A DNA stretch of 64,000 bases from Bacillus sp. 123MFChir2 (GTDB lineage: Bacteria > Bacillota > Bacilli > Bacillales > Bacillaceae_G): the NCBI RefSeq assembly GCF_000383235.1, contig NZ_KB910931.1, forward strand, positions 41,995 through 105,994, written 5' to 3'. Position numbers and translations under genes: made by a program. The notes below the pieces were generated by a model that saw only the letters and a list, made by a program, of their open reading frames with translations, had not been told where the DNA came from and searched no databases. How positions within the stretch are numbered: position 1 is the stretch's first letter; the number at the start of each line of letters is the position of its first letter. Of the stretch, positions 1-64,000 are shown piece after piece.

Positions 1-464
1 AACATAGTTTAGGTAATTATCTGTATCAATTACCGTCACATGCTCCCGTTCATAGTGATCACGAATTAATAGAATTTAATAATAAACTGGGGGATAAGGC
101 ATTAAAGTATGGACAGAACATGCTTGAATATAGAAAATCTCTACCAAATACATTAAGTAATTCAGAATACATAATGGCGAAATTAGAAGATCTTTATTAT
201 TCACAGAATGAAGGAATAGATTTTGCACTTCAAACATATAACCTAGATGCCATTTTATTCCCAGCTTATGTAGGGTCTACTCTTTCTGCAAAAGCAGGTT
301 ATCCATCAATTGCTTTACCAGCAGGATATATGGAAAATGGGCGTCCATTTGGCATTACTTTTGCTGGAACGGCATTTACTGAAGGGACTTTAATTAAGAT
401 TGGTTATGCTTTTGAGCAAGCAACAAGATTTCGGAAACCCCCTAGTTTTATAGAGAAAGTATAG
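1..464 (+). CDS. Amidase family protein, C-terminal part (5' end outside window)
   Basis: The reading frame is open from position 3 at the window edge to the TAG at 462-464, so only the last ~153 residues are visible. The segment GYPSIALPAGY followed by GRPFGITFAG is typical of the C-terminal half of amidase-signature enzymes (GatA-like amide hydrolases). The Ser-Ser-Lys catalytic core would lie upstream of the window. Substrate cannot be inferred; in this family it may be a small amide or peptide amide. A methionine at 120 is internal and is not the start. Confidence 0.8.
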   Translation, partial: HSLGNYLYQLPSHAPVHSDHELIEFNNKLGDKALKYGQNMLEYRKSLPNTLSNSEYIMAKLEDLYYSQNEGIDFALQTYNLDAILFPAYVGSTLSAKAGYPSIALPAGYMENGRPFGITFAGTAFTEGTLIKIGYAFEQATRFRKPPSFIEKV

Positions 465-525
465 TTCTTTTTGATGTAAGAAAAGCAGAACTGATAAATA
501 AAAAATATGTACAGGTAGTGATACA

Positions 526-1743
526 GTGAAAATTGGTAAATTTGGAGAAGTAAATAAATTGAGTATCGATACAATTAGACATTATATGGATTTAGGGTTG
601 ATTGTGCCCGAAAAGAAGGGAGGGCATTATTTTTTTGATGAACGTTGTCAAAACGTTTTAGAGATTATTTTAGAATTTAAAGGGATGGGATTTAGTTTAA
701 ACGAGATTAAACAATTGTTTCTTTATAAGAATTTTGGTGAATTTACGGACTATGAACAAGATACATACTATCAATCTTTATTTATGGATAAATATAAGCA
801 TGTTGAGCAGGAAATAAATAATTTAGTAGAAATAAAGAACAGACTAATGACGAAATTAGATGAGTTATCAGCAAAATCGAAAGGTTCAAGTGTGGTGATG
901 GGGGTTGATTTAAAAGTACTCGATGTACTGAAATGTTTACGGTGTAGTGAAATGCTTATTCTTCAAGATGGGATTATTAATAGAAATCAAATTATGGAAG
1001 GAAGGTTAATTTGCAATTGCGGTGAAGAATATCTTGTTGAATCAGGTATTTTAAAAGTTGGTAATTCATTTCAGTCGGCTTTTGGGCCCTATCATGAAGA
1101 ATATGTTCTTGAATATATTCATACAACTGATCCAGCTTATTTAGAAAGTATTCATAAAAGTGGAGAATGGTCAAAGAGAAAACTCGTTCAATTAGATTTG
1201 AGCGATAAAGTATTACTTGAGTTAGGATCAGGAGTCGGTTTTTTTCTGCGAAATATTTATCAGGAATTACCGGAAAATTGCTTATATATTGCCGTTGATC
1301 GCAATTTAGAGCGGCATCGATTTTTAAAAAGTGTATTAGAGAGAACTGGTTTCAACAGGAACATCCTCTTTATTTGTGCTGATTTTTTAAATATACCGAT
1401 ACAGGATGCCTCTGTCGATATCGTAATTGATCATTCAGGTACTAGTAATTACAGTTTTGAACATAAGGAGTTTTTGCTTCGTGAAGTAGTTCACCTTTTC
1501 AAACCTGATTGTTACTTATTGGGAACATTTATTGCTTTTAAAAACTTTAGCACCAAAAGCAAAATTGAAGCTAAATTCAGAGACAACTTTATAGCTAGAA
1601 AAATTCAGGAAAACATCAACAATTTAAAGTATATTCCTATAGAGGAAAGGACTTCTGAATATGTTGATCGAGGTGGAAAGTACGAAAATTTCTTTGTGCA
1701 GGGGGAAGAAATTTATTCATATTCATTTTTTGGCAAAAGGTAG
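526..1743 (+). CDS. MerR-type HTH / zinc-ribbon / SAM-methyltransferase fusion protein
   Basis: 405 residues from a GTG start at 526 with only a weak purine-rich stretch upstream. Residues 1-70 form a MerR winged-helix DNA-binding domain (IDTIRHYMDLGL, then FKGMGFSLNEIKQLF). A coiled segment follows. Cysteines near residues 137, 140, 163 and 165 form a Trm112-like zinc ribbon. From about residue 225 there is a class I SAM methyltransferase fold with the glycine-rich loop LELGSGVGFF and a downstream acidic DHSGTSN region. MerR normally senses a small molecule and untwists a promoter; here the effector domain is replaced by an apparent enzyme. It precedes an MFS exporter gene by 119 bp on the same strand and could regulate it (inference). 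The substrate is unknown. Confidence 0.75.
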   Translation: MKIGKFGEVNKLSIDTIRHYMDLGLIVPEKKGGHYFFDERCQNVLEIILEFKGMGFSLNEIKQLFLYKNFGEFTDYEQDTYYQSLFMDKYKHVEQEINNLVEIKNRLMTKLDELSAKSKGSSVVMGVDLKVLDVLKCLRCSEMLILQDGIINRNQIMEGRLICNCGEEYLVESGILKVGNSFQSAFGPYHEEYVLEYIHTTDPAYLESIHKSGEWSKRKLVQLDLSDKVLLELGSGVGFFLRNIYQELPENCLYIAVDRNLERHRFLKSVLERTGFNRNILFICADFLNIPIQDASVDIVIDHSGTSNYSFEHKEFLLREVVHLFKPDCYLLGTFIAFKNFSTKSKIEAKFRDNFIARKIQENINNLKYIPIEERTSEYVDRGGKYENFFVQGEEIYSYSFFGKR

Positions 1744-1862
1744 GGTTAACCCTATCTTTTTTCATTTTTCCCTAAAAAATTTATGGATTCCACCTATTGA
1801 TATAGGGTTCACCCGGCAGCTTACACTTTGTTATATAAAAAGTTAAGCGAGGTGGATTATTT

Positions 1863-3151
1863 ATGGAAGCATTACAAATGAGTGTAAGTAATGAAAATAA
1901 TAAAAAAGAAATGAAAAACCTATTTCTCTATTCTACAGGAAAGACTATCTCGATATTTGGTACAGCTATTTATAACTTTGCGTTAGGATTATACGTTTTA
2001 AAGCAGACGGGCTCGGCGTTAAGTTTTGCAGTTACTCTTATATTAGGAATTATTCCGATGGTTATTATCAATCCGTTTGCTGGGGTGATTGCGGATAAGG
2101 TGAATAAAAAGACGTTAGTTGTTTTGATGGATTTTCTTAGTGGAATCCTGCTAATTTCTGTTTATATATTATGTATGAATTGAATTTACTCATCATTTAC
2201 GCCACTACCTTTCTTTTGACGGTGTTTACTACTTTCTTTGGAATAGGTTTAGAAGCAGCTAAGCCAAACATTGTATCTGAAAAAATGTTGATGAATATTA
2301 ATTCTATTAGTAAAATAATTGACTCAGTCTCTTTAATTATGGGTCCCATGTTAGGAGGGATTGTTTTTGCAATTTTTGATATCAGAACTTTTATTATTTT
2401 GAATGGAATTTCTTTTATCCTTTCTGGTTTATCAATGATGTTTATTCATTTTAAACTTTGCAATTCCCAATCAGATAACGATCATTCAGACGGAAAAATT
2501 CATTTAATAAGTGATATAAAGGATGGATTTAACTATTTATTCGAAAGAAAGAGTATTAAGAGGTTGTTTACGATCTTAATATTAATTAATTTTTTTCTCG
2601 GTTTTGCTGTGACTGTTCCATTACCATATATGATTAATACAGTTCTAAAGCTAGGGTCAAAAGAGTTTGGGATAATCCAAGGGGCCTTTCCATTGGGGAT
2701 GATTCTAGGAGCTTTATTGGTAAAGAAAATCACCGAAAGAATTTCCTATTCCATTCTTTTAAAATATGTAAGTTTTGCTTTAGCGGTTTGTATGATTCTG
2801 TTAGGAGTTCCAGTTTTGCTGAAAAGTTTACAATTGAACTCCATTGTTTACACCTGTTATTTCATTGCTGTCATGTTCTTGTTTGGAGTAGTCATAGCGC
2901 TAATTGACATCCCTCTCGCTTATTTTATGCAAAAAGAGATTCCAGATGAATATAGAGGTAGAGTACTAAGCATTGGCATTAGTGCCGCGAAAATAATGCT
3001 TCCTATGGCGATGATATCATCAGGAGCTCTATTAAATATCCTTCCTTCTTATGTCATGCCTATTGCAGGAGGAGTGTTATTCTTTCTATTTAGTGTGCGT
3101 TCAGCGAATAAAGTGAACTTTGAACTAACTTCAAAAAATATAAGTATTTAA
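1863..3151 (+). pseudogene. MFS exporter, frameshifted
   Basis: Two overlapping frames together make one ~425-residue major facilitator. The first (1863-2183) gives the N-terminal helices and the loop GVIADKVNKK, the MFS motif-A region. The second (2171-3151) gives the remaining helices. The first frame stops at TGA 2181-2183; a one-base shift near 2170-2180 joins them into a continuous protein (VYILC then ELNLLIIYATTF). The ATG at 1863 follows a GGTGG ribosome site. The missing piece is only the reading frame, so this is a recent mutation or a sequencing error. It lies just behind the MerR-methyltransferase gene and may have been its target. Confidence 0.75.
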
Positions 3152-3156
3152 TTTGT

Positions 3157-3194
3157 TATAGGGCCTGATTATTATGCAATAATCAGGCCCTATA
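3157..3194. terminator. Perfect 17-bp stem hairpin after MFS gene
   Basis: Arms 3157-3173 and 3178-3194 are perfectly complementary with a 4-nt loop. No good T-run follows, so termination strength is uncertain, but it sits right behind the MFS reading frame. Confidence 0.6.
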
Positions 3195-3322
3195 GTTGAA
3201 AAAAACTCTCCTTCCAGTATACTGAATAAAGAAATTTATCTTAAAGGTAAAAGTGTGTTTGATCATTTGTAGATCAAATTTCTGGAACGTGTAAAAGTAT
3301 GGAAAAGGAAAAGGTGTTTTAA

Positions 3323-4438
3323 ATGAAAACGTATATTGTAGTTGGAGCTGGGATTCTTGGAGCATCTACTGCTTATCATCTTGCAAAAGCAGGAGTTCGG
3401 GTTACATTGGTAGATCGTCAAGATTTAGGGCAGGCGACGGATGCAGCAGCTGGGATTGTCTGTCCTTGGCTGTCACAGCGCCGGAACCAAGCTTGGTATC
3501 AAATGGCGAAAGGCGGAGCTCGTTACTATGCTTCTTTAATTGAACAATTAGAAGCAGATGGCGAAATAGATACTGGTTATAAACGTGTAGGTGCGATTAG
3601 TCTCCATACAGAAGAGAAAAAATTAGATCAGATGGAGGAGCGAGCGTATAAACGACGCGAGGATGCTCCGGAAATTGGTGAAATTACACGTTTATCGCCA
3701 GCTGAAACGAAAAAGCTTTTTCCACCATTATCAGAAGAGTATAGTGCTGTACATATTAGCGGTGCTGCGCGTGTGAACGGTAGAGCACTTCGCCTAGCTC
3801 TTGTGAACGCTGCAAAGAAACATGGTGCTGTATATAGGAATGGAAATGTATCATTAGTACATGAAGACAATCGTGTTATTGGTGTTGAAGTAGATGGTGA
3901 AACTTTAACAGCTGATCAGGTGATTGTAACTGCGGGTGCATGGGCAAATGAATTATTGCAACCGCTTGGCATTAATTTCTTAGTTACATTCCAAAAAGCG
4001 CAAATTGTTCATCTTCATGTACAGGACGTGGATACAAACAATTGGCCAGTTGTTATGCCGCCAAATGATCAATATATTCTTGCTTTTGAAGATGGCCGTG
4101 TAGTAGTAGGCGCAACACATGAAAATGATACTGGATTTGATTACAGAGTAACAGCCGGTGGATTACATGAAGTATTTGATAAAGCACTATCAGTTGCTCC
4201 AGGTTTATCGAATAGTACGATGATGGAAACGAGAGTTGGATATAGGCCGTTTACACCAGGATTCCTTCCGGTAATTGGCGCATTACCTAACTTTGATGGC
4301 ATACTCGTTGCTAATGGACTTGGTGCTTCCGGATTAACTGCAGGACCTTTTCTAGGTTCTGAACTTGCGAAACTTGCTCTTGGTGAACAGACAGAGCTGG
4401 ATCTTAGTTATTATGATGTAGCAGGGGCAATTGAATAG
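3323..4438 (+). CDS. FAD-dependent amino-acid oxidase (DAO/DadA family)
   Basis: 371 residues. The N-terminus carries the Rossmann dinucleotide motif VVGAGILGASTAYHLA for FAD. Further on the protein shows the DAO-family features: a VIVTAGAWANELL block near residue 205 and a C-terminal GYRPFTPGFLPVIG followed by NGLGASGLTAGP, the second FAD contact. The family oxidises D-amino acids, glycine or N-methylated amino acids to imino acids with release of ammonia or amine; the exact substrate is not readable. ATG at 3323 follows a GGAAAAGG purine tract. It stands alone between the hairpin at 3157-3194 and a decayed ArsR gene. Confidence 0.85.
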   Translation: MKTYIVVGAGILGASTAYHLAKAGVRVTLVDRQDLGQATDAAAGIVCPWLSQRRNQAWYQMAKGGARYYASLIEQLEADGEIDTGYKRVGAISLHTEEKKLDQMEERAYKRREDAPEIGEITRLSPAETKKLFPPLSEEYSAVHISGAARVNGRALRLALVNAAKKHGAVYRNGNVSLVHEDNRVIGVEVDGETLTADQVIVTAGAWANELLQPLGINFLVTFQKAQIVHLHVQDVDTNNWPVVMPPNDQYILAFEDGRVVVGATHENDTGFDYRVTAGGLHEVFDKALSVAPGLSNSTMMETRVGYRPFTPGFLPVIGALPNFDGILVANGLGASGLTAGPFLGSELAKLALGEQTELDLSYYDVAGAIE

Positions 4439-4651
4439 CAAAAGAATTGTAAAAAGAAGCATTTTTAGTGAATTAAAACCTTATAGAAACTTTTTATGAA
4501 GAAATGAATCGAGTACCCTAAATAAGAACATGTTTTGATCAAAGGTTTTATCAAGATATATGAGGAAATTTGTTAGTTTATTATTAATTTAATCACCCTA
4601 ATTATCCACCAATTTTCGTAGATGAAATAAAGAAGGGCTGTGCAATCGTTT

Positions 4652-4898
4652 ATGATTCCTCCAAGAAGACAAGATTTTCCTGAACAACCTATTGAAAAGC
4701 TGGTAAATACTTATCGTGTTTTAGGTGAACCTTATAGGTTACAAATCTTAAGAAGATTACTCTTAAACGACACAATCTTTGGCACAATTTTGCCATTTAA
4801 GTATAGGGGCTGTTTCTAGACATCTCCAAATTTTAAAACAAGCGAACTTAGTAACATGCAGAAAAAATGGAAAGTATATGTTGTATAAAAGTCGATAA
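4652..4898 (+). pseudogene. ArsR-type HTH regulator, frameshifted remnant
   Basis: From ATG 4652 one frame reads VNTYRVLGEPYRLQILRRL, the first helices of an ArsR winged helix, then runs to a TAG about 150 bp later. After a one-base shift near 4790 the frame continues as LSIGAVSRHLQILKQANLV followed by RKNGKYMLYKSR and TAA at 4896-4898, which is the recognition helix and wing. Both halves are clearly coding and the split is a single-base indel. The preceding stretch 4439-4651 holds nothing I can recognise. Confidence 0.7.
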
Positions 4899-5021
4899 AA
4901 TATAATTCAAATGCTTTCAAAAATAATAACGGAAGTAACAGTAACCTAATACAAAAAAATAGCTTTTCTTTCATATTTGTGATAATATTTTCCTTTATAA
5001 CAAAAGAGGACGTGACTGATT

Positions 5022-5396
5022 ATGATTAATATTGAAATACCAGTACCAGACGTTACGATTTCACAACGTAAACAAATAATTAAAGGTGATGAACCGATAA
5101 TCACTCCAATTAATGGGTTTATTGATTTCCACCTGATTCCAAGAGATAAAGGCGGCATTTTTATGTTTTATAATATTAATGACGAGCTCTTATTCGTTGG
5201 AAAAGCACGTAAATTAAGACAAAGAATTAAAAAGCATTTTGAAGACAATGTCTCACCGATGAAAGCTTATAGAGATGAAGTATATCGAATTGATGCATGT
5301 ATCGTAGAAGATCCAATGGAAAGAGAAATTTACGAAACATATACTATTAATGAACTTCAAGCGAAATATAATGTAGATAAAGTATTTTTTAAATAA
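5022..5396 (+). CDS. GIY-YIG domain nuclease-like protein
   Basis: 124 residues. The core GGIFMFYNINDELLFVGKA is a GIY-YIG motif in a variant form (GIF...FVG), followed by the conserved basic RKLRQRIKKHF. Glu in the DPMEREIYE segment is the likely metal ligand. GIY-YIG domains cut DNA in UvrC-type repair and in homing endonucleases; single-domain proteins like this one in Bacillus are usually called excision-repair endonuclease-like. An AGAGGA ribosome site precedes ATG 5022. It is monocistronic, with a hairpin terminator directly downstream. Confidence 0.8.
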   Translation: MINIEIPVPDVTISQRKQIIKGDEPIITPINGFIDFHLIPRDKGGIFMFYNINDELLFVGKARKLRQRIKKHFEDNVSPMKAYRDEVYRIDACIVEDPMEREIYETYTINELQAKYNVDKVFFK

Positions 5397-5410
5397 AAGG
5401 TTTTATGAGA

Positions 5411-5439
5411 AATGACCTCGGTATTGCGCCGAGGTCATT
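5411..5439 (+). terminator. Rho-independent terminator of the GIY-YIG gene
   Basis: Arms 5411-5421 and 5429-5439 (11 bp, perfect) with a 7-nt loop, followed by a T-rich stretch. Confidence 0.8.
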
Positions 5440-5730
5440 TTAATTGGAGCTTCCCGGTATTACCAAGTAAGGGCTTTAATTGAATAGTCAGCACAATAAA
5501 GTAGTGAGTGTTAATCAGTTACTACCAAACGTTAAAATTGTTGTGGAAGAATAGCGGTATCCAATTGTTTTTAATAAAGGCATGAGTAGATATTCATGTT
5601 TTTATTCAATTAAAAAACTGATTATTCTGTTTTTTTGTTGAGAAATAATCAATCACTATCAATTTATTGTTTTTATTTATCTGAATTATGTTAATATTTA
5701 ACTAACAATTATGTGGATGAGGAGGATATT

Positions 5731-6819
5731 ATGAACGTATCAGTGAAGGGGCATGAGCAGATTACAAAATTGCTTAATAATTGGCATCAAGCAATGTTAC
5801 ATCAACAAATTTTAAAAGCAACGACATTAAAACAAGAAGTTGATAATGAAATTAAGAATGTAGAAACAAACTATAATGTATCTTTGTATCATGCATTATT
5901 AAATTTTCGCTATAATGTTCTAACCGATTGGGTTTCAATTAAAGAAAACAGTTTTGATCAAGTAGAATCCTTTGAAATCCCAACAGATAAATTTTTAGCC
6001 TATTATTATCATTTCTTCAAAGCTCTCCATTTAAGACTTATTACCAACTATACGGGAGCAAAAGAACAGTTTGATAAAGCTGAAACACTATTACAATACA
6101 TTGTAAATCCTTTTGAAAAAGCTGAGTTTCATTATCGATTAGGAGAATTTTATTATCATTCATACCAACACCTTACATCCATTGATTGTATTCGAAAAGC
6201 AAAAGAAGACTTTTCTAAACAAGGTGGATATGAGATTAATCTTGCTTTATGTGAAAATATATATGGACTATGCTGCATTGATTTAAAACAATTTGAATTA
6301 GCCGAAGAAGCATTAAATACAGCATTAGATTTATTCCAAAAAATAAATCATGAAAAATATATGCTTATGGTTCGCAACAACTTAGGGTTACTTTATGCAA
6401 ATCAAAATTTATCAGAATTAGCACTTCGGCACCTATCAGAAGTAACAAAGAAATCTCCAAATCATTTCCGAGCATTGTATTTAGAAGCAGATGAAAATTT
6501 GAAATTAAATCATCTAGATATAGCTGAATCGTTAATAGAAAAAGGATTATATATATGTAATCATTTAAAAAATCGAGAATATCAATATCGTTTTATGATT
6601 ATAAAAGAAATGAATACAAATACATATACATTAGAAAAAGCTGTTTTAGAAGGAATTACGTACTTTGAAAAAGAAAAACTGTTTGACTGTATTGAAGAAT
6701 ATACAGGTCGTTTAGCCGATAAATTTTATAATGAAAACAATTATGAAAAAGCAAGCGAATATTATCGTACGAGTAAAGAAGCGCGACAAAAACAAATGGA
6801 AAAAGGAGCATTAAAATGA
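5731..6819 (+). CDS. Rap-type tetratricopeptide response-regulator phosphatase
   Basis: 362 residues from ATG 5731, which has GAGGAGG 5-6 bases upstream; a GTG further 5' lies over that ribosome site and is rejected. The N-terminal ~70 residues form the 3-helix bundle typical of Rap proteins (ITKLLNNWHQAMLHQQ) and the rest is a run of TPR hairpins (for example the YGLCCIDLKQFELAEEAL unit). Rap proteins dephosphorylate Spo0F or block response regulators such as ComA, and are inhibited by a re-imported Phr peptide. The phr-like gene overlaps its stop codon. By family this should tune sporulation or another phosphorelay output; the target is not readable. Confidence 0.88.
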   Translation: MNVSVKGHEQITKLLNNWHQAMLHQQILKATTLKQEVDNEIKNVETNYNVSLYHALLNFRYNVLTDWVSIKENSFDQVESFEIPTDKFLAYYYHFFKALHLRLITNYTGAKEQFDKAETLLQYIVNPFEKAEFHYRLGEFYYHSYQHLTSIDCIRKAKEDFSKQGGYEINLALCENIYGLCCIDLKQFELAEEALNTALDLFQKINHEKYMLMVRNNLGLLYANQNLSELALRHLSEVTKKSPNHFRALYLEADENLKLNHLDIAESLIEKGLYICNHLKNREYQYRFMIIKEMNTNTYTLEKAVLEGITYFEKEKLFDCIEEYTGRLADKFYNENNYEKASEYYRTSKEARQKQMEKGALK

Positions 6820-7010
6820 TGAAAAAAGTCTTATTAACAACAATAAGTTGTGCATTTGCGGTATCTATAACAGTTGGATTTGCAGAATTTAACAAAGGAG
6901 ACACAGGTGGATCACCAACAAGACCTGATTTAGCTTATACGCACGTGGGTTCCAGTGGTGGTACCATAAGTAACGGAACTCATGGAGATTCACCTTCACC
7001 ACAAGCGTAA
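6816..7010 (+). CDS. Phr-type signalling pre-peptide paired with the upstream Rap
   Basis: 64 residues starting at ATG 6816, overlapping the rap stop (ATGA), so translation is coupled. The first ~23 residues are a Sec signal peptide (basic KK, hydrophobic core, AFA/GFA cleavage region). The mature part is small, Gly/Ser/Pro-rich and includes GDTGGSPTRPDL. Phr peptides are exported, trimmed to 5-7 residues and re-imported by Opp to inhibit the cognate Rap. GDTGG and TRPDLAY-like segments are both conceivable signals; I cannot choose. The 64-residue length and the long tail after the first candidate are slightly larger than many Phr proteins. Confidence 0.75.
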   Translation: MMKKVLLTTISCAFAVSITVGFAEFNKGDTGGSPTRPDLAYTHVGSSGGTISNGTHGDSPSPQA

Positions 7011-7032
7011 CATTTTAATAGAATGCAAGAAC

Positions 7033-7060
7033 AAGCTGCCCACCTAAAAATGGGCGGCTT
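7033..7060 (+). terminator. Terminator of rap-phr operon
   Basis: 10-bp arms 7033-7042 and 7051-7060 with an A-rich loop, followed by a short T-rich tail. Confidence 0.75.
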
Positions 7061-7155
7061 TCTCTATTATCTAAGCCAATTTACATATGATTCATCAAAA
7101 TACATCCCGCATGCATATTGTGGTTTCGGTCCATCGTAGCGAGGAATCCATAAGA

Positions 7156-8082
7156 TTATAGTTTATCGATTAATGTCTCCCATGTAAGTTCAAGAACACC
7201 TGTCATATTTTGTGGTTCATTTGAAATATATGTTATAACTGCATTTTTATCTGGCAACATTACAACATATTGACCATATAAACCATCCATACGATATGAA
7301 TTAGAGCAAGAGTTCATCCATATTTGATAGCCGTATCCTTGATGATGGTCTGCCGTAGCAAAAAAAGGATTAAAATCGTTGGTCTTTATTTGGACAGATG
7401 TTGCTTGTTCAATGTAACTTGAAGGAATCAGTTGCTTATCTTTCCAGACACCTTTATCGAGAATTAATTGCCCGAATCTGGATAATTGTTCTGCTGTTAA
7501 ATATAAACCTGAGAATCCCTGTGGAATTCCTTTTGAACATGTCTCCCATTTAGGTGTTGGTATGTCTAAATGTTTAAATATTCTTCTATCTAAGTATTCA
7601 TCCAAGTTACTTCCTGTAGTAATACTTATGATTTTTGAAAGCATATAGGTTGCGGCATTGTTATATGTAAAATGAGTACCTGGTTTAAATACAATCGGTT
7701 CATCAAAGAATAATTGTGAAATATCCCATTCCTGACCACTACTCCAATCAGCCTTCATAACTGGGCATTCTGCATGTCCAGTTCCCATGCAAAGCAAATC
7801 ATGAATAGTCATCTCTTTTAGGTATTCATGATTTGGGTTATGTTGAATATCTGAGAAAAAATCTATAACATGGTCATTAATTTTAAAGTAACTCTCCCTA
7901 ATGGCAATACCGACTGCCATTGATGTAAATGTTTTGCTTACTGAATATAAAAGAACAGGCCTTTCTTCTTCAAAATCATGTTTTGCAATTATATTTCCAT
8001 TTTGCCTAACAATTACATTCAGAACATGAAGATTCTTACTATTTACAGATAAAATCAAATCATTCAATAATTGATTATTCAT
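7156..8082 (-). CDS. Serine hydrolase, beta-lactamase class C / PBP4-like
   Basis: 308 residues from ATG 8082, chosen because GGAGAGAG lies just upstream; an earlier in-frame ATG at 8118 has no ribosome site. The SxxK nucleophile motif is YSVSKTF near residue 52 and the second motif is TYNNA (YxN). The fold acylates a serine and hydrolyses an amide or ester; members include D-aminopeptidases, esterases and teichoic-acid D-Ala hydrolases. There is no signal peptide, so it is probably cytosolic. Substrate unknown. A second member of this family lies at 40141-41145. Confidence 0.82.
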   Translation of the reverse strand: MNNQLLNDLILSVNSKNLHVLNVIVRQNGNIIAKHDFEEERPVLLYSVSKTFTSMAVGIAIRESYFKINDHVIDFFSDIQHNPNHEYLKEMTIHDLLCMGTGHAECPVMKADWSSGQEWDISQLFFDEPIVFKPGTHFTYNNAATYMLSKIISITTGSNLDEYLDRRIFKHLDIPTPKWETCSKGIPQGFSGLYLTAEQLSRFGQLILDKGVWKDKQLIPSSYIEQATSVQIKTNDFNPFFATADHHQGYGYQIWMNSCSNSYRMDGLYGQYVVMLPDKNAVITYISNEPQNMTGVLELTWETLIDKL

Positions 8083-8118
8083 TGTAACTCTCTCCATTAA
8101 ATATATATTTCTTAACAA

Positions 8119-8561
8119 TCCTTAATTCTTATAATCCTACTAATGAGTATTTTTAAATGTAGTGATATAGATAAATTATAACATTAGCGATAACTTGTTT
8201 AAATGTAATGCTTCACAAACTTCATACCAATGTTATCAAAAATATTTTTGCTTGAGATTCTTATTCCATTAAATGGCCCTTTAATGGAATAAGGAACGAT
8301 TATTGTTTCCCTTCCGACATGTCACTTTCCCTTACGTAAGGAAAGTGACTTCAGTCGAAAATTAAACAACTATATTTTAACCCCGTCCTAAATTTAGAAC
8401 GGGATTATGCTTGTTTTAAAATTTAATAGCTTTATTGTCTTTTTCGCTCACCAAACACAATCATTTGTTTTTCGCTTGCGAATCTATTAAAAACGAATAA
8501 CTTCACATAACTAAAAATTACAAACATATACTGGTACAAGCAAACTTGAAAGGAGACAATC
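8119..8561. other. Intergenic stretch with three hairpins
   Basis: No coding sequence recognised. It contains a perfect 13-bp inverted repeat (8261-8273 / 8280-8292), an imperfect palindrome around 8322-8351 centred on ttacgtaa, and a cccgt...acggg hairpin near 8382-8403. The last could be a terminator; the roles of the first two are unknown. Confidence 0.5.
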
Positions 8562-9341
8562 ATGAATTGGTTAGAAGCCTTTATTTTAGGAATTATCCAA
8601 GGGTTAACGGAATTTTTGCCAATTAGCAGTACTGGCCATTTGTATTTAGGGAGACACCTTTTTGGTTTAGATGAGGCAGGTCTTTTTTTAGATACGATGC
8701 TTCATATAGGGACGTTAATAGCAGTTTTTATTTACTATAAAAAAGAATTTCTGTATTTAATCAAAAATCCGTTCTCAAAGTTAACGTATTTATTAATGAT
8801 CGGAACAATTCCTGCAGTAGTAATTGGGTTACTGTTTAAAGATTTCTTTGAAGAGATTTCAAAAACGGGTATTACAATCGGATGGGAATTTTTAGTGACG
8901 GGTTTATTTTTATATATGGCAGAGAAACAAAAAAGCGGCCGAAAGAAGATGGACGATATTACATATAAAGACGCATTTATTATTGGTTCATTTCAAGCGG
9001 TTGCGATTTTTCCGGCAATTTCAAGATCGGGTATGACGATTGTTGCTGCTTTATGGAGAAAGTTAGACCGAGAAACAGCCGCTTATTTCTCATTTTTATT
9101 ATCGACACCTGCAATTGTTGGAGCAATTATCTTACAGTCACTTGATGTTTTTCAAGGGAAAGCAGAAGCAATTTCTAATACTTCCCTTATCATTGGCACG
9201 ATATCTGCGGCGTTCTTTGGATATATTGCAGTCACTTGGATGATTCAATATTTAAAACATCATTCTCTTAAAATGTTTGCATATTATGTATGGGCTCTTG
9301 GTATTTTAATTCTTACTTTACAATTTACTGGTTTCTTTTAA
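8562..9341 (+). CDS. uppP: Undecaprenyl-diphosphatase (BacA/UppP family)
   Basis: 259 residues, polytopic membrane protein. The two signature motifs are present: GLTEFLPISSTGH near residue 14 with the catalytic Glu, and PAISRSGMT near residue 150. The enzyme dephosphorylates undecaprenyl-PP on the outer face of the membrane to recycle the lipid carrier for cell-wall synthesis, and extra copies give bacitracin tolerance. AAAGGAG precedes ATG 8562. A 54-residue membrane protein gene follows 12 bp downstream and is probably co-transcribed. Confidence 0.93.
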   Translation: MNWLEAFILGIIQGLTEFLPISSTGHLYLGRHLFGLDEAGLFLDTMLHIGTLIAVFIYYKKEFLYLIKNPFSKLTYLLMIGTIPAVVIGLLFKDFFEEISKTGITIGWEFLVTGLFLYMAEKQKSGRKKMDDITYKDAFIIGSFQAVAIFPAISRSGMTIVAALWRKLDRETAAYFSFLLSTPAIVGAIILQSLDVFQGKAEAISNTSLIIGTISAAFFGYIAVTWMIQYLKHHSLKMFAYYVWALGILILTLQFTGFF

Positions 9342-9353
9342 GGGAGGAAGACA

Positions 9354-9518
9354 ATGAAAAAATATGGGCAAGCAGTAAGTTTATTTTATGGAGGATTTTT
9401 TATGTTTGGGCTAGCCGTGGGAACTTTATTAGAAAAGCCTAACATCGGAATTTTTGTTGGGATTGCTTGTGGATTATTTACGCACGCAGTACTTATCATT
9501 AAGGATAAAAATGAATGA
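9354..9518 (+). CDS. Small two-helix membrane protein downstream of uppP
   Basis: 54 residues, ATG 9354 with GGGAGGA upstream, 12 bp after the uppP stop. Two hydrophobic segments (about residues 8-26 and 31-48) with charged ends suggest a hairpin membrane protein. I do not recognise the family. Operon position suggests an accessory role to UppP. A terminator follows at 9536-9569. Confidence 0.75.
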   Translation: MKKYGQAVSLFYGGFFMFGLAVGTLLEKPNIGIFVGIACGLFTHAVLIIKDKNE

Positions 9519-9535
9519 AATTAGCGCTAAAAATC

Positions 9536-9569
9536 AAAATCTTGTATTTGAGTTATAATACAGGATTTT
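9536..9569 (+). terminator. Terminator of uppP operon
   Basis: 13-bp arms 9536-9548 / 9557-9569 with one G-T pair, then a T-rich tail. Confidence 0.8.
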
Positions 9570-9634
9570 TTAAATTTTTCATAGATTGTATTGTTCAATA
9601 CGTATAACGTGAATAACATTCAGGAGGTAATGTA

Positions 9635-9927
9635 TTGGAGACTGCAATTGTAATTGGAGGAAGCGTTGCTGGAAAACTTGCTGCAAAAGCTTTATCACAT
9701 TCTTTTCAACAAGTAATCGTTTTAGAAATGGGAGAAGAATGGACAGAAAAGATTCCTAGAAAGAGAGCTCCACAAAGTTATCATCCCCATGTTTTATTAA
9801 AAGGCGGAGAAGAAGCAATTCAGAAGTTTATATTCGATTAGTTCGAGTTATGAATCTCATACGTGGCCCCCTACACCTGTTTCATCCAAAAGTATTGTTT
9901 GCTGTATTTACGAGCCGAAAAAAATAG
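9635..9927 (+). pseudogene. FAD monooxygenase with large internal deletion
   Basis: A TTG start at 9635 with AGGAGG at 9622-9627 opens the FAD motif AIVIGGSVAGKLAAKAL and runs 68 codons to TAG. Directly afterwards another frame reads VRVMNLIRGPLHLFHPKVLF and ends at TAG 9925-9927; this looks like the extreme C-terminus of the same family of ~450-500-residue FAD hydroxylases. The middle has been deleted and the two ends now lie in different frames. The assignment of the C-terminal piece rests on memory of the family. Confidence 0.6.
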
Positions 9928-10004
9928 TCGTTCCCTAGCAGGATTTCGTGAATAAATAGCAAAGTGTATACAGTTGATAGATTTCGGAAAGGAATGATTA
10001 GCGG

Positions 10005-10505
10005 ATGAAACTTTATATAGAAAAGTTAAAGGAACAGGATACAGAGGAATTGTTTGCTTTTGAATGTAATAATAGAGCTTTTTTCGAAAAGACAGTGCCA
10101 AGTCGCGGTGACGATTACTATACATTTGAAACCTTTAAAAAGATATTTTATGAATTATTACAAGAGCAATTTGAAGGTATTTCTTTTTTTCATCTCATAA
10201 GAGATTCTGAAGGAACAATTGTTGGACGAATTAATTTAGTAGACATTGAGAAAAAGAAAGAATTGGGGTATCTTGGATATAGAATAGGAGAAAAATATAC
10301 CGGAAGAGGTGTTGCCACTAAAGGTGTAACACTCCTTTTAGATGAAGCTGCAAATTATCACGTTACAGAAATTCATGCGAAAACAACAACTGATAATATT
10401 GCTTCTCAAAAAGTATTAGAGAAGAGCGATTTTTCACGTATTTCAATTGATGAATACGCATATCATACTGAGTTTATCCACTATGTTTGGAGACAAACTA
10501 ATTAA
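10005..10505 (+). CDS. GNAT N-acetyltransferase (RimJ/RimL type)
   Basis: 166 residues. The acetyl-CoA pyrophosphate loop is in the block [17 protein letters not shown] (about residues 87-103; R/Q-x-x-G-x-G/A pattern), followed by [19 protein letters not shown], the conserved beta5-alpha4 segment of RimJ/RimL-like enzymes. It should move an acetyl group from acetyl-CoA to an amine; the acceptor may be a protein N-terminus or a small molecule. ATG 10005 has GGAAAGG upstream. The next gene starts 25 bp downstream. Confidence 0.85.
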
Positions 10506-10530
10506 AACAAAAAAGGAGAGCAATACAATT

Positions 10531-11049
10531 ATGGACTTACGTTTTCCAATCGGTCATTTCACTTATGAAGAAACGATTACACAAGGAACAATTGAAAATT
10601 GGATAAAGCAAATTGAAAACCTTCCTACTGAATTAACGCAAGCAATAAAAGACTTAAATACAACTCAGCTTGATACACCGTATCGTCCTGGCGGATGGAC
10701 AGTGCGTCAAGTTGTTCATCATGTAGCAGATAGTCATATGAATAGCTATATTCGTTTTAAATTAGCGCTGACAGAAAATAATCCAACGATTAAACCATAT
10801 ATGGAAGGACAATGGGCAGATCTACCTGATTCCAAACTGCCTGTAGAAGTATCTTTAGCGCTTTTAGAATCATTACATAAGAGATGGATTACTTTGCTGA
10901 AATCAATGAAAACTACTGATTTTGAAAAGACATTTCACCATCCTGAATCAGGTCCTAATAAACTAAGTGTAACGATTGGACTTTATGCATGGCACGGCCG
11001 TCATCATACAGCACACATTACTTCTCTTCGCAATCGATTAGGATGGTAA
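10531..11049 (+). CDS. DinB/YfiT family metal-dependent hydrolase, bacillithiol transferase-like
   Basis: 172 residues from ATG 10531 with AAGGAGAG upstream. An upstream in-frame ATG inside the preceding gene is ignored. The metal-binding histidines of the DinB four-helix bundle are visible: [11 protein letters not shown] near residue 65 and [10 protein letters not shown] near residue 155. Proteins of this YfiT/BstA type conjugate bacillithiol to electrophiles, a detoxification step in low-GC Gram-positives. The GNAT gene just upstream may form a small operon with it. Confidence 0.85.
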
Positions 11050-11110
11050 CAGTTTTAGAGATGATATATTCATTTATGTAAGGAACATAGAAACAAGGGA
11101 GATGCACGAA

Positions 11111-11980
11111 TTGTTTGAACAACAAAATGACCTTAATATAAAATGTGATACTAGTTTTAATAGTCTGCGTGCTGACTGCGAAAAATGCTTCGGCTTATGT
11201 TGCGTTGCACTGCCTTTTGCAGCTTCCGCAGATTTTGCAATTAATAAAGACGGTGGAACACCATGCAAAAATCTCCAATCAGATTTTCGGTGCAGTATTC
11301 ATAAAGATCTTAGACAACAAGGGTTTAAGGGGTGTACTGTTTTTGAATGCTTTGGTGCAGGACAAAAGGTTTCGCAAGTGACCTTTGGGGGCATTGGTTG
11401 GAAAGAAAACCTAGAAACGGCAAAGAAAATGTTTGATGTGTTCCCTATTATGCAGCAACTTCATGAGATGCTCTCGTATTTGACGGAAGCCCTGACGTTG
11501 AAAGCGACTCGTCCGATTCAAGGTGAGCTGAGACGCGTACTAGACGAAATGGAACGACTTTCGCAGCTAAGTCCTGATTTACTTTTAGAATTAGACGTTC
11601 CATCACACCGATTAAATGTAAATGATTTACTTTTAAAGACAAGTGAACTTGTTTGGATAGAATCAAGTCGTCAAAGCAAAGGAAGCAAAAAAAGAAAGAG
11701 AGTCAACCATCGAAGTGCTAATCTGATGGGGGCTAATCTTAAAGGCGCGGATCTTAAAGGGGCTAACTTAAGAGGGGCATACTTAATCGCAGCTAACCTT
11801 CGCGGTGCAGATTTGCGAGCAGCTGACTTAATCGGTGCAGATTTAAGAGATGCAGATCTTAGCGGAGCAGATCTTACAGAGAGTATTTTTCTTACTCAAG
11901 TGCAGGTAAACTCAGCGAAGGGTGATGCTCGTACAAAATTACCTCGCTTGCTTTCACGTCCGGCACATTGGTCTGTTTAA
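11111..11980 (+). CDS. Pentapeptide-repeat protein with N-terminal cysteine cluster
   Basis: 289 residues from TTG 11111, preferred because AAGGGAG (11095-11101) is 9 bases upstream; an ATG at 11102 abuts that site with no spacing. Residues ~15-85 carry about eight cysteines ([29 protein letters not shown]), suggesting a metal or iron-sulfur site of the YkgJ-like kind. The C-terminal ~80 residues are pentapeptide repeats of the A(D/N)LxG form, about 13 coils, which build a right-handed beta-helix. Pentapeptide proteins can mimic DNA and protect gyrase, but most are uncharacterised. A terminator follows. Confidence 0.82.
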
Positions 11981-12010
11981 AAGAATTTCATGAATAAAGT
12001 GGTTATTAAT

Positions 12011-12044
12011 CAACAAGGTTCCGCTATGAAACGGAGCCTTGTTG
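12011..12044. terminator. Bidirectional terminator between convergent genes
   Basis: 13-bp arms 12011-12023 / 12032-12044 with one G-T pair. It lies between the pentapeptide gene (+) and the MFS gene (-). Confidence 0.75.
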
Positions 12045-12046
12045 AT

Positions 12047-13246
12047 TTAATTATGTTCCGGTTTAATAAATGTAAGAGCCAATATAGCTCCTAAAAGAGC
12101 AAAAAAGATAGAAAGGTAAAAGATATAATTATCTGGTCCTTTCATTAACATAGCAAATAAAGGCGGACCAGCTGCTACACCTACAAAACGCATAGAACTA
12201 TAAAGTGATGTAATAGATCCCCTTTGTTCCTTTTCTACACCTTCTGTCACTAAAGCATCTAGGCTTGGAAGAGCCACTCCGACCCCAATTCCACTTATCA
12301 CAAGACTAATTATAATAATATAAATATTTTTAAAGAATATCGGGATTATTAATGTTATTCCTAATATGAGAAACCCAGTACATATACACCATTTCATCAC
12401 ACTTTTTTTATCTCCAATCTTCTTTCCGGTTATATAAGAAGTAAGGGAGAGCGAAGCTAGAGGAATTGCTAGTACAAGACCTTTCCAAACACCTTCTAAG
12501 TGATAACGTTTTTCTAAAATTGAGGATAAATAAAAAAGAATACCGAATAAAATAAACATGATGATTCCACCTAGCAAGAAAATAGGAAGAAGCCAACGCC
12601 CTTTTTCCATTAAGATACTTTTTACATTTTGCAGGAAGACTTTTAATGGAGGCGCTTCTTTAGTGGGTTTCGGTGGTTTAACAAGAAAAATAATTAAAAC
12701 AATTGAAATGATGCACAAAATAGGGATAAACCAAAAAGGCAAGAACCAGACAAATGAAGCTAATAAAGAACCTAAAATCGGGCTTAAAACTTTCCCTAAT
12801 GTATTAGATGTTTCCACAAGGCCTAGACCAGAACTGACTTGTTCTTCATCTTGAAACATATCACCTACACAAGGAATAACCACAGGCATTGCACCAGCTG
12901 AGCCAATCCCTTGAATGACTCTTCCAATTAGAATCCACGTATAAGGATTGTCTAACTTCCATGATACCCAACCAGTAATAGCTCCCCCAATAGCTGCTAT
13001 AAATAAGCTAGGAATAATTACTTTTTTTCTTCCCCATTTATCTGATAAATATCCAGCTACAGGAATCAAAATAATAGCGACAATAGAATAAATGGTAATA
13101 ATAAGAGAGACTTGGAGGTCAGTAATTTTCAATTTTTTTTCGATTAATGGAAGGACTGGAATTAACATGGAGTTTCCAAGTGTCATAACTAATGGTACAG
13201 ATGAAAGAGCCCATAAACTCCATTTTTCTTTTCGATTTATATTTAT
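12047..13246 (-). CDS. MFS drug exporter (YfmO-like), probable ATA start
   Basis: Twelve-helix major facilitator with motif A GYLSDKWGRKK and motif C-like region GIGSAGAMPVVIPC. The first standard ATG is at 13186, but the frame continues 20 codons upstream with a sequence typical of this family's N-terminus (NRKEKWSLWALSS, then the start of helix 1). Upstream of that the frame meets TGA at 13255-13253. The only codon at a sensible distance from AAGGAG (13261-13256) is ATA at 13246, giving 399 residues. I infer an ATG-to-ATA change or a rare ATA start. It may therefore be poorly expressed. Confidence 0.78.
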   Translation of the reverse strand: MNINRKEKWSLWALSSVPLVMTLGNSMLIPVLPLIEKKLKITDLQVSLIITIYSIVAIILIPVAGYLSDKWGRKKVIIPSLFIAAIGGAITGWVSWKLDNPYTWILIGRVIQGIGSAGAMPVVIPCVGDMFQDEEQVSSGLGLVETSNTLGKVLSPILGSLLASFVWFLPFWFIPILCIISIVLIIFLVKPPKPTKEAPPLKVFLQNVKSILMEKGRWLLPIFLLGGIIMFILFGILFYLSSILEKRYHLEGVWKGLVLAIPLASLSLTSYITGKKIGDKKSVMKWCICTGFLILGITLIIPIFFKNIYIIIISLVISGIGVGVALPSLDALVTEGVEKEQRGSITSLYSSMRFVGVAAGPPLFAMLMKGPDNYIFYLSIFFALLGAILALTFIKPEHN

Positions 13247-13261
13247 AAGTATTCACTCCTT

Positions 13262-13762
13262 AATCAAACTTTCAAAAGTCAATATTCATGTTGCAAAAAT
13301 GACTTGTTCAATGTAATTAAAATTATTTGCTTTTTATTGAATCTCTATGCAAATTGTAACTTTGAAATAAAGGATCATTTTTTATAAACGCTTTAACCTT
13401 GTTATAGGAGGCACCATATCAAAAAAGAAAATTGTACGTTTTTACACAATTTGGACGCAATTTAATCAGTCCCCTGTCAACGTAATATGTTTCTCGAAAA
13501 TAATTTTCTCTAGTATCTTAGAGTACTATCCTTTTTTTCTAATTTTAATTATTCGCATTGTTTTTCTTATGGTTTTATTGAAAAAAGAATTTATTTTCAC
13601 AACACATAATCTAAACCACAAAAGATCACACCTGATATTCCTAACAGAGAAAACAAAAACCTTGAGTATAATTAGGACACTCAAGTTTTTTGTTTTTATT
13701 GTGTAAGAATAGTAACATATAAACTCAAGAAATATATCCCTTAATCCATAATGATATTCTTA
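13262..13762. other. Intergenic stretch with terminator and an open frame lacking a start
   Basis: No recognised gene. On the + strand a frame from AGGAGG (13407-13412) runs about 95 codons to TAA near 13708 without any ATG, GTG or TTG at its head; it begins ATATCAAAAAAG and may be a decayed membrane protein. A hairpin with stem 13661-13667 / 13679-13685 flanked by A and T runs serves as terminator for the minus-strand AhpD-like gene. Confidence 0.4.
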
Positions 13763-14119
13763 TTACTGCTTTAACTCTTGCATACATTCTTGTACAAGAG
13801 TAACTGCCTGACTCATAGTAGCTCCACCACCAAATGCAGCTGTCACTCCCACTGCCTCAAAGATCTCCTGTTCCGAAGCTCCTTGATCTAGACATCCTTT
13901 AATGTGATAAATGATACAATATTCATCCTGAGAATAAAGGCTAATACCTAATGCAATTAGGTGTTTTTGCTTTTTGGATAAGGTGCCTTCTTTAAAGCAT
14001 TCCTCTGTAAAAGAATTAAATTGTTCAGCTAGCTTAGGCATCTTTTCAGTAAATAAACCTAAGCCATACTTATAATGATGAAGTGCAGATTCTGTAGAGT
14101 TTCTACCTTCAAATTCCAT
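13763..14119 (-). CDS. Carboxymuconolactone decarboxylase / AhpD-like protein
   Basis: 118 residues. The segment QDEYCIIYHIKGCLDQGAS matches the CMD/AhpD core, with Glu, Cys and His in the EYCxxYH arrangement, although the usual CxxC disulfide is reduced to one cysteine there. Family members are small alpha-helical peroxidase-like or decarboxylase-like proteins that form oligomers. GGAGATGG precedes ATG 14119. It is monocistronic. Its role is probably in oxidative stress, but this is family-level inference. Confidence 0.8.
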   Translation of the reverse strand: MEFEGRNSTESALHHYKYGLGLFTEKMPKLAEQFNSFTEECFKEGTLSKKQKHLIALGISLYSQDEYCIIYHIKGCLDQGASEQEIFEAVGVTAAFGGGATMSQAVTLVQECMQELKQ

Positions 14120-14455
14120 TTTAATCCATCTCCATTTCTCATATATTTAAACAAAAGTTAGTATTAACCTAATCCGAATTGATTAAACCCAAATAATATT
14201 TATATCAGGAGGAGTAAAAGGTGATTTTGATTCAGAAAGTCATAAGTTAATACATGATATTTTAGATAAAGATAGGGAACATATAAATGTATTAAAACAA
14301 CTTACTTAGTTACCCTGAATCATAATTAAGTAGGGCTATTTAAAATATCTCCACATATTTTCCACAAAATAGGTAAATACTAATACTTGATTTAATACTT
14401 TAATTTCAAAGTATTAAATCATAATTACTAACTGCGATACTAGGAGGACGTTACT
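14120..14455. other. Intergenic stretch with a short coding-like fragment
   Basis: Between 14205 and 14308 a + frame reads DFDSESHKLIHDILDKDRE and ends LKQLT before TAG. It follows an AGGAGG site but has no start codon in frame. It may be a gene remnant. An inverted repeat around tttaatactttaatttcaaagtattaaa lies near 14391-14419. Confidence 0.3.
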
Positions 14456-14629
14456 ATGAATATTCGTGAAGGATTAATTCCAACTACACTAGGTACAGCG
14501 GTTACAGCTGCGGGTTATGCTCTTAAGCAAACTCGTGGGTCTAATAAGATGATTGCAAATACAGTATTTGGATTTGGTTTAGCTCACGTTGTTTTAGGGG
14601 TAATTGATCTTGTGGAACATCGTCGTTAG
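14456..14629 (+). CDS. Small conserved-looking membrane protein
   Basis: 57 residues, ATG 14456 with AGGAGG upstream. The sequence has two weakly hydrophobic segments (TTLGTAVTAAGYAL and TVFGFGLAHVVLGVIDL) joined by a basic loop. I do not recognise the family. A strong terminator (14637-14660) directly downstream supports an expressed single gene. Confidence 0.7.
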   Translation: MNIREGLIPTTLGTAVTAAGYALKQTRGSNKMIANTVFGFGLAHVVLGVIDLVEHRR

Positions 14630-14636
14630 AAGATAG

Positions 14637-14660
14637 GGCAAGCACCTTTTGATGCTTGCC
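14637..14660 (+). terminator. Terminator of the 57-residue protein gene
   Basis: 8-bp perfect stem 14637-14644 / 14653-14660 followed by five Ts. Confidence 0.85.
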
Positions 14661-14894
14661 TTTTTAATATCGAAAGTGTTTAATTAACTTTTAATTTTGT
14701 ATATTTTATTAAGGTAATCCCCAAATTAGCTACTTATGTATACGAAAAGGATTTTGTTAGCCAGGTTAAAGGAAGGGTCTCGTTCCTTTCAAAAGTTACC
14801 GACTGCATTCTATTGAGGTGATGAATAAAATCCTAGAGTTAAGAAAAATTTAAAAACAGGTATTGTTATTAAAAGTAGTATCTAAATACTACTT

Positions 14895-15065
14895 TTATTT
14901 TGAAATTTTCGTTTTGGAGTGTTCTTTGTCTTCTATATCAGTTTCAGGCATTCCATACAATCCATTCATGGCTTGTTCTACTGGTTGAAGTCCAGTTGTT
15001 GTAGTCTCAGACTTTAAGTTTTTTGAGTTGTTACTCTTTTCTTTGTTAGAATGTGGAAAACTCAT
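14895..15065 (-). CDS. Small hydrophilic protein, unknown function
   Basis: 56 residues from ATG 15065, which has GGAGG 8 bases upstream; a GTG start further 5' overlaps that site and is rejected. The protein is Lys/Ser/Thr-rich with no hydrophobic segment. Such small hydrophilic proteins in Bacillus are often spore-associated, but nothing in the sequence proves it. A hairpin (14871-14881 / 14886-14896) overlaps the stop codon and probably terminates transcription. Confidence 0.65.
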   Translation of the reverse strand: MSFPHSNKEKSNNSKNLKSETTTTGLQPVEQAMNGLYGMPETDIEDKEHSKTKISK

Positions 15066-15385
15066 TTTTATACCTCCAAACACTAAGTTTTAAAAAAATA
15101 AAAAGCGTATGAAAAAGTTTGACAGATAGACAAATGTATTATCTGTCAATTGAATGAACAATTATTTGAGCCACTAATGTAATAGCATATATATAGTATG
15201 TTATCTTTTCTAGAAAATATGTAAGATGCTATAGCAAGATTTTAATTTAGATGTATATTTAGGTCTCACCATATCAAAAAAGAACACTACAAAATAGAAT
15301 AACATTTACTTAGATAGGTTAATCATAAAGAAGAACTTCTTATTTCTTTACAGACATTTAAATCTTTAAAAGGAGGCTTTTGATT
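15066..15385. other. Divergent promoter region upstream of RNase J paralogue
   Basis: No gene. It contains a perfect 9-bp inverted repeat (15120-15128 / 15139-15147) with spacing suited to an operator or mRNA hairpin, and an 18-bp sequence at 15267-15284 identical to one at 13412-13429. Confidence 0.4.
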
Positions 15386-17059
15386 TTGAATACAGTAGAA
15401 AATGCACTATCTATCTTTGCTTTAGGTGGTGTAAACGAAATAGGAAAAAATATGTATGTCATACAATACGCAGACGATATCGTTATTATTGATTGTGGCT
15501 CCAAGTTCCCAGATGAAAGTTTATTAGGAATTGATTTAATCATCCCAGATATTACATACTTGCAGGAAAATAAAGATAAGATCCGAGCATTAGTTGTAAC
15601 ACATGGACATGAAGATCATATTGGCGGTATTCCATATTTTTTAAAACAATTGAATGTGCCACTTTATGCAACGCGTTTAACGCTAGGGTTAATTGAAGTT
15701 AAATTAAAAGAACATGGACTGGAGAATGTAACTGATTTATTTATGATTGACTCTGAATCATTAGTTGAACTTGGACAAATAAGTCTTACTTTTTTCAAAA
15801 CGAATCACAGCATTCCGGATTGTCTTGGCATTGCTTTTCATACGCCAGAAGGTACAGTGGTACACACAGGGGATTTCAAGTTTGATTTGACTCCAATCAA
15901 TAATCAATATCCTGATATTCATAAAATGGCTAAGATTGGAGAAAGCGGTGTCTTAGCTTTACTCTCTGAGAGTACAAATGCAGAACGGTCTGGCTTTACA
16001 CCATCAGAACGATTAGTTGGTGACCATATTGAAGAGGCATTTTCCAAAGCACATAGAAAAGTAATTATTTCAACCTTTGCTTCTAATGTTAATCGCGTAC
16101 AGCAAGTGGTAGACGCTGCCGTTAAAACAAATCGAAAACTCGCTTTGCTCGGAAGGAGTATGGTAAATGTAGTATCTGTCGCATTAGAACAAGGGTATTT
16201 GAATATTCCAGAGGGAATGTTAATCGAGGCACATGAAATTAATCAAATGGCTCCAGAAAAAGTAGCCATTCTTTGTACGGGTAGCCAAGGTGAGCCTATG
16301 GCGGTGTTAGCTCGTTTAGCTAGCGGAAGCTATAGACAGGTAGATATCCTACCCGAAGATACTGTGATTCTCGCTGCCACTCCTATACCAGGAAATGAAC
16401 GAAATGTCTCACGAATTGTAGACAACTTATTTTTATTAGGAGCTAATGTGATTTATGGATCAGGAAGTTCAACAGGGATGCACGTTTCTGGACATGCATA
16501 TCAAGAAGAATTAAAACTAATGCTTACTTTAATGAAGCCAAAATATTTCATTCCGATTCATGGAGAATTTAGAATGTTACATCATCATCGCCTTTTAGCA
16601 GAATCCGTTGGTGTGAAGAAAGATAATATTTATGTTATGAATAATGGGGATGTTGTTGATATAAGAAAGCAGGCGGCTTATCAAACAAGACGAATACCTG
16701 CTGGAAATGTATATGTAGATGGATTAGGTATTGGAGATGTCGGAAATATCATTTTACGTGACCGCAAACAGCTTGCTGAGGATGGTATGCTTGTTATAGT
16801 CATAACTCTTAGTAAAACAGAGGGGAAAATGATTTCTGGCCCAGACATAATTTCCCGTGGATTTGTATATGTACGCGATTCGGAAGATTTTTTAAAGAAA
16901 ATTAATCAACTGGTTGTAGCAACTGTTAATAATCTACAAAAAGCAAATATTAGCCAATGGAATGTTCTTAAAAAAAACATAAAAGCAGCACTCGGACAAT
17001 TTGTATATGAACATACAAAAAGAAAGCCAATGATTCTTCCTATAATAATTGAAGTTTAA
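15386..17059 (+). CDS. Ribonuclease J family protein (additional paralogue)
   Basis: 557 residues from TTG 15386, 9 bases after GGAGG; an adjacent TTG at 15380 is too close. The order is that of RNase J: metallo-beta-lactamase domain with the zinc motif VTHGHEDHIGG, then HTGDFKFD, the beta-CASP motifs (STFASNVNRVQQV, CTGSQGEPMA), HIS-containing PIHGEFRML and a short C-terminal domain ending PMILPIIIEV. RNase J enzymes are 5'-3' exo/endonucleases in mRNA decay and rRNA maturation. The usual Bacillus genes rnjA and rnjB start with ATG in other contexts; this stand-alone copy is probably a third, less studied paralogue. Confidence 0.85.
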   Translation: MNTVENALSIFALGGVNEIGKNMYVIQYADDIVIIDCGSKFPDESLLGIDLIIPDITYLQENKDKIRALVVTHGHEDHIGGIPYFLKQLNVPLYATRLTLGLIEVKLKEHGLENVTDLFMIDSESLVELGQISLTFFKTNHSIPDCLGIAFHTPEGTVVHTGDFKFDLTPINNQYPDIHKMAKIGESGVLALLSESTNAERSGFTPSERLVGDHIEEAFSKAHRKVIISTFASNVNRVQQVVDAAVKTNRKLALLGRSMVNVVSVALEQGYLNIPEGMLIEAHEINQMAPEKVAILCTGSQGEPMAVLARLASGSYRQVDILPEDTVILAATPIPGNERNVSRIVDNLFLLGANVIYGSGSSTGMHVSGHAYQEELKLMLTLMKPKYFIPIHGEFRMLHHHRLLAESVGVKKDNIYVMNNGDVVDIRKQAAYQTRRIPAGNVYVDGLGIGDVGNIILRDRKQLAEDGMLVIVITLSKTEGKMISGPDIISRGFVYVRDSEDFLKKINQLVVATVNNLQKANISQWNVLKKNIKAALGQFVYEHTKRKPMILPIIIEV

Positions 17060-17143
17060 AATGCCTACTTTCCCCTAAATAGGCATTTATTTAAATTTGA
17101 ATTAACAGTACCCTTTAACCTATATCGATTTCAAAGGTTCAAG

Positions 17144-17180
17144 AAAAAAATCCCAATAGGAGGGAGATTGGGATTTTTTT
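17144..17180. terminator. Bidirectional terminator between RNase J and coat genes
   Basis: 14-nt arms 17144-17157 / 17167-17180 with A-run on one side and T-run on the other, between convergent genes. Confidence 0.85.
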
Positions 17181-17210
17181 TATAACTCTGCTAGGAAAGT
17201 TAAATTATCT

Positions 17211-17663
17211 TTACAAAATATTTAATTTAACTAATAAAGCTAGTAAAATTTGAAGAAGGATTTGAATATTTACTGCAATATCAGTATCTGTAGTAGTTAC
17301 TGAAACATTTCTAGAATTTCTAATAATAGTACGTTGTTTATTAACTTGTGAAATGGCTGATTTTTGAAATAGCTCTTGTGCAATTTTATCAGCTTTTTCG
17401 CTATCTGCAATAGATATGCTTAAAATAGCAACAATAGCTGCTTGTAATGAGGCTTGAATTGATAGTGCCACTTTTGTATCTGTTGTAGTAACTTGAACAT
17501 CAGCGGAATCAACAATCGAAATATATTCTTCAGATAATTGATAAATTTTATTTTTTTGCTTAGCTTCTTCTGAAATTGTTGGATCGTAGAATGATGGATG
17601 GGACTTTGAAGAATCTAGTGCGTTCCACTTTTTATCTTGATTTGGATACCAAACTCCAGACAT
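17211..17663 (-). CDS. Spore coat protein of the CotX/CotV family
   Basis: 150 residues with two copies of a motif: a VQVTTTDTKVALSIQASLQ block near residue 56 and a VSVTTTDTDIAVNIQILLQ block near residue 119. This TTTDT-containing amphipathic unit is the hallmark of the spore coat X/V domain of insoluble outer-coat proteins. The protein would be made in the mother cell late in sporulation and cross-linked in the coat crust. GGAGAG precedes ATG 17663. The small gene upstream (17677-17877) ends 13 bp before it and is co-transcribed. Confidence 0.85.
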   Translation of the reverse strand: MSGVWYPNQDKKWNALDSSKSHPSFYDPTISEEAKQKNKIYQLSEEYISIVDSADVQVTTTDTKVALSIQASLQAAIVAILSISIADSEKADKIAQELFQKSAISQVNKQRTIIRNSRNVSVTTTDTDIAVNIQILLQILLALLVKLNIL

Positions 17664-17676
17664 AAACTCTCTCCTT

Positions 17677-17877
17677 TCAGTCTAAAATGTTATTGATGAG
17701 GTTTTGTAATTCAGAAAAGATTGTTTTGATTTGTGTTTTTTTCTCTGGGGGTAATCTTTTTAGAGATGATTCTGTTATACCATTTTTATTTAAAACATCT
17801 GAAAGTAATATATTGAATATCTCATTATTTTGTTTTCCATCAAGTGTTGAAGAAATCACCTTTTTTAAATCATCCAT
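17677..17877 (-). CDS. CotW-like small coat-associated protein
   Basis: 66 residues, helical and charged, beginning MDDLKKVISSTLDG. GGAGGG precedes ATG 17877. It lies immediately upstream of the CotX/V-type gene, the same arrangement as cotW before cotX-like genes, which is the main reason for the call. Sequence alone does not establish the family. Confidence 0.6.
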   Translation of the reverse strand: MDDLKKVISSTLDGKQNNEIFNILLSDVLNKNGITESSLKRLPPEKKTQIKTIFSELQNLINNILD

Positions 17878-18074
17878 TCCAATATCCCTCCAATTTGGGT
17901 GTGAATTGTCAGTTAGTATTATCTAACTAGAATCATTATATGAAATAGAAGAGATATGGTCTGGACAAGTATCATTTTTTTAAAAAAAATTTCTATAATA
18001 TTTATTTAAAAAATAATAAGTTACGTTGGTCTTAATAGCTGAACAAGGTTATTTAAAATATCAAAAAGATAAAG

Positions 18075-18111
18075 ACAAAAAAGACTATCTTGTGATAAAT
18101 AGTCTTTTTGT
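18075..18111. terminator. Terminator downstream of PH-domain gene
   Basis: Stem of about 13 bp (18075-18088 / 18099-18111) with A-run and T-run on the two sides; it serves the minus-strand gene ending at 18192. Confidence 0.8.
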
Positions 18112-18191
18112 ATTTTTAATCAAAATTCATGTATGTTGTTCCAAAAATTACGGGGTTTATACTTTTTGTTTCGTATAAAAATACAAAACTG

Positions 18192-18569
18192 TTATTTTGT
18201 TGTGTACATCACAATCGCTTTTTGAATGCTATAAATACTATCGTCTTTTCTAAATTCTTTCGTAATTGGTGTATGCATACCAGATATCCAAATTTTTAAT
18301 TCAGCATCTAAATCAAAATGCCCAGCTGTTTCGATGCTAAATTGTGTAATACTTTTATAGGGAATAGAATGATACTCCGTCTTTTTACCAGTCATACCTT
18401 GCTTATCCACTAAAATCATACGACGATTTGTAAATACGATTAAATCGCGAATTAACTTATAAGCGTGTTCTACTTGTTCATCATCGAGCATAATTGCTTG
18501 TAAATCGCGTTCTACTCCATTTATATCTGCATCAGATGCATTTCCTAAAAAACCACTAAATAAACCCAT
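18192..18569 (-). CDS. Bacterial PH-domain protein (YvbH-like)
   Basis: 125 residues. The region LIRDLIVFTNRRMILVDKQG followed by YHSIPYKSITQFSIE matches the small bacterial pleckstrin-homology domain formerly called DUF1696. The fold forms oligomeric rings in solution; physiological ligand unknown. It is soluble and has no signal peptide. A terminator follows and the gene stands alone, divergent from the patatin gene. Confidence 0.82.
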   Translation of the reverse strand: MGLFSGFLGNASDADINGVERDLQAIMLDDEQVEHAYKLIRDLIVFTNRRMILVDKQGMTGKKTEYHSIPYKSITQFSIETAGHFDLDAELKIWISGMHTPITKEFRKDDSIYSIQKAIVMYTTK

Positions 18570-18720
18570 TGTGAATTCCTCCTCTATGTATAGATATAGA
18601 ATGACTCTCTTTTATTGTAATTGCAAAGAAGAAATTTAATACTTCATCATAATATCTTATGCTAATATATTTGTGTAAGAACTTTTTATACAAAATGAAC
18701 TTATGATAGAGGGACAATAG

Positions 18721-19569
18721 ATGAATAATATCGGATTAGTTTTAGAAGGCGGAGGAATGAAGGGTCTATATACAGCGGGTGTATTAGAATTTTTTATGGA
18801 ACAGAATTTGTATTTCCCTTATGTAATAGGTGTTTCAGCAGGTGCCTGTATGGCTGCTACGTATTTGTCTCGTCAAAAAGGAAGAAATAAGAAAGTAAAT
18901 ACAGAACTTGTAAGCGATCCACGTTACATTTCATTTCGGAATTTTTTACGAAAACGCGAATTGTTTGGCATGGATTTTCTATTTGATGAGGTACCGAATA
19001 AACTTGTACCATTTGATTTTCAAACATTCCAAGAGGGAGCAGAACAGTTTGTTATTGGTACAACGGATTGTGAAACAGGAAAACCAGTGTATTATAATAA
19101 GCGTGAACATGGAGATGATATTTTAAAAATTATCCGTGCATCAAGTTCTGTCCCATTTATTGCACCAGCAGTTGAATATGAAGATAAATGTCTACTTGAT
19201 GGGGGAATAACTGACCCAATTCCGATTCAGAAAGCACAGGCCGATGGATATCAAAAAAATGTTGTCATTATGACAAAGCCAGTGGGATATAAAAAAGAGC
19301 CTAATAAGGTTGCTTTCATTGCAAAATGGTTATATCGACATTATCCAAATGTGGCAGATCGTCTTACTCAGCATTCTGAAATATATAACAATACTATATC
19401 GTATCTCTATTCAGAAGAACAAAAAGAGAATTTCTATGTCATTCAACCAAGTGTTCAGTTACCTGTAAGTGGTTTGGAACGTAATCAAGAAAGATTGGTT
19501 CATTTATATGAACTTGGTTATAACGATGCAAAGAATCAATTTGAGCAGTTGCAGGAATGGCTTAAATAA
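18721..19569 (+). CDS. Patatin-like phospholipase
   Basis: 282 residues. All three patatin signatures are present: oxyanion loop LEGGGMKGLY near residue 8, nucleophile GVSAGA near residue 38 and the catalytic Asp in LLDGGITDP near residue 160. This is a serine acyl-hydrolase of the YjjU/RssA type acting on phospholipids or other acyl esters in the cytosol or at the membrane. ATG 18721 follows a GAGGGA tract. It is monocistronic. Confidence 0.88.
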   Translation: MNNIGLVLEGGGMKGLYTAGVLEFFMEQNLYFPYVIGVSAGACMAATYLSRQKGRNKKVNTELVSDPRYISFRNFLRKRELFGMDFLFDEVPNKLVPFDFQTFQEGAEQFVIGTTDCETGKPVYYNKREHGDDILKIIRASSSVPFIAPAVEYEDKCLLDGGITDPIPIQKAQADGYQKNVVIMTKPVGYKKEPNKVAFIAKWLYRHYPNVADRLTQHSEIYNNTISYLYSEEQKENFYVIQPSVQLPVSGLERNQERLVHLYELGYNDAKNQFEQLQEWLK

Positions 19570-19739
19570 GTTATCGATTAGTGGATTCTACCCCATATCG
19601 TTCATCCAAATTTCATTTACCGTATTTTTACAATACAAAACAAATAATCAATAAGACACGTCGGTCTTCATTTAGTAAAAGAATTTGACATCTCGTATTA
19701 GAATATAATATTTGATTAATTAATAAGGAGGATAAGAAT

Positions 19740-20186
19740 ATGAAAAGTCGATTCCACCACATTGTAAGGGGAATACTTATAAAAGAAGGAAAACTTTTGG
19801 TAGCGCATTATAAAGGGCATCATTGTTTCTTACCAGGAGGACATATTGAATTAGGTGAATCAGTCGAAAATGCACTTAAACGAGAATGGGAAGAAGAACT
19901 GGGGGCTGCTTGTTCAATTGAAAAATTTCTTGGTGTAATTGAAAATCAGTGGAGAGATGGAGACACATTACACTATGAAATTAGCCATGTCTTCAAGGTG
20001 AATAGCGATCAATTAAAAGTGGAAACACCTCCAAAGTCTAGAGAATCTCATCTGGATTTTTATTGGATTGTACCTTCTGAAGAAAATTTAAAAAGATATA
20101 AAGTAATGCCGGATAGTGCCATACAAATATTGATGAAAAAAATTCAAGAACATGATATAGAAACATATTGGGTTAGCACACTTTAA
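19740..20186 (+). CDS. Nudix hydrolase
   Basis: 148 residues. The Nudix box runs GGHIELGESVENALKREW plus EEELG (about residues 33-56), matching Gx5Ex7REUxEExGU with a Trp in place of the hydrophobic U. The enzyme should hydrolyse a nucleoside diphosphate linked to another moiety. Substrate unknown. AAGGAGG precedes ATG 19740. A truncated dihydrofolate reductase gene follows 33 bp later and may once have been in the same operon. Confidence 0.88.
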   Translation: MKSRFHHIVRGILIKEGKLLVAHYKGHHCFLPGGHIELGESVENALKREWEEELGAACSIEKFLGVIENQWRDGDTLHYEISHVFKVNSDQLKVETPPKSRESHLDFYWIVPSEENLKRYKVMPDSAIQILMKKIQEHDIETYWVSTL

Positions 20187-20219
20187 ATTTTGATAAGATG
20201 GAGTAATGGAGATGAGAAC

Positions 20220-20336
20220 ATGATAATATCCGCAATGGTTGCTGTAGGAGAAAATAATGTGATTGGCAAAGATAACGATCTTCCTTGGAGACTCCCGAAT
20301 GATTGGGCATATTTGAGACGAATTACTATGTTCTAG
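20220..20336 (+). pseudogene. Dihydrofolate reductase, truncated to 38 codons
   Basis: From ATG 20220 the frame reads SAMVAVGENNVIGKDNDLPW then RLPNDW, the unmistakable N-terminus of a dihydrofolate reductase with the IGxDNxLPW substrate loop. Twelve codons later it hits TAG (20334-20336). A normal enzyme has about 160 residues; no later part of the fold follows in any frame in 20337-20512, so the rest has been deleted. GGAGATGAG precedes the start. Confidence 0.8.
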
Positions 20337-20512
20337 ACGTGAAAATACCTTTTTAGTTTGTAAAGTTTTTTATAGTTTACTATTTTAATCCATATGATCT
20401 TAAATATAAATTTTGTTCACAAAATAGACATTATGTCCACGGTAAATAACAAGGAAACGAGCAATTTATTACTGAAATAAGTATTGAATCGGAAAGAAAA
20501 GAGGAGGCAAAA

Positions 20513-21706
20513 ATGAAAAAATCAATAAGTCCAATTATGCATGATTTGGCGAATCAGTTAGATCAAGGAAATCGCGATGCTCTTACGTTATTTTTGAAGA
20601 ACATAAAGAAACAAGAAACACCTATTATAGAGACTTGTCCAATTGATGATGAGTACAACCTTGTTACATACATTTGGTTAGGTGATGAACTAACTGAAAA
20701 TGCATATGTATTTGGAAGTTTTCCTGGTTGGGATATAACAGCGAATGAAATGGATAAGCTTTCATATACAAACATATGGTTTAAAACGTTTCGAACAAAA
20801 GAAAAGTTTGCTTCGACGTATTACTTTTCAATGAATGATACCTTTGAACAAGATTGGATAAAACGAAGTGAAAATTATAAGCGTGATCCATTGAATTCTA
20901 AAATGTTTGGGCATGAAGCAGAACCAATGTCTTTTTTAGAGCTAGGCCTATCGTCGCAGATTAACAAAACAAAGCAGGAAACTCACATTCCTAAAGGAAA
21001 AGTGGAAACACACCAGTTTCATAGTTCTATATTAAAGAATGAACGACAACTTTGGATATATACTCCACATAATTACTCACCTGAACAATCTTCTTATGAC
21101 CTTCTTATCATGTTTGATGGCAGTTCTATGCTGCAGACGTTATCAGCAGCTGTAACACTAGATCATCTTATACATACAAAAGAAATTCCACCGTGTATTC
21201 TAATGGGCATTGATCATGTAGACCGATTTACAGAACTCACATTTTACAAGAAAATGAATATGTTTTTAACAAAAGAACTACTTCCTTGGATTCAAGAAAG
21301 ATATCATGTGAATGAAGATTCATATCATACAACAATTGGCGGATTTAGCCTTGGTGGTTTAGCAGCTTTTTATGCAGCATTACAATATCCAGAAATCTTC
21401 GGAAATGTTTTATCAATGTCTGGTTCTGTACATTGGAAAAAAGAAAATTACGAAGGATTACATCCTTGGATTGAAAATCAATTTAAAAGAAGCAGCACAT
21501 TACCATTGCAAATTTATATGAGTGCTGGGCAGTTAGAAAATAAACCATTGTTAGAAGCAAATAGGAAGTTATCACAAGTACTAAAAGAAAAAGAATATCA
21601 AAGTACCTACGTTGAATTCCCTGGTGGCCACGATGTACTGTGGTGGCACAAACAGTTTGCTGAAGGATTAGTGTCCTTACAACAACTTAAAATACTCATG
21701 AAATAA
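20513..21706 (+). CDS. Enterochelin-esterase-like alpha/beta hydrolase
   Basis: 397 residues. Residues ~45-150 resemble the immunoglobulin-like N-terminal domain of Fes-type esterases (AYVFGSFPGWD). The C-terminal alpha/beta hydrolase has LLIMFDGSSML, the nucleophile elbow GGFSLGGLAAF near residue 280 and the catalytic His in PGGHDVLWW. Fes-like enzymes open cyclic siderophore triesters to release iron; the sequence supports the fold but not the substrate. GAGGAGG precedes ATG 20513, and the DUF1992 gene follows 20 bp later. Confidence 0.8.
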   Translation: MKKSISPIMHDLANQLDQGNRDALTLFLKNIKKQETPIIETCPIDDEYNLVTYIWLGDELTENAYVFGSFPGWDITANEMDKLSYTNIWFKTFRTKEKFASTYYFSMNDTFEQDWIKRSENYKRDPLNSKMFGHEAEPMSFLELGLSSQINKTKQETHIPKGKVETHQFHSSILKNERQLWIYTPHNYSPEQSSYDLLIMFDGSSMLQTLSAAVTLDHLIHTKEIPPCILMGIDHVDRFTELTFYKKMNMFLTKELLPWIQERYHVNEDSYHTTIGGFSLGGLAAFYAALQYPEIFGNVLSMSGSVHWKKENYEGLHPWIENQFKRSSTLPLQIYMSAGQLENKPLLEANRKLSQVLKEKEYQSTYVEFPGGHDVLWWHKQFAEGLVSLQQLKILMK

Positions 21707-21726
21707 TAAAAGGGAGGAGAAAGTAT

Positions 21727-22134
21727 ATGAAAGAAAAAGAGTTAGATAAAGCATTAAAGAAACAAGAAATTTTAGTGAAAGATGAAAAAGTATGGTCATA
21801 TACGTATGAAGATCATATTAGTTCGATTATTAAACGATCGCAAAAAGAAGGTGTATTTGATGATTTAGTAGGTAAAGGAAAGCCACTACAAATTGATAAA
21901 AGTCTCTCTTATAATCCAGAAAAACAACTATATAAAACGATGAAAGATAATCGTATATTGCCGGGGTGGATTGAACTTTCGAAAGAGATCGATACATTAA
22001 AGGAGAAGTTGCATACATGCACAGAAAAGGAAGAATTCGCTGAAATGGTTGAAAGGATTAATAAAAAAATTTATGAGCACAACTTAACTTGTCCACCGTC
22101 AGCACAAAAAATGAAAATAAGTATACCAAGTTAA
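21727..22134 (+). CDS. DUF1992 (DnaJ-homologue C28 type) protein
   Basis: 135 residues. The conserved DUF1992 block is present: DDLVGKGKPLQID near residue 41, then NRILPGWIELSKEI near residue 80. The C-terminal part is helical and charged. The family is widespread in Bacillus and has no established biochemical role. GGGAGGAG precedes ATG 21727. A further open segment after its stop (to about 22237, ending RILAWLSKFDTVLYRREYS) has no start of its own and may be a gene remnant. Confidence 0.82.
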   Translation: MKEKELDKALKKQEILVKDEKVWSYTYEDHISSIIKRSQKEGVFDDLVGKGKPLQIDKSLSYNPEKQLYKTMKDNRILPGWIELSKEIDTLKEKLHTCTEKEEFAEMVERINKKIYEHNLTCPPSAQKMKISIPS

Positions 22135-22317
22135 TATTTTATTAGCTAATGTGCTTTTGGAGAATAAGCTCGGAAAGCGTATTTTAGCATGGTTATCTAA
22201 ATTTGATACGGTTCTTTATAGAAGAGAATATTCATAATGTGACATAGCATTATTCCAAATAAAATAGAATGAACAGGAAGGTACCATGCATTTATAAGGC
22301 TAATAAAGGAGGTGATT

Positions 22318-22515
22318 ATGCTGAAAATCTTTTGCTATTTCTTACTCATTTTGCTATTTCTTCTGGTTGATTACTATTTGTTAGATATGGATACCAAAAG
22401 ATGGGGATGGTTTAAAAACAGGAGTAAAAAGCAAAAAATAATCTTTTTTACTATAGTTCTTCTCTTAACTTTCATAGGATACATACTTATTGATGCTGAA
22501 TACTTTAAAATCTGA
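22318..22515 (+). CDS. Small two-helix membrane protein
   Basis: 65 residues from ATG 22318 with AAAGGAGG 5 bases upstream; a GTG six bases earlier overlaps that site. Two strong hydrophobic helices (about residues 4-21 and 43-59) flank a basic, Trp-containing loop (KRWGWFKNRSKKQK). Family unknown. A hairpin with T-run (22623-22659) about 110 bp downstream may be its terminator. Confidence 0.7.
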   Translation: MLKIFCYFLLILLFLLVDYYLLDMDTKRWGWFKNRSKKQKIIFFTIVLLLTFIGYILIDAEYFKI

Positions 22516-23134
22516 AACTTACAAAGAAATATTGTTATTATGGACAGGGGATATATAGAATTAAATCGTTAGCAAGTAAATCATCACATTTGTTGGAGAA
22601 GATCAAGGTCAATATTATTATTAAAATTCTTCCCAAAATAATAAGGGAGGATTTTTTATTTCATAAAATATTATGTTAACTAATTAATTGTGAATTGAAT
22701 AAAAGAAAGAGAGGTTAGAACCGAATTATGAGAAATTTATATATACAGCAAGTTTCTGTACATATTTAGAAAATAAGATGTCAATAAATATAAAATAAAA
22801 AGAAAAGAAAGTTCACAAATACAATTTTCAGTGTAATTCAATATAAATTATGTGTGAGGATTCATCATAAAATTTTAAACTTGCATGTATATATGTTACG
22901 GATTGTTTCAAAATCTCTGTTTCATCTCAAAATGTATAGTTTACTTAAATAAAGAGACGTAAGACCACTTTCGTTTTACAACTACCTATAATTTATATTA
23001 TGTTAACTGTAAAAAAGAAATCAACTAATATAAAGTTAGTTGATTTCTCCTACTCTTACGATATAAAAATGCCACATCCTTTTGTGCGTTTGCTACTCAA
23101 GCGTGATACAGTTCTTTTTTGTTTTAGTTAGCAA
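22516..23134. other. Non-coding stretch with two terminators
   Basis: No gene recognised in 620 bp. A hairpin followed by a T-run on the + strand lies at about 22623-22659. A 12-bp perfect stem (23017-23028 / 23036-23047) has a six-A run on its left, so it reads as the terminator of the minus-strand homing endonuclease gene. The sequence between is very AT-rich. Confidence 0.5.
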
Positions 23135-24127
23135 TTATTGAATTTTATTGAGTATCTCAGTCAGATGTTCAAATTGTTTTTTGAATTCCAAATCATTTTT
23201 TAGCCAATTATGAAATGTAGTTTTTTTGACTTTGATACTTTCACAGCAATTATCAATAGAATTGTTTTGCTGATATTTAATAAGAAAATCTTTTTTTCTT
23301 TTAGTAACAGCGATTTTGGTTCTTTTTAGTTTTCTATCTTGTAATTGATCTAATTTTAGCGTTTCTTGTTGAAACTCTTCGTATTTTCTTTGTAAAAATA
23401 ACTCTTTTTCTTTATAAATCCAATCAGAAAAACGTTTAATAGTTCTTCTACCACTTAAAATTACACGATAGTGTGTATCCTTATTGATAAAATTGGGATC
23501 AAAATTTTGTTCATATAAGATTTTTGTTAAAGATTGCATAAAACTATGAGAACCACCTACAAAGCTTACAGTATATTGTTGATAGTTTACATAACCATCT
23601 CCATCAAAATATCCTCTAATAAAATGATGTAAAAATTCTTCTGGAACATACGGGAATTGTACATCAAATGATTTGCAAGGAGTAATGCTGTGTATATCTA
23701 TTAAGTCGTTTTTCATGATTTTGCTATTTAAGTTTAGTATATATACATCGGTATTTTTATTTTTACATAATGGCTGGTTTGACTTTATTTCTTTTTTAAT
23801 ATCTTCTAAAATCCCTTTTTCTTTTTGAGAAATGCTAACTGTATGACAGTTCTTAGCTATTACGCCGTCAGCGATGAAAAAACCTAAAATATATGCCATG
23901 TTGTTAGACCAAGTTTTAAAATAATCTTCATTGATAGCATATTTACGCTTCCAACTGCCACGTGCTCTCATTTCGACATTATTATCTGCTAGGACCATGC
24001 GAACGTATCTAGAAGTAACGTTCGCCAAATTTGCAATGTCTGATGTGCTAGAACCATCTAAATATAACTTAATCATTTCGCCCTTTTCCATTGTACATTT
24101 AGACCTTCCTCTGCTCTTTCTACACAT
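23135..24127 (-). CDS. Free-standing LAGLIDADG endonuclease with HTH ends
   Basis: 330 residues. Both halves of a LAGLIDADG homing endonuclease are visible: YILGFFIADG near residue 80 and FIRGYFDGDG near residue 168, each with the acidic metal ligand. Before them is a helix-turn-helix resembling a transposase/sigma type (SSTSDIANLANVTSRYVRMV), and the C-terminus has another HTH-like stretch (SIKVKKTTFHNWLKND). No intron or intein host is visible around it. ATG 24127 follows AAAGGGG. Such free-standing enzymes cut a recognition site elsewhere and spread by repair. Confidence 0.82.
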   Translation of the reverse strand: MCRKSRGRSKCTMEKGEMIKLYLDGSSTSDIANLANVTSRYVRMVLADNNVEMRARGSWKRKYAINEDYFKTWSNNMAYILGFFIADGVIAKNCHTVSISQKEKGILEDIKKEIKSNQPLCKNKNTDVYILNLNSKIMKNDLIDIHSITPCKSFDVQFPYVPEEFLHHFIRGYFDGDGYVNYQQYTVSFVGGSHSFMQSLTKILYEQNFDPNFINKDTHYRVILSGRRTIKRFSDWIYKEKELFLQRKYEEFQQETLKLDQLQDRKLKRTKIAVTKRKKDFLIKYQQNNSIDNCCESIKVKKTTFHNWLKNDLEFKKQFEHLTEILNKIQ

Positions 24128-24238
24128 TAGAATTATCCCCTTTCAACAGATATAAATTGAGTACATCTTCTTCTCTATCATACGAAAAGAACTTATGTTC
24201 TGTCTATTGGGAATAAAAAAGATTACTAACAAAATAAA

Positions 24239-24630
24239 TTAAGGAGAAACATTAAGCGTTATTAGTTTATCAGCAAGTTTAATATTTTCTTTTAAGTAAA
24301 TAGGCAACTCCGAATTATTCAGAATTTGTTGAGTTGTCATCCAAACAACATCTTCAACTTCGTAAGAGCTCTTAGCATAAACTTTGTCAGATTTGTAGTC
24401 ACAAAGAAAAACAACGTCTACTACGTTTAGACCTGAATCTGTAACAAAGGAAGAACTATTGACATATCTAAGGTTTGATACCTCTATCCTTACCTCTTCA
24501 AAGATTTCCCGTTTTAGCGTTCTTTCTAAAATATCTGATGAGTTTCCTTCGTTTTCTACCTTACCGCCAACAAGAGATAGTGAACCTCCTGCGTGTTCTT
24601 CTTTTTCGCTACGTTTTATAAGTAGCCATT
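24239..24630 (-). pseudogene. Nudix hydrolase lacking its 5' end
   Basis: A minus-strand frame from about 24630 to TAA at 24239 reads WLLIKRSEKEEHAGG, then LVGGKVENEGNSS and REIFEEVRIEV, a Nudix box with spacing normal for the family. The frame continues to VEDVVWMTTQQ, a typical Nudix C-terminus. Upstream of the first residue it meets TGA and no start with ribosome site exists, so the first ~15-20 residues are missing or frameshifted. A short ATG frame at the same place runs only eight codons. Confidence 0.7.
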
Positions 24631-24667
24631 TTCATTTTTTAATTAAACTTCCCTCCAAGTAACATTC

Positions 24668-25867
24668 TTATTCTTTTATCATTTGGTAAAGTCGAACCAT
24701 GTCTTCTTTTGAAAGAATTTTGGGAACGGGATAGAGCGGATTCGCCTCTTTTAAAGCCCGGTTTACCATAACAGGAATATCTTTATCAAGAATGCAGCTG
24801 ACCTTTTTGGGTATACTCATGTCTTCACTGAGTTTCTTTATTGCTTCTATAAACTTTTTTGACTTTTGTTCATCGGTGTCTGATGAATTACTGATTCCAA
24901 TTAAATCCGCTAGTTCAGCTAACGGTTTATATACTGATTTTCCATAATACTCCAAAACATAAGGCAAGATTATAGCGTTAGCTAATCCATGAGGAACGGA
25001 ATAAAATCCTCCTAATGTATGTGCAATAGCATGAACATATCCAACATATGCACGGGTAAACGCTACACCAGCTAAATATGACGCTTTCTGCATGTTTTTG
25101 CGTGCAGAAATATTTGAACCATTTATATAGGATTCATAAAGGTTGTTAAAAATCAATTGAACTGCCTCTCTACTGTTCTGTTTTGTTTTTTCTGTATTAC
25201 TTTTTCCAATGTATGCCTCAACCGCATGTGTCAAAGCGTCCATTCCAGTAGTTGATGTTATATGGGGAGGTAAATTAACTGTAAGCATCGGATCCAGTAC
25301 GGCTAACTTCGGGATGAGTGCATGATCGTTAATTGCATACTTTTCATGTGTCTCACTATTAGATACAACAGTAGCGAGTGTAGCCTCACTTCCTGTACCT
25401 GATGTTGTAGGGACTGCGAATAAGGGTGGAATCTTTTTTCTGACCTTTAAAACCCCTTTCATTTCAGAAATACTTTTTTTCGGTCTAGCAACTCGCGCCC
25501 CGACCGCTTTTGCACAATCAATCGGTGATCCACCACCAAATGCAATGATACCTTGACACTTACTTTCGTGGTAAAGAGATAGTGCATCTTCAATATTATA
25601 AATTGTAGGGTTTGGAACGGTTTTATCATAAATAAAATATTTTACCCCTGCTTCTTTTAGTTGTTTAAGAAATTCATCTAGTAATCCAATTGACGTAATA
25701 CCCTTGTCTGTCACTATTAACACTCTATCAATATTGTTGTTAATTAAGTGAATTTGAAGTTTACTCAAGCTATTTTCTCCTGTTAATAATTGAGGTTCAC
25801 GCCAAGGTAAAAAGCAGGAAATCAACTTAAACGTGTTTTGATATAATCTACAATACAACTTGTACAT
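24668..25867 (-). CDS. Iron-containing alcohol dehydrogenase
   Basis: 399 residues. NAD-binding motif GGGSPIDCAKA near residue 112, a TTSGTGSEAT block near residue 154, and the metal ligands in GMDALTHAVEAYI and HAIAHTLGGFYSVPHG (Asp, His, His, His). This is the Fe-ADH family, which includes butanol, 1,3-propanediol and lactaldehyde dehydrogenases; the specific substrate is not readable. A hydrophobic N-terminal extension of ~25 residues is present. AAAGGTAGG precedes ATG 25867. Monocistronic. Confidence 0.88.
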   Translation of the reverse strand: MYKLYCRLYQNTFKLISCFLPWREPQLLTGENSLSKLQIHLINNNIDRVLIVTDKGITSIGLLDEFLKQLKEAGVKYFIYDKTVPNPTIYNIEDALSLYHESKCQGIIAFGGGSPIDCAKAVGARVARPKKSISEMKGVLKVRKKIPPLFAVPTTSGTGSEATLATVVSNSETHEKYAINDHALIPKLAVLDPMLTVNLPPHITSTTGMDALTHAVEAYIGKSNTEKTKQNSREAVQLIFNNLYESYINGSNISARKNMQKASYLAGVAFTRAYVGYVHAIAHTLGGFYSVPHGLANAIILPYVLEYYGKSVYKPLAELADLIGISNSSDTDEQKSKKFIEAIKKLSEDMSIPKKVSCILDKDIPVMVNRALKEANPLYPVPKILSKEDMVRLYQMIKE

Positions 25868-25981
25868 ATTAAGACCTACCTTTCTTTTATTGTAAGTATT
25901 AAGATAGTAGTAAGAAAACTCAAAATACGTGCGCTCTCCTATCCCCTCAGCTTCACAAGGTGGTAAGTTAGCAATGTGTTC

Positions 25982-26697
25982 TCACTGGTTTTTACTGTTT
26001 TGTTGTATCCACTGCGTTGTTTTTTCAACATCTAGCTCTGAAGAGGATTTATTTCCATATCGAATCAATTCGTAAATGGGAATGATCTCTCCCGTTCTAC
26101 AAATTCTTTTTAACCATTGCTGTATTGACTTGTAAGAACGTCGCTTTTCGTAATATGGTAAACTACGCTCCCATTCGATTAACTTTATCCGTACTGGATC
26201 AGTAGGAAGTTGATTTATTAATTTTGGGATTGCTTTTTCCTTCTTTGTCTTCTTAATATCATGATGGTTTGTTTGAAGTTCATTAAACTGTGCCCTTTTT
26301 TTATGGTTTGGCTTTCGGACATAACTATAGAGAAAATATGCGAAAATCCCAGTGCAAATGATATAACAGATTATTATTACCCATGAGTTAGAAAGGAAAG
26401 AAATTATGGAACTTAATAAATTTTTTTCCTCTTTTATATTTATTATCTTATTAGATTTTTTTATTTTTCCAAAATCTCCATGTTTCAACTTTCCAATAAG
26501 TCTTCCGGGCTCGACGGTATCTTCAACGTCTCCTGTATTCTCATACGAATCTTCGGAATTAAATTCTTTAAAAAAATCACTTTTTGTAAGTATAGAGCAC
26601 CATTGGACAAAGCAATTGCACTAATTGAGAAACAAAATATCATTACAATTTTAATACCCCACACTTTAATTTTTGTATGACGTTTACTATTGGACAT
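25982..26697 (-). pseudogene. Two-TM membrane protein (DUF4129-like C-terminus), frameshifted
   Basis: Two frames join into one ~239-residue protein. The first starts at ATG 26697, has one N-terminal membrane helix and stops at 26485. The second frame is already open upstream of its nominal TTG and reads coding-like sequence from about 26585 (SDFFKEFNSEDSYENTGDVE). The two meet in the run AAAAAGTGATTTTTTT, where losing one A would shift the frame. The second part has another helix near residue 95 and a C-terminal region (TDPVRIKLIEWERSLPYYE) like DUF4129. An overlapping two-gene arrangement is the alternative reading. Confidence 0.6.
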
Positions 26698-26790
26698 GAT
26701 ATAAACACCTTCTCACACTTTTAATAGATACTACGGTCCATGTTAATGAAAAACCATTCAGCTTACGTGTAATTTCGACAAAACAAAAGT

Positions 26791-26825
26791 ATATCCCTTT
26801 ATGAATAGCTTTACTAAAGGGATAT
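26791..26825. repeat. Perfect 11-bp inverted repeat
   Basis: Arms 26791-26801 / 26815-26825 around a 13-nt loop, between the frameshifted membrane gene and the lipoprotein gene. No T-run; role unknown. Confidence 0.5.
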
Positions 26826-26907
26826 AACTCTCTTTAATAACATATATAGATTATGTTCGTGAATTGTAAGTTTGGCTTTTTCATTTCCAGTATACCTCCT
26901 TAATAAA

Positions 26908-26937
26908 AAAGGACTAGGTTTCTACACCTAATCCCTT
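26908..26937 (-). terminator. Terminator of lipoprotein gene
   Basis: Imperfect stem (about 26908-26919 / 26925-26937) with a run of As on its left, which is a U-run in the minus-strand transcript. Confidence 0.6.
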
Positions 26938-26972
26938 TACTTTCTTATATTACTGTTTCATGAAACGATACT

Positions 26973-27905
26973 TTATTTTTGCTTTACAATTCTAGTTGTA
27001 GTTTCTGGTCCACCGTTGTATAGTTGTAAAAAGTTTTCATTGTAGTTTTGTATCTTATAAAATATGTTTCTCTCTTTATGGCTAACGAATACCCAGTGTG
27101 TTACTTGTTTTGTGATATGAAGTTCTAACATCACACTTTCTCTATCATATTCCCACGTACCTTCTATTATGTTTCTCTTACTTGGATAGTCGTCATCTGT
27201 GTACATCTCAAACGTCTTAGGATTCCCGTCTTTTAATACAAATGTTGTTATAAACTTATCTTTGCGTATGATACCCCAATTCCCTACTAACTCTGTACCG
27301 TCTACTATGTCTTTCTTCATTTTTTCATAATCTATTACATTCTCTGTTTTCGTATTTTTAAAGTCTTCAGAGTCTAGATAACCACCTTTTGTCATTGTAA
27401 TTTCTGTCTTCAACTCATTAAATACGGTAGTCCAATAACTATCACCGTCTTGTAAATAAGGTGTCATTTTTTCAAGGACTTCTCTACTTTTCTCTTTATC
27501 GCTTATCTTGTCTTGCGAATACAGGTCTCTAACAATCGAGAATGCTGTTCTATAAGATGAGGTTGATTTCTTTATATTCTTCTGTATGTCTTCGTATTTA
27601 TTAGGAGGGTCAATAGAATCAAACTTCGTTAAAACTTTATCTACCCTTTTTAACTTATCTAACACTTTTTTACTTGATTGCTTGTTCTTTACTGTTGGAA
27701 TAAAAGCCTCATATGCTTTTGTAAATTCAGTACCTAAATCTAATACGTATTCAGCGTATTCTTCTTCTGAAACCTTTACTTTTTGGATACTCTTTTCTTT
27801 TACTTCAGTCTTTGTTTCTTTTGAAGTCTTATTATATACACCACAACCACTTAACAACATCATTACTACCGGTATTGAAAGACCTATAAGTTTCTTTCCC
27901 TTCAC
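26973..27905 (-). CDS. Lipoprotein of unknown function (possibly DUF3994)
   Basis: 310 residues from GTG 27905 with AAAGGGG 9 bases upstream. The lipobox is LLSGCG with Cys near residue 21, so the mature protein is anchored on the outside of the membrane. Residues ~45-180 are helical and lysine-rich, and the C-terminal ~100 residues are beta-rich with GNWGI and GTWEYDRESV motifs. The C-terminal pattern recalls the Bacillus cereus DUF3994 family, from memory and uncertain. Monocistronic with a terminator downstream. Confidence 0.75.
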   Translation of the reverse strand: MKGKKLIGLSIPVVMMLLSGCGVYNKTSKETKTEVKEKSIQKVKVSEEEYAEYVLDLGTEFTKAYEAFIPTVKNKQSSKKVLDKLKRVDKVLTKFDSIDPPNKYEDIQKNIKKSTSSYRTAFSIVRDLYSQDKISDKEKSREVLEKMTPYLQDGDSYWTTVFNELKTEITMTKGGYLDSEDFKNTKTENVIDYEKMKKDIVDGTELVGNWGIIRKDKFITTFVLKDGNPKTFEMYTDDDYPSKRNIIEGTWEYDRESVMLELHITKQVTHWVFVSHKERNIFYKIQNYNENFLQLYNGGPETTTRIVKQK

Positions 27906-28021
27906 ATCTTACACCCCTTTGTATTGTAAATTTAAGTAATCAGTTCGTTTTATCCCCTAAACCCCATCGCCATCAACTTAAGAATTACCCCAAAATGAAA
28001 AAAATGAGCTCAATTCTTATA

Positions 28022-28068
28022 AAACGAAACCAACTGTACCATTTTAAATAGCACAGTTGGTTTCGTTT
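28022..28068. repeat. Perfect 16-bp inverted repeat
   Basis: Arms 28022-28037 / 28053-28068 with a 15-nt loop. No clear T-run, but its location between minus-strand remnants suggests a terminator or an insertion footprint. Confidence 0.6.
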
Positions 28069-28098
28069 CCACTATGTAGTATATTAATTATTTTCGTT

Positions 28099-28392
28099 TT
28101 ATTGTTTTTCCTTTTTTAACTTTTTAATTTTTTCTCTTAAGTCATTTGTTTTTATGAATTTTTCTTTAAAATCTATATTTTGCGGACTCACAGTATCTGT
28201 TTTTTTATCCGCTGGAAATCTTCCTTGGAAATTTATCATTTTATCTAAGTTATCAATTGCTCATCGTATAGGTTTTTTATGTTCATTAGATATTATTTTA
28301 TTTTTAAGTATTATACAAAGTCTTGCTTCTTCAATGAATGCAACTTGCTGCTTTATTCCTTTACAGCATTCTTTTTGACCATAAAATATAGT
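28099..28392 (-). pseudogene. Degraded gene of unknown family with in-frame TGA
   Basis: A minus-strand frame from 28392 to TAA at 28099 looks coding (GQKECCKGIKQQVAFIEEA, then MINFQGRFPADKKTD) but has a TGA at 28261-28263 and no start codon at its head. Codon choice and charge pattern are protein-like. I do not recognise the family. The rest of 27906-28573 holds the inverted repeat above and a 17-codon ATG frame (28505-28558) with a GGAG site that may be a gene fragment. Confidence 0.4.
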
Positions 28393-28573
28393 TTAACTAT
28401 CAAATAATTTGAGGATTAATTTCACAAAAAGTGGTACAGATAGAAGGATTTTAAAGTCTTGAATCGAAGACATTAATTAATACATATGGATTGGAGTGAT
28501 AGCAATGATGAATATTAAAAACACTTTCACATTGAAAATAGAGGTAGGTAATTTATAAAGGTAGGAACATTAT

Positions 28574-29200
28574 TTGCTACGTACGTCTGAAACTACACAA
28601 AAACTTTTTGATGATTGGGCGCGAACATATGATGAAAGTCTAGAGAATCCAAATGGACCACTTTTTGGATACAATCATAGTTTGCTTGAAGCTAAGCAAA
28701 TGCTTAATAATAACGATAAACATGTAATTCTTGATATTGGAATTGGCACAGGTGCTTTCGCATCTTTAATTAGTAAGAATGACTACAATATTTGGGGAAT
28801 TGACTTGTCAGAAAAAATGTTAGAACAGTGTAAAAATAAGTATCCCGATTATCATTTCAGTATCGGGACATTTACAAATACAGGACAAAAAAGTGATCAG
28901 TTTGATGCTGTTATTTCAAGTTTTTGTTTTCATGAGGTTTTACCTGAAGAACGAGAAAAGGCTTGTAAGGAAGTATATCGTATCCTTAAACCCGATGGAA
29001 AACTTCTCTTATTAGACATTATGTTTGCATCCAATTTAGCTATGGAGGATGCGAAACAACGAATAGGAAAAAGATGGGATCATACAGAAGATTATCCAAA
29101 AGTAAATGATCTTGATACTATGTTACGAATGAGCGGTTTTTCTAGTTTAACTTGGAAACAAACAGCACCATGCCACTGGTCCATGTTAGCATATAAGTAA
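28574..29200 (+). CDS. Class I SAM-dependent methyltransferase
   Basis: 208 residues from TTG 28574 preceded by GGTAGGAAC. Motif I is VILDIGIGTGAFASLI near residue 55, followed by acidic GIDLSEKMLEQC and the post-motif SSFCFHEVLPEER, typical of UbiE-like small-molecule methyltransferases. The acceptor is not identifiable. The frame ends within a few bases of a second, truncated gene (29190-29690), suggesting a deletion joined them. Confidence 0.85.
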   Translation: MLRTSETTQKLFDDWARTYDESLENPNGPLFGYNHSLLEAKQMLNNNDKHVILDIGIGTGAFASLISKNDYNIWGIDLSEKMLEQCKNKYPDYHFSIGTFTNTGQKSDQFDAVISSFCFHEVLPEEREKACKEVYRILKPDGKLLLLDIMFASNLAMEDAKQRIGKRWDHTEDYPKVNDLDTMLRMSGFSSLTWKQTAPCHWSMLAYK

Positions 29201-29690
29201 ATTAGGATTATTTAAAAGGGGGACTAAAGATTTCATTGAATTACCCTTAATATACGAAGTTAATGATGAGTACAAGTCGTTTAAATTGCCACTATTAAGT
29301 CCAGAAGATGACTTATACCATGAGCTTCGTAAATTCCTAGAAATCAATTATACGAAACATGGGGCTTTTAAGCCGATAGATTTTTATAGAGCTTTGCATA
29401 ACGCCATTCCAACAAAAGCTAATGAAAATAATCTAGATAGGAGGGTTTGCTCATATTCATATCCTACAAGTAAAGATAATGAGCATGAAAAAATTTATTT
29501 TCTTGGTTTCCTTAATAACGATTTAAAAGAGAACAAGCGGAGTTTAGAAAATAAAGCGAAAACAGAGAAACTTCTACCGGTTGCTAACAAAGTTATTGGT
29601 GAAAGGAATATATCTGTACGTTTTACTGATACACCAAAAGAAATCAATAAAGAAATAAAAGAAATTAATGACAAAATTAATGAGGTTTAA
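29190..29690 (+). pseudogene. Truncated hypothetical protein, C-terminal portion
   Basis: A frame open from 29190 (just after TAG 29187-29189) to TAA 29690 is coding throughout: LPLIYEVNDEYKSF, then SPEDDLYHELRKFLE and AFKPIDFYRALHNAIPTKAN, and a helical C-terminus. No ATG with ribosome site is present; the first possible initiators are a weak TTG at 29286. It resembles the C-terminal part of a larger Bacillus protein, perhaps DUF3900 (memory, uncertain). I read it as a gene that has lost its 5' part. Confidence 0.5.
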
Positions 29691-30036
29691 AATTTATATA
29701 CATTTATTGTATAAACTCGAACACAAAGAGGATACTAGTTTGGTAACGAAAAAATGCTGAATTACCAACGGAGACACCAAAGTAGGGACTCTTTGAATAA
29801 ATAATACTATCAAAGTATGTAAAACTTCTTTTTCTAAGAACCTTTGCATACTTTTAAATTCAACTATTAAAGTATTCTAAGAGGGAGGATAAAATCGAAA
29901 ATTATGCAAAGTAGTAACAAAGTTATTGAATTTTGACATGAAAAATATGATCTTTGCTACATTTATTGTAGTAAGGATCTTTAACATTGTTTAATTTCTA
30001 TCCAATTAAATCTGTTTGCACTCAAAAATCAATTAA
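29691..30036. other. Non-coding stretch with imperfect hairpins
   Basis: No gene. An inverted repeat of about 12 bp with one mismatch pairs 29812-29823 with 29843-29854, and a weaker stem spans about 29950-29980. Functions unknown. Confidence 0.4.
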
Positions 30037-30573
30037 TTACAATTGCATATTTTTATAATCACTTTTAAGTATTGCCATAATAATTTCATCCGAGTACGCA
30101 TTATTATAATATAAGGATTGGCGTAAGGTTCCCTCTTTTACAAACCCAACCTTTTCATACGCTCTAATTCCACGTGAATTATGACTAAATACTTCTAACT
30201 GTAAACGATTTAATTTGAGTTGCTTAAAAACAAAACTTTGAACTATTTTGATTGCTTCAGTCCCGTATCCTTTTCCCGTTAATGAAATGGAAGCCATCGA
30301 TATTCTGAAGCCTGCTTTTCGACTCTCCTCATCGATATCAAGAATCGATAATTCCCCGATCATTTCGTCAGTTCCTTTTAAACAAATAGCGAAATCAAAG
30401 CGACTTGAATCATTATTTATGTTATCTATATGTGTCTTAATTTGCTCCAATGAAAAATTAGACTTGGTTCCAGTCATATAACGTATTTCTTCATCCATTG
30501 TGATTTCTAATATAATGGGTGCATCTAACTTACAAAGAGATCTTAAATAAATCCCCTCACCTTCTAATCTCAT
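30037..30573 (-). CDS. GNAT N-acetyltransferase (RimJ/RimL or SpeG type)
   Basis: 178 residues. The acetyl-CoA loop is in SLTGKGYGTEAIKIV near residue 103, and NRLQLEVFSHNSRGIRAYEK with VGFVKEGTLRQ is the conserved C-terminal GNAT region. It resembles spermidine or ribosomal-protein acetyltransferases; the acceptor is not known. ATG 30573 follows GGAGAGG. Monocistronic. Confidence 0.85.
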   Translation of the reverse strand: MRLEGEGIYLRSLCKLDAPIILEITMDEEIRYMTGTKSNFSLEQIKTHIDNINNDSSRFDFAICLKGTDEMIGELSILDIDEESRKAGFRISMASISLTGKGYGTEAIKIVQSFVFKQLKLNRLQLEVFSHNSRGIRAYEKVGFVKEGTLRQSLYYNNAYSDEIIMAILKSDYKNMQL

Positions 30574-30872
30574 TCTAACCCTCTCCTTAGTCCTAGTAAT
30601 GATATGTGTGAATATTCTTAATCTTAATAAAAAAAGTTCTATTTCACTACATCTTTTTATATACAGTTAAACTTTCTTCGTATACAGCCCCTCCTTTAAT
30701 CTTATAAAAACTCCTCCAAATTGTTATTTTATTTCTTGTTTAAAATATACGAATCTTACTTCGATATTACATGAACCTTATAACGCTATGATATACCTAA
30801 AACAAATAATAAAAGTTTTATACATAACAAAATGTACCACCTGTTGCTTTGAAATACAGTTTGATCAAATAG

Positions 30873-31049
30873 CTACTTATAATATTGATTAACGAACAAA
30901 AAGAAAAAGCATATTTTGAAAAAATGATTAATCAAAACGGACTCATACTCTATATTGTAGGCCATTGTTTCACTATCTGCTAAAAGTTGTCTTCTATAAT
31001 CCAACTCTTCAAATTTTGGTATTTTTAATTGCACTTTGCTACTTTCCAA
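30873..31049 (-). pseudogene. 5' fragment of another GNAT acetyltransferase
   Basis: TTG 31049 follows GAGGTAG and opens a frame reading LKIPKFEELDYRRQLLADSE then TMAYN, which matches the N-terminus of a Bacillus GNAT as I remember it. Homology appears to stop there; the frame continues with phenylalanine-rich sequence to TAG 30873 and has no acetyl-CoA motif. A deletion has removed the catalytic part. Confidence 0.5.
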
Positions 31050-31131
31050 TTTGGCTACCTCATATTATATGAATTATCTTATCCTTCATAAATACAATGA
31101 AAGATAAGATAATTAAACAGATATTTTTTAA

Positions 31132-31464
31132 TTAATTAATCATTTTTCGACTTAGTAAATAAAACTGTTTTGCATTCGTTTCATTAAATCTATTAGGATA
31201 ATTATGTGACTCTGGGTGATTTTCTAAAATTTTCATTAACAATATAATGAATAATCCAATACCAGGTAAATTTAATAATTTCCATTTTGAATCCATACGA
31301 TCGACTTCACCGAGACCATTAAAATGTGTAGGTACCTTTTCGGGTAATTGATTCCAAAGCGATATTAAAAAGATTATAGAACTGATATAAAATAAGAAAC
31401 CTATTATATCTCAAATCCATTCACTTTTTGTTTTTGGAATCTTAGTTTTAAGTCTATTAAACAT
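31132..31464 (-). pseudogene. DUF1648 membrane protein with premature stop
   Basis: From ATG 31464 the frame runs 17 codons to an in-frame TGA (31411-31413), then continues to TAA 31132 with the DUF1648 signature LPEKVPTHFNGLGEVDRMDS and hydrophobic helices before and after. The family is found in SdpI/YhgE-like membrane proteins. About 110 residues remain; intact relatives are longer, so the C-terminus may also be lost. The stretch 30574-31597 otherwise holds no intact gene. Confidence 0.65.
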
Positions 31465-31597
31465 ATAATCACAGCATTTTTATTAAAAAAGCCTGTAATA
31501 TTCAAAAAAATATAAGAATGGAATAATAAGCAAAAATGAAATATAATATTGCCTCTAACATGGGCATACTACACTCATTCTAATTAGGAGGTGCTCC

Positions 31598-31762
31598 ATG
31601 AAAAATCAATCGAACGACTCTCATCGCACTGGAGATGAGAGATTCAACACAGCTGGACCTACTACTGACGAAGCAACTACGGGTTATGTTCGTGCGAAAG
31701 ATACTTCTCGGTCCAAAGGGAAATCTAGCAGCGAATTATCAAGTAAAAAAGATGTTCTATAG
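31598..31762 (+). CDS. Small hydrophilic protein, unknown function
   Basis: 54 residues, ATG 31598 with TTAGGAGGTGC upstream. Composition is Ser/Thr/Lys/Asp-rich without hydrophobic segments (for example FNTAGPTTDEATTGYVRAKD). This looks like an intrinsically disordered spore-type small protein, but no family is recognised. The bidirectional terminator 31806-31834 follows. Confidence 0.7.
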   Translation: MKNQSNDSHRTGDERFNTAGPTTDEATTGYVRAKDTSRSKGKSSSELSSKKDVL

Positions 31763-31805
31763 TTATTAATGAATTTTTTAGTGGATGTTCTAGAAAGATT
31801 TATTC

Positions 31806-31834
31806 AAAAAGCATGGTAATTTACCATGCTTTTT
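31806..31834. terminator. Bidirectional terminator
   Basis: 13-bp perfect arms 31806-31818 / 31822-31834 with A5 and T5 at the ends, between convergent genes. Confidence 0.9.
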
Positions 31835-31843
31835 GGGTGCGTT

Positions 31844-32668
31844 TTATGAACTAGTTTTACTTAATAATGCACCGATAGCACCGCTAAATCCAGGATCTTT
31901 AAAGAAAATAGGATTTTTATTGTTCTGTAGTGTATAACCGCTTATGATATCTTTTAACGGTTCATTATTTGATAAAGTAGATCCGATATAAACAATATTA
32001 TCTATGCTTTGCGCCCCTGCAATTTGAAGACTCAAAGTTGTAATAACCTCTCCAACAAGCCCTTGAACAGTTGCGATTAAATCTGATTTATTATTACCCC
32101 CTTTACTAATGGCGGCATTTCCAAAATTACTGGCAGTTAGATCTCCATCAATAGGAGATTTTATTTCATTATAAATATCACTAACTTTTATATCTAAGTT
32201 TGTCCTAGAACCAGTTTTTGAATATTTTACGATTTCATCAAAATTTTCGATACCAGTTAATAGTGTAGATAACCCTTTCAATGTGCCACCACCTATTCCA
32301 GTTCCGCCTATACGATTGTATGTATTTCCGAACATTATATGTATGGAAGTACCTGTTCCAATATTGGCAACTACATAATTCTCAAGGGAATAATTACTTT
32401 TATGCAGTAGATAATTAACCCCTCTACATGTAGCATCGAACTCTAGAATATAATGAATATACTGTTTCCCTAAAATAAGCTTTTTTAACTGTTCAGCTTT
32501 GCCGCCAGTAATACATATTTTATTTTTAAAATCGTTCGTATTAATCCAACTTGCTACTTTTTCAAGTTCATTGGAACAAAATTGATGAAGTTGTAATTCA
32601 TTATCTTTATCAAAATAAGCAATTTTGGTTAATGTGCCCCCAACATCGATACCGACAGTTCCTTGCAT
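31844..32668 (-). CDS. coaW: Type II pantothenate kinase
   Basis: 274 residues of the ASKHA fold: phosphate-1 loop GIDVGGTLTKIAYF at the N-terminus, a NIGTGTSIHIM adenosine region near residue 103 and the IGGTGIGGGTLKGLSTLL block near residue 120. The staphylococcal-type enzyme phosphorylates pantothenate, the first step of coenzyme A synthesis, and is insensitive to CoA feedback. CGAGTGAG precedes ATG 32668. Monocistronic. Confidence 0.9.
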   Translation of the reverse strand: MQGTVGIDVGGTLTKIAYFDKDNELQLHQFCSNELEKVASWINTNDFKNKICITGGKAEQLKKLILGKQYIHYILEFDATCRGVNYLLHKSNYSLENYVVANIGTGTSIHIMFGNTYNRIGGTGIGGGTLKGLSTLLTGIENFDEIVKYSKTGSRTNLDIKVSDIYNEIKSPIDGDLTASNFGNAAISKGGNNKSDLIATVQGLVGEVITTLSLQIAGAQSIDNIVYIGSTLSNNEPLKDIISGYTLQNNKNPIFFKDPGFSGAIGALLSKTSS

Positions 32669-33046
32669 TTGTTCACTCGCTCCTTATTTAGATTCATTCG
32701 TATGCTTACTATATGAATTTAATGTGAGGATTTAAAGGGATTTTTCATCCATTTAATAAATTCTATAAGATACTTTCCTGTATATTAGAGTTTCATTTGA
32801 GCTTTCTTTATTATATCACTTTATTTTAGGAATTTTCCCAATTTTGAATGTTATACACACCATATTTTCTATTTTGAGCTACTAGAATTACATTGAAATA
32901 AAAGTATGGAGATAAGATGAATATATACAAACAAAAAGAATGCACATATTAGATGTATCTATATATGCATTCTTTATTGGGCTTGTTATTGAATTAATCG
33001 ATCTCATTAATAAAGAAGTATTATTTACTTCATACTATTGTTTTTA
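32669..33046. other. Intergenic stretch with nadE terminator
   Basis: No gene. A near-perfect 14-bp stem (32936-32949 / 32962-32975) with an A-rich left flank is the likely terminator of the minus-strand nadE operon. The remainder upstream of coaW is AT-rich with no recognised element. Confidence 0.55.
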
Positions 33047-33868
33047 TTATTTCCACCAATCATCAAACATAGTTGTAGGAAGTTGTCGTTTATGTTCTGT
33101 AACTAAATATCGTTTTTCAATTGCTTCTGCTACTTCTTTAGATACTTGCTTTCCTTCTAAATAATCATCTAGTTCTTCATAAGAAATTCCTAGCTCTGTT
33201 TCATCTGCTTGTTGTGGTTTATTATCTAATAAATCAGCTGTTGGAACTTTTAAATACAATCTTTCAGAAGCACCTAAAGCTTTTAATAGTTCTCTTCCTT
33301 GTCTTTTTGTTAATCCCGACAACGGAAGAATGTCGGCACCGCCATCTCCGTATTTCGTATAGAAACCTGTTATAGCTTCTGCTGCGTGGTCTGTACCGAT
33401 GACAAGAAGGCCATTTTGCCCGCCAACTGCATATTGTGAAATCATTCGAACTCGTGCTTTTACATTTCCTTTATTGAAATCTGTAAGTTGTTCTTTTGCA
33501 TCTTTTTCATATTGCTCTGCAAAAGCGTCTACTGTAGTTTTAATATCAAGTGCAAGTTCTTCATCTGCTTGAATGAATTGTAATGCTGCTTGTGCATCAT
33601 CTTCATCTTTTTGAACGCCGTAAGGTAGGCGAATAGCTACAAATTTTACAGTGTGTCCTTCGGTTCTCAGTTCTTCTACCGCTAGTTGAGCGAGTCTTCC
33701 AGCCAATGTTGAATCTTGACCACCGCTAATTCCTAAAACGAATCCTTTTGCTCCTGTTTTAAGTACATACTCCTTTAAAAAGTCGATTCTTTTTCGAATT
33801 TCTTGATTAGGATCAATGACTGCTGACACATTTAAGTCTGACATGATTTTTTGTTGTAAAGTTGTCAT
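33047..33868 (-). CDS. nadE: Ammonia-dependent NAD+ synthetase
   Basis: 273 residues. The ATP-pyrophosphatase loop is [17 protein letters not shown] near residue 44, and [10 protein letters not shown]-like [19 protein letters not shown] plus the [14 protein letters not shown] block are characteristic of NadE. It amidates deamido-NAD with ammonia and ATP. It follows a NadD-like gene (33921-34622) by 52 bp on the same strand, so the two last steps of NAD synthesis appear to be linked in one operon. Confidence 0.95.
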
Positions 33869-33920
33869 TTCAAAATCTTCCCTTTCAGTTTTTAGCGTTT
33901 TATATAATATGTAATCTCTA

Positions 33921-34622
33921 TTATTGATACAAACCTTGTTCTTTAATGTAATAGTAGCAGCTATCGGGGAGAAGATAACGCGGTTCGCCGCCCTTAGAAA
34001 ATTCTTCGCGTATATATGTAGAGCTAATTTCCATAGCTAATCCTTTATCGATTAATTGAAACCGACCATCGTCATAATTACGAAGAAGAGCAGATCGACT
34101 AATCGTTTGGAGCATATCGATACCATTGCGAGCCATAATGATAAAATTATTTTCACTTATCAATTCTTTATCCATCTTCCATTTTCCATCAGCGATATCT
34201 ACTAAAAGGTCTGCACCCATGATAAAAAACAATTCTGCTTCTTTAAATATAGTCCTAAAATGCTTCATTGTATAGTATGTATAATGTTTGCCTGGTAATA
34301 CGTTTAATTCATGAGTGTCCAGAATGAATTTTTGGTTATCTTGTATGGCTAAGCTAATCATCTTAGCGCGGTGATCGCCAGATGTTTGTATTTTCTTATC
34401 AATACGCATGTTTGTAGAAGGTAAAAAGATAATGTAATTTAGTTTTTTACGATGCGCCACAGTAGAAGCAGTCCACAAATGAACATTTGTGATTGGGTCA
34501 AATGATGAACCGTATATTCCAATTCGTCGTCCTTTTTTAAACAGTTCACTTATATCTTTTTTTGGATTTAACTTTTGAAGATACTCCATACTTTTCATTG
34601 ATTCGTTTTCATTTATTATCAT
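33921..34622 (-). CDS. NadD-like nucleotidyltransferase with altered HxGH motif
   Basis: 233 residues from ATG 34622 (GGAGATG upstream; a TTG six bases earlier is also possible). It has the nucleotidyltransferase alpha/beta fold: [19 protein letters not shown] at the N-terminus, [18 protein letters not shown] in the middle and [10 protein letters not shown] near the end. In normal NadD the first motif is PPHxGH; here the first His is replaced (ITNVH), leaving one His. It may be a divergent nicotinate- or nicotinamide-mononucleotide adenylyltransferase. Position before nadE supports an NAD role. Confidence 0.75.
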
Positions 34623-34738
34623 TTTCAATCATCTCCGCAACTTTTTGTTTTACTTCCTCAATATTTTTCATTTTGTTGTCCCAACACTTGTTTTTATATA
34701 ATAGATGATTTGAATTTTAAATAATCGTATCTTTTAAC

Positions 34739-34870
34739 TCACAATATTTCTTTTTTTTCTTTTTTCTCCTCTGTATTCTGATCTGTAAAGATACTAGAAA
34801 CGACTTCACCTGCAGCTTCAACTACGAATTCACATAGGCCAACTACTATTTCTTCGATCACCTCATGCAT
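34739..34870 (-). CDS. Small acidic/lysine-tailed protein
   Basis: 43 residues, ATG 34870 with AGAGGAG upstream. An amphipathic hydrophobic first half (EEIVVGLCEFVVEAAGEVV) is followed by a charged EEKKEKKE tail. No family recognised. It is upstream of and divergent from the aldehyde dehydrogenase gene. Confidence 0.6.
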   Translation of the reverse strand: MHEVIEEIVVGLCEFVVEAAGEVVSSIFTDQNTEEKKEKKEIL

Positions 34871-35091
34871 ATTCTCACACTCCTCTTTTTGTTAATATAT
34901 TTTAAGTATATAAGCTAGGTGTTTTTAAGTACTATTGAAGAAGATGACAGATATCTTACAGTTTTGTAAGACTAATAGAAAGAATGATTTGTCTTACAAA
35001 TACGTACAATAAATGGATTGGGATTTTGTAATACATTTACAATTGATGTACATAGTATATAAATATTTTTTGCTATTGGAGGGATGTCCTA

Positions 35092-36471
35092 ATGGTTGAT
35101 AATATACAACAACTTATTCAAGAACATAGACAATTTTTCCATAATAATCACACAAAAAGTCTTCACTTCCGTCTTGAACAGTTAAAAAAACTAAAAAACT
35201 CTATTCAAAAATATGAAAATCAAATGCTGAGCGCATTATATCAAGATTTACACAAAAGCGAGTTTGAATCATATGCTGCAGAAATTGGTTTCGCATATAA
35301 CAGTATCAACTTTATAATGAAATACCTAAAACAGTGGATGAAACCTCAAAAAGTAAAAACACCTATTCATTTTTTAGCTTCCAAAAGCTACATAATAAAA
35401 GAGCCATATGGTACAGTGCTAATTATTGGACCTTTTAATTATCCATTCCAATCATTAATTGAACCTCTTATTGGGGCAATAGCGGCAGGAAATTGTGTAG
35501 TTCTCAAGCCTTCAGAAAATGCACCAAATGTTTCAGCTGTAATTAACAAAATGATAAGTGAAACGTTTGATAAACAATATATTCGTGTAATTGAAGGAGA
35601 CAGAGAAATAACTTCCTTATTAATTCATGCACCATTTGACCATATCTTTTTTACTGGTAGTGTTCAAGTTGGAAAAATTGTCATGGGAGCTGCGGCGAAA
35701 AATCTTATACCAGTAACATTAGAACTTGGTGGAAAAGGACCAGCTATTGTCGATGAAACAGCTAACCTCGATATAGCTGCCAAACGTATTATCTGGGGGA
35801 AATTCATAAATGCTGGACAATCCTGTATTGCACCGGATTACGTTATTGCACACAAGTCTGTTAAAGTAAAACTAATTTCGAAAATGAGAGAAGTCATCAC
35901 AAGCTTTTATGGATCAGATGTATCAAAAAGCAATGATTATGGTCGAATTGTCAATGAGAGACAGTTTGATAGACTTATTTCTATATTAGAACAAGATCAA
36001 AATAATATACTATTTGGTGGGAATTCATCTAGAAGTCATTTATATATTGAACCAACACTTCTTGAAGCAAAATCATGGGATGCTGCAGCTATGAAAGAAG
36101 AAATTTTCGGACCAATTTTACCAATTATGGAGTACACAGTTTTAGATGAGGTTATCCATATGGTTAACAACCATGCTAAACCGTTAGCTTTGTATGTGTT
36201 TACTGAAAATAAAAGCGTTGAAAAACAGGTACTTGGACGAATTTCTTTTGGAGGAGGCTGCGTCAATGATACGATGTCACATATGGCTAATCTCCACTTG
36301 CCTTTTGGTGGAGTAGGAAGTGCAGGATTCGGTGCCTATCATGGGAAACATAGCTTTGATGCTTTTACACATTGTAAAAGCATTTTAAAGAAAAGCTCAA
36401 AGATAGAATTAGGGATTATATTTCCACCGTATAGGGACAAAATTAAAATTTTACGAAAGATTTTTAAGTAA
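35092..36471 (+). CDS. Aldehyde dehydrogenase (YwdH type)
   Basis: 459 residues. Catalytic Glu in LELGGKGPAIV near residue 212 and catalytic Cys in NAGQSCIAPDY near residue 246; NAD-binding FFTGSVQVGK. The short form with a C-terminal hydrophobic, basic tail matches the Class 3-like fatty aldehyde dehydrogenases such as Bacillus YwdH, which may associate with membrane. GGAGGG precedes ATG 35092. The HD/CHAP gene follows 43 bp later on the same strand. Confidence 0.9.
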   Translation: MVDNIQQLIQEHRQFFHNNHTKSLHFRLEQLKKLKNSIQKYENQMLSALYQDLHKSEFESYAAEIGFAYNSINFIMKYLKQWMKPQKVKTPIHFLASKSYIIKEPYGTVLIIGPFNYPFQSLIEPLIGAIAAGNCVVLKPSENAPNVSAVINKMISETFDKQYIRVIEGDREITSLLIHAPFDHIFFTGSVQVGKIVMGAAAKNLIPVTLELGGKGPAIVDETANLDIAAKRIIWGKFINAGQSCIAPDYVIAHKSVKVKLISKMREVITSFYGSDVSKSNDYGRIVNERQFDRLISILEQDQNNILFGGNSSRSHLYIEPTLLEAKSWDAAAMKEEIFGPILPIMEYTVLDEVIHMVNNHAKPLALYVFTENKSVEKQVLGRISFGGGCVNDTMSHMANLHLPFGGVGSAGFGAYHGKHSFDAFTHCKSILKKSSKIELGIIFPPYRDKIKILRKIFK

Positions 36472-36514
36472 TTTTTGGTCAAGAAATAAGGTGGAATAGG
36501 AAGTGGGATAATCT

Positions 36515-37585
36515 GTGAATAGTTCAAGAAGCAGGATTGAAAGTATTCGTGTACTTGTTAATGAAATACTTGATTTGAACAACTTAGTTAACAGACAAGA
36601 AGCTTATGCTCAACTTAATGGAGTATCATCTTTCGCTTCGATGCTTGCAATGAAGCGAGGGTTAGAGACAGAAATTGCGGCTATTACAGGTTTGCTTCAC
36701 AACTATTATTTCTATAAAACTGGTATCAGTTATTTTACCGGCATTAATAGTGCTGAAACCGTTAGACCTATCATAAGAGATTTAAATATTTTTTCTAAGG
36801 ATGAACAACTTATCATTCTTCGGGCAATATTCTACCAGAATCAGCAGGAGAAAGTCCACGGTCCATATGATGAATTAATCAAAGATGCTATTATGCTCAA
36901 TAATTTCTTTCAGAACTTGGATCACACCGTATCCCATACGGATGTTCAAAGATTTCATAATGTATTTGGCGAATTGTCCATTCCAAAAGACCAATTTGAA
37001 GGGGTAGTTCCAACCAATCATAATGAAAATATTACAAAAAACGGAAAAGATAAACGAAGCTTGTTGGCCGATATTTCAGAAAAACTAGCAAGTCAAAACA
37101 TTATTGGTATTCCACAAGATAAACTGTATACGGAAATTTGCCATTATTGGCCTGATCCCGATATATATAAAGTACTCCAAGGGAACTGGTGTGCAGCATT
37201 CGTATACCATTGCTGTATGCAGGCAGGAATTTTGCTGCCGATACGTTATCCAAACGGTAATTATCGACTAGCTGGTGTAGGCGCTATATTTGAGTGGGCT
37301 CAACTGCCTGAATCTAGATTTTTTTATTATGATGACCAGAACTTTAGACCACAACGCGGCGATATAGTTATTTATGAAAAACTTTTATCAAATAATTCTC
37401 ACGATCATATTGGAATTGTCCTTGATTGCAAAGACCAAGAAATTCTTGTCGCAGAAGGGAACAAAGATAATGAGAACTATTCAAGCGTTTTTCGTAGGTG
37501 TAGGGAACGCAACATTCTAGGCTATATTCGAATCGACAATGAATACGAATTTCATTTCGATGGTGACTATAATCCTATCATTTAA
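36515..37585 (+). CDS. HD-like domain / CHAP amidase fusion protein
   Basis: 356 residues from GTG 36515. The first ~150 residues look like an all-helical HD-type domain (LETEIAAITGLLHNYYFY; the HD pair is degenerate, LLHNYY). After a linker comes a CHAP domain: GNWCAAFVYHCCMQAG with the catalytic Cys near residue 225, RGDIVIYEKL, and HDHIGIVLDC with the catalytic His; EGNKDN supplies the third residue. CHAP domains cleave peptidoglycan or glutathionylspermidine-like amides. There is no signal peptide, so a cytosolic amide substrate or an atypical export is implied. The combination is unusual. Confidence 0.75.
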   Translation: MNSSRSRIESIRVLVNEILDLNNLVNRQEAYAQLNGVSSFASMLAMKRGLETEIAAITGLLHNYYFYKTGISYFTGINSAETVRPIIRDLNIFSKDEQLIILRAIFYQNQQEKVHGPYDELIKDAIMLNNFFQNLDHTVSHTDVQRFHNVFGELSIPKDQFEGVVPTNHNENITKNGKDKRSLLADISEKLASQNIIGIPQDKLYTEICHYWPDPDIYKVLQGNWCAAFVYHCCMQAGILLPIRYPNGNYRLAGVGAIFEWAQLPESRFFYYDDQNFRPQRGDIVIYEKLLSNNSHDHIGIVLDCKDQEILVAEGNKDNENYSSVFRRCRERNILGYIRIDNEYEFHFDGDYNPII

Positions 37586-37665
37586 ATACTGTATACCAAC
37601 AGTTTCAATTAATATTTAAGATTGATATTTCTCCCTTCTTATTAAACTAACGAGAAAGGAATATA

Positions 37666-37708
37666 AACCTCTGATTCTTTTGTTTACTGTAGAAAAATCA
37701 GGGGTTTT
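37666..37708 (+). terminator. Terminator after CHAP gene
   Basis: 12-bp stem 37666-37677 / 37697-37708 with one G-T pair, followed by ttaacctct. Confidence 0.65.
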
Positions 37709-37818
37709 AACCTCTAAAAAATAGCTTAGCGTGGGTCTTATGTCAAAAAGATGGTAATATCTATTGCTTAATGTTGTAAATCCGCATCTTTCTGACGTTC
37801 CCCAACTACTTCTTTTTA

Positions 37819-38658
37819 TTAGGAACTAAGTTTTACAATTGACTCTATCATTTGTTCCCAGTCTTCACTATGAATCTCATGCCCTGATCCCTCAAGAGTC
37901 ACTAATTCAGCATGAGGAATGGCTTTTGCAAGAGCAAGTCCATGCTCATATGACAAAGCGGGATCTTCTGTTCCATGAATAATGAGTACTGGTATGCTGA
38001 TTTCTCCCATCCTATCGTAATACTCACCTCCACCTTGCAGCATAGCATGATTAAATCTGCTTGGAAGCTGTTTAGCGCGGATCACTTCCCTTTTCGCCAG
38101 TTTATATATTCTTTCCCTCTCATAAGGTTTGGAACCGACTAAAGTTTTCCATCCACCCGCAATATAGGAAACAGCTTTTTCTTGATTTGACCAAACTATG
38201 GACGTACTCTTTGCATAATGATTTAGGATATTCTCATCCATTGGAGGGAGTTTTTCCATCTCAGTCCCGAACACACTTGATGCAATTAAAGTAAGCGTGA
38301 ATAAACGATTCGGATACCTAAGGGCAAGAATTTGACCAATCATACCACCTAAGGACATTCCAACGATATGAGCTCGCTTTATGGAATAAGCATCCAGGAC
38401 TCCAACTGCATCGGTAGCCATGTCTAATATTGTGTAGTTGGAAGTGCCAGGTTCATAAGTAGTCGATCGTCCCAAATCACGATGATCGTATCGAATGACA
38501 AATCTTCCTTGATCAGCGAGACGGAGACAGAAGTCCTCATCCCACCAATCTAATGAAGACATAGCTCCCATAATTAAAAGTACAGCAGGGTCCTTAGGAT
38601 TTCCAAAACTTTCTGCACAAATCTCCACTTTATTTATTTTCAGCATTTGCTCAACCAT
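37819..38658 (-). CDS. Alpha/beta hydrolase
   Basis: 279 residues from ATG 38658 with AAAGGAGGGGG upstream; an ATG at 38676 lies before that site and is rejected. Oxyanion region LLIMGAMSSLDWWD near residue 28, nucleophile elbow GMSLGGMIGQ near residue 99, acid HGTEDPALSYEHG and catalytic His in GSGHEIH. This is the classic haloperoxidase/esterase-like fold; substrate unknown. Confidence 0.85.
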   Translation of the reverse strand: MVEQMLKINKVEICAESFGNPKDPAVLLIMGAMSSLDWWDEDFCLRLADQGRFVIRYDHRDLGRSTTYEPGTSNYTILDMATDAVGVLDAYSIKRAHIVGMSLGGMIGQILALRYPNRLFTLTLIASSVFGTEMEKLPPMDENILNHYAKSTSIVWSNQEKAVSYIAGGWKTLVGSKPYERERIYKLAKREVIRAKQLPSRFNHAMLQGGGEYYDRMGEISIPVLIIHGTEDPALSYEHGLALAKAIPHAELVTLEGSGHEIHSEDWEQMIESIVKLSS

Positions 38659-38809
38659 GTCCCCCTCCTTTAACATTAATTCCCTATTATTATAAGGTAT
38701 TAAGACATATTAGGTCATGTATATTTCATAAGTAGAAGTTTTTTTGCTGTAGGTGAATGATAGTAGAATCCAATGATTGACCAAAAATTAATCGTACTTT
38801 TAAGATGTA

Positions 38810-38950
38810 TTATTTTTGTTCTATCATCGCTTCCTTTGGCACACCAAAGAAATAGGTTACGATAAACCCACCGACGTATCCTGCAAATAATCCAATGACG
38901 TATTTCCACCATTCATAAAAAAAATTACATATTACAACCCAAATTAAAAC
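38810..38950 (-). pseudogene. Possible C-terminal fragment of a PTS permease or membrane protein
   Basis: A frame from 38950 to TAA 38810 reads EWWKYVIGLFAGYVGGFIV then TYFFGVPKEAMIEQK with no start codon. The TYFFGVPKE end resembles the last helix of PTS EIIC permeases such as those for amino sugars. It overlaps the end of the DUF2785 gene by a few bases. Short and uncertain. Confidence 0.3.
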
Positions 38951-39768
38951 CTATGCCATTTTTTCAAATTCTCTAGTACAGCAATCGTAAATATAGAGTT
39001 TTCCTCTTGTTTTAAAGCCCTGAAATACAAACTTCTTAAGAAGGTTCTAATGTTTTGTACTAAAATATCATTTTGAGAAGGTGAAGCGTCTTCAATGTTC
39101 GTAAAGCTGTGAAGCCAGTTATTCCATTCTTCTTGGGTTAAAAGATTTTGATTCTGTAAAGACATTACTACCGTTACTAATCGCTCATCCTCAAAGTTTA
39201 TATATATGTAATCGTTCAGACAAACCTTATGGCGAATAACGGCAAGTATTGCATGCAAAAATTCGCGATTTCGTATTGTACGTGTTAAAGCGTCTAGCGC
39301 ATCTGCGGCATGTGCAGTAGAATGAGCCCAGCCTTTTCCAGCTACATAGCCTCGTACATCCTGCTCAAGATGCACATATTCCAAAACTTGTTCTGCCACG
39401 CTGTAGAGCTGTTCTTCAGATAAGAACGGTTCTTTTTCATGAACGGATAAAATAAGCGGTGGGATTAAAATTGAGAAAGCACGCTTAAAAACAGAGTCTG
39501 TTCCTTTTTCACCAATTTTATAAAACAAATAATCAGGACTAAGCGCTTGTAACAATAGTCCGCGTAACTCTTTTTGTCTAAATACTTCTCCTGTAATCCA
39601 TCGTTCGAGCGTACTGTAAATTAATTCATCCCGCAAATCTGCATCAGTTGAACCGATATAATCCATCATCCATTGTGCGTATGGATAGGCGTCCACATCT
39701 TCTGGTACGGCGTAATTGTTCTTTTGGATTTGTTGCAGTTCTTGTTTTAATTCTTGTTCATCCATCAT
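38944..39768 (-). CDS. DUF2785 family protein
   Basis: 274 residues, helical, with the DUF2785 hallmark GYVAGKGWAHSTAHAADAL near residue 145. The His-rich motif suggests metal or catalytic function, but the family is uncharacterised. ATG 39768 is preceded by an AGAAAG/AAGGGG region. Monocistronic. Confidence 0.82.
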   Translation of the reverse strand: MMDEQELKQELQQIQKNNYAVPEDVDAYPYAQWMMDYIGSTDADLRDELIYSTLERWITGEVFRQKELRGLLLQALSPDYLFYKIGEKGTDSVFKRAFSILIPPLILSVHEKEPFLSEEQLYSVAEQVLEYVHLEQDVRGYVAGKGWAHSTAHAADALDALTRTIRNREFLHAILAVIRHKVCLNDYIYINFEDERLVTVVMSLQNQNLLTQEEWNNWLHSFTNIEDASPSQNDILVQNIRTFLRSLYFRALKQEENSIFTIAVLENLKKWHRF

Positions 39769-39966
39769 AATACTTTCTAGCCCCTTTTATCATTTTTCTA
39801 TTTTGCTTTTATACTAACTTATAACCATCCTCTTTATATAATTGCATCCAATTATATAAGAATTATATCAACTATTTGCATGTAACTGCACTACCAAAAT
39901 AAAATTGGATCTATCTGTAACTTTCCTGAATACGGTAAAATACATATTAAAAAAGATAAGGGTGTC

Positions 39967-40092
39967 TTGCAGGAAGAACTTTTCCATCATATTTCACCAC
40001 TTGGATGGGAACATATCAACTTCCTTGGTGAGTATAAGTTTAAATTTAAGCAGCCAACTACTTTAGAATCATTACATATATTCTATTTTTTT
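39967..40092 (+). mobile_element. Tn3-family transposase remnant (C-terminal tail)
   Basis: The frame from TTG 39967 contains HHISPLGWEHINFLGEY, the highly conserved C-terminal signature of Tn3-family TnpA, followed by KFKFKQPTTLESL. Upstream sequence in frame does not match the transposase, and no 38-bp terminal repeat is visible nearby. This is a scar of a larger Tn3 element. It is of interest because an intact Tn3-type inverted-repeat pair lies at 56541-61011. Confidence 0.75.
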
Positions 40093-40140
40093 GTTAGGTA
40101 TCTTCTACTGCTTATGTACAAGTCCTATCAACCAGTGTGG

Positions 40141-41145
40141 TTATTTAGCAAACGTATCAGCCACTAAATTGCTAAATTCTCTTAAGTATTGAAGGTAATT
40201 GTCACCTCCATAGTTATATCGTTTGTTATACATCTTTGCGACAACGACATTATATTCAGGAATCACTAAAATCGTTGGCCCTGTTACACCTAGTATTTGA
40301 TAGGATCCTTTTGGGACTCTTTCACCTATTTCACTTTGCAATGCTGGTGTATTCTGAACAAACCAAAATAATCCGTTTTGTGGTAAATTTGTATTTTTAA
40401 AATGAGGAGAATGAACTTGTGTTGTAATTTCAATAACTTCTTTCGGGACGATTTGTTTCCCATTCATATATCCTTTATTTAGGTGAAGGTTTCCCCAATA
40501 TGCAAACTCTCTAGCGGAGACAAAAAGATTCGATTCTGTCCCATCATCTGATGTACCTATCTTGTTTTCAGCTAGTTTACCTGGATCTATAACTACTTTT
40601 ACTAAATTGTTATGATCTACTTTTTGCCAAGCTGTTTCTGTAAAACTCGCGGGTATAAAAACTCGTTCTCTCAGTAATTCTGGAAAACTTTTATTATATA
40701 GCTTATTAATTAGCTGTGTCATCATTTCGACATTAATACCTCTGTAAGCCCATTCTTCTCCAGGTTCAAATTCTCGGTACATGCTTCCGCTGTCACTCGC
40801 ATTGAGACCATGTGAATGAGTCACTAAGTGCCTTAAGGTTGTATTACTAAGTAAAGTTTTGTCATACTCTTCAAAGTAATCTACAGCATAATCGTCTAGA
40901 CTTTTAATTTTCCCTTCATAAAGCGCATAGGCAATCGCAAGTCCTAAGTAACTTTTTCTTGCAGAAGCAACGTTAAACTGTGAAGTTGCTGTAATAGGAG
41001 AACTATTTTTTGTATTAGAATGAGTTCCGCTATAATGCTCCAATACAACTTGATTATCTTTCATAATAAAGAGTGCTGCTGCGGAGCTATGGTTTCTTTC
41101 TTTTATATTCTCTACCCATGAAATTAAATGCTCGTATTTTTTCAT
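40141..41145 (-). CDS. Serine hydrolase, beta-lactamase class C type
   Basis: 334 residues. SxxK is in NVASARKSYLG near residue 62; the second motif is in EWAYRGINVEMM. The fold is the class C beta-lactamase/esterase. There is no signal peptide. It differs in sequence from the protein at 7156-8082 but belongs to the same superfamily. Substrate unknown. Its stop overlaps the end of the frame that carries the Tn3 transposase scar. Confidence 0.82.
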   Translation of the reverse strand: MKKYEHLISWVENIKERNHSSAAALFIMKDNQVVLEHYSGTHSNTKNSSPITATSQFNVASARKSYLGLAIAYALYEGKIKSLDDYAVDYFEEYDKTLLSNTTLRHLVTHSHGLNASDSGSMYREFEPGEEWAYRGINVEMMTQLINKLYNKSFPELLRERVFIPASFTETAWQKVDHNNLVKVVIDPGKLAENKIGTSDDGTESNLFVSAREFAYWGNLHLNKGYMNGKQIVPKEVIEITTQVHSPHFKNTNLPQNGLFWFVQNTPALQSEIGERVPKGSYQILGVTGPTILVIPEYNVVVAKMYNKRYNYGGDNYLQYLREFSNLVADTFAK

Positions 41146-41317
41146 TTTTTATTCCTTTCTTTATTGAATCTTTACCAAAATTCAAATTCGACAAAAAATG
41201 AAAAACACCTTTCTTCAGTATTGTGATTTCTAATCATAAAAACTGAATCATTTTCACATCGAAAAAGTAAAAAAGCAGGAGAAAGTCTTCCTGCTTTTTA
41301 GTGATACTTTGGATGTT

Positions 41318-42154
41318 TCATTCAGTTGAACCTTCTTCAATTGAGCCATGATTCATATTCTTTCCATAAAATATTTCATCCATTTCCAATTTTAATTTCT
41401 TTGTAATTTCTTGTTGTTCGTCTATAGATAATGTTTCTTGTGTATATCCAAACAAGTAGTTATTTAAGTCGAATTTTTTTAGTTTGCATTTTGTATGAAA
41501 AATATGTTCTTGATATACATTCACATCAATCATGTCATACGAATTTTTTATATTCTCTGGAATGTAATTTTGGATGGAACTTATTTCGTGATCAATAAAT
41601 AATTTATTCCCCGTTATATCTCTTGTAAATCCTCGAACTCGGTAATCGATGGTCATAATATCCGTATCAAATGAGTGAATTAAATAATTTAGCGCCTTAA
41701 GAGGTGAGATTTCCCCGCAAGTCGACACATCAATATCGGCTCTAAAAGTGCTGATTCCTTCATCTGGATGATATTCAGGATATGTATGAACTGTTATATG
41801 ACTTTTATCTAACTGTATAACGACTGATCCTGGAAGAGGGCCGGGTGATTCGCTAAATGATTCAGTTGGTACTTCTACAATTGGACCTTCTGAAACTAAG
41901 ATTGTTACGCTCGCTCCTTGTGGAACGTAGTCTTGTTTAGCGACATTTAATACGTGTGCACCTATAATGTCAGATACATTTTTTAAAATCTTTGTTAATC
42001 TGTCTGCATTATATTGTTCATCTATGTATTCAATATATGCTTCCCGTTCTTCTCTTGTTTTTGTATAGCAGATATCATACATATTAAAACTTAATGATTT
42101 TGTAAGGTTATTAAATCCATGTAATTGAATTCGTTGCTCTGGTGTTAACTTCAT
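41318..42154 (-). CDS. speD: S-adenosylmethionine decarboxylase proenzyme (long, E. coli-type)
   Basis: 278 residues from ATG 42154 with AGGGGGAA upstream; a TTG at 42184 lies before it. The self-cleavage site is [19 protein letters not shown] near residue 108, where Ser becomes the pyruvoyl cofactor. The enzyme decarboxylates SAM for spermidine synthesis. The length and the C-terminal domain are those of the E. coli class, not of the short Bacillus SpeH. Alone here, with no spermidine synthase next to it. Confidence 0.9.
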
Positions 42155-42339
42155 GATGAATTCCCCCTGTTTTTTTATATTCAATAATGATTAATACCCT
42201 TTTATGAAATATAATTCCATCCTATAATTTTTTCATGCATATGTAGGTTAATTATGGTTGTTTTAATTTTAATTCCCAAAATACGGTAAATGAAATTCGT
42301 TATTTTTTATGAGCCGTATAATTGGATTTTTATCATTTG

Positions 42340-42374
42340 AAAAAGCTTGGATTTAATCAAATCCAAGCTTTTTC
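42340..42374. terminator. Hairpin with AAAAGCTTGG arms
   Basis: Nearly perfect 15-bp stem (42341-42355 / 42359-42373). A very similar hairpin lies at 44530-44563. It probably terminates the minus-strand small gene ending at 42396. Confidence 0.7.
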
Positions 42375-42395
42375 AATAAATAATGGTTTCAACCG

Positions 42396-42521
42396 TTATT
42401 TATTGAAATCCTTTTTCGTTACTTCACTTCTAATATTTACATCTTTAGAGAATTCAGTATCTTTCTTTAAATTGTTCGGATATTTGTTTTTTCGTTCTCG
42501 ATTATCATTTCTGTTCGTCAT
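42396..42521 (-). CDS. Small basic hydrophilic protein
   Basis: 41 residues, ATG 42521 with AAAGGAGGATT upstream. Asn/Lys/Arg-rich (TNRNDNRERKNKYPNN), no hydrophobic segment, disordered. No family recognised. A second hairpin (42374-42386 / 42393-42405) overlaps its stop codon. Confidence 0.6.
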   Translation of the reverse strand: MTNRNDNRERKNKYPNNLKKDTEFSKDVNIRSEVTKKDFNK

Positions 42522-42677
42522 AAATAATCCTCCTTTTGTTAAGGGTTGTACTTATTTTTTTATGAAAGAAACCATTTCATACAGGGTAAATTGTTATCCT
42601 TATTCCACTTTTTGCAAAATCTCTTTTGGACAAATTACTTTCTGATTAGCACATACTATTCATTGGAGGTGACAAGT

Positions 42678-42830
42678 ATGGGAAACAATCAAAACCCGTT
42701 CACAACAAAAAAGCGTAGTGCCAACGGACAATATGATAAAGAAGCTCATAGCATCGATAGTCATGGGAATTATGTACCTAATACACCAACGAATGATGCA
42801 GTTCTTCGTGCTGAAAGAGAAAAAAAATGA
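42678..42830 (+). CDS. Small hydrophilic protein, first of a two-gene unit
   Basis: 50 residues from ATG 42678 with GGAGGTG upstream. Sequence such as NPFTTKKRSANGQYDKEAHS is polar and probably disordered. Its stop overlaps the ATG of the next gene (ATGA at 42827-42830), so the two are translationally coupled. Confidence 0.7.
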   Translation: MGNNQNPFTTKKRSANGQYDKEAHSIDSHGNYVPNTPTNDAVLRAEREKK

Positions 42831-43159
42831 CTGTTTTGAAGAATAAAATCTTAGAATTAGTACCGGAATCTGTAAAAAAGTTGCTTCAAAAAGAAATGGA
42901 AGATGAAAATCGACATCTAATTGATTTCGTTGTAGATGATGTAATTGGTTATGGATTTGAACCAGAACAAGTGGCTCCCTGTATAATGGCAGCTTATTAT
43001 GTTCACGAATCAACGGCCTATCCAAATGAAATGGAAGAAGAATGGAAGTTGAGATTGGTGTTTCACGCTTCTATTCGTACGGCGATGAAACTTTTGTCTT
43101 ACGGTAAATACAAAGCAGAGCGATCCGAAAGTGGCTGGATGAGGTATGAAAATGTTTAA
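42827..43159 (+). CDS. Conserved-looking helical protein of unknown function
   Basis: 110 residues starting at ATG 42827 overlapping the previous stop. Helical and acidic at the start (ESVKKLLQKEMEDENRHLI), then FVVDDVIGYGFEPEQVAPC and a basic C-terminus. No known domain recognised. A hairpin terminator follows at 43199-43249. Confidence 0.72.
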   Translation: MTVLKNKILELVPESVKKLLQKEMEDENRHLIDFVVDDVIGYGFEPEQVAPCIMAAYYVHESTAYPNEMEEEWKLRLVFHASIRTAMKLLSYGKYKAERSESGWMRYENV

Positions 43160-43456
43160 GTAACGTTTGCTAAGATCCATTACATTAAGATAATTTCGGC
43201 CTAAAAAGTCCGATTGTAACTTCATTAAAGTTATATCGGGCCTTTTAGGCTGCATTAACGGGCAGTAAGACTCCCACCTCGAATGAAAAAACCCACTTAT
43301 TAAAGTTTCACTTTTGTTATTGTAATCGTCCACAATTGCTGCTACAAGGTACTTTTTTATATGATTCTCCAAATCTACCCTTTGTTGCATACATATATTT
43401 TTTATAAATAGATAACCTGTCCAATCAAGAAGCTCTTCATTTAAATAGTATAGTAT
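43160..43456. other. Terminator and unassigned sequence
   Basis: Contains an imperfect 16-bp stem (43199-43214 / 43234-43249) with an inner stem, the terminator of the two-gene unit. On the minus strand a frame from 43390 begins MQQRVDLENHIKKYLVAAIV but lacks a ribosome site and runs into the hairpin and the gene above; I could not decide whether it is a remnant. Confidence 0.5.
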
Positions 43457-43786
43457 GTGAGCTACTTTCAGAGATCCAGTTCAAGCATCCATCTACATAG
43501 GAATTATGGATTAGTTAGAGAGGAGAGGTCTACAATCGCTTACGTATTCGAACAATGCATGAATATATGTTTGGAAATTTTAATTGCGCCAGATACAGAT
43601 ATAGAACTATCTATAAGTGACTACGACACATGTTCATCAGGAGTTGTAATTGATGGTGATGTAATTATCATTACGTTACCGTTAGTGGCTTGTGTTGTAA
43701 TTACGCTTCATGATGATTTTAGCATTTCAGTTGAGCTTGTTGATTCGTTAGTTTTTCTTTCTATTCCACCTTCTAATGAGAAATAA
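43457..43786 (+). CDS. Small acidic protein, unknown function
   Basis: Up to 109 residues from GTG 43457. The best-supported coding part begins at MNICLEILIAPDTDI (43559) and is acidic and beta-rich (SISDYDTCSSGVVIDGDVII). GAGGAGAGG lies at about 43519-43527 but has no standard start at a good distance, so the true start is unclear. A perfect 16-bp terminator directly downstream supports that the gene is real. Confidence 0.5.
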   Translation: MSYFQRSSSSIHLHRNYGLVREERSTIAYVFEQCMNICLEILIAPDTDIELSISDYDTCSSGVVIDGDVIIITLPLVACVVITLHDDFSISVELVDSLVFLSIPPSNEK

Positions 43787-43804
43787 ACAAAAGTTCGTTA
43801 GCTA

Positions 43805-43842
43805 AAACAGGAACAGAAACGATATTGTTTCTGTTCCTGTTT
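43805..43842 (+). terminator. Strong terminator
   Basis: Perfect 16-bp arms 43805-43820 / 43827-43842, loop of six bases. Confidence 0.85.
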
Positions 43843-44049
43843 GCTACTATATAAATTCATTTTAATTTTTCGACATATAAGTCGCGGTTATGCAGAATGA
43901 AATAAGACCGCTACTTGCCTGTTCCTTTTGTTTTTAACCTCGCATGTGGCAGGAAAAGGATTTGACCGCTTCTATGCACGGCCAGACACTCTCGTCCTCC
44001 CAAAAAAAGAAAGGGGTTTTTATGTCGGCTTTTCAATTGTATTTATATA

Positions 44050-44193
44050 TTAATATTCAATTTCATCATAATCTTTTGGCTGTGGTATTGGTTGCATATT
44101 ACTCGCATCTTTCGGATCACTATAAATAGCGTTTTCTTCTGTGTTTAATTTTTTGATGTTTAGTTTTTTATTATTATTTAGTTCTTTTTCCAT
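44050..44193 (-). CDS. Small hydrophilic protein
   Basis: 47 residues, ATG 44193 with AGGAG 9 bases upstream. Asn/Lys-rich N-terminus and acidic C-terminus (PIPQPKDYDEIEY). No family recognised. It lies between the 43.8-kb terminator and the TOMM cluster. Confidence 0.6.
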   Translation of the reverse strand: MEKELNNNKKLNIKKLNTEENAIYSDPKDASNMQPIPQPKDYDEIEY

Positions 44194-44587
44194 CAGAATC
44201 AGCTCCTAAACGTCTTTTCAAATGTAATTATGTCCTATACTACTCTTTTCTACTCTGTAAGAATAATTAAGGGTTGATTGACATATTTACTAATATTTTT
44301 ATTGACTGTAAAAATACGATAAATGAAATTTGGTGTTGATTTTTTATTGTCCAATTGTTTTATCCCGTACTAACAAACTAGTACATCTAGATTGCGAAAA
44401 GCAAAGAAGATTTTGAATAAATCTTTAATTTTCTTCTTTTTAGAAGAAATCAACTAATAACTTAGGAGCGTCATCTTTAAGTCTATAACCTTCACCGATT
44501 TGCGTTTTGTTAAGAGTGTTTACTACATGAAAAAGCTTGCATTCATTCGAATCCAAGCTTTTTAATATTCTATATAAGTAATGTTTT
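44194..44587. other. Intergenic stretch with SagB terminator
   Basis: No gene. A hairpin (stem 44530-44539 / 44554-44563) with AAAAGCTTGG-like arms follows the dehydrogenase gene and should terminate the TOMM operon. A segment at about 44310-44335 (aaaatacgataaatgaaatt) resembles 42276-42300, possibly a shared promoter element. Confidence 0.5.
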
Positions 44588-46156
44588 TTAACTATGCAAA
44601 CTTCCTTTCAACCAAGGACGTTGCCGATAAAAGCCAATTGGAATTTGGATAAGACTCGTTTTTTCTTCTGAACCTAGTTTGTAAATTTCATCGCACAAAT
44701 TGACATCGAATCCAAGAAGCGGGTGCCCTCCGAGTCCTATAGCGGAAGCCGCTAACAATAATTTTTGTACAAGGATGCCCGCTTCCATCTGTTGAATGCG
44801 GTATCCTCTATATCCAAGTTCTGTTTTAAGATGTTTTTTATCTCCTACTACATGTAGACAAAGTGGCACTTGGAATATATTTACATTATGGAATGTCATC
44901 CCGCTTTGCAGAAAGAAACGATGATCTCCAAGATGTACTTGTCGTAATGCATGAGCATCACTGTCATAATGATAAGCGCCGTTTGGGATCCCTTCAACAC
45001 CAAATAAACATACGTATAAGGAAACACGGGATGCGAATTCTTCATGCTTTGTATCTAAATCGTTTTGATAGGCAAAAGAAGCAGTTGCTTCATGCAGTAA
45101 CGTAGTCAATTGATCTTGACTCATTTTCCGAAATGTAAAATCCATTTCCGGTGAAAATCGATTTTGGCAAGCAGCTGTTAAGTCGTATGACATTCGCTTT
45201 ATACATGGAAGAACTAACGCTTGACCATCACGCATTCTATTTGTTTCACTCTTGATTTTTTGAAACGATCGTGTTGATTCAAGCATAGATGCTTCATTCA
45301 TTTGAATTAGCATTGGATACTGTGCAATCTTTCGAGATTTAACATAGTGATTATGGTGGATAATTGGTAGTTCCTCACATAATTGAGTAGCAGACACTTC
45401 TTTATTCGTAGCATCATTTTCATGATTGAACTGTGGTGCTACAGAATTGACCGATAGAGGGATAACTGCATATACACTCTCCTCTTGTTCCGATAATCCG
45501 AGTAAATGATTGATGGCCCGGTCTAGAAATTGAAAATGCACGCTTGGTGTGAACTGAAATCGTTTTGCTACTTCTAGCAATTGTCCGATTAACACACCTG
45601 CATCTAATCCTTGCAGACGATAAGAAAAGTTATGATATTTAAAGAAATTTTTCCAAAACATTGTCGATACAAAAATAACACCGAAACAAGCGGATGTGTC
45701 ACAGCTATTCCCAAGAGTTCGGGTTACATATGAATCAAAATTCCCTTCTCTTAATAATACTAAGCGGTGATGTGCTACATCGTAGTGGTAAATCCCAACA
45801 GGTACATTTTCCATCTTTAAATATATATACAATTCATTTGGATATAAGCCTCCGCCCGAGGGAACAAACCTCCGATACGACTGCATAACATTTAATTCTG
45901 GTGATGGTGAGGTCGACTGACTGAATTGAGTAAGCCCAAATACGTACCAAAGAAAATGACCGATTTCGCGAAGATTCGGTTCTGTTGATACTTCGAAATT
46001 TTCAAGTGTTAATGTAACTTCAGAAGATAACGGAATTCCCGGTAAGTCCCGATAAAGCTTATAAGAAAGTGGTCCGTCTTCCCAGTCCACCTCCCAAGTC
46101 GAGGTGGTTGCTTCGTCATTAACATGTAAATTGTTCAAAAATGTCTCTAAACTCAC
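44588..46156 (-). CDS. SagB-type azoline dehydrogenase (two-domain)
   Basis: 522 residues from GTG 46156 with AGGAGGGAG upstream. Two nitroreductase-like halves: the first has RFVPSGGGLYPNELYIY near residue 90 and LQGLDAGVLIGQLL; the second has YRGYRIQQMEAGILVQK and AIGLGGHPLLGFD. SagB enzymes use FMN to oxidise thiazolines and oxazolines to thiazoles and oxazoles in TOMM precursor peptides. The full-length double domain is the form seen in Bacillus heterocycloanthracin-type clusters. It is last in the minus-strand operon, 22 bp after the YcaO gene. Confidence 0.85.
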   Translation of the reverse strand: MSLETFLNNLHVNDEATTSTWEVDWEDGPLSYKLYRDLPGIPLSSEVTLTLENFEVSTEPNLREIGHFLWYVFGLTQFSQSTSPSPELNVMQSYRRFVPSGGGLYPNELYIYLKMENVPVGIYHYDVAHHRLVLLREGNFDSYVTRTLGNSCDTSACFGVIFVSTMFWKNFFKYHNFSYRLQGLDAGVLIGQLLEVAKRFQFTPSVHFQFLDRAINHLLGLSEQEESVYAVIPLSVNSVAPQFNHENDATNKEVSATQLCEELPIIHHNHYVKSRKIAQYPMLIQMNEASMLESTRSFQKIKSETNRMRDGQALVLPCIKRMSYDLTAACQNRFSPEMDFTFRKMSQDQLTTLLHEATASFAYQNDLDTKHEEFASRVSLYVCLFGVEGIPNGAYHYDSDAHALRQVHLGDHRFFLQSGMTFHNVNIFQVPLCLHVVGDKKHLKTELGYRGYRIQQMEAGILVQKLLLAASAIGLGGHPLLGFDVNLCDEIYKLGSEEKTSLIQIPIGFYRQRPWLKGSLHS

Positions 46157-46178
46157 CCTTCTCCCTCCTAATCATTAC

Positions 46179-48122
46179 TTACGCAAACGGATGCGGATGT
46201 GGATTGAGTTGTTCAAACGTTAGCGATTGCTTCGTATACCCAAGTTTCATTGGCACGTGTAACACTCTCTCTAAACCTGTTAAGCGCGTAAGATGATGCC
46301 CAAATGTCATTGGCAACATTCCTGGAATGAGTACTTTCACACAATGTAATCCATTTCGCATTATTTCTGGTGTCGTCTGATCTACCACAATCACATCGAG
46401 GTTTAACTGGTGCAACATATGAAGCATTTCTCTTAAATCATCTGTCAAATCCTCATGTCTCGTTTTCTGCTTGAATGCTTCGGTAAATGTTTGTAACGGT
46501 CGATTATTATCTAGCAAAAACCGAAACCGTTCTTCCGCTTCTGGCAAAGCACATACCATAGGATGGTCATGCATTTGCTTCACGAGAGAAGGATTGAGGA
46601 ACATTTGTACATATTTCTTGTGATTCGCCTCAAGTTTCTTATCAAGTGTTAACATCATACCAGCTAATTCAAATATTGCACTTTTCACCCCTCGTACCGG
46701 ATCTAAATGCGCCCCAGCTGCACAGAGAATATTCATCCCCTTCTCTTTCCTGTTTTTTGCCAATGCCCAAATGCTTGGAATTCCGTGTTCCATTGTCGAG
46801 TTAAATACATGTATATCATATCCCCCTACTGCACGTACACGTTCTATCATCAACTGCAACTCTTGATCAGCGGCAGAAGAAAGATCAAGACGCGGGAGGG
46901 AAAGCTTTGCATACCAAGTTAACAGAAATGAATCGCGCTCAATGACTTCTAAAATGCCATAAAAAATCGCTTCCTCTAAACTGCCGCCCAATGCGCAACC
47001 ATTGGAAGTCTCATAAACAAAGCCATCTTTACTACCTAAACTATAATAAGCAAGTAGTTCTGGAACTAAAATTGGACGTTCTTGTAAAAATGAATAACCC
47101 CATACCCAATTCATTGGACGATCTGGATGAAACGGTTTAAACGGAAAGTTAGGTTTCATATATTGTTCCTGCGCGTGTACCCCTACTTCAAGAGGATTTA
47201 AAGCTTGATGAGTTAGATTGCGGAACGTATCGTGAATAACTGTACGTTTTCCACGAGGCTCTAGACCGCAATATCGTTCTAATCCTTCTAAAATAGCAGT
47301 TAATTCACTCGTTGCATATGAATGAGTCCGGCCAGCCGTTGGTTCGTTTCCGAAGAGAAGCGGAAGATTCACACTTACATCAGCAAATGGAGGCGTAAGA
47401 TCATACATTTTATCATTTAAAAACCCAGTCTCATGATCTAGATAATCTTTAACTAGTACTTTACTTAGTTCAGATATTGAACGACAACGATAATTATCTA
47501 AGTTAACCTTTGGGCTTGATTGTAATGAAATTTCAGCTGAATGTGATAAATCATTAGGCATTTGGCTACAATTTGAGCATAAAGGATGAGGTAGAAAAAA
47601 ATGATAGGAGCTTTTCAAAGTTTGTAAATTTACGAAAAACATGTGTCCTTCTGATCGTACATAATCATCTTCTAGAATGCACTGCACTTCTCTTAACAGA
47701 ATATGTGTCATTTGTATTAATCCATTATTTGATGTCCATATGTCCCTGGGGATTTCCTCTTTCGATGATAGGATTTGCATTATTTCCCACATCTCTTTCG
47801 AATCACTTCCTGCAAAAGTACGACGTATATCTGCACATTGGGAACATCCTTGTGTACCAGGACGAACGATCGGACCGATTATTCCTTTTCCAAATGAAAC
47901 GAAAGCTCGCAGCCAAGGGATATCCGTCGATTGAAATACACTTTCTGCCTGTTTATGAAATAAGGGATTCCAAGTATCATGTAAAACGAGAACTAAATCG
48001 GTTGTTGCTGGTATATTTAGATCAAAATTGGTGTGCCTTATGATTTCATATTGCACAGCTAATTCTTCATATACACGATTTGCTAATAGTCCCTCTCCAA
48101 TAATTAAAATGGAAGTACTCAC
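46179..48122 (-). CDS. YcaO cyclodehydratase with N-terminal E1-like domain
   Basis: 647 residues from GTG 48122 with GAGAGGAGG 9 bases upstream; longer in-frame starts lie inside the preceding gene. The N-terminal ~230 residues are an E1/ThiF-like partner region (SILIIGEGLLANRVYEEL, CxxC pairs GCSQCAD and CSNC). The YcaO domain follows, with GRTHSYATSELTAILEGLE, SNGCALGGSLEEAIFYGI and EVIERDSF, the ATP-binding acidic residues, and it ends in the proline-rich LNPHPHPFA that organises the active site in azoline-forming YcaOs. It converts Cys/Ser/Thr to azolines. Start overlaps the upstream stop (GTGA), so translation is coupled. Confidence 0.9.
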   Translation of the reverse strand: MSTSILIIGEGLLANRVYEELAVQYEIIRHTNFDLNIPATTDLVLVLHDTWNPLFHKQAESVFQSTDIPWLRAFVSFGKGIIGPIVRPGTQGCSQCADIRRTFAGSDSKEMWEIMQILSSKEEIPRDIWTSNNGLIQMTHILLREVQCILEDDYVRSEGHMFFVNLQTLKSSYHFFLPHPLCSNCSQMPNDLSHSAEISLQSSPKVNLDNYRCRSISELSKVLVKDYLDHETGFLNDKMYDLTPPFADVSVNLPLLFGNEPTAGRTHSYATSELTAILEGLERYCGLEPRGKRTVIHDTFRNLTHQALNPLEVGVHAQEQYMKPNFPFKPFHPDRPMNWVWGYSFLQERPILVPELLAYYSLGSKDGFVYETSNGCALGGSLEEAIFYGILEVIERDSFLLTWYAKLSLPRLDLSSAADQELQLMIERVRAVGGYDIHVFNSTMEHGIPSIWALAKNRKEKGMNILCAAGAHLDPVRGVKSAIFELAGMMLTLDKKLEANHKKYVQMFLNPSLVKQMHDHPMVCALPEAEERFRFLLDNNRPLQTFTEAFKQKTRHEDLTDDLREMLHMLHQLNLDVIVVDQTTPEIMRNGLHCVKVLIPGMLPMTFGHHLTRLTGLERVLHVPMKLGYTKQSLTFEQLNPHPHPFA

Positions 48123-50044
48123 TGGGATTCCTCCTCTCCCAGTAATACTCCAAATAGTCCCGCCAGTTCCTCCTTCCAAACTTCTTCTAGGGATATTTCA
48201 AATACGTAGGGCCGCATTCCATTTTGTTTTAATGTCTGTTCAGCAGATTGTAATATTTCTTCTTGTGTTATGTTTTCACAAGAAGAAATAGAAAAATGTA
48301 ATGGCAGTTTATCTTGTAATAAAACTGATGAAGTCTCTAGTACTTGTGATGCGTGGCAATCATCACAATTTTGCGCTTCTGTAAGTGCCTGTTGTAATGC
48401 TTTGCGTAACGCTATTGTTTTATTTAACCCTACACTTCCATACCAGCGATTATTCGTATGAATCCAAATCACAGGGAAGTTAAAAATATCCTCTCCTAAA
48501 GCGATTGTAGGTGTTCCTTGCAATGTAGTAAGTGCTTGCAAATAAAAGCTGCAGCGTTCATCCTCTACTACATCTAATTTTAGCGTGAAAACAGAAATTT
48601 TTTGTTTTATTTGTCTCTTACGAAATTCTTCATCCAAACATTTTTGTAATCCCCTAGACACACATTCTGCGATCGTATCCCCAGCTCCAAATCCTATAAA
48701 TTGCTCATGTTCAGAAAGCATTGCACTCGCAATTCGCGATATATAGGCCTCAACTCCGGTTAATCCAGCTTCATACCTTGCTTCCATATGGGTCAAACCT
48801 GTACAAATCATATCTGGCAATAATTCAGCAGGGCCTTCTGACAGCGGATCAACTGTTTGAATGCGACATTGAGCCAATGGCAGTTGTTTTAAGTCATCTG
48901 CTTCCCAAATATGAAAAATCCCTGCTTCTTTTGATACAAGGGAATTCAAATTCAGAGTAGCTTCATTCCTTTCATTTTCACTTGATCTCTGTTTGTCTCT
49001 CGTATTGAAATCTTGAATCCATCTGATTTCCATCTTCTCAGTTACTAAAGGATGAGGTAAAAAGGAATGCCAGTTTCCTTCTAACGTTTCGGAATCCAAC
49101 AGAAAAAATTGATTTGTTTGCGTATGTTTCGTTATATCTGTAACCTTTTTGAACAGTTCAAATACAATTACATTTGCTAACATTGCTTCCGTTGTAGAAG
49201 AAAAAGTGTGTTCCCCTGAAGTTTTAGAAAATACAGACTTGTGTAAACGTCGCCAAGCTGATTCCCAGCAAGCATCATTTTCTGGGTGTACGAGTGGCCC
49301 AGCTAATCCGACCCCTTGCTTAGATATAGCAGGGATGAAAATCTTTTTTTCTTCTTTACAAATAGCATGAAGAGTTTTTAATTCCTCTATGTCTTCTCCT
49401 TGTGATATATACAAAATCGCCTGAAATGGCTGCACCGCATCTTTCAAACCATGTCTTTTTTCTTTTTGCAAAAAAATTTCTTCAATCGCCACTTCAGGAT
49501 CTGTTTTTTGTGCATGTGCTATTAATTCTTTTAATCTTCTTTTATTCGTTCGAACGGAATCAGTAATTAGCATCTGAAATTGTGGTAATCCCGATTCAAG
49601 TAACGCAGAAACTAGGGAAACAAAAAAAGAACCAGAACCAACAACTAATACTTTCGTTTGGCGATAAGATTGAAAACGATATGCACCTGAAACGCCGAGG
49701 TTATCTAAAAATTCAATTTGAGATGCGTATTTTTTTAGAATATGTTCTGATAATTGGTGTGGATGATCTTGACTTATGTCTGTTGCAAATTCATTTTGGT
49801 ACAGTATTTCTGCTATTTCAAATACTCGCTTTCGATATAACTCAGGTAAGCCATCTGTCAAATTCTCTAATGTATTTTCCCCATTAAACATCGGCACCAG
49901 TTTTTCAATCCATTGATTGATTGATTTTCCTTCCATACGGAATGAACTGGCATTATTTCTAAAATACACTTCTCCTTTTGGATTAGAAAGAAAAAAAGTA
50001 TCTCGTTTCATTTTCAAACGCGTAGAAGAGTTTAATTTTGTCAT
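48119..50044 (-). CDS. TOMM E1/ThiF-like maturation protein with leader-binding domain
   Basis: 641 residues. The N-terminus (about 1-90) resembles a PqqD-like RiPP recognition element (MEGKSINQWIEKLVPMFNG), which binds the precursor leader. A Rossmann-like E1 region follows (TKVLVVGSGSFFVSLVSAL near residue 130). The C-terminal part has a YcaO-like partial fold (GFGAGDTIAECVSRGLQK) but lacks a clear ATP site. This is the cluster-specific thiazole-containing bacteriocin maturation protein that presents the precursor to the YcaO enzyme. GGAGGAG precedes ATG 50044. First gene of the modification operon. Confidence 0.85.
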   Translation of the reverse strand: MTKLNSSTRLKMKRDTFFLSNPKGEVYFRNNASSFRMEGKSINQWIEKLVPMFNGENTLENLTDGLPELYRKRVFEIAEILYQNEFATDISQDHPHQLSEHILKKYASQIEFLDNLGVSGAYRFQSYRQTKVLVVGSGSFFVSLVSALLESGLPQFQMLITDSVRTNKRRLKELIAHAQKTDPEVAIEEIFLQKEKRHGLKDAVQPFQAILYISQGEDIEELKTLHAICKEEKKIFIPAISKQGVGLAGPLVHPENDACWESAWRRLHKSVFSKTSGEHTFSSTTEAMLANVIVFELFKKVTDITKHTQTNQFFLLDSETLEGNWHSFLPHPLVTEKMEIRWIQDFNTRDKQRSSENERNEATLNLNSLVSKEAGIFHIWEADDLKQLPLAQCRIQTVDPLSEGPAELLPDMICTGLTHMEARYEAGLTGVEAYISRIASAMLSEHEQFIGFGAGDTIAECVSRGLQKCLDEEFRKRQIKQKISVFTLKLDVVEDERCSFYLQALTTLQGTPTIALGEDIFNFPVIWIHTNNRWYGSVGLNKTIALRKALQQALTEAQNCDDCHASQVLETSSVLLQDKLPLHFSISSCENITQEEILQSAEQTLKQNGMRPYVFEISLEEVWKEELAGLFGVLLGEEESQ

Positions 50045-50149
50045 TGTACTCCTCCTTCACTGTTCATTGCATTAAACTGTCATCATAACAATTTTATGTA
50101 TCCTATTTTTTCTTATGTCAAACGGAAAAAAGAAGAGTGGTTAATCATA

Positions 50150-50203
50150 CTTAAAGAAAAGTGTCTCTACAATAAAAATCATGTAGAAACACTTTTCTTT
50201 AAG
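50150..50203 (-). terminator. Long hairpin between TOMM precursor and modification operon
   Basis: 22-bp arms 50150-50171 / 50182-50203 with one mismatch. In the minus-strand direction it follows the precursor stop (50229) and precedes the maturation genes, so it probably limits read-through and lets the precursor be made in excess. Confidence 0.8.
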
Positions 50204-50228
50204 TAAAGGTTCAATTAAAAAATTGGGA

Positions 50229-50522
50229 TTAAATAATCCATATTCCGTCCCACCAAAATCCAGCACCACCACAGCCTCCGCAACCACCACAACCGCCACA
50301 GCCAAGGCATCCAAAGCATCCAAAGCAACGGAATCCGCCGCAACGTCCGAACCCTCCACAACGACCACCACAACCACCACAGCGGCCACAACCGCCGCAA
50401 CGACGAGTATAGTCTTCTTCAATATAGTATGGAGAAGGAGTTTGACTATCCCAGTACACAACATTTCCAGTCTGATAATCATTTAAATTTAACGTTTGAA
50501 GTTCTTGTTGAAAATTATTCAT
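50229..50522 (-). CDS. Heterocycloanthracin-type TOMM precursor peptide
   Basis: 97 residues from ATG 50522, GGAGG 8 bases upstream; the longer frame's extra 13 residues precede that site. The leader is about 37 residues (MNNFQQELQTLNLNDYQTGN, then an acidic/aromatic part ending EEDYTRR). The core has 13 cysteines spaced every 3-4 residues, mostly CGG, with interruptions (GRC, GGFGRC, FRCFGCFGCLGC) and a hydrophobic tail FWWDGIWII. Each Cys can be converted to a thiazole by the YcaO/SagB pair downstream. The product would be a linear polyazole bacteriocin or signal. Leader cleavage site unknown; no protease is adjacent. Confidence 0.9.
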   Translation of the reverse strand: MNNFQQELQTLNLNDYQTGNVVYWDSQTPSPYYIEEDYTRRCGGCGRCGGCGGRCGGFGRCGGFRCFGCFGCLGCGGCGGCGGCGGAGFWWDGIWII

Positions 50523-50548
50523 TTCATAACCTCCATGTATATACTTTG

Positions 50549-50572
50549 CAAGTCGTAACAAAAAACGACTTG
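50549..50572 (-). repeat. Inverted repeat in the precursor 5' leader
   Basis: 8-bp perfect arms 50549-50556 / 50565-50572 27 bases upstream of the precursor ATG, within an element containing two copies of gtaacaaaa. Possible operator or mRNA stabilising stem. Confidence 0.5.
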
Positions 50573-50711
50573 TAACAAAAGAGACGATAGACCAGTTTGA
50601 ATTGCACTCCCCAACAAAGTATGACCTAGAATTAAGTATTGTGACTTGTTCAAATGCCTAATTTAGAATTATGTAATTTCACGTATGCTCTTCTAGCTTT
50701 TATACAAAGAA

Positions 50712-50734
50712 AAAACACACCCTATGTGTGTTTT
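50712..50734 (-). terminator. Terminator of GNAT gene
   Basis: 9-bp stem 50712-50720 / 50726-50734 with A-run on the left (U-run in minus transcript). Confidence 0.75.
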
Positions 50735-50739
50735 CAAAT

Positions 50740-51171
50740 TTATAATTTCATTAACAATGTTTTTATATCATATTGCCCTAAGCACCAATTATATTTATCT
50801 TTAACCTGTTTAGGAACCGCAGTTAAATCTACTACTTCTTGAAATCCATGTTTACTATAAAAAGGTTTTAAATGTTCAAATGGAATGCAATATACATTTT
50901 GAATTTGAAGTTTCCGAGCTTCTTTAATTAGAAATGCAACGATGCTATTAGCGATTTTCTTTCCTCTATAGTCTTCTAACGTATATATTCCGCCCATTTC
51001 AAAGCTATATTCATTGATTTTTACTAATCTTCCTAAGCCAGCCTTTTGGCTATTAAAATATGCAATTGCAATCTCTTCATTTTCTAAATGTGATGGTACA
51101 AAATCAACCCTTTCGTATTGAAAATTAACCCATTGTAAATCATCAAGTTTTGCCTTTTCTATATGTAACAT
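50740..51171 (-). CDS. GNAT N-acetyltransferase
   Basis: 143 residues from ATG 51171, chosen because GGAGG lies 9 bases upstream. Acetyl-CoA loop LEDYRGKKIANSIVAFLIKE near residue 70 (RGKKIA variant of RGxGIG) and a C-terminal FYSKHGFQEVVDL segment. Acceptor unknown. It lies just upstream of the TOMM precursor region on the same strand but is separated by its own terminator, so a role in TOMM modification or immunity is only a possibility. Confidence 0.82.
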   Translation of the reverse strand: MLHIEKAKLDDLQWVNFQYERVDFVPSHLENEEIAIAYFNSQKAGLGRLVKINEYSFEMGGIYTLEDYRGKKIANSIVAFLIKEARKLQIQNVYCIPFEHLKPFYSKHGFQEVVDLTAVPKQVKDKYNWCLGQYDIKTLLMKL

Positions 51172-51216
51172 TAAATTGGCCTCCATTTGATAATTTTTTA
51201 TGATTTAAACATAAAT

Positions 51217-51247
51217 TCCCCCAAAGTTTATAGAACACTTTGGGGGA
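51217..51247 (-). terminator. Terminator of MFS exporter gene
   Basis: 11-bp perfect GC-rich stem 51217-51227 / 51237-51247 immediately after the MFS stop, reading on the minus strand. Confidence 0.8.
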
Positions 51248-51252
51248 GTATT

Positions 51253-52476
51253 TTATTCTATATTTCGATTTATTTTATGGTGCGCAGTAACACCCACCTC
51301 AACTTTTTTTATTGGCAGAAACGTTCCAATACATGCAATACATGCACAAACTGCAAATACAAATGGTAATGACTTAACGGCTACGAATGATAGTGTTCCG
51401 AAAATAATAAGGTCTAATATCGAATCTAAAACAGACAATAACGAAATCGTTGTTGCACGCACATGAGACGGAATTATGTCATTACTAAGCTGCGAGTATA
51501 TCGGATAACGAATTGCACGTACGAAGCGTAAAATAAAGAACGCTCCTAATACAACCCACAATGTATCTCCAAAAAATGTTGATAATAGTAAACCACTAAC
51601 AGCTAACCCTCCTGTTACATTCATTAACATTGTACGTGAGAATCTACTAGTAAGCCATCCAATTGATATCGAAGAAAAGTATCCAAGGATAGCAGCTAAA
51701 GCATACATAATGCCAATCGCAAATACAGGAAGGCCTGCGTTCGTAAACAATGGTTGGTTAAAAGCGTCATATACTGCACTTGCTGGAATAAAAACAAGCG
51801 AGACGTTTAGAAACATAATAAGTAATTGTGGTGCTTTACGAATAACCCGTATTCCTTCAATTATTTGTGAAAAAGATTCTTCTCGGTAAGATGGTCGATT
51901 CTTTGGACTTTTGATGAAAAATAGCAAAACAAGTTCTACCAAATGAAATACAATTCCAAGAACAATTAAAAGTGTAAACTGTTCTTCTCGTAAATCTTTT
52001 GCAAAATACGAACCGAAAATGACAGCGATTAACATGGAAATAAAGCCTGCTGATTGGATTTTCCCCATTGCTTGATCCATTAAATGTTGCTCATTGTTTT
52101 CTTTTAATGATTCATAAATTAGCGCTTCATCTGCACCGGAGAAAAATGTAACTGACAAACCGTTCAATAAACTATAGACACAAAATAACCATAGATTATC
52201 TGCAAATAATAAGATAGAAATACTGACAGTTTTTATGATCGATCCTGTCAAAAATGATAACTTTGCACCGAATCGATCCGCATAAACACCTGCTGGGATT
52301 TCCCCAATAAGTACTGCCACACTCCAACACATCATAACAATAAAGATATTTGCTGCCGTTAAGCCTTTTTCCATATAAAAAAGAGTCATTACGGGCTGTA
52401 AAAAACTAATCGTCCCAAAAAATTGTACCCAAAATAAAATTGAAATATTATGCGTTGCGATTGTTTGTTTCTTCAA
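51253..52476 (-). CDS. MFS transporter with upstream leader peptide
   Basis: 407 residues from TTG 52476 with AGGAG upstream. Twelve hydrophobic helices; motif A AGVYADRFGAKLS near residue 62. The sequence resembles drug-efflux MFS proteins of Bacillus. A strongly translated 18-codon leader gene (52543-52599) and complementary segments that can pair with the MFS Shine-Dalgarno lie in the ~120-bp 5' region, a layout typical of antibiotic-inducible attenuation. Substrate unknown; a macrolide-like or translation-targeting drug would fit the regulation. Confidence 0.82.
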   Translation of the reverse strand: MKKQTIATHNISILFWVQFFGTISFLQPVMTLFYMEKGLTAANIFIVMMCWSVAVLIGEIPAGVYADRFGAKLSFLTGSIIKTVSISILLFADNLWLFCVYSLLNGLSVTFFSGADEALIYESLKENNEQHLMDQAMGKIQSAGFISMLIAVIFGSYFAKDLREEQFTLLIVLGIVFHLVELVLLFFIKSPKNRPSYREESFSQIIEGIRVIRKAPQLLIMFLNVSLVFIPASAVYDAFNQPLFTNAGLPVFAIGIMYALAAILGYFSSISIGWLTSRFSRTMLMNVTGGLAVSGLLLSTFFGDTLWVVLGAFFILRFVRAIRYPIYSQLSNDIIPSHVRATTISLLSVLDSILDLIIFGTLSFVAVKSLPFVFAVCACIACIGTFLPIKKVEVGVTAHHKINRNIE

Positions 52477-52481
52477 TTGTT

Positions 52482-52566
52482 CTCCTACTTTCCGTTATTC
52501 ATTTTTCATAATGGATTTAGGAAGCAGGAGTGTTATATTACGTTAGTTGATATTCACTCCTCTTCC
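52482..52566 (-). promoter_or_regulatory. Attenuator-like alternative stems before MFS gene
   Basis: In the minus-strand RNA the segment from 52532 to 52520 (cactcctgcttcc) can pair with ggaagaggagtg inside the leader gene (52566-52555). It can also pair with ggaaagtaggag (52493-52482), which holds the MFS Shine-Dalgarno. The two pairings are mutually exclusive. A promoter with -10 TATAAT at 52635-52630 lies just upstream of the leader gene. Confidence 0.6.
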
Positions 52567-52599
52567 TACGCTTGAAAATGTTTGTAGTGTTTTTTGCAT
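52543..52599 (-). CDS. 18-residue leader peptide of MFS exporter
   Basis: ATG 52599 is preceded by GGAGGAAATAAC, one of the strongest ribosome sites in the window. The peptide is MQKTLQTFSSVGRGVNIN. Its length, position 67 bases before the MFS start and the overlap of its last codons with an attenuator stem point to a regulatory uORF in which ribosome stalling changes RNA folding. There is no sign that the peptide itself has another function. Confidence 0.65.
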   Translation of the reverse strand: MQKTLQTFSSVGRGVNIN

Positions 52600-52764
52600 G
52601 TTATTTCCTCCTTCAATGTAGATAGATTTATTATAACAATTTTCTTAATATTAAAGAAACGTTTTTTAAAAAAATGATAAGATTGTAGGAACGTGTAAAG
52701 TAGTATATAATAAAATACAATAAATGATTATTTTAGGTATTCCTAAAATAAAGGAGCGATACAT

Positions 52765-52869
52765 ATGAACATTACTATTTATTTTGGAAGCCATGAAGAT
52801 CAAGAAGTACGTACAATGGATTGCCATTTAGATGTCGAAGATGCTGAAGAAATTGCATCTATTTCTTAA
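52765..52869 (+). CDS. Small acidic protein (34 residues)
   Basis: ATG 52765 with AAGGAGCG upstream. Acidic sequence (GSHEDQEVRTMDCHLDVEDA) with one cysteine. No family recognised. It is followed by a strong terminator (52919-52941) that supports it as an expressed gene. Confidence 0.6.
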   Translation: MNITIYFGSHEDQEVRTMDCHLDVEDAEEIASIS

Positions 52870-52918
52870 TATAAATATACATAATATTATGGGGAAGTTC
52901 TCTTCCCTATTCTTTATT

Positions 52919-52941
52919 AAGATGCCTTTTTAAGGCATCTT
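52919..52941 (+). terminator. Terminator of the 34-residue gene
   Basis: 10-bp perfect stem 52919-52928 / 52932-52941 followed by a T-run. Confidence 0.85.
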
Positions 52942-52967
52942 TTTTGTTTATTTTTGAGGAGAAAACA

Positions 52968-53019
52968 TTTACTTTTTAACGAATAAATAGTACAATATAA
53001 ATATAAGAACAAATGTTCG
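52968..53019 (+). promoter_or_regulatory. SigA promoter with LexA (SOS) operator
   Basis: -35 TTTACT (52968-52973), 17-bp spacer, -10 TACAAT (52991-52996). Ten bases downstream lies AGAACAAATGTTCG (53006-53019), matching 13 of 14 positions of the Bacillus LexA/DinR box CGAACRNRYGTTYG. The operator would sit over the transcription start. Confidence 0.7.
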
Positions 53020-53069
53020 TTTTGTATCTCATTCTCCTTTGGGATAGATACTAGGAAGGATGGATTTCA

Positions 53070-53774
53070 TTGGCTCTAAATAAACGCAGAGGAAGAAAAA
53101 AGCATACTCCGACTATATCAAATACAGGCTTTATTGGCTCTGTGTTTATCGATACATTAGAACTACAAAAAAAATCGTATTACTTTTCTCGCAAACGACT
53201 GCACATTGCGCATCATGTATTAGATGGTCTTGCACAAGCAACAAGTTCTCTTTTCGCTGAACATCATGTTTCTGCTTACTTATCGTGTGTGTATCTACAT
53301 AAACAAAAGAAAATTGGATTTGTTCTTTCGACGAAACCTTTTAAAGAAGCTGAAGGTGTTGCATATTTTAAAAATTATTTAATTGAAAAGAACTTTTATA
53401 ACGGAAAGATTGAAGAAGAAAATTATCAAGAAATTTTTAACACTGGTTTTATTGGTGTTGTTTTTGCAGATTTATCAAGCATTGATCGTTTTAATTTTGA
53501 TTTTGAAATGACTCTTTTATCGAAGTTAATGAAAGACATGATTATTCCAGTTAAAGAGTTATTTTTACGTAATAAAATTCCAGCATACATTTCTACTGTC
53601 AATTTGGAAGATCAACAAAAATTAGGATTTGTTTTATCTGTAAAGCCATACGATGAACGTGCTGAAGCTAATTTGTATTTTGAAATGTATTTGAGAGAAC
53701 GTGGTTTATATATTGGTGATGAAGAAGATGATATTGATAAGATTGTCATTCGAAAAAAAGTTGAGATATTATAG
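53070..53774 (+). CDS. Internally duplicated protein of unknown function, probable SOS gene
   Basis: 234 residues from TTG 53070, after AGGAAGGATGG. The protein is two copies of one ~105-residue unit: NTGFIGSVFIDTLE ... FVLSTKPF ... YLIEKNFYNG and NTGFIGVVFADLSS ... FVLSVKPY ... YLRERGLYIG. It is mixed alpha/beta and soluble, with a basic N-terminal tail (NKRRGRKKH). No known family recognised. A LexA box overlaps its promoter, suggesting induction by DNA damage. A bidirectional terminator follows (stem 53773-53790 / 53798-53815). Confidence 0.75.
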   Translation: MALNKRRGRKKHTPTISNTGFIGSVFIDTLELQKKSYYFSRKRLHIAHHVLDGLAQATSSLFAEHHVSAYLSCVYLHKQKKIGFVLSTKPFKEAEGVAYFKNYLIEKNFYNGKIEEENYQEIFNTGFIGVVFADLSSIDRFNFDFEMTLLSKLMKDMIIPVKELFLRNKIPAYISTVNLEDQQKLGFVLSVKPYDERAEANLYFEMYLRERGLYIGDEEDDIDKIVIRKKVEIL

Positions 53775-53815
53775 CAAAAAGGATGGTTAATATATAATTA
53801 GCCATCCTTTTTGCT
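53773..53815. terminator. Bidirectional terminator
   Basis: 18-bp arms 53773-53790 / 53798-53815 with one G-T pair and A/T runs, between convergent genes. Confidence 0.85.
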
Positions 53816-53819
53816 TAAA

Positions 53820-54326
53820 CTATTTAAAGTTTTCATTTTCTAATACTACAACATCTTCATTTGTTAATCTTCCAGCTTGTTTTGTATATTCTACAAGCCG
53901 GATAATATTATCACAGGCTTGCTTTGCACCGAAAACTAATAATGGCACACCAATAAAATCAATTTTTAATCTTCTCGAAAATAAACCACCGATCGTCATC
54001 GCAAATGGTACAGTTGGTGATGTATTAGAAAACACAATTTTTTCGTGGTTTTGATACTTATCTTGTAATAATATACTCAAATTTTTTAAAGCTGGAACCA
54101 CAACTTTAGATGCACCATGACCGACTGTATAAACAGGATCTCCGTTTTCATCTCGTCCGTGAAAAATAATTTTCCCCATATCGGAAGTTTTTAGTTTATT
54201 AAAATAATCAACGTTTAATATTTCGTCTTTTGTAAGTTTCCGATCCGTTGGTAGTTTTTTTAAATGATATGCTGCCGCTAATGAAGTTGTATGTGTCCCG
54301 CCATAATCAGTATAAATATAAATCAT
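53820..54326 (-). CDS. DUF3189 family protein
   Basis: 168 residues from ATG 54326 (AAAGGA upstream; adjacent ATG 54329 is equally possible). N-terminus MIYIYTDYGGTHTTSLAAAYHL and later IIFHGRDENGDPVYTVGHG are typical of DUF3189, a sporulation-associated family of unknown biochemistry in Firmicutes. It is soluble. Monocistronic. Confidence 0.8.
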   Translation of the reverse strand: MIYIYTDYGGTHTTSLAAAYHLKKLPTDRKLTKDEILNVDYFNKLKTSDMGKIIFHGRDENGDPVYTVGHGASKVVVPALKNLSILLQDKYQNHEKIVFSNTSPTVPFAMTIGGLFSRRLKIDFIGVPLLVFGAKQACDNIIRLVEYTKQAGRLTNEDVVVLENENFK

Positions 54327-54547
54327 CATATCATCCTTTAAATTAAAGTACATGATTACTAGTATGACCATTTATTCACGTTCTAATCTAAAAGGAAGGT
54401 ATATCGGATTTATAAGCGGTGAACAATTTAAGCTGTGTGAGTTTCAACTATGTAAAAGTAACCGGCACTCATTTTTTTCTCTATTTTTTACCGTTACATG
54501 AAGTAGGGATATGCTCTGTATGCCTCTAATACATGTCTGTTTTTCCA

Positions 54548-56275
54548 TTAAGAAGTTTGAGTAATTGGTATGTAGATTTTCACTGAAGTTCCTACTCCAA
54601 CCTTACTCTTTATATGGATTTTTCCTTGATGACGTTCAATAATTTTATAGCTAATCATTAAACCAATACCTGTTCCTTTTTCTTTCGTGCTATAAAAAGG
54701 TTCTCCAAGTTTTATAATTCTTTCTTCTGGAATACCAATTCCCTCATCTGAAACACAAATCATGACCTCATTGTCGCTTGTTTTCTTAGCAGTAATTATG
54801 ATGTCTCCTCCATTTGGCATTGCTTCAATTGAATTTTGTAAAACGTTTATAAATACTTGCTTTAACTGTTTTTCGCAACAATCAATATATAAACAGTTAG
54901 GGTCTGATTGGAATGTGATATGAATATTTGTCATAATTGCTTTTGTGTTAATTAACGACACAACATTTTCTAATATAAAAGAAAGATTTTTGTTTTCAAA
55001 AGAGGGAATTTCAGGTTTTGCAATTGATAAAAACTCATGAATAATAGATTCAATTCGCTCAATTTCAGAAAGCATCAGTGGGAAGTATTCTGTATCACTT
55101 TTCATTTGTAATAATTGTATAAATCCTTTAATAACAGTTAAAGGATTGCGTACTTCATGTGCAACGCCGGCAGCAAGTTGACTGACTGCAGCTAATGTGT
55201 CTGATTTATTTAATAGTTCGGCTGTCTTCTTTTGTTCTGTAATATCACGAACAATAACCATAATTTTATCTGTTAAAAGCGGTAAACATCGAGCTTCAAA
55301 ATAATATTTACTATCGTGCATTGCTAAGGAGTAGTCTACAATTTCTATGGAACTATTTTGTTGTACTTTAACAATTGCGTTGTGTAACTGATCGGCAACA
55401 TCTGAAGGTAAAACATCTTGAAACTTTTTGCCCATAAATTCTTCAATTGGGACATAAAACTTTGAGGAAGAACCAGCTTTATAATCAACAATTGTTCCAT
55501 CAAAATTAGTTAAAAAACATAAATCTGGTAGCGCTTTAAAAATCAATTCTAATTCTGACGATTTTTGTGTGAGTTCTTCTTCAATCTTCTTTCGATGCGT
55601 AATGTCGATACCAATTGCCCAGTGGCTATATCCAGGGATGGGGAATTCATCTGATAAGTTTGACCATATTATTGTTTTTTGATCCCCGTTTTTACAAGTA
55701 AGTGTCATTTCCCAGTCTCGAAAGTTTTTACCACGTGCCGAGAACTCATTTAGCAGTTGAATACGATATTTATCATCAGGATAAAGGTGTTCTAATGCGC
55801 GAGGATTGTTTACAATTTCAGCTGTGCTGTAACCTGTTACTAGTTCGCACTCCCGGTTCCATATAACAATATTTCCTTCTTCATCACATGCATCAACCAT
55901 GGCAGGCATGTTTTGTAAAATGGTATATAATTTTTTAGCAGGTATCGATTGAATCTCCTGAATTTGTTGCAATTTATTCGTTCCGATATTGATCATAAGT
56001 GTTGCAAGAGATTGAAAATATATTCTGCAGGAATCAATACGGTTTTGAGGAGAACAAATGATGAAATTTCCAATCGTATGTTCATTAATGATAATTGGAA
56101 CACGGATTTTTGTATGTAAATGTATATCATTGGATTCTGTGCCGTAATGGAATAATATCTCTTGATTGGAATCAAGAAGCTGATGTGAAATATTTGTTAA
56201 AGAATAAAATTGTTCTGCTATTTTTTTTATTTCTTCAATATCAATAAGTTCTGTAAGCCGATACATATCCGCCAA
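54548..56275 (-). CDS. Orphan sensor histidine kinase with PAS domains
   Basis: 575 residues. Residues ~1-100 resemble a PocR-type sensory domain (uncertain). Two PAS domains follow (VDACDEEGNIVIWN and PDLCFLTNFDGTIVDY). The kinase core has the H-box AAGVAHEVRNPLTVIKGF near residue 370, N-box NVLQNSIEAMPNGG, G1 DEGIGIP and G2 GTGIGLMIS. No transmembrane segments, so it is cytosolic. No response regulator gene adjoins it; such orphan PAS kinases in this group often feed the Spo0F phosphorelay. GGAG-like purines precede ATG 56275. Confidence 0.88.
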   Translation of the reverse strand: MADMYRLTELIDIEEIKKIAEQFYSLTNISHQLLDSNQEILFHYGTESNDIHLHTKIRVPIIINEHTIGNFIICSPQNRIDSCRIYFQSLATLMINIGTNKLQQIQEIQSIPAKKLYTILQNMPAMVDACDEEGNIVIWNRECELVTGYSTAEIVNNPRALEHLYPDDKYRIQLLNEFSARGKNFRDWEMTLTCKNGDQKTIIWSNLSDEFPIPGYSHWAIGIDITHRKKIEEELTQKSSELELIFKALPDLCFLTNFDGTIVDYKAGSSSKFYVPIEEFMGKKFQDVLPSDVADQLHNAIVKVQQNSSIEIVDYSLAMHDSKYYFEARCLPLLTDKIMVIVRDITEQKKTAELLNKSDTLAAVSQLAAGVAHEVRNPLTVIKGFIQLLQMKSDTEYFPLMLSEIERIESIIHEFLSIAKPEIPSFENKNLSFILENVVSLINTKAIMTNIHITFQSDPNCLYIDCCEKQLKQVFINVLQNSIEAMPNGGDIIITAKKTSDNEVMICVSDEGIGIPEERIIKLGEPFYSTKEKGTGIGLMISYKIIERHQGKIHIKSKVGVGTSVKIYIPITQTS

Positions 56276-56540
56276 CTCCTATATTAATAATTCAAATGTA
56301 TATATTGTTTTTTAAATTGTGTGTAATTTTTAAATTTACCCAACTTTTCTATTATACGAATTAAAATTATTAAGGTACATAGAAAAATAGAGTTATTCAT
56401 GAATTTTTTTATTTTTCAACACGGAATCTAGAAAAAAAGGATAAAAACACGCGAAAAAGAACAAATTTTGTCGAAATTCGTTCTTTTTCGCGTGTTTAAT
56501 CAGTAATAAATTTAAGAGATTGAAGTTGCAAGTACAATTT
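56276..56540. other. Intergenic stretch with a strong inverted repeat, flank of the cassette
   Basis: No gene. An 18-bp perfect inverted repeat (56445-56462 / 56480-56497) containing acgcgaaaaagaac lies here. The last five bases (56536-56540, aattt) are one copy of the target-site duplication of the Tn3-type cassette. Confidence 0.6.
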
Positions 56541-56578
56541 GGGGTATCGCCATCATTTCAGAAAAACCTAACACTAAG
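56541..56578 (+). repeat. Left terminal inverted repeat of Tn3-type cassette
   Basis: 38 bp, starts GGGGTATCGCCATC and ends ACTAAG, inner end to the right. Matches the Tn3-family terminal repeat pattern. Confidence 0.85.
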
Positions 56579-56659
56579 CAAATTGGAATAAGAAAAGAGC
56601 CGATTTTGGGTTAATAGACACACGTGATTTAAATTGTCCTTTTTCTTGACATAGACCAG

Positions 56660-57940
56660 TCACGTGCCACATTCCTTTTTAAATATTTTTTTAAAAGAAG
56701 GTTTCCATTCTGACAAATCCTGATAAACAAACGTTATATTGTCACATATTTTATCTGCAACTTCATACATATGTTCTATATCATTAGCCGTAAATAATAT
56801 ATTTCCTTTGCGCCCAGTACTGTCTACAATAGTTGGTATGGTGTCGCCCTCTTTTACTAATAGATCAATTAATACGACCTCGGATATGTTAGCTAATCCT
56901 TTATACTTGATTTCTTTTAAGTAACCTGGTTTTGGAATCAAGCTTAAAGACATAGCTTGACATTTGGAAGGTACACATCTAAATTCATCTATAGTCTCAG
57001 TAGCTAACGCATCATAATAGTATCCAAATTGAGATATGCCGGTCGTTAGTTCCACCATTTTCCATACGTTACCACCACCTATTCTAACTTGAGACTCTAT
57101 GATTATTGGCTTATTTTGTTTGTCTATCTTTATTTCTGTATGAGTAATGCCGTTTTCCATTTGTATGTCGTCCAAAAATAGCATGACTTTCTCAATAATT
57201 AATTTTTTTTGAGATTCATCTATAGGTGCCGGCATAATAGTATAGTTTATTATAAACGTATCTTCTTTACATATTTCAGCTGATATAGCTAGTATAGAAT
57301 GTTTTTTGTTATAAGAAATGGTTTCGACTGTATAAACTACGTCACCTTCAATGTACTCTTCCACCAAAACAGGTAGTTGAATCCCACTATCTTTAATAAA
57401 TACCTCTACGTCATCTCCCGTGTCTAGCTTAGATACTCCTTTACCACCTGCGCCAATCGGGGGCTTTATTATTATACTATCTTTTTTGTTTAAAAATTCA
57501 TCAATGTCTTTTATGTTATTGCAAACTGTCGAATCTATCGAAAAGTCTTTGCCTGCTAGAATTTCGCGCATCATATCTTTATTGCGGGTTATCATATTAG
57601 CATTGTAAGAAGGTCCTTTAACATTAAAAATCTTTGCAATTATGCAAGCCGTATCTAAGGCTATTTCGTTGAAAGATACAACCACATCAAATGGTTTCTC
57701 TTTGTATAATTCTTCAGCATAGTATACAGACAAGGGTATGTTTGTTGTGTCTATTTCCTTTTTGTAGTAACACTTTTCTAAGATAGTTCCATCAAAATAT
57801 ATGTGTTTAGCGTAAGACCCTATATATGAGACAGTATACCCACTGTCTAAAGCATCTTGTATAGGCTTTGTCCATCCCCCTATAAATAAAATGTGCGGTG
57901 CATATTCATTGTCAGTTTCTTTTGATACCTTATACATCAT
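56660..57940 (-). CDS. ATP-grasp ligase, BacD / L-amino-acid-ligase type
   Basis: 426 residues from ATG 57940, 6 bases after GGAG; an ATG at 57946 abuts that site. ATP-grasp features: P-loop-like SIIIKPPIGAGGKGVSKLD near residue 155, VLVEEYIEGDVVYTVETIS and the Mg ligands in THTEIKIDKQNKPIIIESQ followed by VRIGGGNVWKMVE. The N-terminal pre-ATP-grasp region and overall length fit L-amino-acid ligases of the BacD type, which join two amino acids into a dipeptide, or related carboxylate-amine ligases. Last gene of the cassette operon, 11 bp after the MFS stop. Not a CPSase, since only one grasp domain is present. Confidence 0.82.
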   Translation of the reverse strand: MMYKVSKETDNEYAPHILFIGGWTKPIQDALDSGYTVSYIGSYAKHIYFDGTILEKCYYKKEIDTTNIPLSVYYAEELYKEKPFDVVVSFNEIALDTACIIAKIFNVKGPSYNANMITRNKDMMREILAGKDFSIDSTVCNNIKDIDEFLNKKDSIIIKPPIGAGGKGVSKLDTGDDVEVFIKDSGIQLPVLVEEYIEGDVVYTVETISYNKKHSILAISAEICKEDTFIINYTIMPAPIDESQKKLIIEKVMLFLDDIQMENGITHTEIKIDKQNKPIIIESQVRIGGGNVWKMVELTTGISQFGYYYDALATETIDEFRCVPSKCQAMSLSLIPKPGYLKEIKYKGLANISEVVLIDLLVKEGDTIPTIVDSTGRKGNILFTANDIEHMYEVADKICDNITFVYQDLSEWKPSFKKIFKKECGT

Positions 57941-57951
57941 AATCATCTCCT

Positions 57952-59196
57952 CTAAAATGAACTCGTATATTCAATGTCGGTCCCTTTTGATACGCCTCGC
58001 CTTAACAACGCTATTAAACATAATGTTGTTCCGAAGCCCCCTATAAATAACGTAGTTTGAAGCCCAAATATAGAAACTAAAAATGCACTAGCAAAACTTC
58101 CCAATGCCCAGGCTCCCCAATTAAGCGTACGCTGCATGGCATTTACTCTGCCTAGCATGTGATTTGGTGAGACAAGTTGTCGTATCGTTGCAGCGTAAGG
58201 GCCAAATACACCTTCTCCCATACCATGTATGATACTTGCAACTACTATACCGTAAACGGTTCCCATATATCCCATTATCGGTATAAAAGCCAGACCGGTA
58301 ACTGATACAGTAGCGCTATAAATAAGCATTTTTGTATTATTAATTTGGTGACTTTTTTTCATGAGTATCGTATTGCCTATTAAAAATCCCACCGCTGCTG
58401 AACCTACAACAAAACCAATTTCAAGTTCAGATAGACCCATTACCTTATAAAGGAATATTACTAAAATGCTATTTAGTATGTATTTAAAAAAACCGTAAAC
58501 AGCACCGCAAGTTACAATTGGTTCTAATACTGGGTGTTTTTTAAAATATATCAAGCCCTCATATATGTTTTGGTATATGGATTTTATATTTACGTCTTTT
58601 AAGGAGCCCGCTGTATGCGGTTTAAACTTTGAAATAAATAATACAAACACAAAACAAACAAAATATGTTACTGCGTCAACGGTGAAAGAGCCTGTTAATC
58701 CAACTAGAGTAATAACGATTCCTGCTAGCATAGGACCAATTACTATAGAAAGAGACTCCGAAAGTGCCAGCCCCGCATTTCCTTTTTTAAAGTTGTCTCT
58801 ATCTGTTAATATTTCCGGTAAGAAAGAAGGAATTGCAATGTTGTAAAACGTGGTAAATATTCCATTTAAAAACATAAGAAACACCAATAAAGGGAACGTT
58901 ATTATATTTGTTACAGTCAGTATGAATACTGATAAAAATAAAACACCTTGACATATACTACAAATTAACAAAACATTTTTTCTATGAAGGATATCTATTA
59001 AAGCACCGGCTACTAATCCGAAAATTAGGTAGGGTATAAATATAATCCCACGAAGCATGGCAGCATTTGCCTCACTTGTTTGTAGCACCTCTAATGCAAA
59101 AAGAGGCAAAGCTACTATTGTAAACTGAGTACCTAACAAACTTATAGACTGTCCTAACCAAAGCTTGTGAAAATTAAAATGTTTGCTATTTTTCAT
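57952..59196 (-). CDS. MFS exporter, BacE-like
   Basis: 414 residues, about 12 helices; N-terminus KLWLGQSISLLGTQFTIVAL and motif A AGALIDILHRKN are typical of the MFS_3 exporter group that includes BacE, the bacilysin exporter/self-protection protein. GGGGGGG precedes ATG 59196. It stands between the 26-codon gene and the ATP-grasp gene in one operon with gaps of 16 and 11 bp. Export of the ligase product is the natural inference. Confidence 0.85.
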   Translation of the reverse strand: MKNSKHFNFHKLWLGQSISLLGTQFTIVALPLFALEVLQTSEANAAMLRGIIFIPYLIFGLVAGALIDILHRKNVLLICSICQGVLFLSVFILTVTNIITFPLLVFLMFLNGIFTTFYNIAIPSFLPEILTDRDNFKKGNAGLALSESLSIVIGPMLAGIVITLVGLTGSFTVDAVTYFVCFVFVLFISKFKPHTAGSLKDVNIKSIYQNIYEGLIYFKKHPVLEPIVTCGAVYGFFKYILNSILVIFLYKVMGLSELEIGFVVGSAAVGFLIGNTILMKKSHQINNTKMLIYSATVSVTGLAFIPIMGYMGTVYGIVVASIIHGMGEGVFGPYAATIRQLVSPNHMLGRVNAMQRTLNWGAWALGSFASAFLVSIFGLQTTLFIGGFGTTLCLIALLRRGVSKGTDIEYTSSF

Positions 59197-59212
59197 AATA
59201 CCCCCCCACTGA

Positions 59213-59293
59213 TTAAAGTTTCACTTTATCAAGAATTTGATGTAGCTCGGCGCAGTTGAGTTCGGCTAAAGATGCTATATGCTGATCAGACAT
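59213..59293 (-). CDS. 26-residue peptide gene inside the cassette operon
   Basis: ATG 59293 overlaps the last codons of ogt and has AAGGAG 7 bases upstream, a strong ribosome site; the gene ends TAA at 59213, 16 bp before the MFS start. The peptide begins MSDQHIASLAELNCAELHQI and ends LDKVKL: acidic/amphipathic, one Cys. It may be a RiPP-like substrate, a regulatory peptide, or the leftover N-terminus of a deleted gene. Nothing in the sequence decides. Confidence 0.5.
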   Translation of the reverse strand: MSDQHIASLAELNCAELHQILDKVKL

Positions 59294-59834
59294 GTTGTAA
59301 CTCCTTCCCATTGTTTGTAAAGCCACGTTCAAGTTCCAGCAGTTGCGTTTTCATTTCCATTCCGCCGCGATAGCCCGTCAGCGATCCATTTTTGCCGATA
59401 ACACGATGGCATGGAACAGTAATGAGGATCGGATTCGTTCCAATGGCCCTCCCAATTGCCCGAACCGCAGTCGGTTTTTGAATTTGTTGGGCAATATCTG
59501 AGTAGGATCGAGTTTGACCGTACGGAATATCACATAGTGCCTTCCATACGGATTCCTGAAAAGGTGTGCCGTGATAAAAGATTGGAATGGTGAACCGATT
59601 GAGCTTGCCTTGAAAATAACGAACAAGTTCATCTGCAAAAGGTTGCAATTTTTCGTCATCTCGAATCATGTCGTTTCCAGGCAAGTAATGATTTGCCCAT
59701 TTCACCAATTCTTCGAATGGTTGATTTTGCGATCCGACAAAACATAAGCCCTTTTTTGTTGCGGCAATGTACATCTTCCAATTTTCATAAGACAACAAGG
59801 ACCAATAAAGAGAACTGCTCTTTTTAGGTGTCAT
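59286..59834 (-). CDS. ogt: Methylated-DNA-protein cysteine methyltransferase
   Basis: 182 residues. Active-site PCHRVIG near residue 146 and helix-turn-helix recognition segment AVRAIGRAIGTNPI. The protein takes the methyl or alkyl group from O6-alkylguanine onto its Cys and is consumed. AGGAGG precedes ATG 59834. It overlaps adaA by 11 bp. GC content of adaA and ogt is visibly higher than that of the MFS and ATP-grasp genes next to them. Confidence 0.92.
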   Translation of the reverse strand: MTPKKSSSLYWSLLSYENWKMYIAATKKGLCFVGSQNQPFEELVKWANHYLPGNDMIRDDEKLQPFADELVRYFQGKLNRFTIPIFYHGTPFQESVWKALCDIPYGQTRSYSDIAQQIQKPTAVRAIGRAIGTNPILITVPCHRVIGKNGSLTGYRGGMEMKTQLLELERGFTNNGKELQHV

Positions 59835-60474
59835 TTGAAAACGCCTCCTTCAAGTGTTGTTTTTGCTGTCTACGGTAAGCTTCCGGTGTTTGTCCGGTTT
59901 TCCTCTTAAACAGCGTGATAAAATATGGCGTATTGGAAAGTCCGACAGACTCACCAACTTCAGAAACTGTGTCATCAAAAGTAGTCAATAATTTTTTCGC
60001 CTTTTCTATTCGAACATGCTGGATGTAGTCCACCGGGGTTATGCCTTTGATTTTTTTAAAGGTTCTATGCAAGTGATAAGGGGTTCCGTGACTTAGAAGC
60101 GCAAGGACTTTAAGCGTCAACTTTTCATCGCAGTGGCTATCCACATATTCAGTTATAAAAGCAATCCACTCCTCATCGGGAAGTCTTTGCCTGGTTGGCT
60201 TACACCGTTTGCAGGGACGAAAGTGTGCAGCTAGCGCTTGATCAGCATTTTCAAAAAAGCCAATGTTTTCTCTTTTGGGTACTCTTGATTTGCAAGAAGG
60301 GCGACAAAAAATTCCTGTTGTTTTCACTGCATAAAAAAATTGTCCGTCATAAGAAGCATTATTATTGACAACAGCCTGCCATTGTTCATCAGAAACAGGG
60401 ACGGATAGAATTGGCTTGCCAGAGTCTGGTTGTGGATTAGTTCGGTTCGAATTCGTTTTCCAATCGTATGTCAT
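59824..60474 (-). CDS. adaA: Ada-type transcriptional activator (methylphosphotriester sensor)
   Basis: 216 residues. The N-terminal zinc domain has the four cysteines FCRPSCKSR and FRPCKRCKP; methylation of the first Cys by DNA methylphosphotriesters turns the protein into an activator. The AraC-type double HTH follows (LTLKVLALLSHGTPYHLHRT and VGESVGLSNTPYFITLFKRK). First gene of the cassette operon, with GAGGTGATT upstream of ATG 60474. If it activates its own promoter, all five genes of the operon would be induced by alkylating agents. Confidence 0.9.
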   Translation of the reverse strand: MTYDWKTNSNRTNPQPDSGKPILSVPVSDEQWQAVVNNNASYDGQFFYAVKTTGIFCRPSCKSRVPKRENIGFFENADQALAAHFRPCKRCKPTRQRLPDEEWIAFITEYVDSHCDEKLTLKVLALLSHGTPYHLHRTFKKIKGITPVDYIQHVRIEKAKKLLTTFDDTVSEVGESVGLSNTPYFITLFKRKTGQTPEAYRRQQKQHLKEAFSNDT

Positions 60475-60675
60475 TTTGAATCACCTCTAGCTTCAGTATA
60501 AACCTGGAAACCCTGAAAACAAGTTATTGTAAGCATTTTGAAATGTAACAGCAAGATAACGAAATTACAATGACGAGTTGTTATGTAATCATACGTAGTC
60601 TGATTCATATGATTGGAGAAAATGAAAAGTTGGCTTATTTTGTTTTCTCATGTAATCACCTCCACAGAAAACTAG

Positions 60676-60855
60676 TATAAACCCAAAATTCATCATTTGT
60701 ACGGATTTGGGAATATAAGAGCAAGATTACAAAATCAAATAAAAGAAATTATTTGGAATCCTATGCAACGTTTTATTTATGGAGAACCCTATATTGATGT
60801 ATCGTTTTCTACCATAGTTAAATACCAGGAGGATACGGATGAAAAATACAATTAG
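60676..60855 (+). pseudogene. Coding-like fragment of unknown family within the cassette
   Basis: A + frame from 60676 to TAG 60855 reads GFGNIRARLQNQIKEIIWN then PMQRFIYGEPYIDV, with no start and no recognised family. It may be a remnant of a former passenger or of a resolvase-like gene. The rest of 60475-60973 contains the operon promoter region and a perfect 16-bp terminator-like stem (60914-60929 / 60947-60962). Confidence 0.35.
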
Positions 60856-60913
60856 GACATAAATGTTTGAAGGATTGCATTCAACAAGTTTACATTCCTT
60901 ACGCCTTTTAAAT

Positions 60914-60962
60914 AATAAAGAGCCAAATTACTCTTAACAGAGAAAAAATTTGGCTCTTTATT
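60914..60962. terminator. Perfect 16-bp stem near right end of cassette
   Basis: Arms 60914-60929 / 60947-60962 with a 17-nt loop, 11 bp inside the right terminal repeat; likely insulates the cassette. Confidence 0.7.
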
Positions 60963-60973
60963 ATTCCAATTTG

Positions 60974-61011
60974 CTTAGCGTGAGGTTTTTCCGAAATACT
61001 GGCGGTGTCCC
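60974..61011 (-). repeat. Right terminal inverted repeat of Tn3-type cassette
   Basis: 38 bp; on the minus strand it reads GGGACACCGCCAGT ... CGCTAAG. Eight mismatches against the left repeat; closer than the left one to the Tn4430 end as I remember it. Confidence 0.88.
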
Positions 61012-61068
61012 AATTTTTGTTCATGCCTTCTTTACCTTTTTATTTGTAGTCTAAATAGTAAAATTAGT

Positions 61069-61923
61069 TCATCCAATAACATAGCGGCGAAGAGCATGAG
61101 CCACACCATGATCATCATTTGACAGTGTTTTGTAGCGACAAATTGTTTGAATCTCTTCCACAGCATTTCCCATTGCAATTGATATATTTGCCTTTTCCAT
61201 CATAGACATATCATTTAAACCATCACCAATTGCGACGGTATGTTCTTTTAATATCCCTAACTGATTTGCTAGTGTATATAACCCATTCCCTTTTTGAGCA
61301 TGAATATGATTTATTTCAAGATTGTGCCAGTAAGATGCTGTGATCGATAGCTCTTCGTTATTTATAAATTGCGTTTTTAATAACTTTAATTTTTCCTTTT
61401 GATACGAGAATGGGAGAATTTTATGAATGTGAATTGGTGCTGAAAATAGCGATTTACAGCTTTCAATTGGTTTCGTTTCAGTATGCTGTAAATATAATGC
61501 TGCTATTTGTTTCAGTTCTTCTTCATCAGCGTGTAGATCCGAGTTTATAATAAAATTCATCTCAAGTTCAATTGTTTTTTCTCCGTATTCTGGGATATAT
61601 ACCCCTTGATCTGTATACAATTGATAAAATATATTTTTTTCCTCTAAATAATTAACAATCTCTTCTGCATGTTTATTTGCAATTGGATATCGCTGTAACA
61701 TTACATCATCTAAATACAAAATTGCACCGTTTTCTGCAATGATTGGACATTTTAAATTTGTTTCATGAAGAAGTTTTTTAACATCTGTCATAGAGCGTCC
61801 AGTACAAATCGCAACGACATGTCCTTTTTCCTGACACTCCTTAATAGCTGCCGCATTTTCCTCACTAATTACCTTCTTTGATGTAAGAAGAGTGCCGTCT
61901 AAATCAATTGCAATAAGTTTCAT
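61069..61923 (-). CDS. HAD-IIB (Cof-type) phosphatase
   Basis: 284 residues. Motif I IAIDLDGTLLTSKK at the N-terminus, motif II VAICTGRSM, motif III/IV IGDGLNDMSMME near residue 230. Cof-type HAD enzymes dephosphorylate sugar phosphates, FMN or similar small molecules. The gene lies just outside the right end of the Tn3 cassette and predates it. Monocistronic. Confidence 0.9.
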   Translation of the reverse strand: MKLIAIDLDGTLLTSKKVISEENAAAIKECQEKGHVVAICTGRSMTDVKKLLHETNLKCPIIAENGAILYLDDVMLQRYPIANKHAEEIVNYLEEKNIFYQLYTDQGVYIPEYGEKTIELEMNFIINSDLHADEEELKQIAALYLQHTETKPIESCKSLFSAPIHIHKILPFSYQKEKLKLLKTQFINNEELSITASYWHNLEINHIHAQKGNGLYTLANQLGILKEHTVAIGDGLNDMSMMEKANISIAMGNAVEEIQTICRYKTLSNDDHGVAHALRRYVIG

Positions 61924-62106
61924 TACTATTCCCTACTTTCGTTTCTATATATGTGATAAATGATATCGTTCTCGTACGCAACACCATAGTTATAATGTAT
62001 GAAACGCATTTCAGGTCAAGAGAAAACATTTAGTATGCAAAATTTTTATATTCTTTACATATAAAAGGTATGAAAATGATTGTTATTATCAATAATATAC
62101 ATAAGA

Positions 62107-62136
62107 AAAGGGTAACCTAGATTGCGGTTACCCTTT
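62107..62136 (-). terminator. Terminator of DUF1540 gene
   Basis: 11-bp perfect stem 62107-62117 / 62126-62136 with A-rich left flank. Confidence 0.8.
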
Positions 62137-62141
62137 GAGAC

Positions 62142-62297
62142 TTAAACTTCTGGTATAAATGTTTTGCAATCTGTTTCTTTACTGTCATTTGCTTGTTTCC
62201 CTGTATGACTAACTACATAAATAGATTCAGCATTGCACTTATTTCCATTTCTCCAATATTGGCAATTATTCACTTCACAAAGAACATCTTGAGCCAT
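62142..62297 (-). CDS. DUF1540 protein
   Basis: 51 residues from ATG 62297, with AGGAGGTG 9 bases upstream. Cysteines in LCEVNNCQYW, NKCNAES and ETDCKTF give the four-Cys pattern of DUF1540, a small probable metal-binding domain found in Firmicutes. Its ribosome site is buried in a 15-bp stem (62296-62353). It follows the P450 gene by 71 bp on the same strand. Confidence 0.85.
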   Translation of the reverse strand: MAQDVLCEVNNCQYWRNGNKCNAESIYVVSHTGKQANDSKETDCKTFIPEV

Positions 62298-62353
62298 AGT
62301 ATGACACCTCCTTTTTTGTTTAGTATGAACAGTATTGAGAGGTGTCATACTAT
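62296..62353 (-). promoter_or_regulatory. Stem covering Shine-Dalgarno and start of DUF1540 gene
   Basis: Perfect 15-bp inverted repeat 62296-62310 / 62339-62353. In the minus-strand RNA the 3' arm contains GAGGTG and the bases up to the start codon, so the stem would hide the ribosome site. It could act as a thermosensor, protein-binding stem or partial terminator of P450 transcripts. Confidence 0.6.
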
Positions 62354-62368
62354 TTCGGATCCATTCGC

Positions 62369-63592
62369 CTAGAAAGATAATGGTAATTCTTCTAATGATC
62401 TCGTCAAATAATTACCACTCCATTTTATGTCTTCTCTTCTTCCGTTTATTTTAAGATTAGGCATACGATGTAATAAAGTAGGAATTGCAATTTTTGCTTC
62501 TAAACGAGCAAGAGATGCACCAAGGCAGAAATGAATGCCATGACCAAAGGCGATATGACAGTTATTTTTTCTTGTAATATCAAAAGTATGAGCGTTTGGA
62601 AATATTTTTTCATCGCGGTTAGCAGAGGCTAAGGAAATAATCACCTCATTTTTCGGCTCTATCTTTTGACCATGCAATGTAAATGATTCCGATGCCCAGC
62701 GCATAGTCGTTATTTCAACTGGACTGTAAAATCGTAATGACTCCTCAATTGCCGAGTCAATCAAATCTGGATTTTGATGTAGAAGTAGCAATTGATCAGG
62801 ATGTTCAAGCAATGCTAGAGTCATATTGGTGATTAAATTGACAGTTGTTTCGTGTCCAGCGACGATAAGCAGCATAATCATTGAATTTAATTCCTGAACA
62901 CTTAATTTTGTTCCTTCACTTTCTGCTTGTATTAATGCACTGACTAAATCGTCTGAAGGATTTTCTCGTTTTTTATCTACTAAATCTCGTAAATAATCAA
63001 TGAATTCACCTAACTTTTTATCAGTTTCTCGAATAGCTTCTAGTGTATCTGGAGAATCAATAACCGTATGTGACCAAACTCTAAATTTATCTCGATCTTC
63101 TTGAGGGATACCAAGCATCTCGCTAATCACAATAATTGGAAGTGGAAAAGCATAATCATTTACGAGGTTTATAGTGTGCTGATGTTCTATTTTGTCTAAT
63201 AAAGTATCAGCAATGGATTGAATGTTATCTTTCAGCTGTAAAATCATCTGCGGGGTAAACGCTTTTTGAACAAGGGATCGTAGGCGACTATGGTCAGGTG
63301 GATCAGATCTCAACATATGTTTTCTCAAATACTCTCCATTTTCTAGTGTAAAATAGGCCTCAAATTCTTCTTTACTAAATACATTTTTAGCATCCTTCAG
63401 TAAACGTGTATCTTTTAATAAACTTACTGCATCTTCATATCTTGTAATAAGCCAGGCGTTAGGATATACCTGATAAACAGGATGAGATGCACGTAACTCT
63501 TTGTAAATGTCATATGCTTCATGTTTAAACGCAGCCGAAGTTAATTGGATCTCAGGTAATGTGTTACGATTCATTTCATTATTAGAAGACAT
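62369..63592 (-). CDS. Cytochrome P450 (CypA-like)
   Basis: 407 residues. I-helix LIVAGHETTVNLITN near residue 245, ExxR ESLRFYSP, and heme-binding FGHGIHFCLGASLAR with the Cys ligand near residue 357. Soluble bacterial P450 of the CYP107 sort; it needs a ferredoxin partner, which is not adjacent. GGAGG precedes ATG 63592. Substrate unknown. Confidence 0.92.
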   Translation of the reverse strand: MSSNNEMNRNTLPEIQLTSAAFKHEAYDIYKELRASHPVYQVYPNAWLITRYEDAVSLLKDTRLLKDAKNVFSKEEFEAYFTLENGEYLRKHMLRSDPPDHSRLRSLVQKAFTPQMILQLKDNIQSIADTLLDKIEHQHTINLVNDYAFPLPIIVISEMLGIPQEDRDKFRVWSHTVIDSPDTLEAIRETDKKLGEFIDYLRDLVDKKRENPSDDLVSALIQAESEGTKLSVQELNSMIMLLIVAGHETTVNLITNMTLALLEHPDQLLLLHQNPDLIDSAIEESLRFYSPVEITTMRWASESFTLHGQKIEPKNEVIISLASANRDEKIFPNAHTFDITRKNNCHIAFGHGIHFCLGASLARLEAKIAIPTLLHRMPNLKINGRREDIKWSGNYLTRSLEELPLSF

Positions 63593-63739
63593 ACCGCTAA
63601 CCTCCGTCTTTAGAAATATTTGGTGACCACAAGCACCTAATGACCATTATAACGCGTTTAAATTTTAAGAAAGTTGAGAAAATTACAACTAAACAACTTA
63701 TTGTTATACCTTCAATCTAAAAAAGCCCGTTATACATGA

Positions 63740-64000
63740 GGCCACTGAAAAACTCACGTTTTTTCAGCTCAAAAACCGGATGTGAAATTAGAAAGGCGAC
63801 TTTTCGTTCAAAATGGAACGAAAAGTCGCCTTTCTTTCTATTCTTTTTTTACTTTTCTTCCTTTTTTTCCTTCATTAAGGTCATAATTCGTTTTAAATTG
63901 ACGGCAAATATAGCCATCGCACCTTGCATTCGCATACCAATGAGACCCGAGGAAGATGCTACATCATACCCGTGTCTGTGCTTCAGTTCACTATTTTTCG
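63740..64000 (-). mobile_element. IS element, one end with transposase C-terminus (partial)
   Basis: The last ~50 codons of a transposase lie on the minus strand (63849-64000, stop TAA at 63849): ELKHRHGYDVASSSGLIGM then RMQGAMAIFAVNLKRIMTLM, a C-terminus typical of IS1182-like DDE transposases. A perfect 20-bp terminator stem (63790-63809 / 63816-63835) follows. The likely terminal repeat begins around 63740 (ggccactgaaaaac). The other end is beyond the window. Confidence 0.7.
63849..64000 (-). CDS. IS1182-like transposase, C-terminal part (cut by window edge)
   Basis: Frame open to the window end with stop at 63849-63851. The last residues are KEKKEEK. The family call rests on the pattern ANLKR-like AVNLKRIM tail after a basic GYDVASSSGLIGMR segment, from memory of the family. 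Confidence 0.65.
   Translation of the reverse strand, partial: KNSELKHRHGYDVASSSGLIGMRMQGAMAIFAVNLKRIMTLMKEKKEEK

What the first reader, a model, noticed from the sequence alone, without database searches (positions are those of the whole stretch)
56536..61016. Transposase-less Tn3-type cassette with perfect 5-bp target duplication
Two 38-bp ends in inverted orientation (30/38 identical to each other) match the Tn3/Tn4430 repeat form. The five bases on each outer side are both aattt. That is direct evidence that this exact 4,471-bp segment transposed as a unit. It holds no transposase or resolvase, only passenger genes, so it is a mobile cassette that depends on a Tn3 TnpA in trans, comparable in logic to the MIC elements described for IS231.
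Basis: partly seen in the sequence, partly recalled or inferred. Interest (0 to 1): 0.88.

Follow-up and report, generated by a model that had tools for sequence, protein, structure and literature searches.

The report
Tn4430-type cassette carrying alkylation-response operon
A 4.5-kb piece of DNA with transposon ends but no working transposase carries genes that sense and repair alkylated DNA plus a pump and a peptide-bond-making enzyme; the cassette type is known, but its cargo, found beside broken Tn3 transposons in other genomes too, is unusual.

Summary
Inverted 38-bp ends (30/38 alike) bound exactly 4,471 bp, flanked by a perfect AATTT duplication. The ends are Tn4430-type: 30/38 and 32/38 to the end of an element whose TnpA aligns end to end with Tn4430 transposase. 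One correction: the right end keeps the tnpA terminator and last 23 tnpA codons, so this derives from an autonomous Tn4430-like transposon. The duplication does not show that the transposase-less form moved; in-place loss of tnpA fits equally. The right end is altered in box A, so present mobility is doubtful. The empty site was not testable: no close relative of the host turned up in what was searched.

The cargo is one operon, adaA-adaB-(alkB stub)-MFS exporter-ATP-grasp ligase, behind two Ada-type operators. The exporter-ligase pair lies downstream of such an operator in 8 of 8 loci, one beside a distant ada lineage. In two other genomes the only match to one TnpA query is a C-terminal relic beside part of this operon. 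Element: new member of a known kind (Tn3-family MIC). Cargo: an apparently mobile exporter-ligase module under Ada-type operators, not seen in the papers searched.

The parts
56536..56540 (.). left copy of the 5-bp target duplication AATTT
56541..56578 (+). IRL, 38-bp Tn4430-type end, box A GGGGT intact; 30/38 to the Tn4430-type end
56579..56599 (+). rest of transposon-derived left end; homology to the operon as found in L050, L051 and L052 starts at 56600
56660..57946 (-). ATP-grasp ligase, 428 aa, LAL_C2 domain; best PDB match L-amino acid ligase BL00235 (3vot), then BacD
57952..59196 (-). MFS exporter, 414 aa (MFS_1, MFS_3)
59216..59293 (-). 26-codon ORF overlapping the end of adaB: its first ~23 codons match the start of an alkB-like 2OG-Fe(II) oxygenase gene (Oxygenase-NA in relatives); relative to L051 about 1.97 kb (rest of this gene plus a radical-SAM gene) is absent between 59225 and 59214
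59286..59834 (-). adaB, O6-alkylguanine-DNA alkyltransferase, PCHRV motif present
59824..60474 (-). adaA, Ada metal-binding domain plus AraC-type HTH; CxxxC and CxxC cysteines present
60542..60565 (-). Ada-type operator P2, upstream of adaA
60592..60651 (-). 20-codon ORF: start of a second, truncated adaA, like the promoter-adaA' region of L065
60712..60735 (-). Ada-type operator P1; promoter region 60629-60752 is 96% identical to L065
60866..60937 (+). tnpA 3' relic: 23 codons plus stop
60911..60965 (+). tnpA terminator-type hairpin, 19-bp perfect stem, at the place of the hairpin in the L001 and L002 ends
60974..61011 (-). IRR, 38-bp Tn4430-type end; 32/38, but GGGAC in place of GGGGT at the tip
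61012..61016 (.). right copy of the 5-bp target duplication AATTT

Best explanation
This is a non-autonomous derivative of a Tn4430-like (Tn3-family) transposon. Shown: two Tn4430-type ends, a 5-bp duplication, a tnpA 3' relic with its terminator, and an open operon adaA-adaB-(alkB stub)-MFS-ATP-grasp behind two Ada-type operators. Inferred: a Tn4430-like element that had taken up the operon inserted here by replicative transposition; tnpA and any resolvase were lost before or after that insertion, leaving the ends, which a related TnpA could in principle still bind in trans. The operon should work as an inducible alkylation response: methylated DNA phosphates methylate AdaA, which then switches on P1/P2 (mechanism carried over from established knowledge of Ada proteins, not tested here); AdaB removes O6-alkylguanine lesions; the ATP-grasp enzyme probably joins an amino acid to a small molecule, and the MFS protein probably exports that product or the toxic agent.
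For: Ends, duplication and chance estimates. Window 60859-61012 is 82% identical to L001 8995-9148, which is end plus terminator plus tnpA 3' end; L001's TnpA aligns over 987 of 987 residues with Tn4430 transposase 7qd8/7qd4. The full operon adaA-adaB-oxygenase-radical SAM-MFS-ATP-grasp, with no TnpA match or Tn4430-type end seen beside it, exists in L050 and L051, and its homology covers window 56600-60604 apart from the missing segment, so the cargo is separable from the transposon ends. dN/dS is 0.18-0.26 in 11 of 11 comparisons over the four genes (window against L005, L039, L050 and L051 where the gene is uninterrupted; L052 and L065-L067 were not compared). An Ada-type operator lies upstream of MFS on the same strand in 8 of 8 exporter-ligase loci (5 of the 8 loci were in the alignment from which the motif was written, L065-L067 were not).
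Against: No second copy and no empty site were found, so transposition of the reduced form is not shown. The right end is changed at box A (positions 4 and 5) and at position 14, where Tn4430 TnpA makes contacts (PMC9579193 passages); the left end keeps box A but has 5 of its 8 differences in positions 21-36, the main recognition stretch. Whether the host has a matching TnpA is unknown (no genome held). Substrates of the ligase and the exporter are unknown, and Ada control was read from sequence only. Tn3 relics were found beside 3 of the 9 operon or part-operon loci compared (window, L005, L039; not L050, L051, L052, L065, L066, L067).
Confidence: 0.85

Rival explanations
1. A complete Tn4430-like transposon with the ada operon inserted here and then lost tnpA and resolvase in place; the reduced form never transposed.
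For: tnpA 3' relic at its place next to the end; the two ends differ from each other at 8 of 38 positions and the right-end box A is altered; eroded tnpA relics also sit beside parts of this operon in L005 and L039.
Against: All four cargo genes are open and constrained, and precedent shows that transposase-less Tn3 elements up to 3.9 kb do move (PMC4133298 passages). Nothing here tells the two apart.
Confidence: 0.45
2. One reading: the 4,471-bp cassette itself transposed as a unit on TnpA supplied in trans (MIC).
For: Both ends present and perfect duplication; another Tn4430-type end pair without a TnpA match between exists in L061, though without a duplication.
Against: Only one copy seen; tip of the right end is altered; empty site not testable here.
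Confidence: 0.45
3. The boundary repeats are chance or a non-transposon repeat, and the operon arrived by ordinary recombination.
For: None found.
Against: 30 and 32 of 38 against at most 24 in 100 shuffles, plus terminator and tnpA relic in register with one of the ends.
Confidence: 0.02

Closest known systems
Tn4430 (Tn3 family, Tn4430 subgroup)
   Same: 38-bp end type, tnpA C-terminus and terminator next to one end, 5-bp duplication.
   Different: No tnpA or tnpI and no identified resolution site; carries a 4-kb operon, whereas Tn4430 has no known passenger genes (PMC7157771 passage). Both ends share three changes at positions 27-29, so the parent was probably a relative of Tn4430 rather than Tn4430 itself.
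Tn3-family insertion cassettes (MICs) such as those with TALE genes on Xanthomonas pXAC64
   Same: Tn3-derived, carrying cargo, devoid of transposition genes (PMC7157771 passage).
   Different: Tn4430-type ends in a Bacillus-like host, stress-response operon as cargo, tnpA 3' relic kept.
TIMEs and other transposase-less Tn3-derived elements of Pseudomonas and Enterobacteriaceae
   Same: Transposase-less, 38-bp ends, 5-6-bp duplication in AT-rich DNA, mobility shown by trapping (PMC4133298 passages; PMC13367494 abstract).
   Different: Not a 262-bp miniature nor a composite of two of them; the window's ends flank one operon directly.
MIC231 (IS231, B. cereus)
   Same: Logic of a cassette without transposase (title in the reference list of PMC6542083; details recalled).
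   Different: IS231 is an IS4-family element (recalled); the ends here are Tn3-type.
Bacillus adaA-adaB adaptive response
   Same: AdaA and AdaB domain make-up and overlapping gene order, operator upstream (comparison with B. subtilis recalled).
   Different: Exporter and amino-acid ligase appended; oxygenase reduced to a stub.

Membership tests
Tn3-family element (Tn4430 subgroup) | ~38-bp inverted ends starting GGGG and related to Tn4430 | tested here: met
   30/38 and 32/38 to the L001 end; IRL begins GGGGT, but IRR begins GGGAC
Tn3-family element (Tn4430 subgroup) | 5-bp target duplication | tested here: met
   AATTT on both sides
Tn3-family element (Tn4430 subgroup) | functional TnpA | tested here: not met
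   only 23 C-terminal codons
Tn3-family element (Tn4430 subgroup) | resolvase (TnpR or TnpI) and resolution site | tested here: inconclusive
   no recombinase domain in the four cargo genes; small ORFs and resolution sites were not searched specifically
Tn3-family MIC (transposase-less cassette) | Tn3 ends around cargo, no transposition genes | tested here: met
   tnpA relic noted
Tn3-family MIC (transposase-less cassette) | moves when TnpA is supplied in trans | not testable with these tools
   no second copy or empty site available
TIME | miniature element of about 0.3 kb without cargo | tested here: not met
   4,471 bp with four genes
IS231 MIC | IS231 ends | not tested
   IS231 ends were not searched for; the ends present are Tn4430-type
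Ada adaptive-response operon | AdaA (Ada_Zn_binding plus AraC HTH) and AdaB (DNA_binding_1 with PCHRV) | tested here: met
Ada adaptive-response operon | induction by DNA methylation | not testable with these tools
   operator-like sequence only

The most novel reading that the evidence does not exclude
The exporter plus amino-acid-ligase pair is a mobile add-on to the Ada response: it repeatedly joins ada operons or bare Ada promoters of different lineages, is kept when the repair genes erode, and has been ferried by Tn3-family elements of at least three lineages. It would give bacteria a chemical arm of the alkylation response, pumping out or amino-acylating a natural alkylating agent, or making a dipeptide in reply.
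Probability: 0.3. Interest if true: 0.72.

Novelty: new member of a known kind. Interest (0 to 1): 0.5.

Why it matters
It shows a Tn4430-type cassette whose cargo is a regulated DNA-damage response, and it points to an exporter-ligase pair of unknown chemistry behind Ada-type operators that occurs, patchily and with 91-94% DNA identity, in distantly related Bacillus- and Paenibacillus-like genomes. The pair makes a clear question testable: is there a natural alkylating compound against which Bacillales carry an inducible, mobile detoxification unit?

Tried and rejected
Empty site: the HAD gene flanking the cassette gave no relative in genome contigs, 0 of 2 genomes in the family of G151 and 0 of 397 genomes drawn from the larger order of G022; nadE of the window is only 53-74% identical in the 5 genomes tested; the joined-flank pattern and the right-flank pattern gave 0 matches in viral contigs, and the right flank matched no plasmid except at an IS1182 stretch. 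With no close relative found, these blanks say nothing about the site. The cassette has no near match in the plasmid collection, its right end none in the phage collection, and the ATP-grasp protein and the flanking kinase none in viral contigs.

First idea that the cargo is a fusion of two unrelated modules (ada part near L005, MFS-ligase part near L039): replaced when L050 and L051 showed the whole operon in one piece. It is still partly true: MFS-ligase is 91% identical in L052 whereas adaAB there is only 62%, and P1 with the truncated adaA' matches the short form of L065. Whether the 1.97 kb missing relative to L051 was deleted here, or adaAB entered a short form like L065, is not settled.

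The 26-aa ORF after adaB was first taken for a stray fragment; L006, L008, L050 and L051 show it to be the start of the oxygenase gene.

Search for more Tn4430-type ends: 7 of 397 genomes had one matching end at up to 2 mismatches, and 3 viral contigs one each by the exact degenerate pattern. A looser scan found a second end in L061 (4247-4284 and 5260-5297, no duplication) and an out-of-register one in L053. Not followed further. Rfam: no match at gathering scores in 52000-64000. Structure prediction was not run. Stops that one search reports in the ATP-grasp matches of L062 and L063 are the natural ends of full-length frames (425 and 422 codons).
Full report
Observation. The ends, their inverted orientation, 30/38 identity, the 4,471-bp span and the AATTT duplication are as reported. 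Likeness between the ends continues to 42/50. Against the Tn4430-type end the two ends score 30 and 32 of 38; the next best site in the 64-kb window scores 22, and the best in 100 mononucleotide shuffles is 24. The 5-bp match alone has a chance probability of 0.0016, so most of the weight lies on the ends.

Which transposon. A blastn search of the right end against plasmids found CP079755 (L001) at 81% over 85 bases, under a gene annotated as Tn3 family transposase. Window 60859-61012 is 82% identical to L001 8995-9148. L001's transposase aligns over all 987 residues with the Tn4430 transposase of PDB entries 7qd8 and 7qd4. Tn4430's own DNA was not in hand; the end used for comparison is that of L001, which agrees with the Tn4430 end as I recall it. 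The shared stretch is the 38-bp end, the hairpin terminator and the last part of tnpA. The window keeps 23 codons and the stop, 78% identical in protein. The cassette is thus a derivative of an autonomous Tn4430-like element. Both window ends share three changes at positions 27-29, so the parent was probably a relative of Tn4430. The left transposon-derived part is short: homology to the operon in L050, L051 and L052 starts at 56600, 22 bases beyond the inner edge of the IRL.

Did the reduced form move? The duplication shows that an element with these ends inserted. It does not show whether tnpA was already gone. Passages of the Tn4430 structure paper (PMC9579193, 12 of 20 places shown) give box A as 5'GGGGT, named contacts at positions 4, 6, 14, 32 and 36, and a main recognition stretch at 21-36. 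The left end keeps box A and the named positions, though 5 of its 8 differences lie in 21-36. The right end has GGGAC at the tip and T instead of C at position 14 (which strand the paper numbers is my reading). I infer reduced or lost activity of the right end. In-place loss and movement as a cassette stay about equally likely. Precedent for movement of such elements is good: Tn3-derived non-autonomous elements of 262-3892 bp with 38-bp ends and 5-6-bp duplications were trapped in Pseudomonas (PMC4133298 passages), and cassettes devoid of transposition genes are described for Xanthomonas (PMC7157771 passages).

Cargo. All four cargo genes run leftwards: adaA 59824-60474, adaB 59286-59834 (overlapping), MFS 57952-59196 and ATP-grasp 56660-57946, 5 bases after MFS. 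From the end of adaB towards MFS runs the start of an alkB-like oxygenase gene, identified from Paenibacillus loci and from L050/L051 (PF09859 in the L050 and L052 proteins). In L050 and L051 the operon is adaA-adaB-oxygenase-radical SAM-MFS-ATP-grasp; relative to L051 the window lacks 1.97 kb between window 59225 and 59214. The ATP-grasp protein carries an LAL_C2 domain, and its best solved relatives are the L-amino acid ligase BL00235 and BacD. dN/dS against L005, L039, L050 and L051 is 0.18-0.26 in 11 of 11 comparisons (interrupted copies and L052, L065-L067 not included), so the genes have been under constraint.

Control. An 11-sequence alignment of promoter regions shows an invariant core ATCTTGCT within a 24-base operator-like block. 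The window has two, P2 before adaA and P1 170 bases further upstream, the latter followed by a 20-codon stub of a second adaA. The same operator lies upstream of MFS on the same strand in 8 of 8 loci that hold the exporter-ligase pair, at 161-3322 bases. Five of those 8 loci contributed to the alignment from which I wrote the motif; L065, L066 and L067 did not. The motif occurs 21 times in the 763 kb held, which is enriched for ada loci. Induction itself is inferred from what is known of Ada proteins.

Spread of the pair. Close relatives of the ATP-grasp protein were found in 1 of 80 genomes of the family of G001 (E up to 1e-35), 3 of 397 drawn from its order (E up to 1e-60), 3 of 296 drawn from the order of G003 and 2 of 299 drawn from the order of G002, both already counted: 7 distinct genomes. 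In two of the seven the ATP-grasp gene is interrupted (L039 frameshift; L052). Window MFS-ligase DNA is 91-94% identical to all seven, although nadE is only 53-74% identical in the four of these hosts tested plus G001; that points to horizontal transfer. In L052 the neighbouring adaAB is only 62% identical to the window's while MFS-ligase is 91%, so the pair has joined a different ada operon. In L065-L067 adaA is eroded to a fragment while MFS and ATP-grasp remain full length.

Link to Tn3 elements. In G001 the only match to the TnpA query in the whole genome (E up to 0.001) is a C-terminal relic about 50 bases after adaB; in G022 the only match is a relic 486 bases upstream of MFS. The relics differ from each other and from the window's (55-62% identical where they overlap), and in L005 the relic is followed by what by eye is an end of another Tn3 type (23 of 38 to the Tn4430-type end; I recall it as Tn1546-like). 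Three of 9 operon or part-operon loci have such relics: window, L005 and L039; L050, L051, L052, L065, L066 and L067 have none beyond chance-level matches (E 0.73 in L052, 0.028 in L067). Of the 30 adaA loci (L005) has a relic. A single TnpA query would miss distant relics, so genome-wide counts are lower bounds. G151 and G449 each have one TnpA match on another contig than the operon, G108 none. The window itself holds a second relic far from the cassette (39952-40077), so relics are not confined to this operon.

Not in print? Searches for adaA or adaB with ATP-grasp, MFS, alkylation, mobile elements or transposons listed no paper on such an operon; only listings were seen (15 of 200, 5 of 5 and 8 of 8 papers), and the library holds open-licence papers only. 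Searches for Tn4430 or mobile insertion cassettes in Bacillus (25 of 109, 12 of 22 and 10 of 25 listed) showed general works, none with a title on a Tn4430-type cassette with an ada operon; again listings, plus passages of PMC6542083.

Verdict. A real, well-bounded, Tn4430-derived non-autonomous element: new member of a known kind. Its cargo is the more interesting part.

Noticed in passing
window 39952-40077: A second TnpA C-terminal relic (60% identical to P0001 over 42 residues), with no Tn3 end seen by eye nearby.
   Followed up: partly
L005 5723-5781 and 8308-8366: A 59-nt direct repeat (97%) brackets adaAB, the tnpA relic and the Tn3-type end.
   Followed up: no
L001 (CP079755, Klebsiella grimontii plasmid pNY3A): The record carries a Tn4430-like transposase and a collagen-like protein gene and looks like a Bacillus plasmid, so the organism label may be wrong (inference).
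   Followed up: no
L061 4247-5297: A 1.05-kb segment between two Tn4430-type ends (33/38 and 37/38) with one ORF weakly like a methyltransferase (below Pfam cut-off), no tnpA match and no duplication.
   Followed up: partly
window 23135-24127: ORF that by eye resembles a LAGLIDADG homing endonuclease, free-standing (not tested with a profile).
   Followed up: no
window 44588-50044: Three large ORFs that by eye resemble a YcaO-type azole-peptide cluster (not tested with a profile).
   Followed up: no
window 63738-64000: 79.6% match to an IS1182 transposase region of a Priestia plasmid at the window's edge.
   Followed up: no
L001 8996-15355: The Tn4430-like element has two perfect 38-bp ends but no matching 5-bp flanks.
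   Followed up: no
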